From positions 1 to 41,024 of the IMG/VR virus record IMGVR_UViG_3300047678_000436: 41,024 bases of DNA. One strand, given 5' to 3'. The stretch comes from a virus. Positions 1 through 41,024 of this stretch are shown piece by piece; within the stretch, counting starts at the first letter, position 1; each line of letters opens with the position of its first letter. The translations under genes were made by a program, and so were the position numbers. Below the pieces are notes generated by a model. It worked only from the letters and a program-made list of their open reading frames with translations. It was not told the DNA's origin and did not search any database.

Positions 1-60
1 GCGTTTGGCCAGTCTATTGACCCTCCGGGAGGGCGCCGATAGGTTCCGCCGCGATTGAAA
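1..60. other. Host flank left of the prophage
   Basis: Host DNA upstream of the tRNA-Lys gene. No gene is recognised. A GC-rich palindromic stretch (CCCTCCGGGAGGG, 20-32) could be the end of an upstream host transcript or part of the tRNA leader. Nothing else can be supported from 60 bases. Confidence 0.5.
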
Positions 61-136
61 GAGCGCGTAGCTCAGGTGGTAGAGCAACTGACTTTTAATC
101 AGTAGGTCATGGGTTCGAGCCCCATCGCGCTCACCA
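61..136 (+). tRNA. tRNA-Lys(UUU), restored by the prophage
   Basis: A complete 76-nt cloverleaf with encoded CCA. The acceptor stem GAGCGCG pairs with CGCGCTC, the anticodon stem ACTGA pairs with TCAGT, the loop is CTTTTAA with anticodon TTT at 94-96, and the T arm is ATGGG-TTCGAGC-CCCAT. It is the integration target. The 5' part is host, and the part 3' of the crossover (somewhere in 92-108) is carried in by the phage. The displaced host 3' part at 40900-40944 has a different but equally well-paired T stem (CCGGG/CCCGG). The tRNA therefore stays functional after integration with two changed T-stem base pairs. Confidence 0.97.
92..136 (+). repeat. attL core (3' part of tRNA-Lys)
   Basis: Direct repeat partner of 40900-40944. 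Bases 92-108 match 40900-40916 exactly (17 bp, anticodon loop to variable loop). The rest matches except at four positions (109, 110, 124, 125), which form two T-stem base pairs. Strand exchange by tRNA-targeting tyrosine integrases usually falls in the anticodon region, which fits the uninterrupted 17-bp block. Confidence 0.92.
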
Positions 137-184
137 ACGTTTTCAACAGGTTCAGCCCGACAACTTGAGAACATGCCGCGAACC

Positions 185-219
185 GTGCGACTTTTTAAAA
201 GTCGCACGTGCGACTTTCG
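185..219. repeat. Putative integrase arm-type sites (left)
   Basis: The 10-mer GTGCGACTTT occurs three times: forward at 185-194, reverse at 198-207 and forward at 208-217. The first two form a perfect inverted repeat with 11-bp arms around T196. The 12-mer at 208-219 (GTGCGACTTTCG) recurs exactly at 40821-40832, just inside the other end. Matching short repeats inside both prophage ends are what arm-binding sites of a lambda-type integrase look like. The palindrome could alternatively act as a hairpin that ends transcription from the tRNA. Confidence 0.55.
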
Positions 220-236
220 TTCTCCGGGAGGGCGCG

Positions 237-449
237 ATGGATCTGTTGCTGACCGTTTCGTGGCTTGCCCTGGTCGCGCAATTCGGGCTGCCGATCCTCG
301 CAGGCAACGCCGTCTCCGAACGCGCTGGTCTCGCCGGCAGAGTGGTGGCGATGGCCGTCGTCTTCGTCGCCTGCTTTCTGTTCTTCATGGCGACGTATGC
401 GGCGATCGGCGTGCCGGGCTGGATGCGGTGGGTGACCGGCTTCTTCTAG
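237..449 (+). CDS. Small two-TM membrane protein next to attL
   Basis: A 70-residue protein of unknown function. An open frame exists upstream, but the ATG at 237 follows a clear ribosome binding site (GGGAGGG, 226-232), so I start it there. It has two hydrophobic segments, about residues 2-20 and 32-55, with a short polar loop containing SERAG between them, and ends WMRWVTGFF. It converges on the integrase gene, and the two stop codons overlap in the shared CTAG at 446-449. It lies right after the tRNA-Lys gene, so in the lysogen it could be read from the host tRNA promoter. Small membrane proteins at this position are often lysogeny-expressed accessory genes such as superinfection exclusion. 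That role is only a guess here. Confidence 0.6.
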   Translation: MDLLLTVSWLALVAQFGLPILAGNAVSERAGLAGRVVAMAVVFVACFLFFMATYAAIGVPGWMRWVTGFF

Positions 450-1696
450 AGCCGCACCCCTTCGCGCGCCATCCAGTCGACCATCTTGCGGATCGCTTCG
501 CGGGCGAGCGGCTCGCCGAGCTCGAGGTAGTGCTTGAGGATCGTCGTCGCCGACTGCAGCGAGTGGCCGGACATCGAGCAGATTTCCGGGATGGTGCAGC
601 CGGCGCGCGCCAGCCAGGTCACCGCCGTGTCGCGGAGGTCGAGGAACTTCTTGTCGGCGATCGTGGGCAAGCTCTTCGACGCCTCGGCGCGCACCGCTGC
701 GAACGCCTTGCGGAAGGGATCGCCGTCCCACGCGGCGCCGGTTTCTTCCCGCAGCACCACGGCGACGTCGCCGACGATCGTGACGTTGCGCGCCTTCCGC
801 CGGCGCTCGGCATCGGCGAGGCGGGCAACGAGCTCGGGCGCCGCAAACACCGCGACGCGGGCGCCGGTCTTCCCTTGCACGAAGCGGAGCGCCTCGCCCT
901 CGGATGCGCGCTCGGCGATCGTCCGGTTGCTGCCGCCCTGGTCGACGAGGGCGAGAATGTCGCCCTGGCGCTGACCGCAGAACAGGCCGAGCATGATCGC
1001 GTCGCCGATCGAGGCGAGGCCCATCGCGTCGGCCGTGGCGACCAGCGCCGAGATCTCGCCCTCGCCATAGATGACGACGCGCGCGTCGGGCGACGGCAGC
1101 TTGAGGCGGAGGCAGGGATTGCCCGGCAGCTCCCACCCGACCGCGAGCTCGCCCCACGAGTAGGCCGCGGAGAGAACCGCGATCGCGCCCTTCGCCATGG
1201 CGCGGCCGCGCTCGGCCTCCATGCGCTCGAAGTGCGCCTTGACGATCGTCCGCTTGACGGCGGCCGCCGGCGCCATCGACAGGAGCTCGGGCACCAGCGA
1301 TCCGCCGGCGCGCTTGTCCGCCCAGGACAGCGGCCGGAAGCGGAGGGCATTGGCCTTGAGCGCGTAGTCGGCGCGCGTCTTCGGCGCCAGGCGGGAGAAA
1401 TCGGCGGAGCGGAAATAGGCATCGAGCAGCGCCGCGACGGTTTTTCCAGCCGGCTCTGCCGGCATGCCGGACGCCGGAGCGCGCTTGCCACTCTTCCGCG
1501 CCTCGGCAATCTCGCCGGCGCGCGCCGCGGCGAAGCGGGCCGTCTCGTCGAGGGAGAACCAGCGCCCGTCATCGTGGCGCAGGTCGGCGCTGGCGAAGCC
1601 GAGGACACGCTCGCGCGGGCCGGGCACGAAGCGCGGGCGGTTGGTGCCATCGGCCTGCGGCCGCAGCTTCACATAGGGGAAAAGGTTCTGCTTCAT
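446..1696 (-). CDS. int: Tyrosine recombinase / phage integrase
   Basis: A 416-residue site-specific recombinase that would insert and excise the prophage at tRNA-Lys. An N-terminal part (1-90) precedes a core-binding SAM-like domain (about 85-185) and the catalytic domain (about 210-400). Catalytic residues can be placed: Arg243 in CGQRQGD, Lys276 in GKTGAR, Arg355 in DLRDTAVT, His378 in SGHS and the nucleophile Tyr390 in ILKHYLE. The usual HxxR box reads DLRD, so its first histidine is Asp, a variation seen in phage integrases. The start ATG overlaps the stop of the upstream HTH gene (ATGA, 1693-1696), so the longer upstream frame is rejected. The gene reads towards attL, as expected of an integrase. 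Confidence 0.95.
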   Translation of the reverse strand: MKQNLFPYVKLRPQADGTNRPRFVPGPRERVLGFASADLRHDDGRWFSLDETARFAAARAGEIAEARKSGKRAPASGMPAEPAGKTVAALLDAYFRSADFSRLAPKTRADYALKANALRFRPLSWADKRAGGSLVPELLSMAPAAAVKRTIVKAHFERMEAERGRAMAKGAIAVLSAAYSWGELAVGWELPGNPCLRLKLPSPDARVVIYGEGEISALVATADAMGLASIGDAIMLGLFCGQRQGDILALVDQGGSNRTIAERASEGEALRFVQGKTGARVAVFAAPELVARLADAERRRKARNVTIVGDVAVVLREETGAAWDGDPFRKAFAAVRAEASKSLPTIADKKFLDLRDTAVTWLARAGCTIPEICSMSGHSLQSATTILKHYLELGEPLAREAIRKMVDWMAREGVRL

Positions 1697-1959
1697 CGGT
1701 CGGTTTCCTTTTGAAGCTTCTCTTCGAGGACGCGCCGCAAGGTCACGATCGCGTCGGAACGCTTGGTGCAAAGGTCGATCAGGATCCGGACGGCATCGGC
1801 ATGGATCGGGCGATGGCCGAGGCTCATCATCTTGATCGTCGATGGCGAGAGGCCTGGCGTCCGGCCGAGCTTCGATCGCCACTCCTCGCCGAACAGCGCC
1901 TTGCCAACTTTCTCGAGATCGGAGGGGCGAAGAACGGAGGGGCGCGCCGGCTGTGACAT
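1693..1959 (-). CDS. Small HTH-like protein coupled to integrase
   Basis: An 88-residue basic protein. Its middle (about 24-62, containing WRSKLGRTPGLSPSTIKMM and ending AVRILIDLC) has the spacing of a helix-turn-helix, and the C-terminus is a charged helix (LRRVLEEKLQK). It overlaps int by four bases and so is probably co-translated with it. A good sigma-70 promoter lies so close upstream that the transcript would begin at or next to the ATG. An inverted repeat (ATGTGAC-N7-GTCACAT) covers the -10 box and the start codon, so the protein may repress its own operon and thereby control integrase level. No named family is recognised. Confidence 0.75.
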   Translation of the reverse strand: MSQPARPSVLRPSDLEKVGKALFGEEWRSKLGRTPGLSPSTIKMMSLGHRPIHADAVRILIDLCTKRSDAIVTLRRVLEEKLQKETDR

Positions 1960-1995
1960 GTGACCGTTATAGTCACATCAAGCGCGCGCCGTCAA
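1958..1995 (-). promoter_or_regulatory. Promoter and operator of the int operon
   Basis: On the minus strand TTGACG (1990-1995) and TATAAC (1966-1971) are 18 bp apart, close to the sigma-70 consensus. The expected start of transcription is 1959-1960, that is at the ATG of the 88-residue gene, so the mRNA would be leaderless or nearly so. No Shine-Dalgarno is present. The inverted repeat ATGTGAC (1958-1964) / GTCACAT (1972-1978) sits on the -10 box and start codon and is a likely operator. Confidence 0.7.
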
Positions 1996-2000
1996 GCGGG

Positions 2001-2276
2001 TCACTCCACCCCGTATTCCCGCGCCAGCGCGCGGCCCCATTGCTTCTCGCTCGCCGGCACCGGCAGCGGCTCGGCGTCGTTCGCCGCCGGCCGCATCAGC
2101 GGATGGTGGCGGTTGAGCCAGGCGTTCATGCCGGTCCGCTCCCAGCGGTATTGCCCGACCGGCGAGATCGGCGCCGGCATGCCTTCGCGCACCAGGCGAT
2201 CGAGGTTGCGATAGAGCCAGTCGCGCGAATGGCCGAGGCGACCGGCGAGCTCGGCGGCGGTGAAGGGTTTCGTCAT
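2001..2276 (-). CDS. AlpA/excisionase-like winged HTH protein
   Basis: A 91-residue DNA-binding protein. The N-terminal 50 residues (FTAAELAGRLGHSRDWLYRN then a basic turn, GQYRWERTGMNAWL) follow the MerR/AlpA excisionase pattern: a HTH that recognises DNA, then a short beta-wing ending in Arg-Trp. The tail (55-91) is less conserved and probably disordered. Its position between integrase and the regulatory genes suggests a recombination directionality factor or an activator of the int promoter. Its stop lies only six bases upstream of the -35 box of the int operon. A plain phage regulator is also possible. Confidence 0.75.
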   Translation of the reverse strand: MTKPFTAAELAGRLGHSRDWLYRNLDRLVREGMPAPISPVGQYRWERTGMNAWLNRHHPLMRPAANDAEPLPVPASEKQWGRALAREYGVE

Positions 2277-2302
2277 TGTCCCACGCCCATGTGATCGGGA
2301 GG

Positions 2303-2339
2303 GTGCCCGGGTGCCCCTTGAAAGCGCCCGGGCACTTTT
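2303..2339 (+). terminator. Hairpin with T-run between xis-like gene and repeat
   Basis: GTGCCCGGG (2303-2311) pairs perfectly with CCCGGGCAC (2327-2335) and is followed by TTTT and a further T-rich stretch on the plus strand. It would stop rightward transcription entering from the int side. For the leftward operon it is a stem about 27 bases upstream of the xis-like start and might instead reduce read-through into that gene. Confidence 0.45.
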
Positions 2340-2345
2340 GCTTTC

Positions 2346-2549
2346 TAGCCGTAGCCGTCGCCGTCGCCGTCGCCGTAGCCGTCGCCGTAGCCGTAGCCGT
2401 CGCCGTAGCCGTCGCCGTCGCCGTCGCCGTAGCCGTCGCCGTCGCCGTCGCCGTCGCCGTAGCCGTCGCCGTCGCCGTCGCCGTAGCCGTAGCCGTAGCC
2501 GTAGCCGTAGCCGTAGCCGTAGCCGTAGCCGTAGCCGTAGCCGTAGCCG
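2346..2549. repeat. 34-unit hexanucleotide repeat
   Basis: A pure tandem array of 34 six-base units of just two kinds, TAGCCG and TCGCCG, with no other substitution. The left 23 units are a mixture; the right 11 or so are a homogeneous TAGCCG run. It lies in the leftward operon between the stop of the 82-residue gene and the xis-like gene. In the plus-strand frame it would read (Ala-Val)34 with GTA/GTC silent; in one minus frame it would read Gly-Tyr/Gly-Asp. No ribosome binding site or plausible flanking coding sequence goes with either, so I treat it as non-coding, expanded by strand slippage. Confidence 0.9.
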
Positions 2550-2579
2550 TACGGGTGGAAGCGCTCCACTGCGGGCGTT

Positions 2580-2598
2580 GCGGAAGCGGTGCTTCCGC
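2580..2598. terminator. Short perfect hairpin after leftward operon gene
   Basis: GCGGAAGC (2580-2587) and GCTTCCGC (2591-2598) form an 8-bp stem with a 3-base loop, 25 bases past the stop of the 82-residue minus-strand gene. There is no T-run on either side, so it may be a weak or Rho-assisted terminator, or a 3'-end protecting stem. Confidence 0.35.
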
Positions 2599-2622
2599 TG
2601 TGGCCTTGCAGGGTTGCGTCCA

Positions 2623-2871
2623 TTACGCCGCCGCTGGCCACCTTGCCGGATCGCAGTCGATCAGGTGGACGAGCGACGACAGTGGCGCCCGCACCGTGCC
2701 GGCCGGATCCAGCTTGGTCTCTTCCTGCGGGCCCTCGGCGGCGAGCTGTCCCAGCCCGCGGGACGTGCCCCAGCGGCGGACGTTCTGTGCGCCGGTGATG
2801 ACGACGAAGCCGTCCGCGACCGCGGTCTCGCCGACATAGACGAAGCCCCGATCGAGGACAGCAATCTGCAT
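2623..2871 (-). CDS. Conserved-looking small phage protein
   Basis: An 82-residue protein starting MQIAVLDRGFVYVG; the ATG at 2871 follows GGAGAAGAGA directly. It contains VVITGAQNVRRWGTSRGLG and ends with a segment GTVRAPLSSLVHLIDCD. This combination (a hydrophobic start, an RRWGT-G-G motif and a C-terminal beta strand with LIDC) is familiar to me from a family of small uncharacterised phage proteins. I cannot name a function. It is the last gene of the leftward operon before the hexanucleotide repeat. Confidence 0.75.
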   Translation of the reverse strand: MQIAVLDRGFVYVGETAVADGFVVITGAQNVRRWGTSRGLGQLAAEGPQEETKLDPAGTVRAPLSSLVHLIDCDPARWPAAA

Positions 2872-2931
2872 TCTCTTCTCCAAGACAATCTCCTTTCGGT
2901 TGATGGTTCAAAGGACGCACTGCGACGCAAA

Positions 2932-3165
2932 TCAATCCTCGACCTTCCACGAGCGGACACGCGGTTGCGAGACGATCTGTGCGCCCGGCGCCGTCGAGGG
3001 CTTCCAGGCGTCGGCCGGGATTTGCGGCGCGATGGTGTAGCGCGCCCAGAAGTCGAGATCGGCGGGAGCGACGCGCAGCCTGTCGGCGACGGCGTCCTCG
3101 ACGTCGACGTCGATGATCGCCGTCTCGACGCGGGCTCGCGTGAAAGCGATGGCAATCTTCTTCAT
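2932..3165 (-). CDS. Hypothetical protein of leftward operon
   Basis: A 77-residue protein starting MKKIAIAFTRARVETA. The ATG at 3165 overlaps the upstream stop (ATGA), which fixes the start. The first half is a beta-rich segment with an acidic run (IIDVDVEDAVADR). The second half is rich in Pro, Trp and Arg. No family is recognised. Confidence 0.65.
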   Translation of the reverse strand: MKKIAIAFTRARVETAIIDVDVEDAVADRLRVAPADLDFWARYTIAPQIPADAWKPSTAPGAQIVSQPRVRSWKVED

Positions 3166-3470
3166 GGCGCGCACCCGCTGCAGAGACTAGGGCCGACCCA
3201 CCAGCACGGGCCGGCGGCGGTGATGCAGGCGTTGTCGTCGGTGCAGCCGCAGACGCGGCAGGCGCGCAAACGCCGGCGAGACGAAGGCGCGGCCGCCGGC
3301 GAACCGGCGGCCGCGTTCCCCGCGGAGCCCGCCGGGCATCGGGGATTGGGACGGTCCGGCGGCGGGGAATTGAAGAAGGTGGAGCGAAGGCGCGCGAGCT
3401 CGGCGCCGATCACATCGAGGCGCATCATCGTCGCGGCGTGAACGGAAGCGGCGTTGTCGGGGGTGATCAT
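3162..3470 (-). CDS. Cysteine-rich putative zinc-binding phage protein
   Basis: A 102-residue protein. The C-terminal 35 residues hold six regularly spaced cysteines: CRVCGC, then C in NACIT, GPCWW and SLCSGC. This CxCGC...DxAC...GPCWW...LCSxC block is typical of a small zinc-binding domain found in many phage early proteins. The first 65 residues (MITPDNAASVHAATMMRLD, then Pro/Ala-rich) are low-complexity. It overlaps both neighbours by ATGA junctions, so it is co-translated with them. The function is unknown; binding nucleic acid or a host protein is plausible. Confidence 0.75.
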   Translation of the reverse strand: MITPDNAASVHAATMMRLDVIGAELARLRSTFFNSPPPDRPNPRCPAGSAGNAAAGSPAAAPSSRRRLRACRVCGCTDDNACITAAGPCWWVGPSLCSGCAP

Positions 3471-3763
3471 GCCGGCTCCCCCGTGCTGGCGTTGCGGAGA
3501 AGAAGGCCGCCCATGCGGACATGGTCGGCCGTCGCCGGTCGAAGTCCGTCGAGCTCAGCATCGCCCGGTCGATACCACTCGAAGTCAGGGCGCATCGTCT
3601 GATCGAAGACGCGATACATGCTGCTGCGCATCGCGCCGCTGCAGCCTTTCGTGGCGCGACAGACGATCGTGAAGGGCGTCGTGCCTTCGACCAGGTCAAC
3701 GGTGACGACGTGACCGAAGCAGCGATCACAGGTGTAGATGTTCTTCTTTCCGGCGAAGCTCAT
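3467..3763 (-). CDS. Putative zinc-ribbon protein
   Basis: A 98-residue protein starting MSFAGKKNIYTCDRCFGHVV. Cys11 and Cys14 (CDRC) plus two later cysteines (VCRATKGCSG) would form a four-cysteine zinc ribbon. After it comes FDQTMRPDFEWYRP, a conserved-looking tail that suggests protein contacts. Start and stop overlap the neighbouring genes by ATGA, so the ATG at 3763 is preferred to one nine bases further up. It is a small phage early protein of unknown role. Confidence 0.7.
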   Translation of the reverse strand: MSFAGKKNIYTCDRCFGHVVTVDLVEGTTPFTIVCRATKGCSGAMRSSMYRVFDQTMRPDFEWYRPGDAELDGLRPATADHVRMGGLLLRNASTGEPA

Positions 3764-4026
3764 CGATCGTCCCACCAGCGTGTCGGCGCCGGGGCGTCGG
3801 GATCGGGCCTGGCCTTGAGGAGATCCTCGGCGTGCCTCGTCAGCACCAGGGCGTCATGGCCGGCGAGGACGCGGCGCTCGGCATAGCCGTCGCGGATCCA
3901 TTTCTCGGCGGTGGCAAGCTGGATGCGCTGGCGGCCGCGGGGCTTGAAGCCGCCGCGCGTCCGCCAGGCGGGACGTCCGTCGAGTTCCTTGAGGCGCGCC
4001 GGGGGGCGCTCTTCTGCGACTGCCAT
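3760..4026 (-). CDS. First gene of leftward operon, hypothetical
   Basis: An 88-residue basic protein, MAVAEERPPARLKELDGRPA at its start. The ATG at 4026 is preferred because GGGAGG lies seven bases upstream, while a start 36 bases earlier has no such site. It contains GGFKPRGRQRIQLATAEKWI and AERRVLAGHDALVLTRHAED, a two-helix layout compatible with DNA binding but not assignable. It is the promoter-proximal gene of a four-gene overlapping set. Confidence 0.6.
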   Translation of the reverse strand: MAVAEERPPARLKELDGRPAWRTRGGFKPRGRQRIQLATAEKWIRDGYAERRVLAGHDALVLTRHAEDLLKARPDPDAPAPTRWWDDR

Positions 4027-4058
4027 GGTGGCCTCCCGCAAATCAGTTGCGGAGACCA

Positions 4059-4145
4059 ACATGTGCAGAAAAGCAAATAAGTGTCAATGCAATGCAAAGC
4101 GAATGTGTGTCACGTGAAATATTGCCGAGGGAAATTTGCGGCAAA
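4059..4145 (-). promoter_or_regulatory. Putative leftward operon promoter with operator
   Basis: On the minus strand a perfect TTGACA (4082-4087) is followed 17 bases on by ACATGT (4059-4064), a poor -10. The region is much more AT-rich than its surroundings. TTTGCGGCAAA at 4135-4145 matches the TTTGC-N-GCAAA palindrome found in the repressor/Cro intergenic region, so the phage repressor may act here too. The rest of 4027-4204 shows no gene. Confidence 0.45.
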
Positions 4146-4204
4146 CTGATTCGATGCGGTGCGGTGCACCACGTGGCAAAAGCAACCGAAGGAAGAGGAG
4201 ACGC

Positions 4205-4870
4205 TCAGGCCGCAGCGCGGGCGCGGAACATGGCGACGACGACGCCCTTGATGGCGATGCTGTCGTCATCGACGACCAGTGGCTTGAAGCTGGTCGGATC
4301 GAGGGAAGCCGCAACGAGGACCGGCGGGTTGAAAACGCGGAGCACCGTATTGGCGCGGCTGTGCTGCCAGTCATAGACCTGGGCGCAGACGATATCGCCG
4401 GACTTGGCGCGGGCATTGAGGTCGACGATGAGGATGTCGCCGGGCATGTAGCCTGCCGTTTCCAGCGCGCGTGTGCTCAGACGCCAGGGTATCAGGGCGT
4501 TGTTGGGGCCGATCATCGCCGCAACGCCGGCGGCGATCGAGACCTCGCCTGCCCCGGCAATAAACTCATGGGCATCGGCCTCGGCAAAGCCCGCAGGAAT
4601 GGAGGCCGGCATTTCGTAGGCCCGTACGCCGGTGACCTTCTCCAGCGCCTCGACCGTCCGGGTGGCAAGCGCGTGGACGTGGTCGGGATCGTTGAGAAAG
4701 CGCGTCAAGGTGGACGGGCTGAGGTCGGCGCGGCGGGCAAGCTCGGTCGGCTGCATGCGGGTCGCGGCGAGGAGCGCCTCGATCCAGCGCCGCTGCTTGT
4801 CCAATAGATCCGAAGGCTGCGCCGTGATGCTCACAGCCCGCAATTTATGCGCCGCGGGGATGATGTTCAT
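4205..4870 (-). CDS. CI/LexA-like phage repressor, S24-like domain without catalytic dyad
   Basis: A 221-residue protein that would keep the prophage silent. Residues 25-85 form an XRE-type HTH (LARRADLSPSTLTRFLNDP). Residues 125-215 have the fold signature of S24/LexA C-terminal domains: AGYMPGDILIVDLNA, SGDIVCAQVYD and IKGVVVA. At the position of the catalytic Ser (usual DSM before the AGxxxGD motif) it has RAL (Ala135), and where the catalytic Lys is expected (TVKR) it has TVLR (Leu177). Self-cleavage is therefore unlikely and induction may not depend on RecA. The start is uncertain: I use the ATG at 4870; a GTG 12 codons in is possible. It is divergent from the Cro-like gene. Confidence 0.85.
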   Translation of the reverse strand: MNIIPAAHKLRAVSITAQPSDLLDKQRRWIEALLAATRMQPTELARRADLSPSTLTRFLNDPDHVHALATRTVEALEKVTGVRAYEMPASIPAGFAEADAHEFIAGAGEVSIAAGVAAMIGPNNALIPWRLSTRALETAGYMPGDILIVDLNARAKSGDIVCAQVYDWQHSRANTVLRVFNPPVLVAASLDPTSFKPLVVDDDSIAIKGVVVAMFRARAAA

Positions 4871-4948
4871 GACGCAACTCGGCACTTGACGTTTGCAGCA
4901 AATCACACCAGCCTTTGCAATGTAAAGTGATTTGCGGCGGACGAAGCT
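4871..4948. promoter_or_regulatory. Repressor/Cro operator region
   Basis: This 78-bp space between divergent regulators carries TTTGCAGCAAA (4892-4902), TTTGCAATGTAAA (4914-4926, imperfect), and GCAAATCAC (4898-4906) facing GTGATTTGC (4927-4935), a 9-bp inverted repeat. A TTGACG at 4886-4891 could be a rightward -35, and TTTACA on the minus strand (about 4921-4926) a leftward -35, but good -10 boxes are not obvious. The layout is that of a genetic switch with two or three overlapping operators. Confidence 0.65.
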
Positions 4949-5185
4949 ATGACCCTTCAGCCCGGAACCCCGGAGTTCCTGCACGCCATCGAGGCGGCGC
5001 GCTCGATCGAGGCCGTCGAGGAATTGCGCGAGGCGCTCGGCTACAGCGCCGCCGAGTTCTGCCGGCGGGCGGATGTGAACGAGAGTTCCTACTCGCGCTC
5101 GAAGCAGGGGCACCACACGCCGCGGCCGCAGACCCTGCGGCGCTTGCGCGAGACGCTGAAGCGCCTCGCCGAAGGTGGCAACTGA
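4949..5185 (+). CDS. Cro-like XRE-family regulator
   Basis: A 78-residue protein with a HTH in residues 25-70 (LREALGYSAAEFCRRADVNE, then SSYSRSKQGHHTPRPQTLRR), the classic layout of a Cro/XRE DNA-binding domain with little else. It is the first gene of the rightward early operon and lies across the operator region from the repressor, so it probably binds the same sites and favours lytic growth. It overlaps the next gene by one base (TGATG). Confidence 0.8.
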   Translation: MTLQPGTPEFLHAIEAARSIEAVEELREALGYSAAEFCRRADVNESSYSRSKQGHHTPRPQTLRRLRETLKRLAEGGN

Positions 5186-5475
5186 TGCAGCTCGGGGGGC
5201 TGAAGGTCGCGGTCGACACGATCCTGCCGCCGGGCTGGTTCCGCGCCCGCGGCGCCGGCGACGAGCCGCGGTGCGAGCTCTTGGAGTTCGGCGACACAGC
5301 CATCCCTTACTGGGCGATCGCCGTCGACCTGGCGCGGGAAGACTACGATGCGGTGTGCCAGACGTTCCGGCCCGATGACGCGGGCGACTGGCCGGTGCCG
5401 ATGACGGCGGCCGTCGCCGAGAAACAGAACCAGCAGATCGACGACATCGCCGGCCTGGCGCGGAGGCTCAGATGA
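5185..5475 (+). CDS. Early hypothetical protein
   Basis: A 96-residue acidic protein starting MQLGGLKVAVDTILPPGWFR. The ATG at 5185 overlaps the upstream stop and is preferred to the long in-frame extension. It has three aromatic-rich beta-type stretches (ELLEFGDTAIPYWAIAVDLA) followed by a helical tail (AVAEKQNQQIDDIAGLARRL). No family is recognised. It is coupled to both neighbours. Confidence 0.65.
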   Translation: MQLGGLKVAVDTILPPGWFRARGAGDEPRCELLEFGDTAIPYWAIAVDLAREDYDAVCQTFRPDDAGDWPVPMTAAVAEKQNQQIDDIAGLARRLR

Positions 5476-5972
5476 CCACCTTCGGGCGCATCCTCGGCGG
5501 CGCAGCGATCGGCGTTGGCTTTCTTCTCGCCGCGATCGGCGTCGGCGTTGCCGGAGACGAGCGCGTGATGACCTGGCCGCAGTCGATGCTTCTCCTCGCC
5601 ACCGGCTGGCTCGTCGTCGAGGCGCTTCACACATTCCCGAAAACCCAAGGCCGCGTCGCCGCCAACGGCGTCCTCACCAGGATCACCTCCCAAGAGCGCG
5701 GCCGGGGCTCCTGTAACCTCGGCTGGCGTCTCTTCGTCAAGCTGGTCAGCGGCGCCGTCGAGGTCTACTTCTTCCGCGCGCCGATCAGCGATCGCGAGAT
5801 TGCGCATCTCCCCCGGCAGACCGATGTGCGCGAGACCGTGCTGACGCCGGCGATCGCCGATGTTTTTTCCGGCAAGCTCCGCCTTCTCAACAACATACGC
5901 TGGCTCGTCGGCCTGGCGCTCGATCCGTCGCGACCGTGCGGGACGATCGTCGAGAAGGGCAAGGTGATATGA
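5472..5972 (+). CDS. Early membrane protein, unknown
   Basis: A 166-residue protein with two N-terminal membrane segments (about residues 5-27 and 36-52) and a cytoplasmic-type tail of about 110 residues. The tail includes RGSCNLGWRLFVKLVSGAVE, EVYFFRAPISDREI and KLRLLNNIRWLVGLALDP. It starts and ends in ATGA overlaps. An early-expressed membrane protein could change the host envelope or exclude other phages. That is inference from position alone. Confidence 0.65.
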   Translation: MTTFGRILGGAAIGVGFLLAAIGVGVAGDERVMTWPQSMLLLATGWLVVEALHTFPKTQGRVAANGVLTRITSQERGRGSCNLGWRLFVKLVSGAVEVYFFRAPISDREIAHLPRQTDVRETVLTPAIADVFSGKLRLLNNIRWLVGLALDPSRPCGTIVEKGKVI

Positions 5973-6307
5973 CCATCCCGCACCCGGCGCTGGCGCGCAA
6001 TCTTCTCGGCTTCGGCACGGTCCTCGTCATCAAGCCGGACGCCGACGAGCACCGCAAGGAGCTCGCCCGCCTGGCGAGGGTCGCGGAGGGCGAGAACTTT
6101 CCGGCCGGGCCGCTCTATGCCCAGGCGCTCGCCGGCCTCGACCGCAACCGCACCGACCCGGATCGCCGCGCGCAATGGCTGCTGATCGTCGCGGCGATCG
6201 AGGTGCTGCTGCGCCAGGAGGCGGCGCTCGAGCGGCCGCACCCGTCGACGCTGACGATCGCCGGCGACCCCGACGTCGACCGGCTCAGCGGGCAGACGCA
6301 CGAATGA
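5969..6307 (+). CDS. Early hypothetical helical protein
   Basis: A 112-residue protein starting MTIPHPALARNLLGFGTVLV. The ATG at 5969 overlaps the upstream stop. Long charged helices dominate (DADEHRKELARLARVAEGEN and AQWLLIVAAIEVLLRQEAAL). No family is recognised. It overlaps the HNH gene by ATGA. Confidence 0.65.
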   Translation: MTIPHPALARNLLGFGTVLVIKPDADEHRKELARLARVAEGENFPAGPLYAQALAGLDRNRTDPDRRAQWLLIVAAIEVLLRQEAALERPHPSTLTIAGDPDVDRLSGQTHE

Positions 6308-6774
6308 AAGAAATCGCCGTCGGATCCCGCGCGCAATTTTCGATGATCGTCGACGACGTCGACTATGACTTTCTCATCCAGTGGCCGTGGAGCTTCGCGC
6401 GCTCGCACCCGCGGACCGGCGGCGAGCTGATCTATGCGCGGCGCACGGTGCGCGTCGAGGGCAACCCGCTGTGGACGCCCGAGGGCGTGAAGCCGACGCG
6501 GAAGAAATTCGACCTCTTCGTGCACCACGTCGTGCTCGCCCGCATGGGCTTCCCCGATGCGCCGACGCCGGACTGGACGGCCGACCACATCAGCGGCGAC
6601 ACGCTCGACAATCGCCGCGCCAATCTGCGCTGGGCGTCGGCGACGTTCCAGGAGAAGAACAAGCGGCACCTTCGCCACGTCGACCATGTCCGCCAGGCGC
6701 TCGCCGCGATGGCGCCGGCGCATACGCTGCCGTCAGGGGGGGGGCTGACCCATGCTGGCACTGAGGGCGCCTGA
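6304..6774 (+). CDS. HNH endonuclease
   Basis: A 156-residue protein. The nuclease motif is clear: VHHVVLARMG (His74-His75), WTADHISGD (Asp94-His95) and LDNRRANLRWAS (Asn103, Asn107), the HNH_3 layout of phage and homing endonucleases. The upstream part (WPWSFARSHP, GELIYARRTV) resembles the short N-terminal sheet of that family. It may be a free-standing mobile nuclease or a nuclease used by the phage. A run of nine G bases (6736-6744) lies inside its last codons, just where the next gene's ribosome binding site is expected. The 3' end overlaps the next gene by 23 bases. Confidence 0.85.
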   Translation: MKEIAVGSRAQFSMIVDDVDYDFLIQWPWSFARSHPRTGGELIYARRTVRVEGNPLWTPEGVKPTRKKFDLFVHHVVLARMGFPDAPTPDWTADHISGDTLDNRRANLRWASATFQEKNKRHLRHVDHVRQALAAMAPAHTLPSGGGLTHAGTEGA

Positions 6775-7333
6775 AACTCCCAAAAAAGTGCATATGCAAA
6801 ACATAACCGTTGGCCGCGCCATTTCGGCGATCGAGAGACGGCGCGAAACGTTGAAAATCAGCCGCGCGGCGCTGTGTCGGGCGGCCGGTGTCGACCCGGT
6901 CACCTATTTTCGGGTGACGAGCGGCCGCACAAAAAATCTTCAAAGGCAAACGCTCGACGCCCTCGACGCGGCGCTCGATGCGCTTGCAGGGCGGCCGCCG
7001 CCACCGCCGCTCGCCGTCATCGCCGCCTTCCACCGATCGGCGATGATCGAGCTGGCGCGGGCGCAGAAGCTCGACCCGGAGGCGGTCCTCGCCGCGGATT
7101 TCTCAAAGCAGAACTCGGTCAACCGCGCCTGGCTGGCGGCGGCGCGCGTCCGGCGCATGGCGATGTATGTGACGGTGACGAGCCTCGCGATCTCGTCATC
7201 GGCGCTCGCCCGCGCCATCGGCGTCACGAAACAGAATGTCGGCCAGGCACTGGCCCAGATCGAGGATCTTCGCGACGCGGAGACGATCGATCGCTTGCTC
7301 GACGACGTCACGAGACTTCTCACAGGACGCTGA
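6752..7333 (+). CDS. Two-HTH DNA-binding protein, candidate replication initiator
   Basis: A 193-residue protein. Residues about 20-75 are an XRE-type HTH (AALCRAAGVDPVTYFRVTSG). Residues about 130-180 form a second HTH: MAMYVTVTSLAISSSALARA then IGVTKQNVGQALAQIED, which resembles the arrangement of DnaA domain IV (AMYL, then a HTH, then a helix with KIE). The N-terminal HTH is followed by a Pro-rich linker (RPPPPPL). It directly precedes the primase-helicase gene, and iteron repeats lie just after that gene, so binding the origin is a reasonable hypothesis; a CII-type activator is the alternative. The start at 6752 follows the G-run; a start at 6794 is possible. Confidence 0.65.
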   Translation: MLALRAPETPKKVHMQNITVGRAISAIERRRETLKISRAALCRAAGVDPVTYFRVTSGRTKNLQRQTLDALDAALDALAGRPPPPPLAVIAAFHRSAMIELARAQKLDPEAVLAADFSKQNSVNRAWLAAARVRRMAMYVTVTSLAISSSALARAIGVTKQNVGQALAQIEDLRDAETIDRLLDDVTRLLTGR

Positions 7334-7340
7334 CAACCGA

Positions 7341-10300
7341 ATGCTCGAGCACGCCCTCGGCTATGCCGCCCGCGGCTGGCCGGTGTTCCCCTGTCACCCC
7401 GAGACGAAGCGGCCGCTGGTCGCCGCCCTGCCGGGCGAGCCGAAGGGCTCGGGCGGGCTGAAGCGCGCGACCACCAGCCGCGAGCTCATCACGCAGTGGT
7501 GGACGAAATGGCCGAACGCCATGATCGGCGTGCCGACCGGGCCGCACATGGGCGCCTTCGTCGTCGACTGCGATGCCGGCACCGACGACAAGACCGGCGA
7601 GGTGTTCGAGGCCGACGCGCTCATCGCCGCCCTCGAGGCCGAGCTCGGCGCCGAGCTGCCGGAGACGCTGACCGCCGAGACGCCGCGCGGCGGGCGCCAC
7701 CTCTATTTCGCGACCGCCATCCTCGACATGATCGGCAACCGCGCCGGCGTCATCCCGCGCGTCGATATCCGCGGCGACGGCGGCTATGTCATCGTGCCGC
7801 CGTCGCGCCGGGCGGACGGCCGCGAATATCGCTGGCTGGTCGACGCACCGGCCGAGCCGGCGCCGGCGGCGCTTCTCGACTGCGTCCTCCGTCGCGGCCG
7901 CTGGGGGAAGGAGGCGGCGAGCGCGAAGAAGACGCCAAGTAAAACGTCTCAGCCTTCAAGTAGTCCCGAGGTTGACGCGGCGGTCCGGCGCTATGCGCTG
8001 TCCGCCCTCGACCAGGAGGCGCGGAAGCTCGCCGACGCCGTCCCTGGCACGCGCAACCAGACGATCAACGAGGTGGCCTTCGTCCTCGGCACGCTCGCCG
8101 GCGCCGGCGCGCTGTCCGAGGCGCTGATCCGCGCCACGCTGCAGGACGTCGTCGCCGGCTGGCCTGACCTGTCGAAGAGCCACGCCTCGATCGAGAGCGG
8201 ATTGTCGGCCGGCGTGTCCCGGCCGCGCGACCTGGCCGAGGTGCGCGCTGCGGCCGCGCGCTACACCGGCGGCGGCCGGCGCCAGGGCGCGTCGCTCCGG
8301 CCGATCGCCGGCGGCCGCGCCAGCGCGCCGCATATACCTGACAACGGAAGCACGGCCGACGAACTCGCTCCCGAGCTGACCGGCGACCAGCTCGAAATGC
8401 GCGACATCCTCCGGCAGCACCGGCGGCGCCGCGACCCGCCGGCGATCGAGCCGCGCGGCGGCGCCAGGGCAGGGCAGTGGAACCCCGATCGCCTTGGCCT
8501 GCCGAAGGAAGATCCGTGCCCCGTCGTGCCGCTCGGCTACGAGGGCGAGCACCTGTTCATGCTCAACTCCTCCGGCCAGCTGGTCGGCTGGACCGAGCAG
8601 CGCTTCACTCATGCCGGCATCCAGCGGCTTTTCTCGGCGACGCCGAACTGGCCGGAATGGGCCTATCCGCGCCTCGGCCGCGCCAAGAAGATCTTCGACG
8701 ACGACGGCACCGAGCGGGTTTTCATCCCGATCGAGAGCTTCAAGGATGACGAGGTTCGCAAGGGCCTCTTCCGCGCCATCGACCGCAAGGGCATGTTTTC
8801 GCCCGACCAGAAGGTGCGCGGCCGCGGCGCCTGGAAGATGGCGGACGGCGCGCTCTACTACCACGCCGGCGAGGAGCTCTGGATCGTCGAGGGGCAGCGC
8901 ATCCGGGCGCTCGAGACCGGCGTCATCGACGACGGCGGCGGCGAGATTGTCTTCCCGCGGATGGCCGGGCTGTTGCCGCCCTGGCCGAAGGCGATCGAGC
9001 CGGCCGAGAACCCGGCGCGCGAGCTCATCAAGATTTTCCGCCGGTTCAATTGGGACCGGCCGGACATCGATCCGATCCTTTTTCTCGGCTGGATCGGGGT
9101 TGCTTTCTATGGCGGCGCGCTCGACTGGCGCTCGGCAGTCTTTCTCGTCGGCGACAAGGGCACCGGCAAGTCGACACTGCAATCGCTGGTCAAGGAACTC
9201 TTCGGCGATGCCTTGATGGACAGCGCCAATGCCACGGCGGCGTCGATCTATCAGCGCCTCAGCCATGACAGCCGGCCGGTGGCGATCGACGAGATCGAGG
9301 CGTCGGGCGACAACCGAAAAGTCATGAACATCATGGAGCTGGCGCGCCAGGCGGCGAGCGGCGCCTTCGGCCAGCGCGGCTCGTCGGACAGCGCCGCCGG
9401 CGGCGTCGAATTCCAGATGCGCTCGGCCTTCCTCTTCTCGGCGATCAACACGCCGCCGCTTCTCCCCCAGGACCTGTCGCGCTTCGCTATGCTGCGCTTG
9501 CGCGAGCTGCCGCAGGGTTCGTCGGACGGGCCGGTGATCGTCGACGGCGACACCGCCGGCCGCAAGATCCTCACCCAGCTCATGCTCAATTGGCATCGCT
9601 GGCCGAAGACGCTCGAGGCGTATCGCAAGGTCCTCGCCGATGGCGGCCATTCCGGCCGCGGCCAGGACACCTATGGCACGCTCCTCGCCGCGGCCGACTG
9701 CATCCTCGGCGGCGAGCTCGCCGAGGAGCTCGACATCCCCATGGTCGACGACCTGTCTCCCTGGTCGAAGCTGTTGCACGTCGACACGTTGCCCGAAGTC
9801 GGCGACGCCCTCGCCAACTGGCGGGCCTGCATCAACCACCTCATGCAAAGCCGCGTCCCCGCCTGGCGATCGGGCGAGCGCGCCACGGTCGGCCAGCTGA
9901 TCGAGGATCTCGACGACACCAGGCCGGACGGCAGCGGCCTCTCGATCGGCCACGCCAAGCGGCAGCTCGCCCAGGCCGGCCTCGGCCTTTCCAAGGAACG
10001 CGATCGCGGCTGGATCCTCGCCGTGCCCAACCAGTCGCCGCTCCTCGAGCAGCTCTTCTACGGCTCACGCTGGCAAGGCGCCGCCGGCGCCGGCGGATGG
10101 AGCGAGGCGCTCCGCTCGGGGCCGCGCGACGTGTGCCTCTTCGAGGCGATCGGCAACCGCGTCCGGATCAACGGCGTGCAGCAGCGATGCACACTCATCG
10201 TCCTCGCCCGCCTCGACGACGATCCCGGCGCCAGGCGGACAGAAACAGGCGAGAAGGCGCGCGCTAGCGCGGCCGCCTCATCCTCGCCCGCGCCCATGAG

Positions 10301-10367
10301 CGACGGCATTTCCGCGGCTCCCGCACCCGCACCCAGCAGGGAGGGAAACGAACCGCGCCGCGATTGA
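7341..10367 (+). CDS. Bifunctional primase-polymerase / helicase
   Basis: A 1008-residue phage replication protein. Residues 1-165 match the prim-pol domain: YAARGWPVFPCHP, acidic pair Asp76/Asp78 in VVDCDAG, ETPRGGRHLYF (His120) and VDIRGDGGYV (Asp142). A middle linker (250-380) is followed by a helicase core: Walker A GDKGTGKST (604-612), Walker B PVAIDEIEA (646-654), and a third motif FSAINTPPLLP with the arginine-rich end FAMLRLRELP. This is the D5/DUF5906-like ATPase found with prim-pol domains. It probably primes, and perhaps extends, DNA while unwinding the fork, with host polymerase completing synthesis. The start chosen is the first ATG after the upstream stop; the upstream in-frame extension overlaps the preceding gene out of frame. 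Confidence 0.93.
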   Translation: MLEHALGYAARGWPVFPCHPETKRPLVAALPGEPKGSGGLKRATTSRELITQWWTKWPNAMIGVPTGPHMGAFVVDCDAGTDDKTGEVFEADALIAALEAELGAELPETLTAETPRGGRHLYFATAILDMIGNRAGVIPRVDIRGDGGYVIVPPSRRADGREYRWLVDAPAEPAPAALLDCVLRRGRWGKEAASAKKTPSKTSQPSSSPEVDAAVRRYALSALDQEARKLADAVPGTRNQTINEVAFVLGTLAGAGALSEALIRATLQDVVAGWPDLSKSHASIESGLSAGVSRPRDLAEVRAAAARYTGGGRRQGASLRPIAGGRASAPHIPDNGSTADELAPELTGDQLEMRDILRQHRRRRDPPAIEPRGGARAGQWNPDRLGLPKEDPCPVVPLGYEGEHLFMLNSSGQLVGWTEQRFTHAGIQRLFSATPNWPEWAYPRLGRAKKIFDDDGTERVFIPIESFKDDEVRKGLFRAIDRKGMFSPDQKVRGRGAWKMADGALYYHAGEELWIVEGQRIRALETGVIDDGGGEIVFPRMAGLLPPWPKAIEPAENPARELIKIFRRFNWDRPDIDPILFLGWIGVAFYGGALDWRSAVFLVGDKGTGKSTLQSLVKELFGDALMDSANATAASIYQRLSHDSRPVAIDEIEASGDNRKVMNIMELARQAASGAFGQRGSSDSAAGGVEFQMRSAFLFSAINTPPLLPQDLSRFAMLRLRELPQGSSDGPVIVDGDTAGRKILTQLMLNWHRWPKTLEAYRKVLADGGHSGRGQDTYGTLLAAADCILGGELAEELDIPMVDDLSPWSKLLHVDTLPEVGDALANWRACINHLMQSRVPAWRSGERATVGQLIEDLDDTRPDGSGLSIGHAKRQLAQAGLGLSKERDRGWILAVPNQSPLLEQLFYGSRWQGAAGAGGWSEALRSGPRDVCLFEAIGNRVRINGVQQRCTLIVLARLDDDPGARRTETGEKARASAAASSSPAPMSDGISAAPAPAPSREGNEPRRD

Positions 10368-10418
10368 CGGTGCGGCGGCCGTGCGACGCTTCAATGCCGC
10401 GCTTTCGGGCGCGGGGGC

Positions 10419-10700
10419 GAGACACCTGTAAGGCGTTGGTTTTGCTGCTTTATCGGCGTCCGTGAGACACTTTGCCAATGGGTGTCTCGGCCGGTGTCTC
10501 GCCCTAAGGCGTTGCGTTTGTTGCGTAATCCGCGTTTCGAGACACCGAGACACCGAGACAGGCTCCTCTCATATGCGTGCGCGCACATGGGAGGATAGCT
10601 ATGTGTCTCGGTGTCTCGGTGTCTCAAAACACACAATAACACAAACAATTCAATAGGTTATGAGAGAGACAGAAGAGAGACAGAAGCGTGACACCTCGGG
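10419..10700. other. Probable phage replication origin (iterons, palindrome, AT-rich)
   Basis: The octamer GAGACACC occurs forward at 10419, 10539 and 10547 (variants at 10464 and 10555) and reverse at 10481, 10493, 10610 and 10618 (variant at 10602). The triple array 10539-10560 is the exact reverse complement of 10604-10625, a 22-bp inverted repeat flanking a 43-base centre that itself holds the palindrome GTGCGCGCAC. Two longer direct copies start with TAAGGCGTTG (10429 and 10505). Directly right of the palindrome, 10626-10670 is strikingly AT-rich for this DNA, like an unwinding element, followed by two AGAGAGACAGAAG copies. No gene fits in 10368-10766. The position next to the replicase gene supports an origin. 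Confidence 0.75.
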
Positions 10701-10766
10701 GAGCGCGGGCCGTGCCTTCGGTCGCGTCGAATTAAATATTGCCGTTTATTCAAGGGCTTGGCGGCG

Positions 10767-11381
10767 ATGAGCCTCGGAAACGGCGTTTCGGGGGTAGTGC
10801 GCGGCGCCCTGGCCGGCGCGCCTGGCGCGGCGCCGGCGATCGCCGAGGCCGAGGAGCAGCTCGACCTGGTCGCGCTCCTGCCGCCGTCGACGGCGCCGGC
10901 CGGGCGGCAGGAAAAAGCGCGCGAACAAGTTCTTGCGGCGCATCGGGCGCGGGGGGCAGGGCGGCCGCCGGGCGCGACGAACCTCGCGACCAGGCAGGCC
11001 AAGGATTTCATCCTGAAGGTGTTCGGCGATCCGCTGGTCGAGAGCGGGCGCTGGCTCCTGCATACGCCGGACAGCCTCGCCATCGTCCTCGACTGCAGCA
11101 AGGCCGAGGCGTTCGATCGCCTGCAGCGCATCCGCGAGGAGCTCCTGCCGTACTTCTACGCGCGCCTGGCGCCGGTCGACGGCGCCGGCAACGCCGTGGT
11201 GCCGTTCCTGCAGCTCAACATCGGTGGGCAGGGCCAGACGCCGGGCGCGTCGCTGCCGCCCTGGATGAATGATCCCGAGGTTCAGGCAGCGATTGAGAAA
11301 GCCGAGCGAAAACAACAGGTTATCGATGGCGATCCGAGCGTGTCGCACGGGGAAAGTCGCACGGATGCGCCAAGTGATTGA
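10767..11381 (+). CDS. Putative terminase small subunit
   Basis: A 204-residue protein. The start is the ATG at 10767 after AAGGG; a TTG nine bases earlier is possible. The middle, GAGRPPGATNLATRQAKDFI then FDRLQRIREELLPYFYARLA, looks like the small, often overlooked gene placed directly before the large terminase in related phages: a GRPxGxxN basic motif and then a helical domain. It would recognise phage DNA for packaging. The assignment rests mainly on position and on this motif. The C-terminus (after 165) is charged and probably disordered. Confidence 0.55.
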   Translation: MSLGNGVSGVVRGALAGAPGAAPAIAEAEEQLDLVALLPPSTAPAGRQEKAREQVLAAHRARGAGRPPGATNLATRQAKDFILKVFGDPLVESGRWLLHTPDSLAIVLDCSKAEAFDRLQRIREELLPYFYARLAPVDGAGNAVVPFLQLNIGGQGQTPGASLPPWMNDPEVQAAIEKAERKQQVIDGDPSVSHGESRTDAPSD

Positions 11382-11699
11382 GAACGCTGCACTTTCGGGC
11401 GTCAAGCTACTGATCGGATATCAGTGGAACGCGAGGGCACCTGGCACGCTGCCCTCGGCGAAGCCGAGGCAGGGCCGACGCCTCGCGCGCGACCCCGCCC
11501 CCCCGTCATTCGCGAGGCCGGCCCCCCAAATTTCGCCTCGCCGCAAAACCACGCCCCCTTTCCTGACACTGTCCAATCCGAAAATTCCAAAAGGCGCCCG
11601 GCGGGCTGAAATCGCCGCCGGCCGAACCTCGTTGCCTTCGGGGGGCATGGGCGCGGGGAGGGGCGGGGACCCCGCACACGGCGGCTGGGGGGCGCGGGT
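11382..11699. other. 318-bp gap before the large terminase
   Basis: No convincing gene. Frames are open, as in most of this GC-rich DNA, but they encode Pro/Arg-rich, low-complexity peptides without a ribosome binding site. The stretch has many C-runs on one strand and several short stem-loops (for example CCTCGGCGAAGCCGAGG around 11454-11470). A packaging recognition site would be expected near here, but none can be identified by eye. Confidence 0.4.
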
Positions 11700-13292
11700 T
11701 TGACCGAGGGGCTCGACTTCGGCTCGCTCAACGACGTGCTGCGGCAGAGCTCCGCGGCGCGGAACCTTGCCAGCTGGGATCCAAAGGCCGTCAAGGCGCA
11801 GCACCTCGGCGAGACCCTCAATCTCCTCGACAGCGCCGGCCCGATTTCCGACGCCTACATCGTCGGTTCGGATCCGGTGGCCGTGATCGAAGGGCCGCAA
11901 GGGTCGGGGAAGACCGTCGCCAGCGTCAAGAAAGCGCTCTACTCGGCGCAGCGCATGCTGCCGACCGCGCGGGACGCCCAGGGGCGGCCGCTCCGCCGCT
12001 ATGTCCTCTCGATCTGGCGGGAAAAGTTCGAGGATCTGTGGAACGCCACGATCCCGAGCTGGTGGACGATCTTCCCGAAAGACATGCCCGGCAGCGAGTG
12101 GGTCGGGGCGCGGCCGCGGCGGGCAACGCACGTCATCAATTTCGAGGATGGCTGGGGGCCGGTGCAGCTGACCGCGGCCTTCATGGCCTTCGGCGACGTC
12201 GCCAACCCCGAGGACCTTCGCGGCCTGCAGTTCACCGACGCCTATCTCAACGAAATCGACACGATGCCGGAGGACCTCTTCACCTACCTCGTCGGCCGCG
12301 TCGGCCGCGACCCGCCGCCCGAGGTGATGAAGCGGAACGGCCGGCTCTTCGGCGACGAGAACGCGCCGGACGTGATGAAGTGGACCTATCGGGATTTCCA
12401 CGACGTCAAAAAGGACGGCTACCGGCTCTATCGGCAGCCGGGCGGGTTGAGCCCCCAGGCCGAGAACAAGCGCGCAATCGGCGTCGGCTACTACCAGAAC
12501 CAGATGCGGATCAACGCCCACAAGAAGTGGTGGATCAAGCGCATGGTCCACAACATTCCGGGCATGACGCGCGGCCTCAACCTGGTGCAGGAAAAGTACG
12601 ACGACGACACCATGGTTTCGGAGACGCCGCTCGAGGTGTTCCGCGAATTGCCGGTGCTCGTCGGCATCGACGGCGGCTTCACCCCGGCGGCGACCTATTG
12701 CCAGGAGGCGCCGGACGGGCAGGGCCGCACCCTGGCGGAGATCGCGCTCGAGCGCGGCGGCATGGAAGAGCTCGGCGCTGCGATGCTGGCGGTGGAGGCG
12801 CAGCCCCGGTTCCGCGGCTGCGAATTCGTCGACCGCTGCGACCCGTCGATGACCGCGGGCGAGGACAACGCCAGCGGTGCCGCGCTCGAGAAGGGATCCG
12901 ACCGCCAGCGCTTGTCGAAGGTGATAGGGCGGGAAGTCGTTGCCGCCTCGACGAACGTGCCGAGCCGGCGGCACGCGGCGGTCGGCGACAAGATCGGCCT
13001 CAATCTCGGCCCCGGCCGACCTGGCTACATCCTCGATCCGAGCTGCAGGATCCTCAGGCGCGCGAAACAGCAGACCTATCACTTCCTCCACACCAAGGGC
13101 ACGAACGACCTGGCGCGCGTCGCCAAGACCTTCGACAGCCATGTCAGCGAGGCGGAGGAATACGCCTATCTGGAAATGGGTTCCGACGTCGCGCGGAAGC
13201 GGAAGAGCGACGTGCAGCGCGCGCGGGAAGCCAAGCGGCAGGAGAGCCGGCACGCCGGGCGCTACAATCCCTTCGCCAGGGCCGGCCGATGA
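11700..13292 (+). CDS. Terminase large subunit
   Basis: A 530-residue packaging motor. The ATPase part has Walker A GPQGSGKT (65-72), a Walker B-type AYLNEID (181-187) and a coupling region. The C-terminal RNase H-like nuclease shows its first acidic residue in LVGIDGG (Asp324), a second around CDPSMTAG (Asp381), and an EAEEYAYLEMG end piece. It pumps DNA into the prohead and cuts the concatemer. The start appears to be the TTG at 11700, since no ATG or GTG fits, with a G-rich stretch upstream. It overlaps the next gene by ATGA. Confidence 0.92.
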   Translation: MTEGLDFGSLNDVLRQSSAARNLASWDPKAVKAQHLGETLNLLDSAGPISDAYIVGSDPVAVIEGPQGSGKTVASVKKALYSAQRMLPTARDAQGRPLRRYVLSIWREKFEDLWNATIPSWWTIFPKDMPGSEWVGARPRRATHVINFEDGWGPVQLTAAFMAFGDVANPEDLRGLQFTDAYLNEIDTMPEDLFTYLVGRVGRDPPPEVMKRNGRLFGDENAPDVMKWTYRDFHDVKKDGYRLYRQPGGLSPQAENKRAIGVGYYQNQMRINAHKKWWIKRMVHNIPGMTRGLNLVQEKYDDDTMVSETPLEVFRELPVLVGIDGGFTPAATYCQEAPDGQGRTLAEIALERGGMEELGAAMLAVEAQPRFRGCEFVDRCDPSMTAGEDNASGAALEKGSDRQRLSKVIGREVVAASTNVPSRRHAAVGDKIGLNLGPGRPGYILDPSCRILRRAKQQTYHFLHTKGTNDLARVAKTFDSHVSEAEEYAYLEMGSDVARKRKSDVQRAREAKRQESRHAGRYNPFARAGR

Positions 13293-13783
13293 TCGTTCGC
13301 GGCGCCGTCGACGACGACATCCGGCATATCTGCCGGAACCTTCGGCCCGAGGATCGGCACGAGCAGCTTGCCACGAGGTGGAGCGACGACGTCGACGAGC
13401 TCGCCGCCGAGATCATCGAATGGCGACGCCTGGCGATCCGCGAGGTGGCGCTGTGCTGCGATGACGGCGAGGCGACGATCCTCCTCGGCATCTACCTCAT
13501 CGCGCCGGAAGTGGCGCGCTTCAACATGTGCGCGACGACACGGCTTCCCGAGATCGCCAGGGCGGCGCACCGCTGGGCGCGACGGTTTATCCCCGCCGTG
13601 CTGGGGCCAACTGTCAGCGTGGCGGAAACCCGTCTCCTTGCCGAACACACCTATGCGCGCCGCTGGGTGGCGACGTTCGGCTTCGTGGAGGAGGGGATCC
13701 ACCGCCGGCGCGGCAATCGCGGCGAGGACCTCGTCACCATCGCCTGGATCAATCCGGAGCGGCAGAATGTGCTTCCAGCCTGA
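13289..13783 (+). CDS. T7 gp13-like / GNAT-fold virion-associated protein
   Basis: A 164-residue protein starting MIVRGAVDDDIRHICRNLRP. The layout resembles the small acyltransferase-fold proteins of T7-like phages (gp13, DUF2833): an N-terminal NLRPEDRHE helix, a sheet with VALCCDDGEATILLGIY, helices, and a final strand FGFVEEGIHRRRGNRGED typical of the GNAT C-terminus. A catalytic or acceptor role is not established for that family. It lies between terminase and portal and overlaps both neighbours. Confidence 0.7.
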   Translation: MIVRGAVDDDIRHICRNLRPEDRHEQLATRWSDDVDELAAEIIEWRRLAIREVALCCDDGEATILLGIYLIAPEVARFNMCATTRLPEIARAAHRWARRFIPAVLGPTVSVAETRLLAEHTYARRWVATFGFVEEGIHRRRGNRGEDLVTIAWINPERQNVLPA

Positions 13784-14021
13784 CACGTCCGCGGCCAAGG
13801 CCGGTTCCCGCAAGGCCGAAGCGGCCGCCGAGGAAGCGCTCGCCGCGGCGCGGGCGGCCGCCGACCGCGCGGCGACGGCGCTGATCGCGCCGGCCGACAG
13901 CGAGGGCGCGCGGCGCGCCTCGGAAGATCGCCAGCGGAAGATCATCGCCGCCGGCGGCGGCCTCGTCCCGAGCCCGATGGGCGCGGCGCCGATCGCGACC
14001 AAGATGCTCTACGGGCAGTGA
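13767..14021 (+). CDS. Small Ala-rich protein before portal
   Basis: An 84-residue protein, MCFQPDTSAAKAGSRKAEAA at the start and PMGAAPIATKMLYGQ at the end, with an alanine-rich helix between. Many T7-like prophages have a short gene of this kind directly before the portal gene, with the same MC start and a hydrophobic G-Q end. The ATG at 13767 follows GGAGCGG. It overlaps the upstream gene by 17 bases and the portal by four. Confidence 0.65.
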   Translation: MCFQPDTSAAKAGSRKAEAAAEEALAAARAAADRAATALIAPADSEGARRASEDRQRKIIAAGGGLVPSPMGAAPIATKMLYGQ

Positions 14022-15643
14022 GCGGAACCATGGCCGCCGGCGACGACTATCTGAAGCGCCACGACGAGCTGAAGCGGCTGCGCTCGCCCGAGGAAGGCAA
14101 ATGGCGCGAGATCGCCCAGCTCATCCGGCCGGACGACACGATCCTCGACATGCGATCGACGCAGGAGCGGCGCGACGAGAACGTCTTCGACGCGGCGCCG
14201 ATCTATGCGCTCGACGACTTCGCCGCCGGCATCTTCGGCCAGGCGACCAACCCGACCAACCGCTGGTTCGAGCTGACCATCGGCGACAAGGACCTCGCCG
14301 AGTACGGGCCGGTGAAAGCCTGGCTGTGGACGGCGGCCGGAACGATCCTCGCTTCCCTCTCGCCGGCAGTGTCGAATTTCTACGCGGCAGCGCCGGCGTG
14401 GTTCGCCGACCTCGGCGCCTTCGGCATCGGCTCGATCGCCCAGGAAGAGCGGGTCGGGGAGGGGCGGATTTCCGATCGCGGCGTGCCGCTCGGCCAGACC
14501 TTCATCGACCAGGACGCCGACGGCGAGCTCAACACCTTCCACAACGAAATCCCGCCCTTGCGCGGATCGCAGGTCAAGCCGTTCATCGCCAGCCTCGGCG
14601 GCACGCTGCCGCCGACCGTCCGCGACGACAGCAGCTATCTCCTCGTCCACTGCGTCTCGAAAAATCGCGACGCCGTGCCCGGCCGGCTCGGGCCGCAATA
14701 CATGCCCTGGCGCGCCTGCTACGTCAGCCCGGACATCAAGGAGCTGCACCTCGAGGGCGGCTACGTCGAGAACCCCTACCACCCGATCTTCTGGCAGCGG
14801 AAGACGGGGCGCCTCTATCCCGGCGGGCCGGGCGCGACGGTGCGGCCCGACGTCAACATGCTCAACGAAATGGAGCGCTCGCACATCGTCGCGGCGCAAT
14901 TCGCCGCCGAGCCGCCGCTCCTCCTTCACAACGAGGACGTCCTCTCGGCCGGCGACCTGGTCCCGAACGCGACGCTCTATGGCGCCATGTCGGAGAAGGG
15001 CGAGGCGCGGGCCGCCTGGCTGGAGCGCCGCGGGCAGCTGCAGCTCTCGACATCGATGTCGCAGCAACGGCGCGACGCGATCCGCACGGCCTTCCGTTTC
15101 GGGCTGATGCAGCTCCTCAAGGACCGGCCGCAGATGACGGCGACGGAGTTCCTCGGCTTCCAGCAGCAATCGCTCGAGCTGATGGGGCCGAACCTGATCT
15201 CGATCCAGATCGGCCTCGCCGCGTTCATCGCGCGCCGGTTCGGCATCCTCGACCGTGCCGGCCAGATCCCGCCGCGCCCGCCGGAGCTGCAGGCCCGCGC
15301 GCTCGGGATCGAATACGTCTCGCCGCTCGCCAAGGCGCAGCAGATCGCGGAAGGGCGGGGCGTCCTGCAGCTGCAGCAGTCGATCGAGCAGATGGCGCTG
15401 ACCGATCCCAGGGCGCGCGATCACTTCGACGTCGACGTCGCCGTGCCGATCATCGGCAAGAGCTTCACCAGCGTGCCGGGCGTCATCCGCGACCAGAAGG
15501 CGATCGAGGAGCTGCGGCAGGCGCGCGCCGCGGCGACCCAGCCCGACGTCGAGCTCGACCGGGCGGCGAAGGGCGTCACGATCGCGGCCGAGGCGGCCCA
15601 TGCCGCCCAGGCGGCGACCCTCGCCGGCGGGCGCCGCCAGTGA
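14018..15643 (+). CDS. Portal protein (T7-like head-to-tail connector)
   Basis: A 541-residue protein matching the bacteriophage head-to-tail connecting protein family: KWREIAQLIRPDD near the N-terminus, AGIFGQATNPTNRWFEL, YAAAPAWFADLGAFGIG, HCVSKNRDA, and GAMSEKGEARAAWLERRGQL in the middle, then a long helical C-terminus. Twelve copies would form the ring through which DNA enters and leaves the head. The GTG at 14018 overlaps the upstream stop; an ATG four codons later is a plausible alternative start. Confidence 0.93.
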   Translation: MSGTMAAGDDYLKRHDELKRLRSPEEGKWREIAQLIRPDDTILDMRSTQERRDENVFDAAPIYALDDFAAGIFGQATNPTNRWFELTIGDKDLAEYGPVKAWLWTAAGTILASLSPAVSNFYAAAPAWFADLGAFGIGSIAQEERVGEGRISDRGVPLGQTFIDQDADGELNTFHNEIPPLRGSQVKPFIASLGGTLPPTVRDDSSYLLVHCVSKNRDAVPGRLGPQYMPWRACYVSPDIKELHLEGGYVENPYHPIFWQRKTGRLYPGGPGATVRPDVNMLNEMERSHIVAAQFAAEPPLLLHNEDVLSAGDLVPNATLYGAMSEKGEARAAWLERRGQLQLSTSMSQQRRDAIRTAFRFGLMQLLKDRPQMTATEFLGFQQQSLELMGPNLISIQIGLAAFIARRFGILDRAGQIPPRPPELQARALGIEYVSPLAKAQQIAEGRGVLQLQQSIEQMALTDPRARDHFDVDVAVPIIGKSFTSVPGVIRDQKAIEELRQARAAATQPDVELDRAAKGVTIAAEAAHAAQAATLAGGRRQ

Positions 15644-15930
15644 AGGTCAACGTGATCCGCTGGCTGCGCGAGATATGGCCGCATGACGGCCAGCGCGCCG
15701 ACCTGATCGGGCAGTATGCCGGCGTCGGCGCGACATCGAAGCTCTTCCTCGCCGACGTGGCGCTGCGCGGCCGCGTCTTTTCCGACCTGCACGCGCCGGG
15801 CGACACCGAGCAGACGTTCATCAACATCGGCCGGCGCGAGCTCGCCCTCGAGATCATCGAGCAATGCGGCGTCGACCCGCAAATGCTCTACGCGCTCGTT
15901 CCTAAAGCTCAACCGAAGAAGGAAACCTGA
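15640..15930 (+). CDS. Small protein after portal (Bbp19-like)
   Basis: A 96-residue protein starting with GTG (GTGA overlap with the portal stop). The central segment SKLFLADVALRGRVFSDLHA then FINIGRRELALEIIEQCG resembles the short Bbp19-type proteins encoded next to the portal in podoviruses, which have an early-domain GR-F-DL and a later GRRxLAxxII. The function of that family is not known to me; it is assumed to be virion-associated. Confidence 0.6.
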   Translation: MKVNVIRWLREIWPHDGQRADLIGQYAGVGATSKLFLADVALRGRVFSDLHAPGDTEQTFINIGRRELALEIIEQCGVDPQMLYALVPKAQPKKET

Positions 15931-15932
15931 CC

Positions 15933-16883
15933 ATGTTGCCGAAGATTTTGCGAATGGCGTCCGACGCCAGCGGCGCCGCCGGCGGTGCTGCAGCAGGTGG
16001 CGCCGCGGCAGGCGGCGCAGCGGCAGGCGGCGCAGCGGCCGCGGGCGGAGCGGCAGCGGGCGCCGCGGGAGCCGCGGGAGCCGCGAACGGGCCGTGGTAC
16101 TCGTCGCTCGGCCTCGACGTCACGAACGCCGACAAGGACATCGCCGAGTTCATCGAGGGCAAGAAATTCCCCGACGTGAAGACGGCCCTGCGCTCCGGCA
16201 TCGAGGCCGACCGCATGGCGCGCGAGCGGAACGTCCTGCCGAAACCGGAGAAGGGCAAGGAGGGCGAGTGGAAGGGCTGGACGGAGCTCGGCTGGATCGA
16301 GGATCCGGCGAAGTACGTATTCTCGAAGAAGCCGGAGCTGCCGGAGGGCATGCCCTACGACCAGGCGATGGAGGACGACCTTCGCACCTTCGCCCATGAG
16401 AACCGCGTGCCGCTGGCGACGATGGAAAAACTTCGCGATCGCCTCGTCGCCAACCAGGTCAAGGCGCTCGAGGGCGTCAAGAGCAACGGCGCCCGGTCGC
16501 GCCAGGAGCTGCAGGCGGCGCTCGACACCGAGTGGGGCGGCGACAAGGAGCGCAACACCGAGATCGCCAAGCGCGCCATGCAGGCGACCGGCATCGCGAT
16601 CGACGACACGTCGCGCCTCAACGCCATCCTCGGCGACGCCGGCCTCATGAAGTTCTTCCATGGGCTCGGCACGAAGCTCGGCGAGCAGAACCTGCCGCCG
16701 ACGGGCGGCGGCGGTGGCCTGCCGCAGAACCTCGCCGGCGTCCAGGCGGAGCTCGACCGCCTCGCCGCCGACAAGGATTTCGTCAAGTCGCTGAGCGACG
16801 AACGGCACCCGCAGCACAAGGGCAATACCGCGCGGCGCCAGGAGCTGATCGCCCGCAAGGCCGCGCTGCAGCCGAAGCAGTAG
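15933..16883 (+). CDS. Scaffold / capsid assembly protein
   Basis: A 316-residue protein placed between portal and capsid, the scaffold position. Residues 12-50 are almost only Gly and Ala, with a repeating GGAAA pattern. Then comes NGPWYSSLGLD, an acidic and helical middle part (MPYDQAMEDDLRTFAHENRV and VKALEGVKSNGARSRQELQA) and a Lys/Arg-rich tail ending ARKAALQPKQ. Internal scaffolds are often of this kind: low in aromatic residues and helical, with a basic C-terminus that binds the coat. The start follows GAAGGAAACC. Confidence 0.8.
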   Translation: MLPKILRMASDASGAAGGAAAGGAAAGGAAAGGAAAAGGAAAGAAGAAGAANGPWYSSLGLDVTNADKDIAEFIEGKKFPDVKTALRSGIEADRMARERNVLPKPEKGKEGEWKGWTELGWIEDPAKYVFSKKPELPEGMPYDQAMEDDLRTFAHENRVPLATMEKLRDRLVANQVKALEGVKSNGARSRQELQAALDTEWGGDKERNTEIAKRAMQATGIAIDDTSRLNAILGDAGLMKFFHGLGTKLGEQNLPPTGGGGGLPQNLAGVQAELDRLAADKDFVKSLSDERHPQHKGNTARRQELIARKAALQPKQ

Positions 16884-16912
16884 CGGCAAAAAACCCAACG
16901 GAGACGCGCACC

Positions 16913-17191
16913 ATGGCAAAGAAAAGCACTGCGAAGGAGAAGGCGCCGGTCGCAGAGAAGGCACCCGTCGTCAAGCCGACCGTGGCCGGCACGTCGCTCG
17001 CCGCCTTCGCCCAGAACTTCCTCGCCGACCTTCCGCCTGAGGCCGCCGGCGGCCGCTACGCGCCGACGATCAACGATCGCTGGCACGGCAAGACATTCGC
17101 GATCGAGGATGGCCCGCATCGTCTCGGCGACTGGCGCTTCATCTTCGCCGGCGGCCGCTTCGTTCACGCCAGCACGTTCGCGGACGGTTGA
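16913..17191 (+). CDS. Hypothetical protein before capsid
   Basis: A 92-residue protein. The N-terminus is Lys-rich (MAKKSTAKEKAPVAEKAPVV) and the C-terminal half is a compact aromatic segment (RYAPTINDRWHGKTFAIEDG, WRFIFAGGRFVHASTF). GGAGACG precedes the ATG. It could be a minor virion or assembly protein given its place. No family is recognised. Confidence 0.55.
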   Translation: MAKKSTAKEKAPVAEKAPVVKPTVAGTSLAAFAQNFLADLPPEAAGGRYAPTINDRWHGKTFAIEDGPHRLGDWRFIFAGGRFVHASTFADG

Positions 17192-17442
17192 CGCCGGCGC
17201 ATAGCGCCTAGCGTTCGACACAAGGGAGCGGCGGGGCGTTTGTCCCGCCGACCGCCGGATCGGTTGCCGGCGGACCCGATGGAGACGCACCCCGCCGCTC
17301 CCGAGGCGGGCCTTCTCCGGACAGCGCGGAAAGACGCGCCGCCGAGCGGGCGGAAAAGCGCGAGGACAGGCCCGCGGGGGTTCACCCCCGCCGCACCCTG
17401 GCCGGAAACCCCATCGTTTTCGACCAGGAGAGGAGCCCGATC
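17192..17442. terminator. 251-bp gap with stem-loops before the capsid gene
   Basis: No gene. The clearest structure is GCGGGGG (17374-17380) pairing with CCCCCGC (17385-17391) around TTCA, a tight 7-bp stem. A smaller stem GGCGC-ATA-GCGCC is near 17196-17208 and another, GGCGGG/CCCGCC, near 17230-17250. None has a T-run. The structures could attenuate transcription or protect capsid mRNA; a promoter is not visible. Confidence 0.4.
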
Positions 17443-18327
17443 ATGGGTCCCGTCACAGACACCCACCGCCTTACCTACTACGAGAATTTCCAGCTCGCCC
17501 TTCAGGAGAAGAAGGCGCAGTTCGACGATGCCTTCATGTACACGTCGTCGGTCACCGGCAAGCAGGTGCAGGTCGTCGACCTCATCGGCACCACCACGGC
17601 CCGCCTCGACGCGCCGGAAGGTGGCGACACGCCCGACATCGACCAGCAGCACGAGCCGGTGTGGATGCGTCCGCGCCGCATCGACTGGGGCAAGATCATC
17701 AAGGAAGAGGACCGCATCAAGGCCCTCACCGACTTCAAGTCGCCCTACGTGCAGTCCGGCGTCAACGCCATCACCCGGCAGAAGAACGTCCTTCTCGCCG
17801 GCGGCCTGTTCGGGCCGCGGCTCATCGGCAACGAGGTTCCCGTCTCGACGCCGTGGGCGGGCCGCACCGTCGCGGAGGACGTCGGCGGCACCGGCGCCAC
17901 CGGCATGAACGTCAAGAAGATCCTGCGGGGGATCAACTACATGGAGACGGACGAGATCGTCATCGAGGAGGAGCAGCTCTTCCTCGTCCTCGACCCGCAG
18001 GAGATCGAGGACCTTTACTCGGACCTCACCTTCATTTCGAAGGACTACCGCGAGAAGGCGCAGCTCGACGACATCAATCGCCGCGTGACCGCCATCTTCG
18101 GCATTCCGATCATCCCGTCGAAGCGGCTGACCAACTCCGACAGCGACACGTCAGTGGCGGCGCTCTTCGCCAGGAGCGGGATGTGGTGGGGGCCGGCGAT
18201 GCCCCTCCGCGTCCAGTCGCAGCCGAACCCGTCGAAGCAGTACCGCGAGCATCCCTACGCGGAAATGTGGCTGGCGGTGACGCGCTCGGAAGACGCGAAG
18301 GTCGTCAAGATCCTGAACAAGTTCTAG
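17443..18327 (+). CDS. Major capsid protein
   Basis: A 294-residue protein, the expected size for the coat of a T7-like podovirus. It follows a strong ribosome binding site (AGGAGAGGAG). It contains FMYTSSVTGKQVQVVDLIGT, KALTDFKSPYVQSGVNAITR and, near the C-terminus, MWWGPAMPLRVQSQPNPSK, a pattern seen in the coat proteins of such prophages (HK97-like fold). Its neighbours (scaffold upstream, tail proteins downstream) fit. The longest intergenic gaps of the structural module flank it, which is usual for a highly expressed gene. Confidence 0.88.
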   Translation: MGPVTDTHRLTYYENFQLALQEKKAQFDDAFMYTSSVTGKQVQVVDLIGTTTARLDAPEGGDTPDIDQQHEPVWMRPRRIDWGKIIKEEDRIKALTDFKSPYVQSGVNAITRQKNVLLAGGLFGPRLIGNEVPVSTPWAGRTVAEDVGGTGATGMNVKKILRGINYMETDEIVIEEEQLFLVLDPQEIEDLYSDLTFISKDYREKAQLDDINRRVTAIFGIPIIPSKRLTNSDSDTSVAALFARSGMWWGPAMPLRVQSQPNPSKQYREHPYAEMWLAVTRSEDAKVVKILNKF

Positions 18328-18343
18328 CCGCCCCCGACATGAG

Positions 18344-18369
18344 CGGCGCCGGCGACAAAGCCGGCGCCG
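18344..18369 (+). terminator. Strong stem-loop after the capsid gene
   Basis: CGGCGCCGGC (18344-18353) pairs perfectly with GCCGGCGCCG (18360-18369) around GACAAA, a 10-bp GC stem starting 17 bases past the capsid stop. There is no T-run, so it is either a weak or Rho-assisted terminator or a stabilising stem. T7-like phages do have a terminator just after the capsid gene. Confidence 0.45.
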
Positions 18370-18419
18370 GAGCCTTCGCGTAGCCCCGCGTTTCCCTTTC
18401 ATCAGCAAGGAGGCCCACC

Positions 18420-18908
18420 ATGGGCGTCGTCACCAAGTATGCCCGGTCCTACAAGGACCCCGGCAGCATCTACCTCCCCGAGCCGGCGCAGGCCGAGGGG
18501 CGCGTCCGCCTCATCGCCTCGGGCACGATCGCCATCGCCAATGGCGACAGCATCGCGTCGAAGCACTACTTCGGAAAGATCGCCTCGAGCGCGATCCTCA
18601 TCCCGTCGATGTGCATCCTGCACCACGAGGACGTCACCAGCCTGACCGACTACGACATCGGCCTCGAGCTCGACGGCACGGTGATCGACGCCGATGCCCT
18701 GGCCGACGGCCTCAATGTCAGCTCGGCCGGGACGAAGTCGGGCGTCGCCTCGGTCCCGATCACGGATCTCGGCAAGCGCGTGTGGGAGCTGGCCTCGCTC
18801 AGCCTCACCAAGGACCCCGGCGTCTACTACGACATCGTCGGTGTCATGAAGGCAGCCTCGACCGGCGACAAGAAGATCGCCGCCTTCTTCGGCTACGCGC
18901 AGAAGTAG
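18420..18908 (+). CDS. Putative head decoration or completion protein
   Basis: A 162-residue protein with a strong ribosome binding site (AAGGAGG). It is rich in beta-type stretches (VRLIASGTIAIANGDSIASK, YFGKIASSAILIPSMCILHH) and ends with VYYDIVGVMKAASTGDKKIA. Proteins with this look follow the capsid gene in several podoviruses and are probably head decoration or structural. It has no catalytic motifs and its identity is not certain. Confidence 0.6.
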   Translation: MGVVTKYARSYKDPGSIYLPEPAQAEGRVRLIASGTIAIANGDSIASKHYFGKIASSAILIPSMCILHHEDVTSLTDYDIGLELDGTVIDADALADGLNVSSAGTKSGVASVPITDLGKRVWELASLSLTKDPGVYYDIVGVMKAASTGDKKIAAFFGYAQK

Positions 18909-18919
18909 GGGCACCAGCC

Positions 18920-19552
18920 GTGGTCGACAGACCAGGCACGGAGACGGCGGCGGCGAACGGCGGGCTCGGCCATATCGGCGTGCCCCCGATCGCCGACCTC
19001 GACGGCGACACCTCGCTCGCCGCGAGGACCTGCCGTCTCCATTTCGCGGCGGCGCGCGACGCGCTGCTTCGCGAGCACGAATGGAACTTCGCGACCGCGT
19101 GGTGCGTGCCGGCGGCGGCGCCGGAGGCGGCGATCGGCCCGCTCGCCATCCGCTACCCGCTGCCCGCAGATTGCGTCCGCGTCCGCTTCGTCGACGAGCT
19201 GACCACCGACGAATGGGCGGTCGAGGCGGCGAGCGTCACGGACGCGACCGGCGCGACGATCGAGAGCATGGTCCTCGTCACCAACGCCGAGGCGCCGAGC
19301 GTCTGCTACACCCGGCGGGTCGAAACGCCGGCGATGTGGGATCCGCTTTTCTATGGCGTCTTCACCCGCCGCCTCGGCGCGCTGTGCGCGCCGGCGCTGG
19401 CCCGCGACCCCTCGGTCGGCGCCCTCAAGCAGCGGGAAGCCGACGACATGCTGGCGCCGGCCAAGAAGGTCGACAGCCGCGAGAAGGCGCCGAAGGAAAT
19501 CAGCCGCGACACGTCGTGGATCCGGGCGCGCCGGGGCTGGCAGCGGCCATGA
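18920..19552 (+). CDS. Tail tube protein A-like (T7 gp11-like adaptor)
   Basis: A 210-residue protein starting with GTG (GTG GTC GAC). The helical part SLAARTCRLHFAAARDALLR EHEWNF (read through) and the later PLAIRYPLPADCVRVRFVDE match the layout of gatekeeper/tail tubular protein A: an N-terminal helix pair with LREHxWNF, then a beta part, then a C-terminal helix (READDMLAPAKKVDSREKAP). It would join portal and tail nozzle. It overlaps the next gene by ATGA. Confidence 0.75.
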   Translation: MVDRPGTETAAANGGLGHIGVPPIADLDGDTSLAARTCRLHFAAARDALLREHEWNFATAWCVPAAAPEAAIGPLAIRYPLPADCVRVRFVDELTTDEWAVEAASVTDATGATIESMVLVTNAEAPSVCYTRRVETPAMWDPLFYGVFTRRLGALCAPALARDPSVGALKQREADDMLAPAKKVDSREKAPKEISRDTSWIRARRGWQRP

Positions 19553-21735
19553 TCCAGGAGGCAACGCTCGAGCGGCCAACCTTCGCCGCCGGCGAAATCT
19601 CGCCGCGGCTCCGCTGGCGGCGCGACCTCGCCAAGGCGCAGACCGGCGTCGACAAGCTCGAGAACATGATCGTCCTCGTCGAGGGCGGCGCCATGCGCCG
19701 GTCCGGCACGCGCTTCGTCCTGCCGCTGAAGAACGAGGCCGAGCGCGCCGGCAAGCTGAAATTCGAGCTCGACCGCACCGACAGCTTCCTTCTCGTCTTC
19801 AACGGCGGCAAGGCGCGGTTCCTCAGGGGCGGCGGCTATATCGAGGCGACCAGCGGCGACCCCTACGAAATCGACATCCCCTGGGCGGCCGCCGACGTCG
19901 GCAATCTTCGCGGCGCCCAGGACGGCAACGCGGTCTATCTCGCCTGCAGCGGCTACCGGCCGCGCGTCCTCACCCGCCTCGAGCAAACCAACTGGCAGCT
20001 CACCGACTATCCGGTGACGCCGGTCGACACGCAGAACCTCGACATCACCCGCACCCTCCAGGCGTCGGCGGCAACCGGCGTCGTCGACCTCGTCGCGACC
20101 GGCGCCGGCACCTTCGATCCGGGCGACATCGGCACCGTCTGGCGGATTGACGAGCCGGACCTGACCATCGTTCCCTTGTGGAAATCGGCGGAGACCGGCA
20201 TCGGCGCCCTGGCCGAGCGCCGCTACAACGGCAACGTCTACCGAGCCATCAGCGGCACCGACGCCGGGCCCAACCCGCCGACCCACACCGAGGGTAGCGT
20301 CAAGGCGGGCGACGGCAACGTCGTCTGGGAATTCCGCCACAAGGGGTTCGGGCTCGTCCGCATCGACACGGTGACGGGCGGCACGACCGCGACCGGCACC
20401 GTCCTGTCGCGCCTGCCTGACAGCGTCGTCAGCAACCCGACCTATCGCTGGTTCCCCTCGGCCTGGTCGGAGCTGAAGGGCTGGCCGGAGCAAGTCGTCA
20501 TCCACCAGAACCGGCTTTGCTGGTTTCGCGGCAGCGACCACTGGATCTCGCAGCCCTTCGCCTTCCAGAGCTTCGACGTCACCGGCGGCGCCGTCGACGC
20601 CATCGTCGGCCGCCTGAAGCCGCAGGACGGATCGCTTGCCCTCGCCGAGTGGGCGATCGCCTCCGGCGCGCTCATCGTCGGCACGCGCGGCGGCGAGTGG
20701 GTGTTCGGCACGTCGACGCAGGACCGGGCGCTGACCGCGACCAACATCGATCCGTTCCAGGACGGCTCGGAGGGCTCGGGCCCGCATGTCCCGGCGCTGG
20801 TCGACGGCGGGGCGATCTTCATCGGCCGGTCCCGCCAGAGACTGCACTTCATGCGGTTCGACCGCGAGGCGACGGCGCTCTCGATCGACGAGGTGACGCT
20901 CGCCTGCCGCCACATCCTGAAGAGCAAGGCGTCGGCGGTTGCCTACCAGCGCGACCCGCACCGCCTGTTGTGGGTTGCCACCGAGAGCGGGCAGCTCATC
21001 GCCTTCACCTTCATGCCGAAGGAACAGGTGATCGCCGGACACCGGCATCCGCTCACCAACGGCTTCGTCGAGGACCTCGCCGTCATCCCGTCGACGGACG
21101 GCACCGCGAACGACCTCTATCTTTTCATGCGGCGGACGATCGACGGCGCGACGCGGCGCTACATCGAGATTCTCGAGCCGTTCTTCGAGCCGCTCGACGC
21201 GGCGGCGCCCACCGCCGAAGGCGCCTGGTTCGTCGATTGCGGGCTGCGCTACGCCGGCGCCCCGGCGACGGTCATCACCGGGCTCGACCATATCGAGGGC
21301 GAGACCGTCAAGGTGCACGCCGACGGCGCCATGCACCCGCCGCTCGTCGTCGCCGGCGGCCAGGTGACGCTCAACCGCGCGGCGAGCGACGTCGTCATCG
21401 GGCTCGCTGTTCCCTACCGCCTGAAGACGCTGCCTTTCGAGACCGAGACGCGGAAGGGATCGTCGAAGGGCATGGCTAAGCGATCGAACATCGCACATGT
21501 CGACGTCGTCGAAAGCGCCGGCGGGACGATCGCCATCAATGGCGGCCGCGCCGAGAACCTCGTCGAGACCGGCGCCGTCGACTATGGCGCGCCGGTGGCG
21601 CTGGCGACGCGCTCGATCGAGGCGCGCGCCGAGAGCATGCCCGGCCCGGAGCTGACCCTCGACATCGCCGGCGACGACACCATGCCGATGACCATCGCCG
21701 GCGTGACGCCGGAAGCCGACATCCTGGGGGCCTGA
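19549..21735 (+). CDS. Tail tube protein B-like (T7 gp12-like nozzle)
   Basis: A 728-residue protein, the usual length. It begins MIQEATLERPTFAAGEISPR and contains LENMIVLVEGGAMRRSGTRF (an N-terminal signature of this family). Later it has a chain of beta segments such as VVIHQNRLCWFRGSDHW, GGEWVFGTS and DDTMPMTIAGVTPE. Six copies would form the nozzle of the short tail. It follows the A protein by ATGA overlap. Confidence 0.85.
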   Translation: MIQEATLERPTFAAGEISPRLRWRRDLAKAQTGVDKLENMIVLVEGGAMRRSGTRFVLPLKNEAERAGKLKFELDRTDSFLLVFNGGKARFLRGGGYIEATSGDPYEIDIPWAAADVGNLRGAQDGNAVYLACSGYRPRVLTRLEQTNWQLTDYPVTPVDTQNLDITRTLQASAATGVVDLVATGAGTFDPGDIGTVWRIDEPDLTIVPLWKSAETGIGALAERRYNGNVYRAISGTDAGPNPPTHTEGSVKAGDGNVVWEFRHKGFGLVRIDTVTGGTTATGTVLSRLPDSVVSNPTYRWFPSAWSELKGWPEQVVIHQNRLCWFRGSDHWISQPFAFQSFDVTGGAVDAIVGRLKPQDGSLALAEWAIASGALIVGTRGGEWVFGTSTQDRALTATNIDPFQDGSEGSGPHVPALVDGGAIFIGRSRQRLHFMRFDREATALSIDEVTLACRHILKSKASAVAYQRDPHRLLWVATESGQLIAFTFMPKEQVIAGHRHPLTNGFVEDLAVIPSTDGTANDLYLFMRRTIDGATRRYIEILEPFFEPLDAAAPTAEGAWFVDCGLRYAGAPATVITGLDHIEGETVKVHADGAMHPPLVVAGGQVTLNRAASDVVIGLAVPYRLKTLPFETETRKGSSKGMAKRSNIAHVDVVESAGGTIAINGGRAENLVETGAVDYGAPVALATRSIEARAESMPGPELTLDIAGDDTMPMTIAGVTPEADILGA

Positions 21736-21739
21736 GACG

Positions 21740-22330
21740 ATGTGCACCGGCCTCGAGATCCTCGCCGTCGCCGGCAGCGTCGGCGGCAGCCTCCTCAAGG
21801 GCTTCTCCGGATCGAGCGCGGCGAAGCTCAACCAGAAGGTCGCCAACTCGAACGCGCGCATCCTCGAGAAGACGGCGGCGGTGCAGCGCATCGGCGCCGA
21901 CCTGGCGGTGACCCGCGCCGGCTTCGAGGAGACGCGGAAGCGGTCCGAGGTGGAGCGCGTCATCGGCGCCGCGAAAACCTACTACGCATCGCGGAGCCTC
22001 GACCCGACGGTCGGCTCGCCGCTTCTCATCGCCGGCATCACCGCGGCGCAGGGCGAAGTCGACGCCGGCATCATCCGCGCCAACGGCGCGACCGAGCGGG
22101 CCGAGCGGCTCGGCCAGGTGGCGAGCACGCTCGGCAACGCGGCGGCGTCGCGCTGGCAGGCAGCGCAGGCCGAGGCGGACAGCTCGACCTCGCTCCTCTC
22201 CGGCGTCCTCGGCGCCGGCACGGCGCTCCTCGGCGGTCTCAGCAAATGGCCGGGGCTCGAAATGGGCGGCAGCGTCGGCGGCGTCATCGGCGCGCCGATG
22301 GACATCCGCCCACCCGCGTTTCAGTTCTGA
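21740..22330 (+). CDS. Internal virion protein (T7 gp14-like)
   Basis: A 196-residue protein. A hydrophobic Gly-rich N-terminus (AVAGSVGGSLLKGFSGSS) is followed by a long alanine-rich helix region (ERVIGAAKTYYASRSLDPTV, SPLLIAGITAAQGEVDAGII). It sits between the tail B protein and the larger internal proteins. In T7 the corresponding protein is ejected and helps form a channel through the outer membrane. Confidence 0.75.
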   Translation: MCTGLEILAVAGSVGGSLLKGFSGSSAAKLNQKVANSNARILEKTAAVQRIGADLAVTRAGFEETRKRSEVERVIGAAKTYYASRSLDPTVGSPLLIAGITAAQGEVDAGIIRANGATERAERLGQVASTLGNAAASRWQAAQAEADSSTSLLSGVLGAGTALLGGLSKWPGLEMGGSVGGVIGAPMDIRPPAFQF

Positions 22331-22339
22331 GGAGGCGAC

Positions 22340-24925
22340 ATGCCGGCGCCGATCTATTTCAGCGAGACACCGCCGGCGGCGATCGCCGACGTGCGGATCC
22401 AGCCGCAGGCGTTGCCGAACTTTACCGGCGTCCGTTTCGGCGAAGTGCTCACCGCCGGCGCCGAGTTTGTCGGCGCGCTTGCCGCCGGCCAGGCCGAAAC
22501 GCGGAAGGCGAAGGCGACCAGCGGCTATCTCACGGAGCTCGCCGCGCTCGAGGACAGCTACGCGCAGGACCCTGACTACCAGAACGCCCCGCTCCGCTTC
22601 GACGCGGCGGCGAGCGAGCTGAGGGCGAAGTATCTCAACGACGCCAAGCTCGGCGCGGCCGATCAGGCGCAGCTCGACCTCACCTTCAACCGGATGCAGG
22701 TATCGAGCGCCGGCGGCGTCAAGGCGAAGGCGCTGGCGCGCGAGGCCGCCGACAATGCCGCGGCGCTCGACGGCCTGCAGCTCACCCTGTCCCGCCAGGC
22801 GGCGGCATCGGGCAGCCCGACCGAGCGGGCCGCCTATACCGCGCAATTCGAGGAGCGCGTCGGCGGCGCCGTCCGCAGCGGCTGGATCCCGGCAACCGCC
22901 GGCGAGAACTACCTGCAGAAATTCCGCTCGACCCTCGACGAGGCCGACATCCTGGCGGGCATCCAGACGAACCCGGCGGCGATCGCCGCGGCGCTCGACC
23001 AGCCCGACAGCTTCGCCTCGCTCGATCCGGTGACGCGGGCACGCTATCGCGCGATCGCCGCCGGCGAGGCCGACCAGGCGGGCATCGACGCCCTCGGCTT
23101 CACCGCCGAGACGAACCCGGCCGCGGCGATGCTGACCCTCAATCGCATCATCGACCCGAAGGTGGCGACGGACGTTTTCGACCGCGGCATCATCGTGCAG
23201 GAGAGCGGCGGTGACGCCGGCGCCGTCAGTCCGAAGGGCGCCCTCGGCGTCAGCCAGGTCATGCCCGAGACGGCGCGCGACATGGCACGGTTGCTCGGGC
23301 GGAAGGACATCGCCGCCCTCGGCGACGCCGACCTGAAGAAGACGCTCCTCGCCGATCCGCTCCTCAACCGCCAGCTCGGCCTCGCCTACTGGAACCAGCA
23401 GCTCGAGCGGTTCGACGGCAACGCCGCCCTGGCGCTCGCCGCCTACAATGCCGGCCCGGCGAACGCCGACCGCTGGCAGGCGAAGGCGATCGCCGAGTTT
23501 GGCGCGGATTTCACGCCGGCCGAGCTGGTCAGCGTCATCAGCTACGGCGAGACGCAGGACTACGTCATGAAGGTGTTCGGCCATGTCGGCGCCGACATCG
23601 CCGGCGCCGGGCTGACACCGCACGGGAGGGCGCGCGCGTGGAGCGCCGTCGAGACGGCGACCGCCGGCGCCAACAACGAGCGGCTGAAGGCGATCAGGGA
23701 CATGGCCGCGCTCGAGCGCGACGCCACCGATCCGCTCGACATGATCAAGGCCGGGCTGCGCGTCGACGACGGCACGACGGCCGCCTACATCGCGACGCAG
23801 CGCCAGGCGGCGGCCGCCGGCGATCGCGAGGCGGCGAAGGAGGTGCAGCGGGCCGAGACGATGCTGGCGATGAAGCCGATCGTCGATGAGGCATGGACGC
23901 AACCCGTGACAGAAACGCGGGCGATGCTGCAGGCGGCCGAGACGGCGCTCGCCGACAATCCGAGCCCCGAGCTCGCTGACCGCGTCGCGGTGCTGCGCGA
24001 AGTGACCGACGAGATCGAGAAGAAGCGGAACGACGATCCGATCGCGCTTGGCGTCCGGGCAGGGCGGTTCCGCGAGGTGACGCTCGATCCGAACGCCCCG
24101 GCGAACGACCGCGGCTTCGCCAATGCGCTTCTCTATCGCGGCAACCAGGCGATCGACGCGGCCGCGCATTTCGGCGGCAAGGTGCTGCCCTTCCACCCGG
24201 CCGAGGCCTCGGCGATCAAGGACCGGCTGGCAAAGGCCCCGGAGGGCGAAAAGCTGGCGGTGCTGACCACCATGGCCGGCGCGATGAGCAAGCCGGCCTT
24301 TCGTGCGGCAATCGGTCAGCTCGAGCTCGATCCGTTGACCGAGGCCGCGGCCATCTTCGGCGTCGAGCGGCCGGGCCTGGCGCGCCAGATCCTGCACGGC
24401 GCCGAGCTCCTCAAATCCGAGGGCGTCGCCAAGCCGGCGAAAGAGTTGCGCGAGGCGCTCGGCAATGCGGTCGGCGGCGAGCTGTGGCCCGACCCGCAGA
24501 TGCTCGACGCGGTCGCGAGCGCCGCGACGGCGGTCTATGTCGCGGCGCGCGGCGGCAACGCCTCGCTCTTCGACGCCGATGACGCCGGCGCGCTCGAGGA
24601 AGCGATCGAGGCGGTGACCGGGCCGATCGTATCGCGAAACGGCGTCAAGGTCCCGGCGCCGCCGTCGATGACGGCGGATGCCTTCGAGGCGCGCCTCGAC
24701 GCGCTCACCGACCAGGACCTCGACAGGTTCGGCGGCGCCGTCGACCGCACCGGCCGAGCGATGACCGGAGAGACGATCGCCGGCTACGGGATCCTCCGAT
24801 CGCTGACACCTGGCGGCAGCCGCTACGTCGTCGGCATGCCGTCCTCGTCGGCGCCGGACGGCTTCGCGCCCGTCCTCACCAAGGCCGGCCGGCCCCTGGT
24901 CATCGACATGGCGACGATGCCATGA
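22340..24925 (+). CDS. Internal virion protein with lytic transglycosylase domain
   Basis: An 861-residue protein with a strong ribosome binding site (GAGGAGG). Residues about 275-415 are an SLT-type lytic transglycosylase: catalytic Glu288 in IIVQESGG, GALGVSQVMPETA, AYNAGPANADRW and SYGETQDYVMKVFG, all in the right order. The rest is long helices without other motifs. The enzyme cuts peptidoglycan so that the ejected tail extension can cross the wall. In T7 this activity is on gp16, while here it is on the first of three large internal proteins. Confidence 0.9.
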   Translation: MPAPIYFSETPPAAIADVRIQPQALPNFTGVRFGEVLTAGAEFVGALAAGQAETRKAKATSGYLTELAALEDSYAQDPDYQNAPLRFDAAASELRAKYLNDAKLGAADQAQLDLTFNRMQVSSAGGVKAKALAREAADNAAALDGLQLTLSRQAAASGSPTERAAYTAQFEERVGGAVRSGWIPATAGENYLQKFRSTLDEADILAGIQTNPAAIAAALDQPDSFASLDPVTRARYRAIAAGEADQAGIDALGFTAETNPAAAMLTLNRIIDPKVATDVFDRGIIVQESGGDAGAVSPKGALGVSQVMPETARDMARLLGRKDIAALGDADLKKTLLADPLLNRQLGLAYWNQQLERFDGNAALALAAYNAGPANADRWQAKAIAEFGADFTPAELVSVISYGETQDYVMKVFGHVGADIAGAGLTPHGRARAWSAVETATAGANNERLKAIRDMAALERDATDPLDMIKAGLRVDDGTTAAYIATQRQAAAAGDREAAKEVQRAETMLAMKPIVDEAWTQPVTETRAMLQAAETALADNPSPELADRVAVLREVTDEIEKKRNDDPIALGVRAGRFREVTLDPNAPANDRGFANALLYRGNQAIDAAAHFGGKVLPFHPAEASAIKDRLAKAPEGEKLAVLTTMAGAMSKPAFRAAIGQLELDPLTEAAAIFGVERPGLARQILHGAELLKSEGVAKPAKELREALGNAVGGELWPDPQMLDAVASAATAVYVAARGGNASLFDADDAGALEEAIEAVTGPIVSRNGVKVPAPPSMTADAFEARLDALTDQDLDRFGGAVDRTGRAMTGETIAGYGILRSLTPGGSRYVVGMPSSSAPDGFAPVLTKAGRPLVIDMATMP

Positions 24926-27900
24926 CCGACTGGCAGACCGCCGAGAACGCCTATCTCGACGAGCTGGCGACGCGACCCGCAGCGCGGCCGCCGGCGACGA
25001 TCGGCGAGATATGGTCGGCGAGCTGGGGCGCCGCCGGGCTCGACACGATGTTCGGCTCGCACGCCGTCACCGACGATGCCTTGCGCGAGTATCGCGAAGC
25101 GGTGGAGCACGCCACGGGCAAGAGCCTCGTCCAGCTCGCCGGCGAACAGGGGCGCCAGGCGGCGATCTATGCCGGCCACCACAGCGAGGAAGACGAGGCC
25201 GCCGTGCTCGGCGCCGCCCTCGGCACGGTCGATCCGGAGACCCGCCAGCACCTGGTGCAGCTTTCGGACTACCGCAAGCGCGCGGCGGAGAAGGCGGCGC
25301 TCCTCGAGCGTCGCGCCGCCGACGTCGGCGAAGGCACCTACACCTTCGGCGGACAGGCCGTGTCCTTCATCGCCGGCCTGGCGCGGGTCGCGGTCGACCC
25401 CGTCAACCTCGTGACGACGGTGTTCGGCGGACCGCTGAAGGGTCCGGTCCTGAAGATGCTCGGCCGCGAGGCGCTCATCGGCGCCGGCGCGCAGGCGATC
25501 CAGGAGCCGGCGATCGAGACCGAGCGGGCGCGCCTCGGCCTCGAGAGCGGCCTCGGCCGCGCCGCCGCGAACATCGGCATGGCCGCCGGCGGCGCCGCGG
25601 GCCTCTCGCTCGTCTTCCGTGGCGCCGCTGCGGGCTTGCGCCGGCTTCGCGGCAGCGGCGAACGACCGCCGCCGCTCGACGGCGTGACGCCGGAGGATTT
25701 CGACGCGGCGGCGCTGCACGCCGAGCGGGATGAACTCGTCGACGCGCTGGCGGCGCCGCCGACGCCGGCGGGCCGGGCGCGCTCGGCCGAGAAAGTCGAC
25801 GCCGCGGCGGTAGCCATCGAGGGCGGCCGGACGCTCGCCGAAGATACGGCGCCGGCGCCGGCCATCGCCGGTGACATCTTCGGCCCGCCGCGGCCCGATC
25901 CGACGCTGACCTTCCAGCCGAAGCGCATCGTCTACTTCGACGGGGCGCGCGAGACGATCATCCGGCCGGGCGGCGCTCGTATGACCGTGCGGCCGGCGGT
26001 GATCGAGCTCAGCGACCTCATCGTCAGCCATTCGATCGACGGCAAACCGAACGCCAGCTATCCGGCGGCGCTGCAGCCGCGCGACCGCGAGGCCGCGGCG
26101 TCGCGATCGTTCATCGCCGAGCGTGCCGCCGAGCTCGAGCCCGAGCTCCTCGGCGCCTCGCCGACGGCGGCCGAGGGCGCGCCGATCGCCGGGCCGGACG
26201 GCGTCATCGAAAGCGGCAACGGCCGCACGATGATGATCGCGCGGGCCTACGATCGTCATCCGGAGCGCGCCGCGGCCTATCGCGGCTTCCTCGAGCAGCA
26301 GGGCTACGATCTCGAGGGCTTCGAGTTTCCGGTCCTGGTCCGCATCCGCGAGGGCGACCTGGCGGACCGGGCCGCCTTCGCCCGCGAAGCGAACATCTCG
26401 CCCATCGCCGGCATGTCGGCGCGCGAGCGGGCGTTCGCCGATGCGAAGCGCCTCGACGATCACATGCTGGCGCTGTGGCAGCCGGGCGAGACGTCGTCCC
26501 TCGCCAACGCGAAGTTCGTGCGTGCCTTTGCCGAGCGCGTCGTCGCGCCGGAGGAGCGGCCGCAATTCGTCTCGGCCGACAATCGGCTTTCGGCGGACGG
26601 CGCGGCGCGGGTCGAGGCGGCGCTCGTCGCGCGGGCCTGGGGCGAGCAGGACATCGTCTCGGCGCTCTACGAAGCCGCGGCGCCGACGTCGAAGGCGATC
26701 CTCGGCGCGCTCGCCGACACGGCGCCGATGGCGGCGCGGCTGAAGCTGGCGATCGCCGAGGATCGCGTGCCGGCAGCGAGCGACGTCACGGGGGACATCA
26801 TTGCGGCGTTTCGCATCGTCGAGCGAGCGCGGGCCGAGCGGTTGCCCGCGACGTCGCTCCTCGACCAGGTCGACCTCGAGCGTGGCGCCGTACCCGAAAA
26901 GGTGCGGCGCGCCGCCGAGCTCTTCTTCCGCGAGGACAAGGAAGGGCGCGATCCGTTCTTCATGCCGGCCGGCCGCGAGCTAATCGCGGCGCGGATCGAC
27001 GCGGCGATCGGCAAGGCGATCGACCAGCAGAACGCCGTCGGCGATCTCTTCGGTGGCGAGCTCGACAGCGGCGGCATCCTCCGGGCGGCGAAGCTCGCCG
27101 GCGAGGACCTCGGCGACCAGGTGCTGCCGCCGCCGAACGACCTCGTCTCGGCCGAGAGTTTCCTGCGTCAGCCGTTCGAGACGATCGACGAGCTCTATGT
27201 CCATGTCGCGGCCCACCAGGCCGAGCTCGACACGATCGGCAAGGCGATCGCGGCCGAGCTGGGGATCGAGTTCAAGACGACGGGACCGAAGGCCCGTGCC
27301 ACCGCCGAGGCGAAGCTGGCGCGCAAGGGCTACAAGTCCGCGGCGCAGCTCACCGACGTCGTCCGCGCCGGCCTCGTCGTGGCGACGCCCGACCAGGCCG
27401 ACCAGGCAATCGCGCTCCTCACCCGGCATTTCGATGTGCTCGACGAGGGCTGGGTGCGGACGCCGGCGGGCTATCTCGACCGCAAGGCGATGGTGCGCTT
27501 CGCGGATGGCATGGTCGGCGAGGTCCAGTTCTGGGAGCCGAACCTTTTCGCGGCAAAGAAGGCGAGCGGATCAAAGCTCTACACGGAAGCACGCGCCCTC
27601 GACGCGCGCGACCCGCGCCACATCGAGCTCAACCGGCAGATGGAAGAGCTCTACTCGGCGGCGCTCGCATCGGCGGCGCCGGCCTGGGCGGTGTTGGGGA
27701 GATCCAGCACGCCGAACCTTGCCTCGAAGGTGCTGCGCCAGTTGTCCTCACGCAGCACCCGGCCGCTATCGGCAACTTCGGCAGGGTTGACCAGGGTCCA
27801 AGGCTCGCCAGGAGCGAGGACGGCGAAGGCGGCGGGCACCGACCAGTCGATGACGGCGGGCCGCAGCTCCCAGTTGACGAAGACCATCGGCGCTTCTCCT

Positions 27901-28149
27901 GACCCCGAAATAAGCGCGTCGCCGGCGGAAGGCAAGGGCGTTGTCGGCGATCCGGCGATCGCCAGCGAGGCGACGCGGATCCTCGACGAGGCCGGTGGCG
28001 ATTTCGAGATCGTCGTCCCCGGCGATGACGGCACGCCCATGAAGGTATCGGCGCGCGCGTCGATCGCCGAGGCCGAGGAGGACGCGGCGGCCGCCGGCGA
28101 GCTCTTCGCCTGCATCGGCGCGACCGCGGCAAGGGAGACGGCAGCATGA
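24922..28149 (+). CDS. Polyvalent-type internal virion protein with ParB/DdrB-like and RelA/SpoT-like domains
   Basis: A 1075-residue protein in the internal virion position. The N-terminal third is helical with hydrophobic stretches. About 331-640 is a ParB-like domain of the DdrB type: RIVYFDGARETIIRPGG, VSHSIDGKPNASYP, GVIESGNGRTMMIARAYD and SADNRLSADGAARVEAAL. About 750-913 resembles a RelA/SpoT nucleotidyltransferase: KLARKGYKSAAQLTDVVRAG, GYLDRKAMVRF, GEVQFWEPNLFAAK and KLYTEAR. Such multi-domain proteins are called polyvalent proteins and are thought to act in the host after injection. About 925-989 is Ser/Thr/Arg-rich and reads like a linker; it overlaps a coding-looking minus-strand gene. 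The end (about 990-1075) is normal again. It overlaps both neighbours by ATGA. Confidence 0.8.
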   Translation: MTDWQTAENAYLDELATRPAARPPATIGEIWSASWGAAGLDTMFGSHAVTDDALREYREAVEHATGKSLVQLAGEQGRQAAIYAGHHSEEDEAAVLGAALGTVDPETRQHLVQLSDYRKRAAEKAALLERRAADVGEGTYTFGGQAVSFIAGLARVAVDPVNLVTTVFGGPLKGPVLKMLGREALIGAGAQAIQEPAIETERARLGLESGLGRAAANIGMAAGGAAGLSLVFRGAAAGLRRLRGSGERPPPLDGVTPEDFDAAALHAERDELVDALAAPPTPAGRARSAEKVDAAAVAIEGGRTLAEDTAPAPAIAGDIFGPPRPDPTLTFQPKRIVYFDGARETIIRPGGARMTVRPAVIELSDLIVSHSIDGKPNASYPAALQPRDREAAASRSFIAERAAELEPELLGASPTAAEGAPIAGPDGVIESGNGRTMMIARAYDRHPERAAAYRGFLEQQGYDLEGFEFPVLVRIREGDLADRAAFAREANISPIAGMSARERAFADAKRLDDHMLALWQPGETSSLANAKFVRAFAERVVAPEERPQFVSADNRLSADGAARVEAALVARAWGEQDIVSALYEAAAPTSKAILGALADTAPMAARLKLAIAEDRVPAASDVTGDIIAAFRIVERARAERLPATSLLDQVDLERGAVPEKVRRAAELFFREDKEGRDPFFMPAGRELIAARIDAAIGKAIDQQNAVGDLFGGELDSGGILRAAKLAGEDLGDQVLPPPNDLVSAESFLRQPFETIDELYVHVAAHQAELDTIGKAIAAELGIEFKTTGPKARATAEAKLARKGYKSAAQLTDVVRAGLVVATPDQADQAIALLTRHFDVLDEGWVRTPAGYLDRKAMVRFADGMVGEVQFWEPNLFAAKKASGSKLYTEARALDARDPRHIELNRQMEELYSAALASAAPAWAVLGRSSTPNLASKVLRQLSSRSTRPLSATSAGLTRVQGSPGARTAKAAGTDQSMTAGRSSQLTKTIGASPDPEISASPAEGKGVVGDPAIASEATRILDEAGGDFEIVVPGDDGTPMKVSARASIAEAEEDAAAAGELFACIGATAARETAA
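27651..27887 (-). CDS. Antisense 78-residue gene nested in the polyvalent gene
   Basis: On the strand opposite to its surroundings, an ATG at 27887 follows AGGAGA nine bases upstream, a strong ribosome binding site. The 78-residue product begins MVFVNWELRPAVIDWSVPAA, continues with APGEPWTLVNPAEVADSGRV and WRSTFEARFGVLDL, and ends in an Ala-rich tail. Codons almost all end in G or C, as in true genes here, whereas the plus-strand frame through the same bases uses AGA, TCA, CTA, ATA and other A/T-ending codons and encodes Ser/Thr/Arg-rich sequence. Four Trp residues and an even composition also favour real coding. The function is unknown and no family is recognised. Confidence 0.65.
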   Translation of the reverse strand: MVFVNWELRPAVIDWSVPAAFAVLAPGEPWTLVNPAEVADSGRVLREDNWRSTFEARFGVLDLPNTAQAGAADASAAE

Positions 28150-30752
28150 CGGCAAGACGATGCTTCACCAGCAAGGTCGCCGCCGGCGTCGTCTCGCAGC
28201 GCGCCGGGCAGAAGATCCTCGACATGATCGACGGCCTCGAGAAGCACCACCGGGGCAAGATCGGCAGCGCCGCCGGCGCCGTAAAGGCTGCCGCCGAAGC
28301 CGGCGAGGCGGCGATGCTGGCGGCTTCGCGGCGCGCCGACCTGGTCCGCCGATCGGCGATCGCGCAGGCGAACGTGCTGCGCTCGTTCAAGGTCTATGAC
28401 GACCTCATGGGCGACCTCAAGCGCCAGGGCAAGGCGCCGCTCATGGTGCAGCTCGCCGCGAAGCGCATCGGCGCGGCGCCGTCGCCGCTCAACGCCGCAA
28501 TGCGCTCGATGCTCGCCCGGGACCCGCACGAGATCGCGACCTGGTCGAACGCCTTCTACCTCGCCCGCGACATCCGCGGCCGCGCCCACGCCAAGTTCGC
28601 CGAGGCGATCGAGTTCCTGCGGCCGAAGGCCCTCGGCTTCAAGGCCGAGCTCGCCCGCGAGCTCGAGGTGCTGCGCGCGCTCTACGGCAAGACCGACGTC
28701 GACCCCGAGGTGCGGGCCGTCGCCGAGGCATGGGGGGCGAAGGAAGGCGTCGCCGAGGATCTGCGGCTGCAGTTCGTCGACGCCGGCGGCGCCTTGCCGG
28801 AGCGGAAAAACTGGCGCCTGCCGAACCCGACGATCGACGACGCCAAGGTGCGCGCCCTCGGGCCGGAGAAGTTCAAGGAGCTGGTCCGCGCCCATGCCGA
28901 CCGGCCGGCGATGATCGATTTCGAGACCGACCTGCCGATGACCGACGCGCGCTTCGAGAAGCTCCTCGAGGAGGCCACAAGCGGCTTTCTCTCGGGCCAC
29001 GTCGACGGGCTGCCATCGGCGGCGCCGCGCGGCCGGCCGATGCTCGCCAACAGCCGCGATTTTCCCCGGTTCTTCGTCTGGAAATCGGCGGAGAGCTGGC
29101 TGGCGATCGCCGACCAGGTCGGCACGCACAACTCGGTCTATGAGGCGATGACCGGCCACATTCACGACATGGCGCGCGACGTCGCCATGATGCGGATCTT
29201 TGGCCCGAACCCGGAGGCGACGAAGCGCTTCATCCTCGACCTCTTCGCCCGCGAGCCCGGCCGCCTGCAGCTGTCCGCCGAGGAAGCCGGCCAGAGCCTC
29301 AAGCGCGCCGTCAAGACCAACCGCCGGCTCGACGCCTCGACCCGGCGCCAGGTGCGATCGTTCGAGGGGCTTTGGGCCGAGGTAACCGGCGCCAACCGCA
29401 TTCCGGTCGACGCCGAGCTCGGCAAGACGGTCGGCGACGTCCGCTCGGCGCTGGTCGCGGCGCAAATGGGATCGGCGATCATCGCCTCGCTCAGCGACAC
29501 GGTGACGACGACGATGGCGGCGCGCTTCGCCGGCTTGCCCGTCATGAACGTCCTCGGCCGCGCCGCGGCGATGATGAGCGAGAAGGGCGCCGAAATCTTC
29601 TCGGCCCAGCAGGGGCTGATCGCCGACAGCATCGGCCAGGCGATGGGCTCGGCCGACCGCATCATGGGCGAGACGATCCGCACCGGGACGATCGCCAAGA
29701 TGGGCAGCGCGGTCATCCGCGCCTCGGGGCTCCGGCGCTGGACGGCGACGCTTCGCAACGCCTTCGGCCTCGAAATGATGGCGCATGTCGCGCGCGAGCG
29801 GGAGACGGCATTCGCCCAACTCGATCCGACCTTCCGCCAGGCGCTTGCCCGGCACGGCATCGACGAGGCGGACTGGAAGGTAATCGCCGCGGCCGAGCCG
29901 AACGAGCCGCGGCCGAACGCCCTGTTTACCCGGCCGATGGACGTCGCCGAGGCGGGGACGCCGGCGGCCCGGGCCGCGTCGGAAAAGCTCGCCAAGCTCA
30001 TCCACACCGAAATGGACTATGCCGTCATCGAGAACGACGCGATCGCGCGGGCGGTCCTCGTCGGCGACAGCCGGCCGGGCACGGCATGGGGCGAGATCCG
30101 GCGCGGCTTCGGCTTCTACCGGAATTTCACGACGAGCTTCATCGCGCTCCACTTCGCCCGCGCCTTCGCCCGCGGCTTCGACGGGCAGCGGCTGACGCAC
30201 GGCGCGCTCACCTTCCTCGGCATGACTGCCATGGGAGCGCTTTCGCTGCAGGCGAAGCAGCTCCTGCAGGGGCGCGATCCGTACTCCTTCGACCCGACGA
30301 CGAGCAATGGTTTACGCGCCTTCGGCGCCAGCATCCTGCAGGGCGGCGGGCTCGGCGTCTTCGGCGACATCTTCTTCGTCGACAAGACCCGATACGGCAA
30401 CTCCTGGGCCACGATCGTCGCTGGCCCGCAAATGTCGGCGATCGAAAGCGTGCTTGGCGATTTCCTCATCCGCAACTTCCAGCGCCTGGCGCAGGGCGAG
30501 GAGACGCATTTCCTCGGGGACGCGCTCTACATCGGGGCGCGCTACACGCCCGGCGCCTCGCTCTGGTACATGCGCCTCGCCTTCCAGCGGGCGATCGTTG
30601 ACCAGCTCGCCAGGATGATCGACCCGCGCGCGTCCGACCGCTTCCGGCGGATGGAAAAGCTGGCGCGGAAGAATTGGGGACAGGAGTTCTGGTGGGCGCC
30701 CGGCGAGGCGACGCCGTCTCGTGTCCCGGCGATCGTCGGAGCCGCGCCATGA
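28146..30752 (+). CDS. Large internal virion protein (T7 gp16-like position)
   Basis: An 868-residue protein, mostly helical, overlapping the preceding gene by ATGA. It contains FYLARDIRGRAHAKFAEAIE, WKSAESWLAIADQVGTHNSV, HDMARDVAMMRIFGPNPEAT, a hydrophobic stretch FGFYRNFTTSFIALHFARAF, and near the end FGASILQGGGLGVFGDIFF. No transglycosylase motif is visible. Together with the two preceding proteins it would form the ejectosome that carries DNA into the cell; this follows from its place before the tail fibre and from similar prophage proteins. Confidence 0.75.
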   Translation: MTARRCFTSKVAAGVVSQRAGQKILDMIDGLEKHHRGKIGSAAGAVKAAAEAGEAAMLAASRRADLVRRSAIAQANVLRSFKVYDDLMGDLKRQGKAPLMVQLAAKRIGAAPSPLNAAMRSMLARDPHEIATWSNAFYLARDIRGRAHAKFAEAIEFLRPKALGFKAELARELEVLRALYGKTDVDPEVRAVAEAWGAKEGVAEDLRLQFVDAGGALPERKNWRLPNPTIDDAKVRALGPEKFKELVRAHADRPAMIDFETDLPMTDARFEKLLEEATSGFLSGHVDGLPSAAPRGRPMLANSRDFPRFFVWKSAESWLAIADQVGTHNSVYEAMTGHIHDMARDVAMMRIFGPNPEATKRFILDLFAREPGRLQLSAEEAGQSLKRAVKTNRRLDASTRRQVRSFEGLWAEVTGANRIPVDAELGKTVGDVRSALVAAQMGSAIIASLSDTVTTTMAARFAGLPVMNVLGRAAAMMSEKGAEIFSAQQGLIADSIGQAMGSADRIMGETIRTGTIAKMGSAVIRASGLRRWTATLRNAFGLEMMAHVARERETAFAQLDPTFRQALARHGIDEADWKVIAAAEPNEPRPNALFTRPMDVAEAGTPAARAASEKLAKLIHTEMDYAVIENDAIARAVLVGDSRPGTAWGEIRRGFGFYRNFTTSFIALHFARAFARGFDGQRLTHGALTFLGMTAMGALSLQAKQLLQGRDPYSFDPTTSNGLRAFGASILQGGGLGVFGDIFFVDKTRYGNSWATIVAGPQMSAIESVLGDFLIRNFQRLAQGEETHFLGDALYIGARYTPGASLWYMRLAFQRAIVDQLARMIDPRASDRFRRMEKLARKNWGQEFWWAPGEATPSRVPAIVGAAP

Positions 30753-31861
30753 CCGTCTCGACCACAGCTTCCTATGGCGACCGTTCGTGGACCGGCGTCG
30801 AGACGACGTTTGCGCCGGGGTTCCGGGCACAGTCGGCCGCCCATGTCGAGGCGGACTTCACCGACGCGCTCGGCGTCGTCACGGCGCTGACCCGCGGCGT
30901 CCACTTCTCGGCGGCGATCGACGGCGGCGGCAACGTCTCCTGTGCGCCGATCGCGCTGCCGCCGGCGCCGGGAACGATCCGCTTCTACCGCCTCACGCCA
31001 GCGCTGCAGGGCACCGACTTCGCCAATCTCGAAAGCTACGCGCCGGGGATCCACACGCTCCTCCATGACGCGGCCGCGCTCCGCGACCAGGAGCTCGCCC
31101 GCGACATCGCCGAGATCGCCGGCGAGGCGATCAATCGCGGCTGGTCGCCGGTGTTCGCCATCGTCGCCGATGGCGCGCGCCTCGTCCTGCAGATCGCCAG
31201 CTGGACCGGCGGCGACGGCACGGCGCCGGCGTCGGGCGCCTATGTCGGCGCGTCGGGCTTCGTCGGCACGGCGGCCGCGGCGGTCGACATCCGCGGCGCC
31301 GCCGGCGCCGGCACCGGCGACGTCGTCGGGCCGTCCGGCGGCACGCAGGCGATGCAGTTCGCCTTCTACTCGTCGACCACTGGCAAGGCGATCCGCGAAG
31401 GCTTGACCCTGTCGCCGGCGCAGCTCACGGCGAGCGTTTCAGACTATGCGCCGGGAAGTCTGGCGACGGCCTTCCTTGTCCGCCTCGACGCCAACGCCGC
31501 CTGGTCGATCACCGGCCTCACCGGCGGCGTCGCGCTCCGGCCGCTCCTCCTCGTCAACACCAGCGCCAGCATCATCACGCTCACCAACGAGGACGCGGCT
31601 TCGACGGCGGCCAACCGCTTTGCCTTCGGCGGCAACGTGCAGCTCGCCCAGCACGAGGCGGTGCTCATCGCCTGGGACCCGACGTCGTCGCGCTGGCGGC
31701 GGTTCGGCGGGGCGCTCCCCGACGCCAGCGTCAAGGCGCGGCACATCGGCGCCGGCGAGGTGACGCAGGTCAAGCTCGCCGCCGGCGCCGTGTCGGCCGA
31801 CAAGCTCGACGGCACCGTCGCCGCGACCGTCAACCTCTTCCCCTGGGCAACGTTTCACTAG
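30749..31861 (+). CDS. Tail fibre with T7 gp17-like N-terminus
   Basis: A 370-residue protein. The first 120 residues match the tail-attachment domain of T7-type fibres: FAPGFRAQSAAHVEADFTDA, TRGVHFSAAIDGGGNVSCAP, APGTIRFYRLTPALQGTDFA, then LLHDAAALRDQELARDIAE as the start of a coiled coil. The rest is Gly/Ala/Thr-rich with short beta stretches (NVQLAQHEAVLIAWDPTSSR, KARHIGAGEVTQVKLAAGAV), the pattern of trimeric fibre shafts. It probably anchors the separate tailspike downstream. Confidence 0.8.
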   Translation: MTVSTTASYGDRSWTGVETTFAPGFRAQSAAHVEADFTDALGVVTALTRGVHFSAAIDGGGNVSCAPIALPPAPGTIRFYRLTPALQGTDFANLESYAPGIHTLLHDAAALRDQELARDIAEIAGEAINRGWSPVFAIVADGARLVLQIASWTGGDGTAPASGAYVGASGFVGTAAAAVDIRGAAGAGTGDVVGPSGGTQAMQFAFYSSTTGKAIREGLTLSPAQLTASVSDYAPGSLATAFLVRLDANAAWSITGLTGGVALRPLLLVNTSASIITLTNEDAASTAANRFAFGGNVQLAQHEAVLIAWDPTSSRWRRFGGALPDASVKARHIGAGEVTQVKLAAGAVSADKLDGTVAATVNLFPWATFH

Positions 31862-31869
31862 GAGCCACC

Positions 31870-32262
31870 ATGGCCTCGACACCCGCCTTCGCCGCCACCC
31901 CGAAAGCCGCCCTGGCGCAGGTCTCGGCCGCCAACACCAACCGCGACGGCACCGGCACGATCGTCACGGTGCTGACCGCAGGCGCCAACGGCACGCGCAT
32001 CGAGCGCGTCAAGGTCAAGGCGGTCGGCGCGACGACGGCCGGCATGATCCGCCTCTACCTCAACGACGGCACCAACACGCGGCTCCTCGAGGAGGCGCTC
32101 GTCGCGGCCGTGACGCCGAGCGGCATCGTCGAGACGTTCGAGGCCGAGTTCGATTTCTCGCGCCCCGACCAGATGCTCGTCCTCCCCAACGGCTGGACGC
32201 TGCGCGCCTCGACCCACGTCGCCGAGACCTTCAACGTCATCGCCATCGGGGCGGACCTCTAA
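31870..32262 (+). CDS. Fibre-associated beta-sandwich protein
   Basis: A 130-residue protein with an AGGAG site. It carries TGTIVTVLTAGANGTRIERV, KAVGATTAGMIRLYLNDGTN and LPNGWTLRASTHVAETFN, regularly alternating beta strands. Proteins of this look occur beside the tail fibre genes of several phages; I know no function beyond virion structure. Confidence 0.65.
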   Translation: MASTPAFAATPKAALAQVSAANTNRDGTGTIVTVLTAGANGTRIERVKVKAVGATTAGMIRLYLNDGTNTRLLEEALVAAVTPSGIVETFEAEFDFSRPDQMLVLPNGWTLRASTHVAETFNVIAIGADL

Positions 32263-33102
32263 ATGAACCGCGGCATCCGCGGTTTCGGCGGCAACGCCTT
32301 CGACCTCGACCGGCGCCTCGCCGAGGTGCTGGCGCTCGGTACGCCGGGCGGCGCGCGGAACCTCCGGCTCGGCAATGCCGGGCTGATCGCCTCCGGCACG
32401 CCGAACAGCCAGGTCAAGGTCACCGCCGACATGCTCGTCCTCGACGACGGGCGCGGCAACTTCGTAGCGCTGTCCGCATGGAACGAGACGGCGTCGACCG
32501 GCGCGCTCGGGCCGAACGGCCTCGACGCCGGCGTCGTCGGCACGAATGCCTGGTACGACGTCTATGCGATCTGGCACCGGGGGAAGAACCGGCGCGCGCT
32601 GATCCTGACCACGGCGGGAACGTCGCCGCGGCTGCCGCCGGGCTACAAATTCTCGCGCCTGCTCGGCTCGGTGCGCGTCGACGGTTCGAGCAACCTCTAC
32701 CGCACCCAGCAGATCGGCACGCGGGCGCAATATGTCCAGGTCGCCGGCACCAACACCGCCGGCTATCGGATCATGGGCAGCGGCACGGCGGGCACGGTTT
32801 CGTTCACCACGCCGACCTGGGCGGCGATCGCGGTCGCGGCCTTCGTGCCGCCCTCGGCGATCGCCATCCACCTCCTGATGACCGGCCGCTTCAGCGGCAG
32901 CGCCGACGCCGCGGTGATCGTCGCGCCCTCGGCCGACGCCGGGGGCATCGAGACGACGTCGCCGCCGCTGATGCAGGCCAACGCCGCCAGCTTCCGGACC
33001 GTGCTGCCGGCGGAAATGATGCTCGAGGGCGCCAACATCCAGTGGGCCTCCACCGCCGCCGGCGGCGGCCTGTGGTGCGTCGGCTGGTCGATCGCGCCGT
33101 GA
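32263..33102 (+). CDS. Phage surface or fibre protein
   Basis: A 279-residue beta-rich protein; its ATG follows the upstream TAA without a gap. It contains LDAGVVGTNAWYDVYAIWHR, RLPPGYKFSRLLGSVRVDGS and a C-terminal domain ending GGGLWCVGWSIAP. The NAWYDVYAI and GYKxSRLLGSVR pair is typical of structural proteins next to tail fibres. It is probably part of the host-recognition apparatus. Confidence 0.65.
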   Translation: MNRGIRGFGGNAFDLDRRLAEVLALGTPGGARNLRLGNAGLIASGTPNSQVKVTADMLVLDDGRGNFVALSAWNETASTGALGPNGLDAGVVGTNAWYDVYAIWHRGKNRRALILTTAGTSPRLPPGYKFSRLLGSVRVDGSSNLYRTQQIGTRAQYVQVAGTNTAGYRIMGSGTAGTVSFTTPTWAAIAVAAFVPPSAIAIHLLMTGRFSGSADAAVIVAPSADAGGIETTSPPLMQANAASFRTVLPAEMMLEGANIQWASTAAGGGLWCVGWSIAP

Positions 33103-33115
33103 GGAGGAGCTGACC

Positions 33116-34780
33116 ATGCTGCCCAGGGGACCACTCCTCAGCGCCATCCTCGTCAACGGCAACGGCGAGCCGTTCGCCGTGCCGCAGGAGAGCGACGACG
33201 GCCGGGGCGTCGCGCTCGGGGCCGTCCACCCGCTGATGCTCGTCGACAAGAATGGCAGGGGCGTCGACCTCGCCACGCTCTTCGGCGGCGTGCCGCCGGT
33301 CTCGAGCGTGTTCGGCCGCACCGGCGCCGTCGTCGCGGCAGCGGGCGACTATGACGCCTCAGAGGTCGGCAACGACAGCGATGCGCCGGGCAGCTCGATC
33401 GCCGACGTCCTCAACTATCTCCTCGAGGCGCCGTTCACCAGCGCCCGCGATCCTCGCTTCGGCATCGTCGGCGACGGCGTCGCGGACGACACCGCCGCCA
33501 TCCAGGCGCTCCTCGACTATTGCTTCGGCCCGGCCGGCTCGCCGCACGGCACCAACTCGCGTCTCAACAAGCAATGCTATTTCCCGCCGGGGATCTACAA
33601 GGTCACAGCCAAGCTCACCCTGACCCGGATCCGGGGCGGGCGTATCTTCGGCGCCGGCCGGTTCGCGACGCGGATCGTCACGACGTCGACCACCGAGCCG
33701 ATCTTCGAGACCAACGGCTTCGAGTATTCCTTCGTCCACGGCATGGAGCTGCGCGGCGTTTCGACGACGCCGCGGCTCCTCGACCTGTCATGGGACAACG
33801 GCGCCGGGCCGGCCCTCCAGTCCAACACCTTCTTCGACCTCTATTTCGACACTGCGGTCATCGGCATCGACATCGGCCGCGGCGGGTTCATGGGGTCGGA
33901 GAACCACTTCATCCAGGTCTTCGTCGCCAACTGCACGACCGCCGGCATCAAGACCAGCAACTTCAATGCCCTGCAGCAGGGCATGTGGGGCGGCAACATC
34001 GCCGGCTGCGCCATCGGCATCTGGGTCGCGTCCGGTTCATTCCCGACCGTCATCGGCACCGGCTTCCAGAATGGCACCGGCGTCGACTTCAAGCAGGTCA
34101 ACACGGCGCGCGACACCGTCGAGCTGATCGGCTGCCGGACGGAAAGCCTGAGCTTCTATTCCGCGACCGGAAATCCGATCACGGCCAGCCTCCGCGGCTG
34201 CAGCCAGCTTAACGCGACGCTCGGCAACTTCGCCGAGGGCGGCGGCAAGACGACGGTGGTCAACTGCGACAGCCAGAACGGCACGTGCAACCTGCACGCC
34301 GGCATCGTCGAGAATTCGATCTTCGGCGCCACCAACCCCTTCCCGGCCGGCTTCTTCGGAGCAACCTCCTATCTCGAGGTGCGCCGCTGCAACATCGGCA
34401 GCGGGCCGACCCGGATCGAACGCCGGCGCTACGAGTTTGTCTCGGCCGGCGTCGGCATGGCCTATGACTGGACGGATCGCGTCAACGAATTCACCGGCTC
34501 CGGCGACATCACGCTCGCCGGCGAGCGCACCGTCCTCGTCAACAAGGCGGCCGGCGCCGCGACCGCCATCATTCTCGGCACCGCGGCGGCGCGGAACATG
34601 CTGCCGATCACGGTCAAGGATCTGAAGGGCGACGCGGCGGCGAACAACATCACCTTCACGGTGAGCGGCGGCGAACTGGTCGACGGCCTCGCCGCCTCGA
34701 ACTTCACCATCGACGAGAACTACGGGTCGCTCACGCTCTATCCGAAGCGCGGCGGCGGCGCCTGGTACACCCTGCAATGA
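33116..34780 (+). CDS. Tailspike, pectate-lyase-like beta-helix
   Basis: A 554-residue protein with a very strong ribosome binding site (GGAGGAG). The N-terminal part has SSVFGRTGAVVAAAGDYDAS (63-82), a linker motif of fibre proteins. VGDGVADDTAAIQALLDYC (118-136) and YFPPGIYKV mark the start of a right-handed beta-helix of the Pectate_lyase_3 type, which runs to about 450 with Asn- and Gly-rich turns. The C-terminal 100 residues form another beta domain. Such spikes bind, and often cut, surface polysaccharide. Catalytic residues cannot be chosen from the sequence. Confidence 0.85.
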   Translation: MLPRGPLLSAILVNGNGEPFAVPQESDDGRGVALGAVHPLMLVDKNGRGVDLATLFGGVPPVSSVFGRTGAVVAAAGDYDASEVGNDSDAPGSSIADVLNYLLEAPFTSARDPRFGIVGDGVADDTAAIQALLDYCFGPAGSPHGTNSRLNKQCYFPPGIYKVTAKLTLTRIRGGRIFGAGRFATRIVTTSTTEPIFETNGFEYSFVHGMELRGVSTTPRLLDLSWDNGAGPALQSNTFFDLYFDTAVIGIDIGRGGFMGSENHFIQVFVANCTTAGIKTSNFNALQQGMWGGNIAGCAIGIWVASGSFPTVIGTGFQNGTGVDFKQVNTARDTVELIGCRTESLSFYSATGNPITASLRGCSQLNATLGNFAEGGGKTTVVNCDSQNGTCNLHAGIVENSIFGATNPFPAGFFGATSYLEVRRCNIGSGPTRIERRRYEFVSAGVGMAYDWTDRVNEFTGSGDITLAGERTVLVNKAAGAATAIILGTAAARNMLPITVKDLKGDAAANNITFTVSGGELVDGLAASNFTIDENYGSLTLYPKRGGGAWYTLQ

Positions 34781-34787
34781 GGACACC

Positions 34788-35075
34788 ATGAGCAAGAGCA
34801 TCGCCGAACTCGCCGCCGACCTGGCGGCGGCCCTCGAGACCGACATGGAGGAGGGCCAGCTGGCCGCCCGCGCCGACGCCCTGCAGTCGGAGGCCGCCGC
34901 GCTGCGCGACCAGATCCGGGAGGCGTCGCGCGCCTCCTACGGCAAGGGGCCGGAGGCGGGTGTCCCTGCCTTGCCGACGCCCGAGCTCGAGGCGATCGAG
35001 GCGGAGCTGCAGACGATCCAGGACAAGCAGAAGGCTTTCCTCGCCGCGCGGAAGCTCGCCGAGGGGGCGAAGTGA
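34788..35075 (+). CDS. Coiled-coil small protein
   Basis: A 95-residue protein made of two heptad-type helices (SIAELAADLAAALETDMEEG to RDQIREASRA, and LEAIEAELQTIQDKQKAFLA) joined by a Gly/Pro loop. GAGGA precedes the ATG. It lies between tailspike and secreted-type genes and could be a fibre chaperone or a small structural part. No family is recognised. Confidence 0.6.
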   Translation: MSKSIAELAADLAAALETDMEEGQLAARADALQSEAAALRDQIREASRASYGKGPEAGVPALPTPELEAIEAELQTIQDKQKAFLAARKLAEGAK

Positions 35076-36316
35076 TGCGCGCCCTTCGCCTCGCCGCCTT
35101 CGCCGTCGCGATCTGCGCCGCGCCGCCGGCCTTCGCCGCGTGCACCGGGCAACCCGGCGCCAACGTCATCTGCGCCACGGGCAACTCCGGCGGGCTGTTC
35201 GACGGCCGGACGCTGAGCAGCATCATCACCAGCCTGACCGACCTTTCGGCCGTGGCGCTCGACGATCGCGCCGTGGTGACCGACACCTCGGCATCGGCGG
35301 CGCCAAAGGATGCCACGGTCCAGGCGATCCTCGAGGCTTTCGTCAACGCGGCGGCGGTCACCTCGTTCGGCTCGGGCGACAAGTTCCCGTGCAGCGAGGC
35401 CGGCACGCTGAAACTCTGCGACTACACCGACCTGCCCGCCGGCGGCGGCTCGGGCGATGTGTCGGCGGCTTCCAACTTCGGCACCGACAACGTCCTCATC
35501 CGATCGGACGGCACGTCGAAGGGCGTCCAGTCGACCGGCATCACGGTCGCCGACACGACGAACGACACGTCGGGCATCGGCTCGATCACGCCGGCGAGCG
35601 GCAGCGGGATCCGCACTGCGACCTCGGCCGGCAACACGCTTCTCCTGCAGGCGCGCGACGTCGACGGCGCCGCCTATACGACCTTCTGCACGCTCACGGC
35701 GAACAACACGCCGACCATGGGCTGCACCAACCTGGCACTGACGACGCCGGCGCTGGGCACGCCGGCAAGCGGAACGCTGACCAATGCGACAGGGCTGCCG
35801 GTGACGACGGGCCTGACCGCGGGCAACTGGAAAGTCTTCTACTCGAACGGCTCGGGCGTCCTGGTCGAGCTGGCGCTCGGCTCGTCGGGGCAGGTGCTGC
35901 AGTCGAACGGGGCGACCTCGGCGCCGACCTTCGTGACGCCGTCCGGCGGCGTCGCTGGCGTTACCTTCTCGGCAAACATCGTGCTGAACGGCGGCGGCTC
36001 GGTTATCCCAACCGGCATCGCCGGCGACATCCAGTTCGATTACGCCGCCACCATCACCGGCGTCACGATGCTCTGCGACCAGACCGGCTCGATCGTTGTC
36101 GACGTCTGGAAGGACAGTTACGCAAACTACCCGCCGACCGTCGCCGACACCATCACCGCCGCGGCCAAGCCGACCGTCTCGGCCGCCGTCAAGTCGCAGG
36201 ACACGACGCTGACCGGCTGGACCACATCGGTGACGGCCGGCGACAGCATCCGCTTCAACGTCGACAGCGCCTCATCGGTGACGCGCTGCACGCTGGCAAT
36301 CAAGCACACGAGGTAG
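35075..36316 (+). CDS. Fibre-like protein with signal peptide
   Basis: A 413-residue protein. The first 22 residues (MRALRLAAFAVAICAAPPAF then AA) form a signal peptide with a cleavage site after AFA, unusual for a virion part. The middle has the fibre motif ALGSSGQVLQSNGATSAPTF. The last 110 residues (GGGSVIPTGIAGDIQFDYAA, then VVDVWKDSYANYPPTVADTI and RFNVDSASSVTRCTL) form a beta-sandwich domain familiar from phage and prophage surface proteins. Start: ATG at 35075, overlapping the upstream stop by one base (TGATG). Confidence 0.75.
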   Translation: MRALRLAAFAVAICAAPPAFAACTGQPGANVICATGNSGGLFDGRTLSSIITSLTDLSAVALDDRAVVTDTSASAAPKDATVQAILEAFVNAAAVTSFGSGDKFPCSEAGTLKLCDYTDLPAGGGSGDVSAASNFGTDNVLIRSDGTSKGVQSTGITVADTTNDTSGIGSITPASGSGIRTATSAGNTLLLQARDVDGAAYTTFCTLTANNTPTMGCTNLALTTPALGTPASGTLTNATGLPVTTGLTAGNWKVFYSNGSGVLVELALGSSGQVLQSNGATSAPTFVTPSGGVAGVTFSANIVLNGGGSVIPTGIAGDIQFDYAATITGVTMLCDQTGSIVVDVWKDSYANYPPTVADTITAAAKPTVSAAVKSQDTTLTGWTTSVTAGDSIRFNVDSASSVTRCTLAIKHTR

Positions 36317-36320
36317 GCCG

Positions 36321-36860
36321 ATGCGCTTCGCTTTCATCGCGGCGAGCGCCGCCGCCGTCCTCGTCATGCCGGCCCTCGCCGAGGAGCGCGTCAACTGCGA
36401 CATGAAGCAGTTTCTTGAGCCGGGCAGTGCGGGCATCGTCAAGGACGTGACCTTCATCGACTGCAAGTGGCCGCCTCTCACCCATCCGGTGGCGATCTTC
36501 GCTGAGGGATCGAGCGGGATCGTCGTCAAGGGCAACCCGACGCCGCGCAATGTCATCTTCCCCCCGGACACCAACGCCGGGCCAATCGAGGACGCGGCGC
36601 GGACCGACGTGTTTTTCCTGAAGGAGGGCGACTTTGTTTCGGAGTTGCCGCCGGAAAAGGTCGAGGCGTTCCGGACAGGCGAAGCGGACGTGGCTAAGGA
36701 GAAGGCCGACGCGGTCTTCATCCCGATCAACCAGAGCGCTGATGATCCGGCCGGCAAGTTCTTCATCACCGACCGGGCTGGCCGCAAGTCGATGACCGAG
36801 GTCACTCGGCAGGAGGCCGAGGTGATTAAGGATATTCAGGTCGAGGAGGTCGAAAAGTGA
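36321..36860 (+). CDS. Secreted-type protein, unknown
   Basis: A 179-residue protein with an N-terminal signal peptide (MRFAFIAASAAAVLVMPALA, cleavage before EERV). It has two cysteines (VNCDMKQ, FIDCKWP) that could form a disulphide, an acidic, Phe-containing middle and a charged end (QEAEVIKDIQVEEVEK). Codon use is somewhat less GC-rich than in the head genes. No family is recognised. Translation is coupled to the next gene. Confidence 0.6.
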   Translation: MRFAFIAASAAAVLVMPALAEERVNCDMKQFLEPGSAGIVKDVTFIDCKWPPLTHPVAIFAEGSSGIVVKGNPTPRNVIFPPDTNAGPIEDAARTDVFFLKEGDFVSELPPEKVEAFRTGEADVAKEKADAVFIPINQSADDPAGKFFITDRAGRKSMTEVTRQEAEVIKDIQVEEVEK

Positions 36861-38275
36861 AGCGCCTCATTCTTGCTCTCGGACTGCTGGTCAGCCTTGC
36901 GGCTGGCGCTTCCGCCGCTGATATTTATTTCGACACAGGCGGATGCCAGACTGGCTCGACGACCCTCTGCTCGGGCACGACCGACAGCGCCTCAGCGACG
37001 GTCTCCGGCTCCGCAGCGACGATCACCTGCTCCGCTACCGATGGCCCGTCCTCTGCGCCGGGGTGCCTGATTGGCGGTTCTCCGGCTTTGACCGGCTTCG
37101 CTACGGATGGTTCGCAGGCGATATTTCTCAACGCTGCGACCAACTCTAACCAGAAGATTTTCTTCATCAACGCTGTGGACGATGCGGCTGATCGCGTTGG
37201 CACCACGGTCACACCTACCGGGCTGACCGCCACCTCCTCCGATTGGGGCATCGGCGGCCGGATGATCTACAACTCGGCGAATTGGGAAGCGGCAGCGAGA
37301 GCGGGGGATACGTTCTGGTTCAACAACACGCCGGCGTCAAAGGCGGCAGACTTTCTGACCAAGCGCACAAACGGAAGCAATGCCGGATACATTCGCGTGG
37401 TCGGCAAGACAGGTGTGCGCCCTGTTCTGCAAGTGACGAACACCAATCAAGTTATCGATGGAGGCGCGTCATATTGGTGGTTTGAAAATTTAGAGTTCGA
37501 TCAGGACGGCGCGTCTGGCGCTGTCGTTAATAGCGGCGCCGCGAATAATTTTGTCAACATTAAGTGGTCTGACGGTGGAGGGGCCGGGCTAGCTCTCAGC
37601 AACGCCGACTTTAACCGAGTTCTATCTTCGGAGATTTTCTTAGGGACTACGTCAGGCGACGGAATTAGCGCTACGTCTGGTGGGTCTCAGGGGTTAACCG
37701 TTATTGGAACATACATCCATGAAAACGGCGGCGACGGCATTGACCTAGGTAATTCGGACGGCGGTCCTGTAACAATTTTGAATTCCATAGTAAGCGCCAA
37801 TATAGCTAGGGGGATATATCAATCAGCTGCTTTTTCAACTCGCGGGCCGTTCGTAGTCTCCAATAGCACTGTAGCGTCCAATGGAAATTCCGGGCTAGAG
37901 GTAACAGATGCCGACAGTCCGTTTTTTATAACCAACACCATTTTTTATAACAACGGTGATGCCGCAGGGGAATATAATGCTGAATGGACGACCAGCACGG
38001 CGGAAACTATCGGCTGGCACGCCTACAACGACTTCTACCAGAGCGGTGGCGGCGGCGCGGGCAACGTCTCTGGCCTCACCATCAACGCCACCGAAGTCAC
38101 GACCGACCCGCTATTTGTGGACGCAGCCAATGGCGATTTCCGCCTGCGCGCCGGCAGCCCGGCGCGGCTGAGCGGCTTCCCCGGTTCGCTTCTCGGCGGG
38201 TCCACCGGCTACATGGACATGGGCGCGGTTCAGGCGCGGCCGCCGGTCGGCATGGGCATCCTGTCGATCCGGTAG
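36857..38275 (+). CDS. Secreted-type right-handed beta-helix protein
   Basis: A 472-residue protein starting with GTG, GTGA overlap, after GGAGG. Residues 1-21 (MKRLILALGLLVSLAAGASA) are a signal peptide. About 140-420 is a parallel beta-helix with short repeated strands such as YWWFENLEFDQDG, FNRVLSSEIFLGT, LTVIGTYIHENGG and VTILNSIVSANIARGIY, followed by the DPLFVD...DFRLRAGSPA end typical of such proteins. The helix part (about 37440-37990) is markedly AT-richer and uses TTA, ATA and AGG codons absent elsewhere, so it was probably acquired recently. It could be a second spike or a secreted surface enzyme. Confidence 0.75.
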   Translation: MKRLILALGLLVSLAAGASAADIYFDTGGCQTGSTTLCSGTTDSASATVSGSAATITCSATDGPSSAPGCLIGGSPALTGFATDGSQAIFLNAATNSNQKIFFINAVDDAADRVGTTVTPTGLTATSSDWGIGGRMIYNSANWEAAARAGDTFWFNNTPASKAADFLTKRTNGSNAGYIRVVGKTGVRPVLQVTNTNQVIDGGASYWWFENLEFDQDGASGAVVNSGAANNFVNIKWSDGGGAGLALSNADFNRVLSSEIFLGTTSGDGISATSGGSQGLTVIGTYIHENGGDGIDLGNSDGGPVTILNSIVSANIARGIYQSAAFSTRGPFVVSNSTVASNGNSGLEVTDADSPFFITNTIFYNNGDAAGEYNAEWTTSTAETIGWHAYNDFYQSGGGGAGNVSGLTINATEVTTDPLFVDAANGDFRLRAGSPARLSGFPGSLLGGSTGYMDMGAVQARPPVGMGILSIR

Positions 38276-38318
38276 GGCGGATGATTGACGGCGGCGGGCG
38301 GGCCGTAGCTTCGCCCTC

Positions 38319-39158
38319 ATGCTCGACGCCCGCGCCATCGACTTCATCGCCTCCCACGAAGGCCTCGCCACGAGGGCCTATCGCTGCCCCGCCGGGGTGC
38401 TGACCATCGGCTACGGCCACACCTCGGCCGCCGGCGCGCCGAAGGTCACCGCTGGCATGACGATCACCACGGCCGAGGCGCGGGCGATCCTCGCCCGTGA
38501 CCTCGGCAAGTTCGAGGATCGCGTGCGCCAGGTGTTCCCGGCCGGCGAGCCCGGCCAGGCCATCGCCGGCGGCACGTCGTTCGACTTCAACACCGGCGCG
38601 ATCAGGAAGGCCTCGTGGCCGAAGAGCTTCCTCGCCGGCGAGCTTGCCGCGGCCGAGCGGCAGCTCAAGCAGTGGAACAAGGGCGCCGGCAAGATCCTGA
38701 AGGGGCTCGTCCGCCGGCGCGGCGAGGAGGCCGACATCATCTTCCGCGGCCGCTGGCCCGACGGCTACTATGGCGACACCGATCCGTCGCTGTCGCAGAC
38801 CAACGACGAGCTGGCATCGGCCGCGGCGGCGATCGACAGGCTCGGCTATCCGACCGTCGAAAGCTTCCAGAAGGCGACCGGGCTTGTCGTCGACGGCCGG
38901 GTCGGCCCCGCGACGCGCGCCACGCTCGAGCGCGAGCTGGCGAAGCGCACCGACCGGAAGGCCGCCGGAACCGGCGGCGCCGGGGCTGGGAGCGTCGTGG
39001 CGGGGCATGAGGGGCTTGCCGCGCCCGATCCCGCCTTCGACTGGACTTTGCTTCTCCACGGGCTTCTGGCGGCCGCCGCGGTCGGCATCGCCGTGCTCGC
39101 CGTCCTTTGGCTGTGGCGCAACCGCGGCCGCTTCACCGGAACGAGGATCCCGACATGA
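38319..39158 (+). CDS. Endolysin: GH24 muramidase with PG-binding domain and C-terminal anchor
   Basis: A 279-residue lysozyme that cuts cell-wall glycan. The N-terminal GH24 domain shows the catalytic set E-8aa-(D/C)-5aa-T exactly: Glu14, Cys23 and Thr29 in HEGLATRAYRC and LTIGYGHT. About 168-210 is a peptidoglycan-binding type 1 domain (YPTVESFQKATGLVVDGRVG then PATRATL). Residues about 244-266 form a hydrophobic segment (LLLHGLLAAAAVGIAVLAVL) followed by basic residues, so the enzyme may be held by a C-terminal membrane anchor. It has no signal peptide. It overlaps the next gene by ATGA. Confidence 0.9.
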   Translation: MLDARAIDFIASHEGLATRAYRCPAGVLTIGYGHTSAAGAPKVTAGMTITTAEARAILARDLGKFEDRVRQVFPAGEPGQAIAGGTSFDFNTGAIRKASWPKSFLAGELAAAERQLKQWNKGAGKILKGLVRRRGEEADIIFRGRWPDGYYGDTDPSLSQTNDELASAAAAIDRLGYPTVESFQKATGLVVDGRVGPATRATLERELAKRTDRKAAGTGGAGAGSVVAGHEGLAAPDPAFDWTLLLHGLLAAAAVGIAVLAVLWLWRNRGRFTGTRIPT

Positions 39159-39451
39159 CCACGCTCATCATTGTCCTCTTCGTGCTCGTCGCCCTGGCGG
39201 TCCTTGCCTGGCTGTTGTGGCCGCGCATCAAGGGCCTGTTCGCCGACAGCGAGACGCTCTTCTGGGCGCGCCTGCAGATGTTCGTCGGCGCCCTCTGGGC
39301 GGTGCTGATGGTCACCGACATCAGCCCGATCCTCCACCTCGCCGGCCTCGGGGCCTACGCGCCGGGCGTCCTCATCGTGTGGGGCATCATCACCGAGGCG
39401 GCGCGCCGCAGCCGCACGGTCGGCGGCGGCGACCTCACGCCGAAGGCCTGA
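39155..39451 (+). CDS. Holin-like small membrane protein
   Basis: A 98-residue protein with three hydrophobic segments (about 3-24, 38-55 and 60-83) and a charged end, directly after and overlapping the endolysin gene. This is the expected place and size for a holin, although no named holin family is recognised. Confidence 0.6.
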   Translation: MTTLIIVLFVLVALAVLAWLLWPRIKGLFADSETLFWARLQMFVGALWAVLMVTDISPILHLAGLGAYAPGVLIVWGIITEAARRSRTVGGGDLTPKA

Positions 39452-39456
39452 CGGGG

Positions 39457-39846
39457 ATGTTCGGAGCGATCATCGGCCTTCTCGGCGGGCCGGTGGCGCG
39501 CGAGCTGGCGGCGGCGTTCCGCGACAAGGCGTCGGCGGCAAACGACGCCGATCGCATCGCCGCCGACGAGCGCATCGCGGCGCTCCGCAACGCCCGCGAC
39601 GTGCAGGTGGCGGAGGCCGGCTCCCGCCTCAACGGGCTCATGCGCTTCCTCCTCGCCGTCGGCCCGGCGGTCTACCTCTTCAAGATCTTCGCCGTCGACA
39701 AGGTCATCTGCCAGGTGTTCGGCTGGACCGGCGGCGCCTGCCGGACGGACGACATCACCGACAAGCAGTGGACTGTCGTCACCGCCGTCATCGGCTTCTA
39801 TTTCCTCTATGACCTCGGCTCGAAATTCGTAGCGCGGCGGAAATGA
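39457..39846 (+). CDS. Holin-like protein of the 3-TM type
   Basis: A 129-residue protein. The N-terminal 60 residues begin with a hydrophobic stretch (MFGAIIGLLGGPV) and then form a charged helix with ADRIAADERIAALRNARDVQ. LMRFLLAVGPAVYLFKIFAV and WTVVTAVIGFYFLYDLGSKF are membrane segments, giving about three in total. This resembles the three-TM holin family of gene-transfer agents and alphaproteobacterial phages (ending GFYF). GGGG precedes the ATG. It could be the true holin, with the previous gene as partner. Confidence 0.65.
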   Translation: MFGAIIGLLGGPVARELAAAFRDKASAANDADRIAADERIAALRNARDVQVAEAGSRLNGLMRFLLAVGPAVYLFKIFAVDKVICQVFGWTGGACRTDDITDKQWTVVTAVIGFYFLYDLGSKFVARRK

Positions 39847-40181
39847 ATGTCGAAATCTGGCACCTCTTCGTCGGCGTCGGCGGCCTCCTGGTCGGCATCG
39901 GCGGCTTGCTCACGCCGATCGTCCTCGCCGCCAAGGCGCGCGACACCTCGCTCCTCACCATGATCGCAGCGGTGAAGCACGACAGCGGCAAGATGGTGCA
40001 GGCGGCGACCGAGCCGATCCATGAGCGCATCAACCGGGTGCGCGACGAGTTCGTCCGGCGCGACGATCTCGACGGGCACCTCGCCCGGATCGACAAGCAG
40101 TTCGACGCCGTCCACAGCGCGATCCAGCGCGGCAACGACGAGATCAAGGGCCTCATCCGGGGCGGCCGCCAGCCGGTTTGA
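39843..40181 (+). CDS. One-TM coiled-coil protein of lysis cassette (spanin candidate)
   Basis: A 112-residue protein with an N-terminal membrane segment (LFVGVGGLLVGIGGLLTPIV) and a long charged helix (HERINRVRDEFVRRDDLDGH, LARIDKQFDAVHSAIQRGND). One anchor plus a coiled coil is the plan of an inner-membrane spanin (Rz). No overlapping Rz1-type lipoprotein gene was found, so the role is uncertain. ATGA overlap upstream. Confidence 0.55.
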   Translation: MNVEIWHLFVGVGGLLVGIGGLLTPIVLAAKARDTSLLTMIAAVKHDSGKMVQAATEPIHERINRVRDEFVRRDDLDGHLARIDKQFDAVHSAIQRGNDEIKGLIRGGRQPV

Positions 40182-40254
40182 AGATTGACGGCCGGCGACC
40201 GGCGGCATCCTCCGCAGGCTCCGCGATCGTCGCGACCAACGAGAGGACTTTGCC

Positions 40255-40815
40255 ATGCCGTCACTCAGCCCAGGCGTAAAGGGTACCGTCGAAATCGACC
40301 CGATCACCGGCCAGGCGTCCGGCCGGGGCAAGATCGTCCTGCATGTCCCCGCCCTGGCGGCGGGCGCCAACAAGGTCATGCTCGACCTGTGGAACGGCTC
40401 GACCGTGCCTCTCGTCCTGCGCACCCTGAAGGCGATCAAGGACGGCTCCGTCGCCGTCACCGGCGCGCTGTCCGAGAAGTTCATCGCGACCCGCACCTCG
40501 GCGGTCGGCACCGGCGGCACGGCCGCCGTCGCCGAAGGCACCGATCCGACCGTGCCTGCCTTGTCGCTGTCCGATCCGGCCGGCGCGTTGCCGTCAGGCG
40601 TGTCGGCCCGCGCCGCACCCGCCGGCGGCGCCACCGCCGGCGCAGTTCTTTCCGAAGGGCACGTCTTCCCCGAGGAGACCAACGACAGCATGGTGCCGAG
40701 CGACCTGATCTACACGCCGATCGTCATCCCGCCGGGCACCGGCTTTCGCGTCGTGCAGGGCGCGGTTGCCTCGGTCGGCAACACCGCCTTCAATGCGGTG
40801 ATGGACTACGGCTAG
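40255..40815 (+). CDS. Last phage gene, structural-type protein
   Basis: A 186-residue protein with GAGAGGA upstream. Long Gly/Ala/Thr-rich beta stretches (KGTVEIDPITGQASGRGKIV, FIATRTSAVGTGGTAAVAEG and IPPGTGFRVVQGAVASVGNT) suggest a virion or surface protein. It lies outside the structural module, 73 bases after the lysis genes and 84 before attR, so it may be an accessory gene. No family is recognised. Confidence 0.55.
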   Translation: MPSLSPGVKGTVEIDPITGQASGRGKIVLHVPALAAGANKVMLDLWNGSTVPLVLRTLKAIKDGSVAVTGALSEKFIATRTSAVGTGGTAAVAEGTDPTVPALSLSDPAGALPSGVSARAAPAGGATAGAVLSEGHVFPEETNDSMVPSDLIYTPIVIPPGTGFRVVQGAVASVGNTAFNAVMDYG

Positions 40816-40820
40816 GGGGC

Positions 40821-40832
40821 GTGCGACTTTCG
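40821..40832 (+). repeat. Putative integrase arm-type site (right)
   Basis: GTGCGACTTTCG, identical to 208-219 near the left end. It lies about 70 bases inside attR, as expected for an arm-binding site of a tyrosine integrase. Confidence 0.5.
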
Positions 40833-40858
40833 CCGCAAGACGCCTGAAATCGTCGCAA

Positions 40859-40893
40859 CGACGTGGCGGAAATCCAACGTTTCCGCCACGTCG
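40859..40893. terminator. 14-bp perfect hairpin before attR
   Basis: CGACGTGGCGGAAA (40859-40872) pairs completely with TTTCCGCCACGTCG (40880-40893) around a 7-base loop. It is between the last phage gene and attR and would work in both directions, preventing phage transcripts from entering the host. A TTTT follows 8 bases later. It could also be an integrase- or excisionase-related site. Confidence 0.55.
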
Positions 40894-40899
40894 CGCTGG

Positions 40900-40944
40900 C
40901 TTTTAATCAGTAGGTCCCGGGTTCGAGCCCCGGCGCGCTCACCA
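40900..40944 (+). repeat. attR (displaced 3' end of host tRNA-Lys)
   Basis: Repeat of 92-136: 17 exact bases, then the T stem as CCGGG/CCCGG in place of ATGGG/CCCAT, then the acceptor strand and CCA. It is no longer part of a complete tRNA. Joining the left 5' half to this 3' half rebuilds the empty host site. Confidence 0.92.
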
Positions 40945-41024
40945 AAAGCATCAAGTACGCAGAGTGTTCGAGCGAAGCTTGTAACTCTGAGAAGCGGCTC
41001 CCGGAACTGTTCAGCTTGGCTTCG
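40945..41024. other. Host flank right of the prophage
   Basis: Eighty bases of host DNA. No gene can be supported. Confidence 0.5.

What the first reader, a model, noticed from the sequence alone, without database searches (positions are those of the whole stretch)
24922..28149. Internal virion protein that carries ParB/DdrB-like and RelA/SpoT-like domains
Seen: motifs of a DdrB-type ParB domain (SGNGRTMMIARAYD) and of a RelA/SpoT-like nucleotidyltransferase (LTDVVRAG, GYLDRK, GEVQF) in one protein at an ejection-protein position of a T7-like virion. Known: polyvalent proteins of phages and conjugative elements combine such effector domains and are believed to enter the host with the DNA. Inference: this phage may inject an enzyme that makes or uses a modified nucleotide, or binds incoming DNA, at the start of infection. 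A temperate podovirus with a T7-like ejectosome would be an unusual setting.
Basis: partly seen in the sequence, partly recalled or inferred. Interest (0 to 1): 0.72.

Follow-up and report, generated by a model that had tools for sequence, protein, structure and literature searches.

The report
Virion toxin gene hiding antisense immunity
A protein that this temperate phage probably injects with its DNA carries an alarmone-synthetase toxin domain, and the opposite DNA strand of the same gene encodes a small, conserved, previously undescribed protein that is probably its antidote, an arrangement repeated in more than 20 phage lineages.

Summary
The 1075-aa virion-position protein (24922-28149) has a DdrB-type ParB domain (Pfam E 5e-29) and a RelA/SpoT-homolog (RSH) synthetase domain (residues 741-927; AF2 pLDDT 94.7; best PDB match is the T6SS toxin Tas1/Apk1, Z 16.1). 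The catalytic D812, R815, E867 and Q869 are kept. RSH domains in polyvalent and MuF phage proteins are already known.

New here: the stretch just after the RSH domain is the reverse complement of a second gene (27651-27887, minus strand, 78 aa, Shine-Dalgarno AGGAG). Its family has no match in Pfam or PHROGs. Searching with this family alone recovered 28 viral loci, and 26 have the RSH domain beside it. Of 27 clusters carrying both, 21 nest the small gene antisense inside the virion gene, 3 have it tail-to-tail, and 3 have separate same-strand copies downstream, the usual immunity layout. In one lineage the RSH core is deleted but the antisense gene is kept. Ribosome-binding sites, codon-shuffle tests and tyrosine depletion indicate dual coding. 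The predicted fold weakly resembles Tis1, Tas1's immunity protein.

Best reading: a virion-delivered RSH toxin with its immunity gene encoded antisense inside the toxin gene. Toxicity, neutralisation and injection are not tested.

The parts
24922..28149 (+). Sense virion gene: 1075-aa polyvalent ejection-position protein (N-terminal region, DdrB-ParB, RSH domain, dual-coding linker, conserved C-terminal tail)
   Evidence: ORF; gene order gp14-like / SLT gp15-like / this / gp16-like
25972..26349 (+). DdrB-like ParB domain, residues 351-476
   Evidence: Pfam PF18763 E 5e-29; tblastn to phage P1 DdrB and others, 31-38% identity
27142..27702 (+). RelA/SpoT-homolog (RSH) pyrophosphokinase domain, residues 741-927; predicted toxin
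   Evidence: profile vs 6ox6 Tas1 E 1.8e-18; AF2 pLDDT 94.7; VIA Z 16.1 to Tas1; D812, R815, E867, Q869 conserved
27651..27887 (-). Antisense gene, 78 aa (MVFVNWELRPAV...ASAAE, stop TAG 27651-27653): predicted immunity protein, nested in the sense gene (sense residues ~910-989)
   Evidence: AF2 pLDDT 86.7
27896..27900 (-). Shine-Dalgarno AGGAG, 8 nt before the antisense ATG (27885-27887)
   Evidence: sequence; comparable sites in 17 of 23 nested loci vs 0.9% of control positions
27889..28146 (+). Sense C-terminal tail after the nested gene, with a motif (GDFEIVVPGDDGTPMKVSAR...LFACIGA) that aligns with the tails of other nested carriers: indicates that the sense frame is read through
   Evidence: alignment
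22340..24925 (+). gp15-like virion protein with transglycosylase (SLT) domain
   Evidence: Pfam SLT E 2e-18, phrog_992 E 8e-25
28146..30752 (+). gp16-like virion structural protein
   Evidence: phrog_684 E 9e-138
21740..22330 (+). gp14-like internal virion protein
   Evidence: phrog_418 E 6e-13

Best explanation
The RSH domain is a Tas1/Apk1-like nucleotide pyrophosphokinase. It is carried as toxin cargo in a virion protein on the DNA-exit path and delivered to the recipient with the phage DNA. It would pyrophosphorylate a nucleotide (ATP/ADP or GTP/GDP, possibly tRNA) and arrest the cell. Its immunity protein is encoded by a separate ~75-aa gene on the opposite strand. That gene's 3' end overlaps the last helix of the RSH domain, and its body lies antisense to the 'linker' that follows, so one DNA stretch codes the virion linker in one direction and the immunity protein in the other. 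Because the immunity gene faces against the late operon, it can be expressed in the lysogen while the virion gene is silent. It would protect lysogens and producing cells from the same toxin carried by related phages. Shown by computation: the RSH fold and active site, a conserved antisense coding gene, its linkage to RSH in three layouts, joint insertion as one cassette, and retention after loss of the toxin. Inferred: injection, toxicity, binding and inhibition, timing of expression.
For: RSH fold and catalytic residues. Antisense family: 19-sequence alignment with W(D/E)GRPA, AWAV and W motifs and a confident small fold (pLDDT 86.7, 55 of 78 residues at 90 or more). Search with the antisense family alone found 28 loci, 26 with RSH within 1 kb. 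Across 49 RSH loci (29 clusters at 80% identity), 47 have the immunity homolog: 40 nested antisense, 3 convergent with little or no overlap (L016, L028, L031), 4 as separate same-strand genes downstream of the RSH domain (L029, L058, L061 with three copies, L064). SD of 5 nt or more in 17/23 nested starts vs 0.9% in controls chosen by the same procedure. An HMM trained only on the non-nested copies scores the nested ones above all 500 sense-synonymous shuffles in 19/23; the reverse test reaches that in 3/23. Tyr, whose codons tend to create sense stops in this phase, falls to 4/1736 in nested vs 21/754 in free copies, P 3.5e-8. Cassette insertion: about 289 aa of the L001 protein (RSH plus antisense gene) correspond to 5-6 residues in two homologs. 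L056/L057: RSH core lost from the protein and absent from the whole records, antisense gene intact. Mostly acidic products. Weak fold match to Tis1, the Tas1 immunity protein: Z 3.0, 57 of 76 residues, rank 4. Precedents: Apk2-IapK in MuF phages (PMC12226406), Tas1/Apk1 (PMC12691689).
Against: No expression, toxicity or neutralisation data. The nested phase puts the wobble positions of both genes opposite each other, so the sense protein largely dictates the antisense one. Shuffled copies still score well above zero, and 4 of 23 loci (L012, L018, L026, L027) do not beat all shuffles. No sigma-70-like promoter was found upstream of the antisense gene in the window. The Tis1 match (Z 3.0) is tied with unrelated SH3-like folds. 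The second immunity known from Apk2 loci, an alarmone hydrolase, was not found in 16 records. Why a phage would inject an arresting enzyme into its own new host is not explained by sequence.
Confidence: 0.77

Rival explanations
1. The antisense ORF is not a gene: it looks conserved only because the sense linker is conserved and the wobble positions of the two frames coincide in a GC-rich genome.
For: In this phase sense-synonymous shuffles keep much of the antisense similarity (mean 30-40 bits in close relatives), and the window's antisense frame is open for 886 codons, so openness means nothing.
Against: Homologs exist as free genes that overlap no virion ORF (L029 x2, L058, L061 x3, L064) or only by a few bases (L016, L031). 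SD sites are in place. The asymmetry of the shuffle tests and the orphan copy in L056/57 point the same way. The sense linker is S/T/P/A-rich and is missing where the gene is not nested.
Confidence: 0.06
2. The RSH domain is a host-takeover enzyme that helps the phage at entry (a pulse of alarmone that quiets host transcription), as Iyer et al. proposed, and the antisense protein is a timing regulator or chaperone rather than an immunity protein for lysogens.
For: DdrB-ParB and RelA/SpoT domains in injected polyvalent proteins are described with this reading (PMC5512222). The domain sits in internal virion and polyvalent proteins.
Against: Tandem copies downstream in classical toxin-immunity order (L061, L029), antisense orphan kept after toxin loss (L056/57), and closest similarity to the bactericidal Tas1/Apk1 rather than to housekeeping synthetases. 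A regulator would not be expected to outlive its enzyme.
Confidence: 0.13
3. The antisense transcript, not its protein, is the functional part (antisense RNA that damps the late gene).
For: It lies fully antisense to a late mRNA.
Against: The protein-level family exists in sense orientation (L029, L058, L061, L064), where it cannot pair with the RSH mRNA; amino-acid conservation exceeds what the sense protein imposes.
Confidence: 0.04

Closest known systems
Apk2 MuF polymorphic toxins of temperate phages with IapK and Aph1 immunity (PMC12226406)
   Same: RSH synthetase domain fused to a virion protein of temperate phages, with a small linked immunity gene; L028 here is itself a portal/MuF-like head protein fusion
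   Different: Here the carriers are mainly ejection/polyvalent and gp16-like proteins; the RSH domain is usually internal, not C-terminal; the immunity gene is usually antisense and nested; no hydrolase found; the immunity family has no match in Pfam or PHROGs
Tas1/Apk1-Tis1, T6SS effector of Pseudomonas aeruginosa (6ox6; PMC12691689)
   Same: Closest RSH domain by sequence and fold; catalytic R330, E382 and the Gln conserved; weak fold resemblance of the antisense product to Tis1
   Different: Virion protein of a phage; the Apk1 N370 / RelSeq H312 position is Lys in 43 of 49; immunity gene antisense
Polyvalent proteins with DdrB-ParB and RelA/SpoT domains (Iyer et al. 2017, PMC5512222)
   Same: This pair of domains in phage proteins thought to be injected, e.g. 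Helicobacter prophages
   Different: The term 'immunity protein' does not occur in that paper's text; RelA/SpoT there is from spirochaete and epsilon-proteobacterial (pro)phages and MuF proteins
Bacteriocins with an opposite-strand immunity gene (PMC5358913)
   Same: Immunity gene can lie on the opposite strand, downstream of the toxin
   Different: There the immunity gene lies downstream of the bacteriocin gene; here the toxin-bearing gene continues through it
Antisense overlapping protein genes in prokaryotes (PMC7457138) and phage Fc02 overlapping exclusion genes (PMC9936078)
   Same: Protein genes on both strands of one stretch; in Fc02 with superinfection exclusion
   Different: No toxin-immunity relation reported there; here broad cross-lineage conservation and free homologs support function

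Membership tests
RelA/SpoT-homolog synthetase (SYNTH) domain | SYNTH fold | tested here: met
   AF2 model, VIA Z 16.1 to 6ox6_A, 14-15 to RelP/RelQ-type synthetases
RelA/SpoT-homolog synthetase (SYNTH) domain | Catalytic Asp (SaEAS D121), Arg (Apk1 R330), Glu (E382) and Gln | tested here: met
   D812 and R815 in 47/47 that cover the site, E867 49/49, Q869 48/49
RelA/SpoT-homolog synthetase (SYNTH) domain | 3'-pyrophosphokinase activity | not testable with these tools
   needs an enzyme assay
DdrB-ParB (PF18763) | Match above Pfam's gathering score | tested here: met
   101.3 bits against cut-off 27.6
Polyvalent protein | Several unrelated effector domains in one large protein at a late virion locus | tested here: met
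Polyvalent protein | Injected with the DNA | not testable with these tools
   needs virion proteomics and injection assays
Apk2 MuF toxin | N-terminal MuF domain | tested here: not met
   window protein has no MuF or head-morphogenesis match
Apk2 MuF toxin | Linked alarmone hydrolase (Aph1) | tested here: not met
   PF13328 absent in the window and 15 related records, which may be fragments
Toxin-immunity pair | Small gene constantly linked to the toxin domain | tested here: met
   47 of 49 loci; 26 of 28 in the reverse direction
Toxin-immunity pair | Small protein neutralises the toxin | not testable with these tools
   needs co-expression
Tis1/IapK immunity fold | Fold similarity to Tis1 (6ox6_B) | tested here: inconclusive
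   Z 3.0, rmsd 3.2, 57 of 76 residues, tied with PWWP and MazF folds; no sequence match
T7-like ejectosome | gp14-, gp15- and gp16-like internal virion genes in order | tested here: met
   phrog_418, SLT + phrog_992, phrog_684 in order, with this gene lying before the gp16-like one

The most novel reading that the evidence does not exclude
The nested pair works as an entry-time retaliation device. Every infected cell receives the RSH toxin, and only cells in which the incoming DNA survives can make the antisense immunity protein, so hosts that destroy the DNA (restriction, CRISPR) are arrested while established lysogens are spared. Once the late operon is transcribed, its sense mRNA silences immunity by convergent transcription while toxin is loaded into virions.
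Probability: 0.2. Interest if true: 0.92.

Novelty: new variant of a known kind. Interest (0 to 1): 0.8.

Why it matters
If true, this is a toxin whose antidote is written on the complementary strand of the toxin-bearing gene itself, conserved in over 20 phage lineages. Whether antisense-embedded proteins in prokaryotes are functional is an open question (PMC7457138), and here it becomes testable with free homologs as controls. It also identifies an undescribed candidate immunity family for RSH toxins, extends virion-borne alarmone toxins from MuF to ejection-type proteins, and means that gene callers will miss immunity genes of this kind.

Tried and rejected
Single-sequence Pfam and PDB searches missed the RSH domain; the family profile found it. 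The conserved AGRPSQ motif after the domain was first taken for a protease site of the virion; the six-frame view showed it to be the reverse reading of the DWxGRPA motif of the antisense protein. Genome contigs with P0001 found nothing; with the profile it found two genomes. The phage collection has no RSH relative of this family and no immunity relative, and plasmids have no immunity relative, so isolates are scarce. In 385 genomes of the class of Rhodoblastus only 4 have the RSH domain and 1 the immunity gene. The immunity model has no clear PDB or BFVD match. No promoter or terminator was seen near the antisense gene. The RSH tree does not resolve whether the nested or the free layout came first; at least 4 layout changes. 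L054 and L055 (distant RSH) lack the immunity homolog. The paper searches for antisense-nested immunity found no precedent in the held library; subscription journals are mostly missing.
Full report
Observation. The ORF 24922-28149 (+) encodes 1075 aa. Pfam finds the DdrB-type ParB domain at residues 351-476 with E 5e-29, and tblastn links it to DdrB of phage P1 and to hypothetical proteins of Acinetobacter and other phages. The RelA/SpoT part has no Pfam hit on its own. Three IMG/VR relatives gave a profile that hit Tas1 (6ox6) at 1.5e-8, and a 23-member profile hit it at 1.8e-18. AlphaFold2 on that alignment gave pLDDT 94.7. Foldseek's significant matches are RSH synthetases, with Tas1 first, and VIA-align gives Z 16.1 over 163 residues. 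The residues named for Apk1/SaEAS by Ahmad et al. (PMC12691689) are largely kept: D812, R815, E867 and Q869 match SaEAS D121, R124, E182 and Q184. The Asn/His of the GY-motif is replaced by Lys in 43 of 49 family members.

Setting. Gene order is tail protein (phrog_376), gp14-like, SLT-bearing gp15-like, this gene, gp16-like. An integrase next to tRNA-Lys marks a temperate phage. The window is an IMG/VR-type virus record. The same RSH domain sits in other carriers: internal virion proteins related to phrog_342 (L001, L008), polyvalent proteins with DdrB-ParB (L006, L011, L012, L013), other polyvalent types (L010, L014, L018, L027), a portal protein (L031) and a portal/MuF-like head protein (L028). 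L003 and L016 have no family match.

The hidden gene. The S/T/P-rich stretch after the RSH domain is conserved between otherwise unrelated carriers. Reading all six frames showed why: its complement encodes a small protein, consensus MxFxNWEGRPAVxxxxxAFAVLxPGxDWxxVD, in the window 27651-27887 (-), 78 aa, with AGGAG 8 nt before the ATG. Nineteen members align. AF2 folds it as a small alpha/beta protein at pLDDT 86.7. Pfam and PHROGs have no such family.

Is it a gene? Four lines. First, free homologs: in L029 (two tandem domains), L058, L061 (three copies) and L064 the gene lies on the same strand downstream of the ORF that ends with the RSH domain. In L016, L028 and L031 it is convergent with 0 to 43 bases of overlap in the scan. 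Second, ribosome-binding sites: 17 of 23 nested starts have an SD of at least 5 nt, against 0.9% of control positions picked by the same rule; the loci are related, so the printed P value is too small. Third, codon-shuffle tests: an HMM trained only on non-nested copies scores nested copies above all 500 sense-preserving shuffles in 19 of 23. The mirrored test for the sense linker does so in 3 of 23. All 23 nested cases share one phase, in which both wobble positions face each other, so this test is conservative. Fourth, composition: Tyr is 4/1736 in nested and 21/754 in free copies (P 3.5e-8), and His and Gln are also depleted, as expected if the sense frame must stay open. Sense read-through is itself supported by a similar C-terminal motif downstream of the nested gene in most nested carriers.

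Is it immunity? Searching viral contigs with the small protein alone returned 28 loci; 26 have the RSH domain within 1 kb, on either strand. Six of the 28 are contigs already known from the RSH search. In all, 49 RSH loci form 29 clusters (80% identity); 47 loci have the partner: 40 nested antisense, 3 convergent, 4 same-strand. RSH and antisense gene travel as one cassette: in L001, residues 1134-1422 correspond to 5-6 residues in UOF77750 and in the Klebsiella protein QBQ71875. In L056/L057, relatives of L003, the RSH core is gone, only something like its last helix remains, and the antisense gene is intact; no RSH was found elsewhere in those records, which may be fragments. Tandem duplication, mostly acidic pI and survival without the toxin are typical of immunity genes. 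VIA-align lists Tis1, the immunity protein of Tas1, as the fourth match of the antisense model (Z 3.0, 57 of 76 residues). This is weak, and tied with PWWP and MazF folds, but Tis1 is the partner of the RSH domain's own best match.

Mechanism. Shown by computation: an intact RSH active site, a dual-coding stretch, and linkage. Inferred: the enzyme makes (p)ppApp, (p)ppGpp or modifies tRNA in the recipient, and the antisense product blocks it. Because the immunity gene opposes the late operon, expression in the lysogen and expression of the virion gene can be separated. The enzyme's product cannot be read from sequence.

Known and new. RelA/SpoT domains in MuF and polyvalent proteins were described in PMC3482391 and PMC5512222. 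Apk2 MuF toxins with IapK/Aph1 were tested in the laboratory (PMC12226406). Opposite-strand immunity genes are known downstream of bacteriocins (PMC5358913). Not found in the held literature: an immunity family of this type, and an immunity gene nested antisense inside the toxin-bearing gene. I therefore call it a new variant of a known kind.

Limits. IMG/VR records may be fragments. The clusters are not fully independent. No expression data exist here.

Noticed in passing
L008 11853-13454 (-): Besides the nested copy, two further copies of the immunity domain lie in one long opposite-strand frame downstream of the RSH gene, as in a duplicated or decaying immunity array.
   Followed up: partly
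L029 9753-10892: RSH domain partial in its frame (truncated or frameshifted) followed by a same-strand two-domain immunity ORF: possible toxin decay with immunity kept.
   Followed up: partly
L030 / L003 (Rhodoblastus acidophilus DSM 137): A named cultured strain carries an intact nested RSH/immunity locus, which makes it a usable laboratory system.
   Followed up: no
L054, L055: Distant RSH relatives in genomes of the class of Rhodoblastus without the immunity homolog; they fall outside the family in the tree.
   Followed up: no
L013 8957-16588, L014 8060-16768, L017 8222-15667: Giant polyvalent proteins of 2500-2900 aa in which about 1600 to 2000 residues follow the nested antisense gene in the sense frame.
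   Followed up: no
window 7236-10367 (+): 1043-aa Prim-Pol (PF09250) protein, probably a replication protein of this temperate podophage.
   Followed up: no
window 33116-38275 (+): Pectate-lyase-like and right-handed beta-helix proteins, likely tail spikes, followed by a lysozyme at 38319-39158.
   Followed up: no

What the first reader, a model, noticed from the sequence alone, without database searches (positions are those of the whole stretch)
27651..27887. Coding-looking gene on the opposite strand, inside the polyvalent virion gene
Seen: on the minus strand, AGGAGA nine bases before an ATG opens a 78-residue frame with four Trp, balanced composition and codons ending almost always in G or C, as in the real genes of this phage. 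In the same bases the plus-strand frame uses A/T-ending codons and gives a Ser/Thr/Arg-rich stretch between normal segments. The big gene stays open through it. Inference: either a small gene has been inserted backwards in a tolerated linker, or one stretch codes on both strands. An antisense gene here could also limit expression of a potentially harmful protein in the lysogen.
Basis: partly seen in the sequence, partly recalled or inferred. Interest (0 to 1): 0.8.

Follow-up and report, generated by a model that had tools for sequence, protein, structure and literature searches.

The report
Backward immunity-like gene inside phage toxin gene
Inside a large gene for a virus-particle protein of bacterial viruses sits a second, real gene written backwards on the other DNA strand, directly behind a toxin-like enzyme domain; the same toxin-like/backward-gene pair recurs in many different phages and most likely is a poison together with its own antidote, encoded on both strands of one stretch of DNA.

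Summary
The minus-strand ORF 27651-27887 is a real, conserved gene ("MIN"), and the plus-strand virion gene also reads through it: the stretch codes on both strands. It is the second half of a module. The first half, on the plus strand just before it (about 27142-27660), is a RelA/SpoT-type pyrophosphokinase domain whose closest solved relative is Tas1, the (p)ppApp-making T6SS toxin (profile E 7e-16; fold Z 15.1). In about 20 distinct phages and prophages (GC 43-69%) a MIN homologue follows this domain on the opposite strand, in the same codon phase, usually nested in the virion ORF; in portal-fused, MuF-fused and one other locus it lies tail-to-tail. The closest relative of the host protein (L002) lacks the module. 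The module sits on either side of the same ParB-like domains and in a gp16-like virion protein, so it moves as a unit. MIN is predicted to fold confidently; its weak structural matches include Tis1, the immunity protein of Tas1. Best reading: a phage polymorphic toxin with its immunity gene buried antisense in the toxin-bearing virion ORF. Dual-strand coding is well supported; toxicity, neutralisation and expression are inferred.

The parts
27651..27887 (-). MIN: 78-aa antisense-nested gene, proposed immunity protein/antitoxin of the upstream toxin-like domain
   Evidence: Homologues in the same antisense place in about 20 distinct phages/prophages; codon score +13.6 vs -10.8; confident predicted fold, pLDDT about 90 over residues 1-60; orphan homologues elsewhere
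27895..27900 (-). Shine-Dalgarno-like AGGAGA, 7 bases before the MIN ATG
   Evidence: Read directly; most homologues have a GGAGG/AGGAG-type motif at the same place, weak or absent in L009 and L012
27142..27660 (+). RelA/SpoT-type (toxSAS-like, Tas1-like) pyrophosphokinase domain within the virion protein
   Evidence: Profile A3 matches Tas1 6ox6_A at E 7e-16; predicted fold Z 15.1 to Tas1 over 159 residues; invariant K, D, R and ExQ signature
27652..27888 (+). Plus-strand reading of the MIN gene: about 79-residue Ser/Thr/Arg-rich linker of the virion protein
   Evidence: Frame open, GC1/GC2 inverted; plus residues less conserved than minus residues in 168 of 168 pairs
27130..27950 (.). Inserted module (RSH domain plus antisense MIN), approximate limits
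   Evidence: L002, 53% identical over most of the protein, lacks residues about 737-1010
24922..28149 (+). Host ORF: 1075-aa polyvalent virion protein with ddrB-ParB domain, carrying the module before its C-terminal tail
   Evidence: Pfam ddrB-ParB 5e-29; C-terminal tail after MIN matches L002 at 48%, E 2e-10

Best explanation
The stretch is a two-gene toxin-immunity module of a temperate, podovirus-like phage in which the genes lie on opposite strands. The plus-strand part is a Tas1-like alarmone-synthetase domain built into a virion protein. The minus-strand part, MIN, is its small immunity protein/antitoxin, read from its own ribosome-binding site. Where the module sits at the end of a portal, MuF or similar protein, the two genes are simply convergent. 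Where it sits inside a virion ORF, as here, the ORF reads in frame through the antisense of MIN, so the same bases give an antidote on one strand and a disordered-looking linker on the other. Proposed working: while virion proteins are made, MIN binds the enzyme domain and blocks its active site, as Tis1 does for Tas1; the antisense transcript may also dampen the virion gene in the lysogen. MIN is not part of the virion polypeptide, so protein delivered with phage DNA into a cell lacking MIN could make (p)ppApp or a related nucleotide, while lysogens carrying MIN would be protected. Shown by sequence: dual-strand coding, conservation, mobility, fold relation of the enzyme domain to Tas1. Inferred: catalysis, toxicity, neutralisation, delivery, antisense regulation.
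For: Minus-strand coding: inverted codon-position signature; codon score beyond 104 null windows; homologous minus proteins (BLASTP 45-46% identity); BLOSUM conservation 1.62 minus vs 1.00 plus on the same columns, minus higher in 168 of 168 pairs; RBS motifs in most homologues; orphan homologues not nested in a toxin gene; confident fold. Plus strand read through: C-terminal tail after MIN matches the module-free relative; host ORFs of L003, L007, L009, L013, L014 and L016 continue 240-2000 aa. Toxin side: Tas1 profile E 7e-16, Z 15.1, invariant K54, D76, R79, E131, Q133. Pairing: MIN-type gene behind nearly every full RSH domain, in one phase; RSH and MIN distances correlate, Mantel r 0.72, 0 of 5000 permutations. 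Mobility: module on either side of the same ParB-like domains, on portal and MuF proteins, in a gp16-like internal virion protein. Immunity: extra MIN copies, orphans; Tis1, chain B of the Tas1 complex, among the weak structural matches (Z 2.9); Tis1-like proteins neutralise (pp)pApp-making toxSAS by covering the acceptor site (PMC11782079).
Against: No experiment. The Tis1 match is weak (Z 2.9, 7% identity), tied with unrelated PWWP domains, and no sequence match to Tis1 was found. No sigma-70-type promoter was found upstream of MIN, so its transcription is unproven. MIN and RSH distances would also correlate through shared descent. Near-absence of Tyr in nested MIN (3/1577 vs 14/482 free) is partly circular, as nested genes are by definition those without plus-strand stops. 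One locus (L028) has MIN copies on the same strand as a truncated RSH domain.
Confidence: 0.76

Rival explanations
1. MIN is a real antisense-nested protein, but not an antitoxin: for example a regulator, a chaperone for loading the virion protein, or a host-takeover protein that travels with the RSH domain.
For: No experiment ties MIN to neutralisation; orphan MIN genes exist without the RSH domain; no known family.
Against: Strict pairing with a Tas1-like domain, extra copies as in immunity arrays, and a weak structural match to Tis1; known phage-borne relatives (Apk2) have immunity proteins that bind the toxin (PMC12226406).
Confidence: 0.16
2. The RSH domain acts as a nucleotide-signalling enzyme for the phage (for example to push the newly infected cell into a stringent state) rather than as a toxin, and MIN switches it off during virion assembly.
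For: RelA/SpoT domains in polyvalent phage proteins have been proposed to make signal nucleotides during invasion (PMC5512222); internal virion proteins are among the carriers.
Against: Closest relative is the toxin Tas1; an attached neutraliser is typical of toxic members (PMC12691689).
Confidence: 0.2
3. The minus frame is a by-product: in GC-rich DNA this antisense phase is open by composition and the real conservation is of the plus-strand linker.
For: The phase is open over 849 codons; shared wobble positions make the two proteins correlate.
Against: GC1/GC2 inversion, coding score, higher minus conservation in 168 of 168 pairs, occurrence in phages of 43-50% GC, convergent non-overlapping homologues and orphan homologues, confident fold.
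Confidence: 0.02
4. MIN works as an antisense RNA that silences the virion gene in the lysogen; its protein is secondary.
For: The transcript would be fully complementary to the virion mRNA; the phage has an integrase and a repressor.
Against: Protein-level conservation, RBS motifs, orphan and tandem copies that are not antisense to a toxin.
Confidence: 0.03

Closest known systems
Tas1-Tis1 (Apk1), type VI secretion (p)ppApp synthetase and immunity protein
   Same: RSH domain is closest to Tas1 in sequence profile and fold; a small immunity protein; MIN has a weak structural match to Tis1.
   Different: Here the carrier is a phage virion protein, and the small gene is antisense and nested in the toxin-bearing ORF.
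Apk2 / MuF phage polymorphic toxins with IapK and Aph1
   Same: RSH toxin domain on a virion protein of temperate phages with genetically linked immunity; one relative here (L026) is a MuF fusion.
   Different: In Apk2 loci the immunity genes follow the toxin gene (PMC12226406); here the gene is convergent or nested antisense. No Aph1-like hydrolase was sought.
RelA/SpoT domains of phage polyvalent proteins (Iyer et al. 2017, PMC5512222)
   Same: RelA/SpoT domain in multi-domain phage proteins with ddrB-ParB or LPD38 domains.
   Different: That paper's main text contains neither 'antisense' nor 'opposite strand'; its RelA/SpoT cases are from spirochaete and epsilon-proteobacterial phages and MuF fusions.
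toxSAS toxin-antitoxin modules (FaRel, PhRel, CapRel)
   Same: Toxic small alarmone synthetase fold; Tis1-like antitoxins for the (pp)pApp makers (PMC11782079).
   Different: Known modules are operons or fusions; this one is built into a virion gene with the small gene on the other strand.
Antisense overlapping genes of E. coli O157:H7
   Same: A protein-coding gene embedded antisense in another gene (PMC9927249; title and abstract only read).
   Different: Here the overlap is conserved across divergent phages and moves as a unit with its partner.

Membership tests
RelA/SpoT-type pyrophosphokinase (toxSAS/SAS synthetase domain) | Synthetase fold | tested here: met
   AF2 model pLDDT 88.6; Foldseek E 1e-7 to 8vx3 and 3e-7 to 6ox6_A; Z 15.1 to Tas1
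RelA/SpoT-type pyrophosphokinase (toxSAS/SAS synthetase domain) | Conserved acidic and ExQ signature residues | tested here: met
   K54, D76, R79, E131, Q133 invariant in 26 sequences and aligned to the same residues of Tas1
RelA/SpoT-type pyrophosphokinase (toxSAS/SAS synthetase domain) | Pfam RelA_SpoT above the gathering score | tested here: not met
   No hit for the window domain; 1 of 26 members at E 0.019. The family is divergent, so this does not outweigh the fold and profile evidence; it is not a defining feature of the fold itself.
RelA/SpoT-type pyrophosphokinase (toxSAS/SAS synthetase domain) | Synthesis of (p)ppApp/(p)ppGpp or tRNA pyrophosphorylation | not testable with these tools
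   Needs a biochemical assay
Tis1-like immunity protein | Tis1 fold | tested here: inconclusive
   6ox6_B at Z 2.9, rmsd 3.2, 57 aligned residues, tied with PWWP domains
Tis1-like immunity protein | Sequence similarity to Tis1 | tested here: inconclusive
   Profile A4 against PDB chains gave only chance-level hits; Tis1 was not among those listed
Tis1-like immunity protein | Genetic linkage to a Tas1-like toxin | tested here: met
   MIN follows nearly every full-length RSH domain of this clade
Tis1-like immunity protein | Binds and inhibits the toxin | not testable with these tools
   Needs co-expression and binding assays
Phage polymorphic toxin system | Same toxin domain on different delivery or virion proteins | tested here: met
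   Portal, MuF, internal virion protein and several polyvalent proteins
Phage polymorphic toxin system | Toxin domain at the C-terminus followed by a same-strand immunity gene | tested here: not met
   Here the domain is internal and the gene is antisense; so filed as a variant, not a plain member
Antisense-nested protein-coding gene | Protein-level selection on the nested frame | tested here: met
Antisense-nested protein-coding gene | Transcription and translation observed | not testable with these tools
   No RNA-seq or ribosome profiling data

The most novel reading that the evidence does not exclude
A mobile in-frame toxin-immunity cassette encoded on both strands: it inserts into the middle of phage virion genes, keeps the host ORF open through the antisense of its own immunity gene, and so makes toxin domain, linker and antidote physically inseparable. 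Nested antisense immunity would be a recurrent design, possibly with other toxin domains too, that routine gene callers discard because they forbid overlaps.
Probability: 0.55. Interest if true: 0.88.

Novelty: new variant of a known kind. Interest (0 to 1): 0.8.

Why it matters
Fully nested, conserved dual-strand coding is rarely established in prokaryotes. Here it recurs across divergent phages of very different GC content, together with a toxin-like domain, giving a directly testable case. It would mean that immunity genes can hide antisense inside the toxin genes they serve, that a toxin-immunity pair can insert into the middle of an ORF without breaking it, and that gene callers miss such genes systematically. 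It also extends Tas1/Apk-type alarmone toxins to portal, internal virion and polyvalent proteins of phages.

Tried and rejected
Direct searches with the 78-aa protein found nothing in the phage or plasmid collections, IMG/VR or genome contigs, nor in Pfam or PHROGs; taken alone this would wrongly have refuted the gene. Homologues appeared only by searching the neighbouring plus-strand domain first and then with small alignments. tblastn of RSH domains against named phages and plasmids gave one distant hit, in Photobacterium. Synonymous-shuffle and Tyr tests for selection on plus-strand openness agree with dual coding, but the Tyr test is partly circular and was not used as main evidence. Codon-position substitution rates in two close groups were mixed (pos1/pos2 0.093/0.102 in one, 0.063/0.040 in the other), because shared wobble positions tie the frames together. 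A scan of the fetched loci for other antisense islands was dominated by ordinary neighbouring or spurious frames and gave no safe new case. My first idea that the L003/L007 host protein is the homologue of window 28146-30752 was wrong: no BLAST match; it matches a gp16-like internal virion protein. Promoter/terminator scan: nothing. Foldseek alone gave no significant match for MIN. Paper searches for antisense or nested immunity genes in phages found no prior report; the library lacks most subscription papers.

Full report
What is there. The minus-strand ORF (ATG 27887 to TAG 27651, 78 aa) and the plus ORF 24922-28149 (1075 aa, ddrB-ParB domain) are as described. One detail of the finding is wrong: the frames lie wobble-to-wobble (minus position 1 faces plus position 2), so they share GC3 (0.861). 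What inverts is GC1/GC2: plus 0.519/0.709 in this stretch against 0.765/0.527 upstream, minus 0.709/0.519. The frame being open is not evidence, since it ends an 849-codon frame that is open by composition. Its codon usage is: +13.6 on the minus strand against -10.8 on the plus strand, outside the range of 104 null windows.

An insert with two parts. The only close relative of the host protein found in IMG/VR, L002 (53% identity over residues 1-814), lacks residues about 737-1010, and the two align again at the C-terminal tail. The inserted stretch starts with a plus-strand domain, residues about 740-912, followed by the antisense ORF. Searching with that domain found three viral loci, and in each a minus-strand ORF of 75-80 aa with the same motif (xFxxWDGRPA) lies directly behind it.

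The pair recurs. Alignment-based scans of IMG/VR and genome contigs, and searches of 397 genomes from the order of one of the hosts, gave about 20 distinct loci. GC ranges from 43% to 69%. In every case where the small gene lies on the other strand behind the domain and the phase was computed, it has the same phase. It is nested in the plus ORF in nearly all of them; it is tail-to-tail or only slightly overlapping in L015, L026 and L029. The one same-strand case is L028, with a truncated RSH domain. Most starts have a Shine-Dalgarno motif.

Both strands code. On the same alignment columns the minus proteins score 1.62 and the plus residues 1.00 in BLOSUM62, minus higher in 168 of 168 pairs. 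MIN also exists without the overlap: orphan genes in L048, L052 and L053, two extra copies in a separate ORF of L007 and a tandem pair in L028. The plus frame is nevertheless used: after the antisense stretch it continues into the tail that the insert-free relative also has, or for 240-2000 more residues of the carrier protein. In several AT-richer phages the MIN proteins contain so few Tyr, His and Gln that no codon choice could close the plus frame; in GC-rich ones synonymous choices avoid stops (the Tyr comparison is partly circular).

The plus-strand domain. A profile of 26 sequences matches Tas1 (6ox6_A) at E 7e-16 over its whole length. The predicted model (pLDDT 88.6) has Tas1 as its best VIA-align match, Z 15.1 over 159 residues, and the exported alarmone synthetase 8vx3 close behind. 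The K, D..R and ExQ residues are invariant, so the domain is probably active. Pfam does not recognise it.

The minus-strand protein. No family matches. The predicted fold is confident over residues 1-60 (four strands, helix, strand, helix). Foldseek finds nothing significant. Among the 28 weak structural matches by VIA-align is 6ox6_B, the immunity protein of Tas1 (Z 2.9, 57 residues). This is tied with PWWP domains and proves nothing alone, but it is the partner chain of the very entry that the neighbouring domain matches best. Tis1-like proteins are the known neutralisers of (pp)pApp-making toxSAS (PMC11782079).

Mobility. The same ddrB-ParB-type domain lies before the module in the window, L009, L010 and L045 and after it in L013; another ParB-like region lies before it in L004, L011, L020 and L032 and after it in L014 and L016. 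L003 and L007 carry it inside a gp16-like internal virion protein, L029 behind a portal domain, L026 behind a MuF domain. RSH and MIN distances correlate (r 0.72). This is the behaviour of a polymorphic toxin module.

Biology. The window phage has an integrase and a repressor and so is probably temperate, with a podovirus-like head-tail adaptor and internal virion proteins. I infer that MIN protects the producing cell while the enzyme-bearing virion protein is made, and protects lysogens from related phages, while the virion could deliver the enzyme to cells that lack MIN. Delivery with the DNA has been proposed for MuF toxins (PMC5576092). Silencing of the virion gene by the MIN transcript is possible but untested.

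Known and new. RelA/SpoT domains in polyvalent and MuF phage proteins, toxSAS toxins, and their immunity proteins are known (PMC5512222, PMC12226406, PMC12691689, PMC11782079). In the described Apk2 loci the immunity genes follow the toxin gene. I found no report of an immunity-like gene nested antisense in the toxin-bearing virion ORF, within an open-access library only.

Noticed in passing
L029:4564-6540 (+), MIN 6543-6746 (-): Rhodoplanes locus: phage portal protein (PF04860, E 7.5e-93) fused to the RSH domain, with the MIN gene tail-to-tail behind it.
   Followed up: partly
L026:5161-6570 (+), MIN 6528-6731 (-): MuF-domain protein carrying the RSH domain with a partly overlapping convergent MIN gene.
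   Followed up: partly
L007:7856-9454 (-): Separate ORF with a membrane-like N-terminal part and two further MIN copies, like an immunity array.
   Followed up: partly
L028:6652-7239 (+): Two MIN copies in one ORF on the same strand as a truncated RSH domain.
   Followed up: partly
L048:1501-1698 (-), L052:1501-1689 (+), L053:585-773 (+): Orphan MIN genes without a detectable RSH domain nearby; L052 lies close to a virion gene that resembles the one at window 28146-30752.
   Followed up: partly
L006:2806-4638: Photobacterium plasmid with two standalone RSH-like genes in tandem with signal-peptide-like N-termini and no MIN, resembling exported alarmone synthetases.
   Followed up: no
window:2345-2569 (-): ORF made of long (Tyr-Gly)n and (Asp-Gly)n repeats.
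   Followed up: no
L059:1402-2595 (-): More distant RSH protein that Pfam does recognise as RelA_SpoT (1.6e-8), without a MIN match.
   Followed up: no
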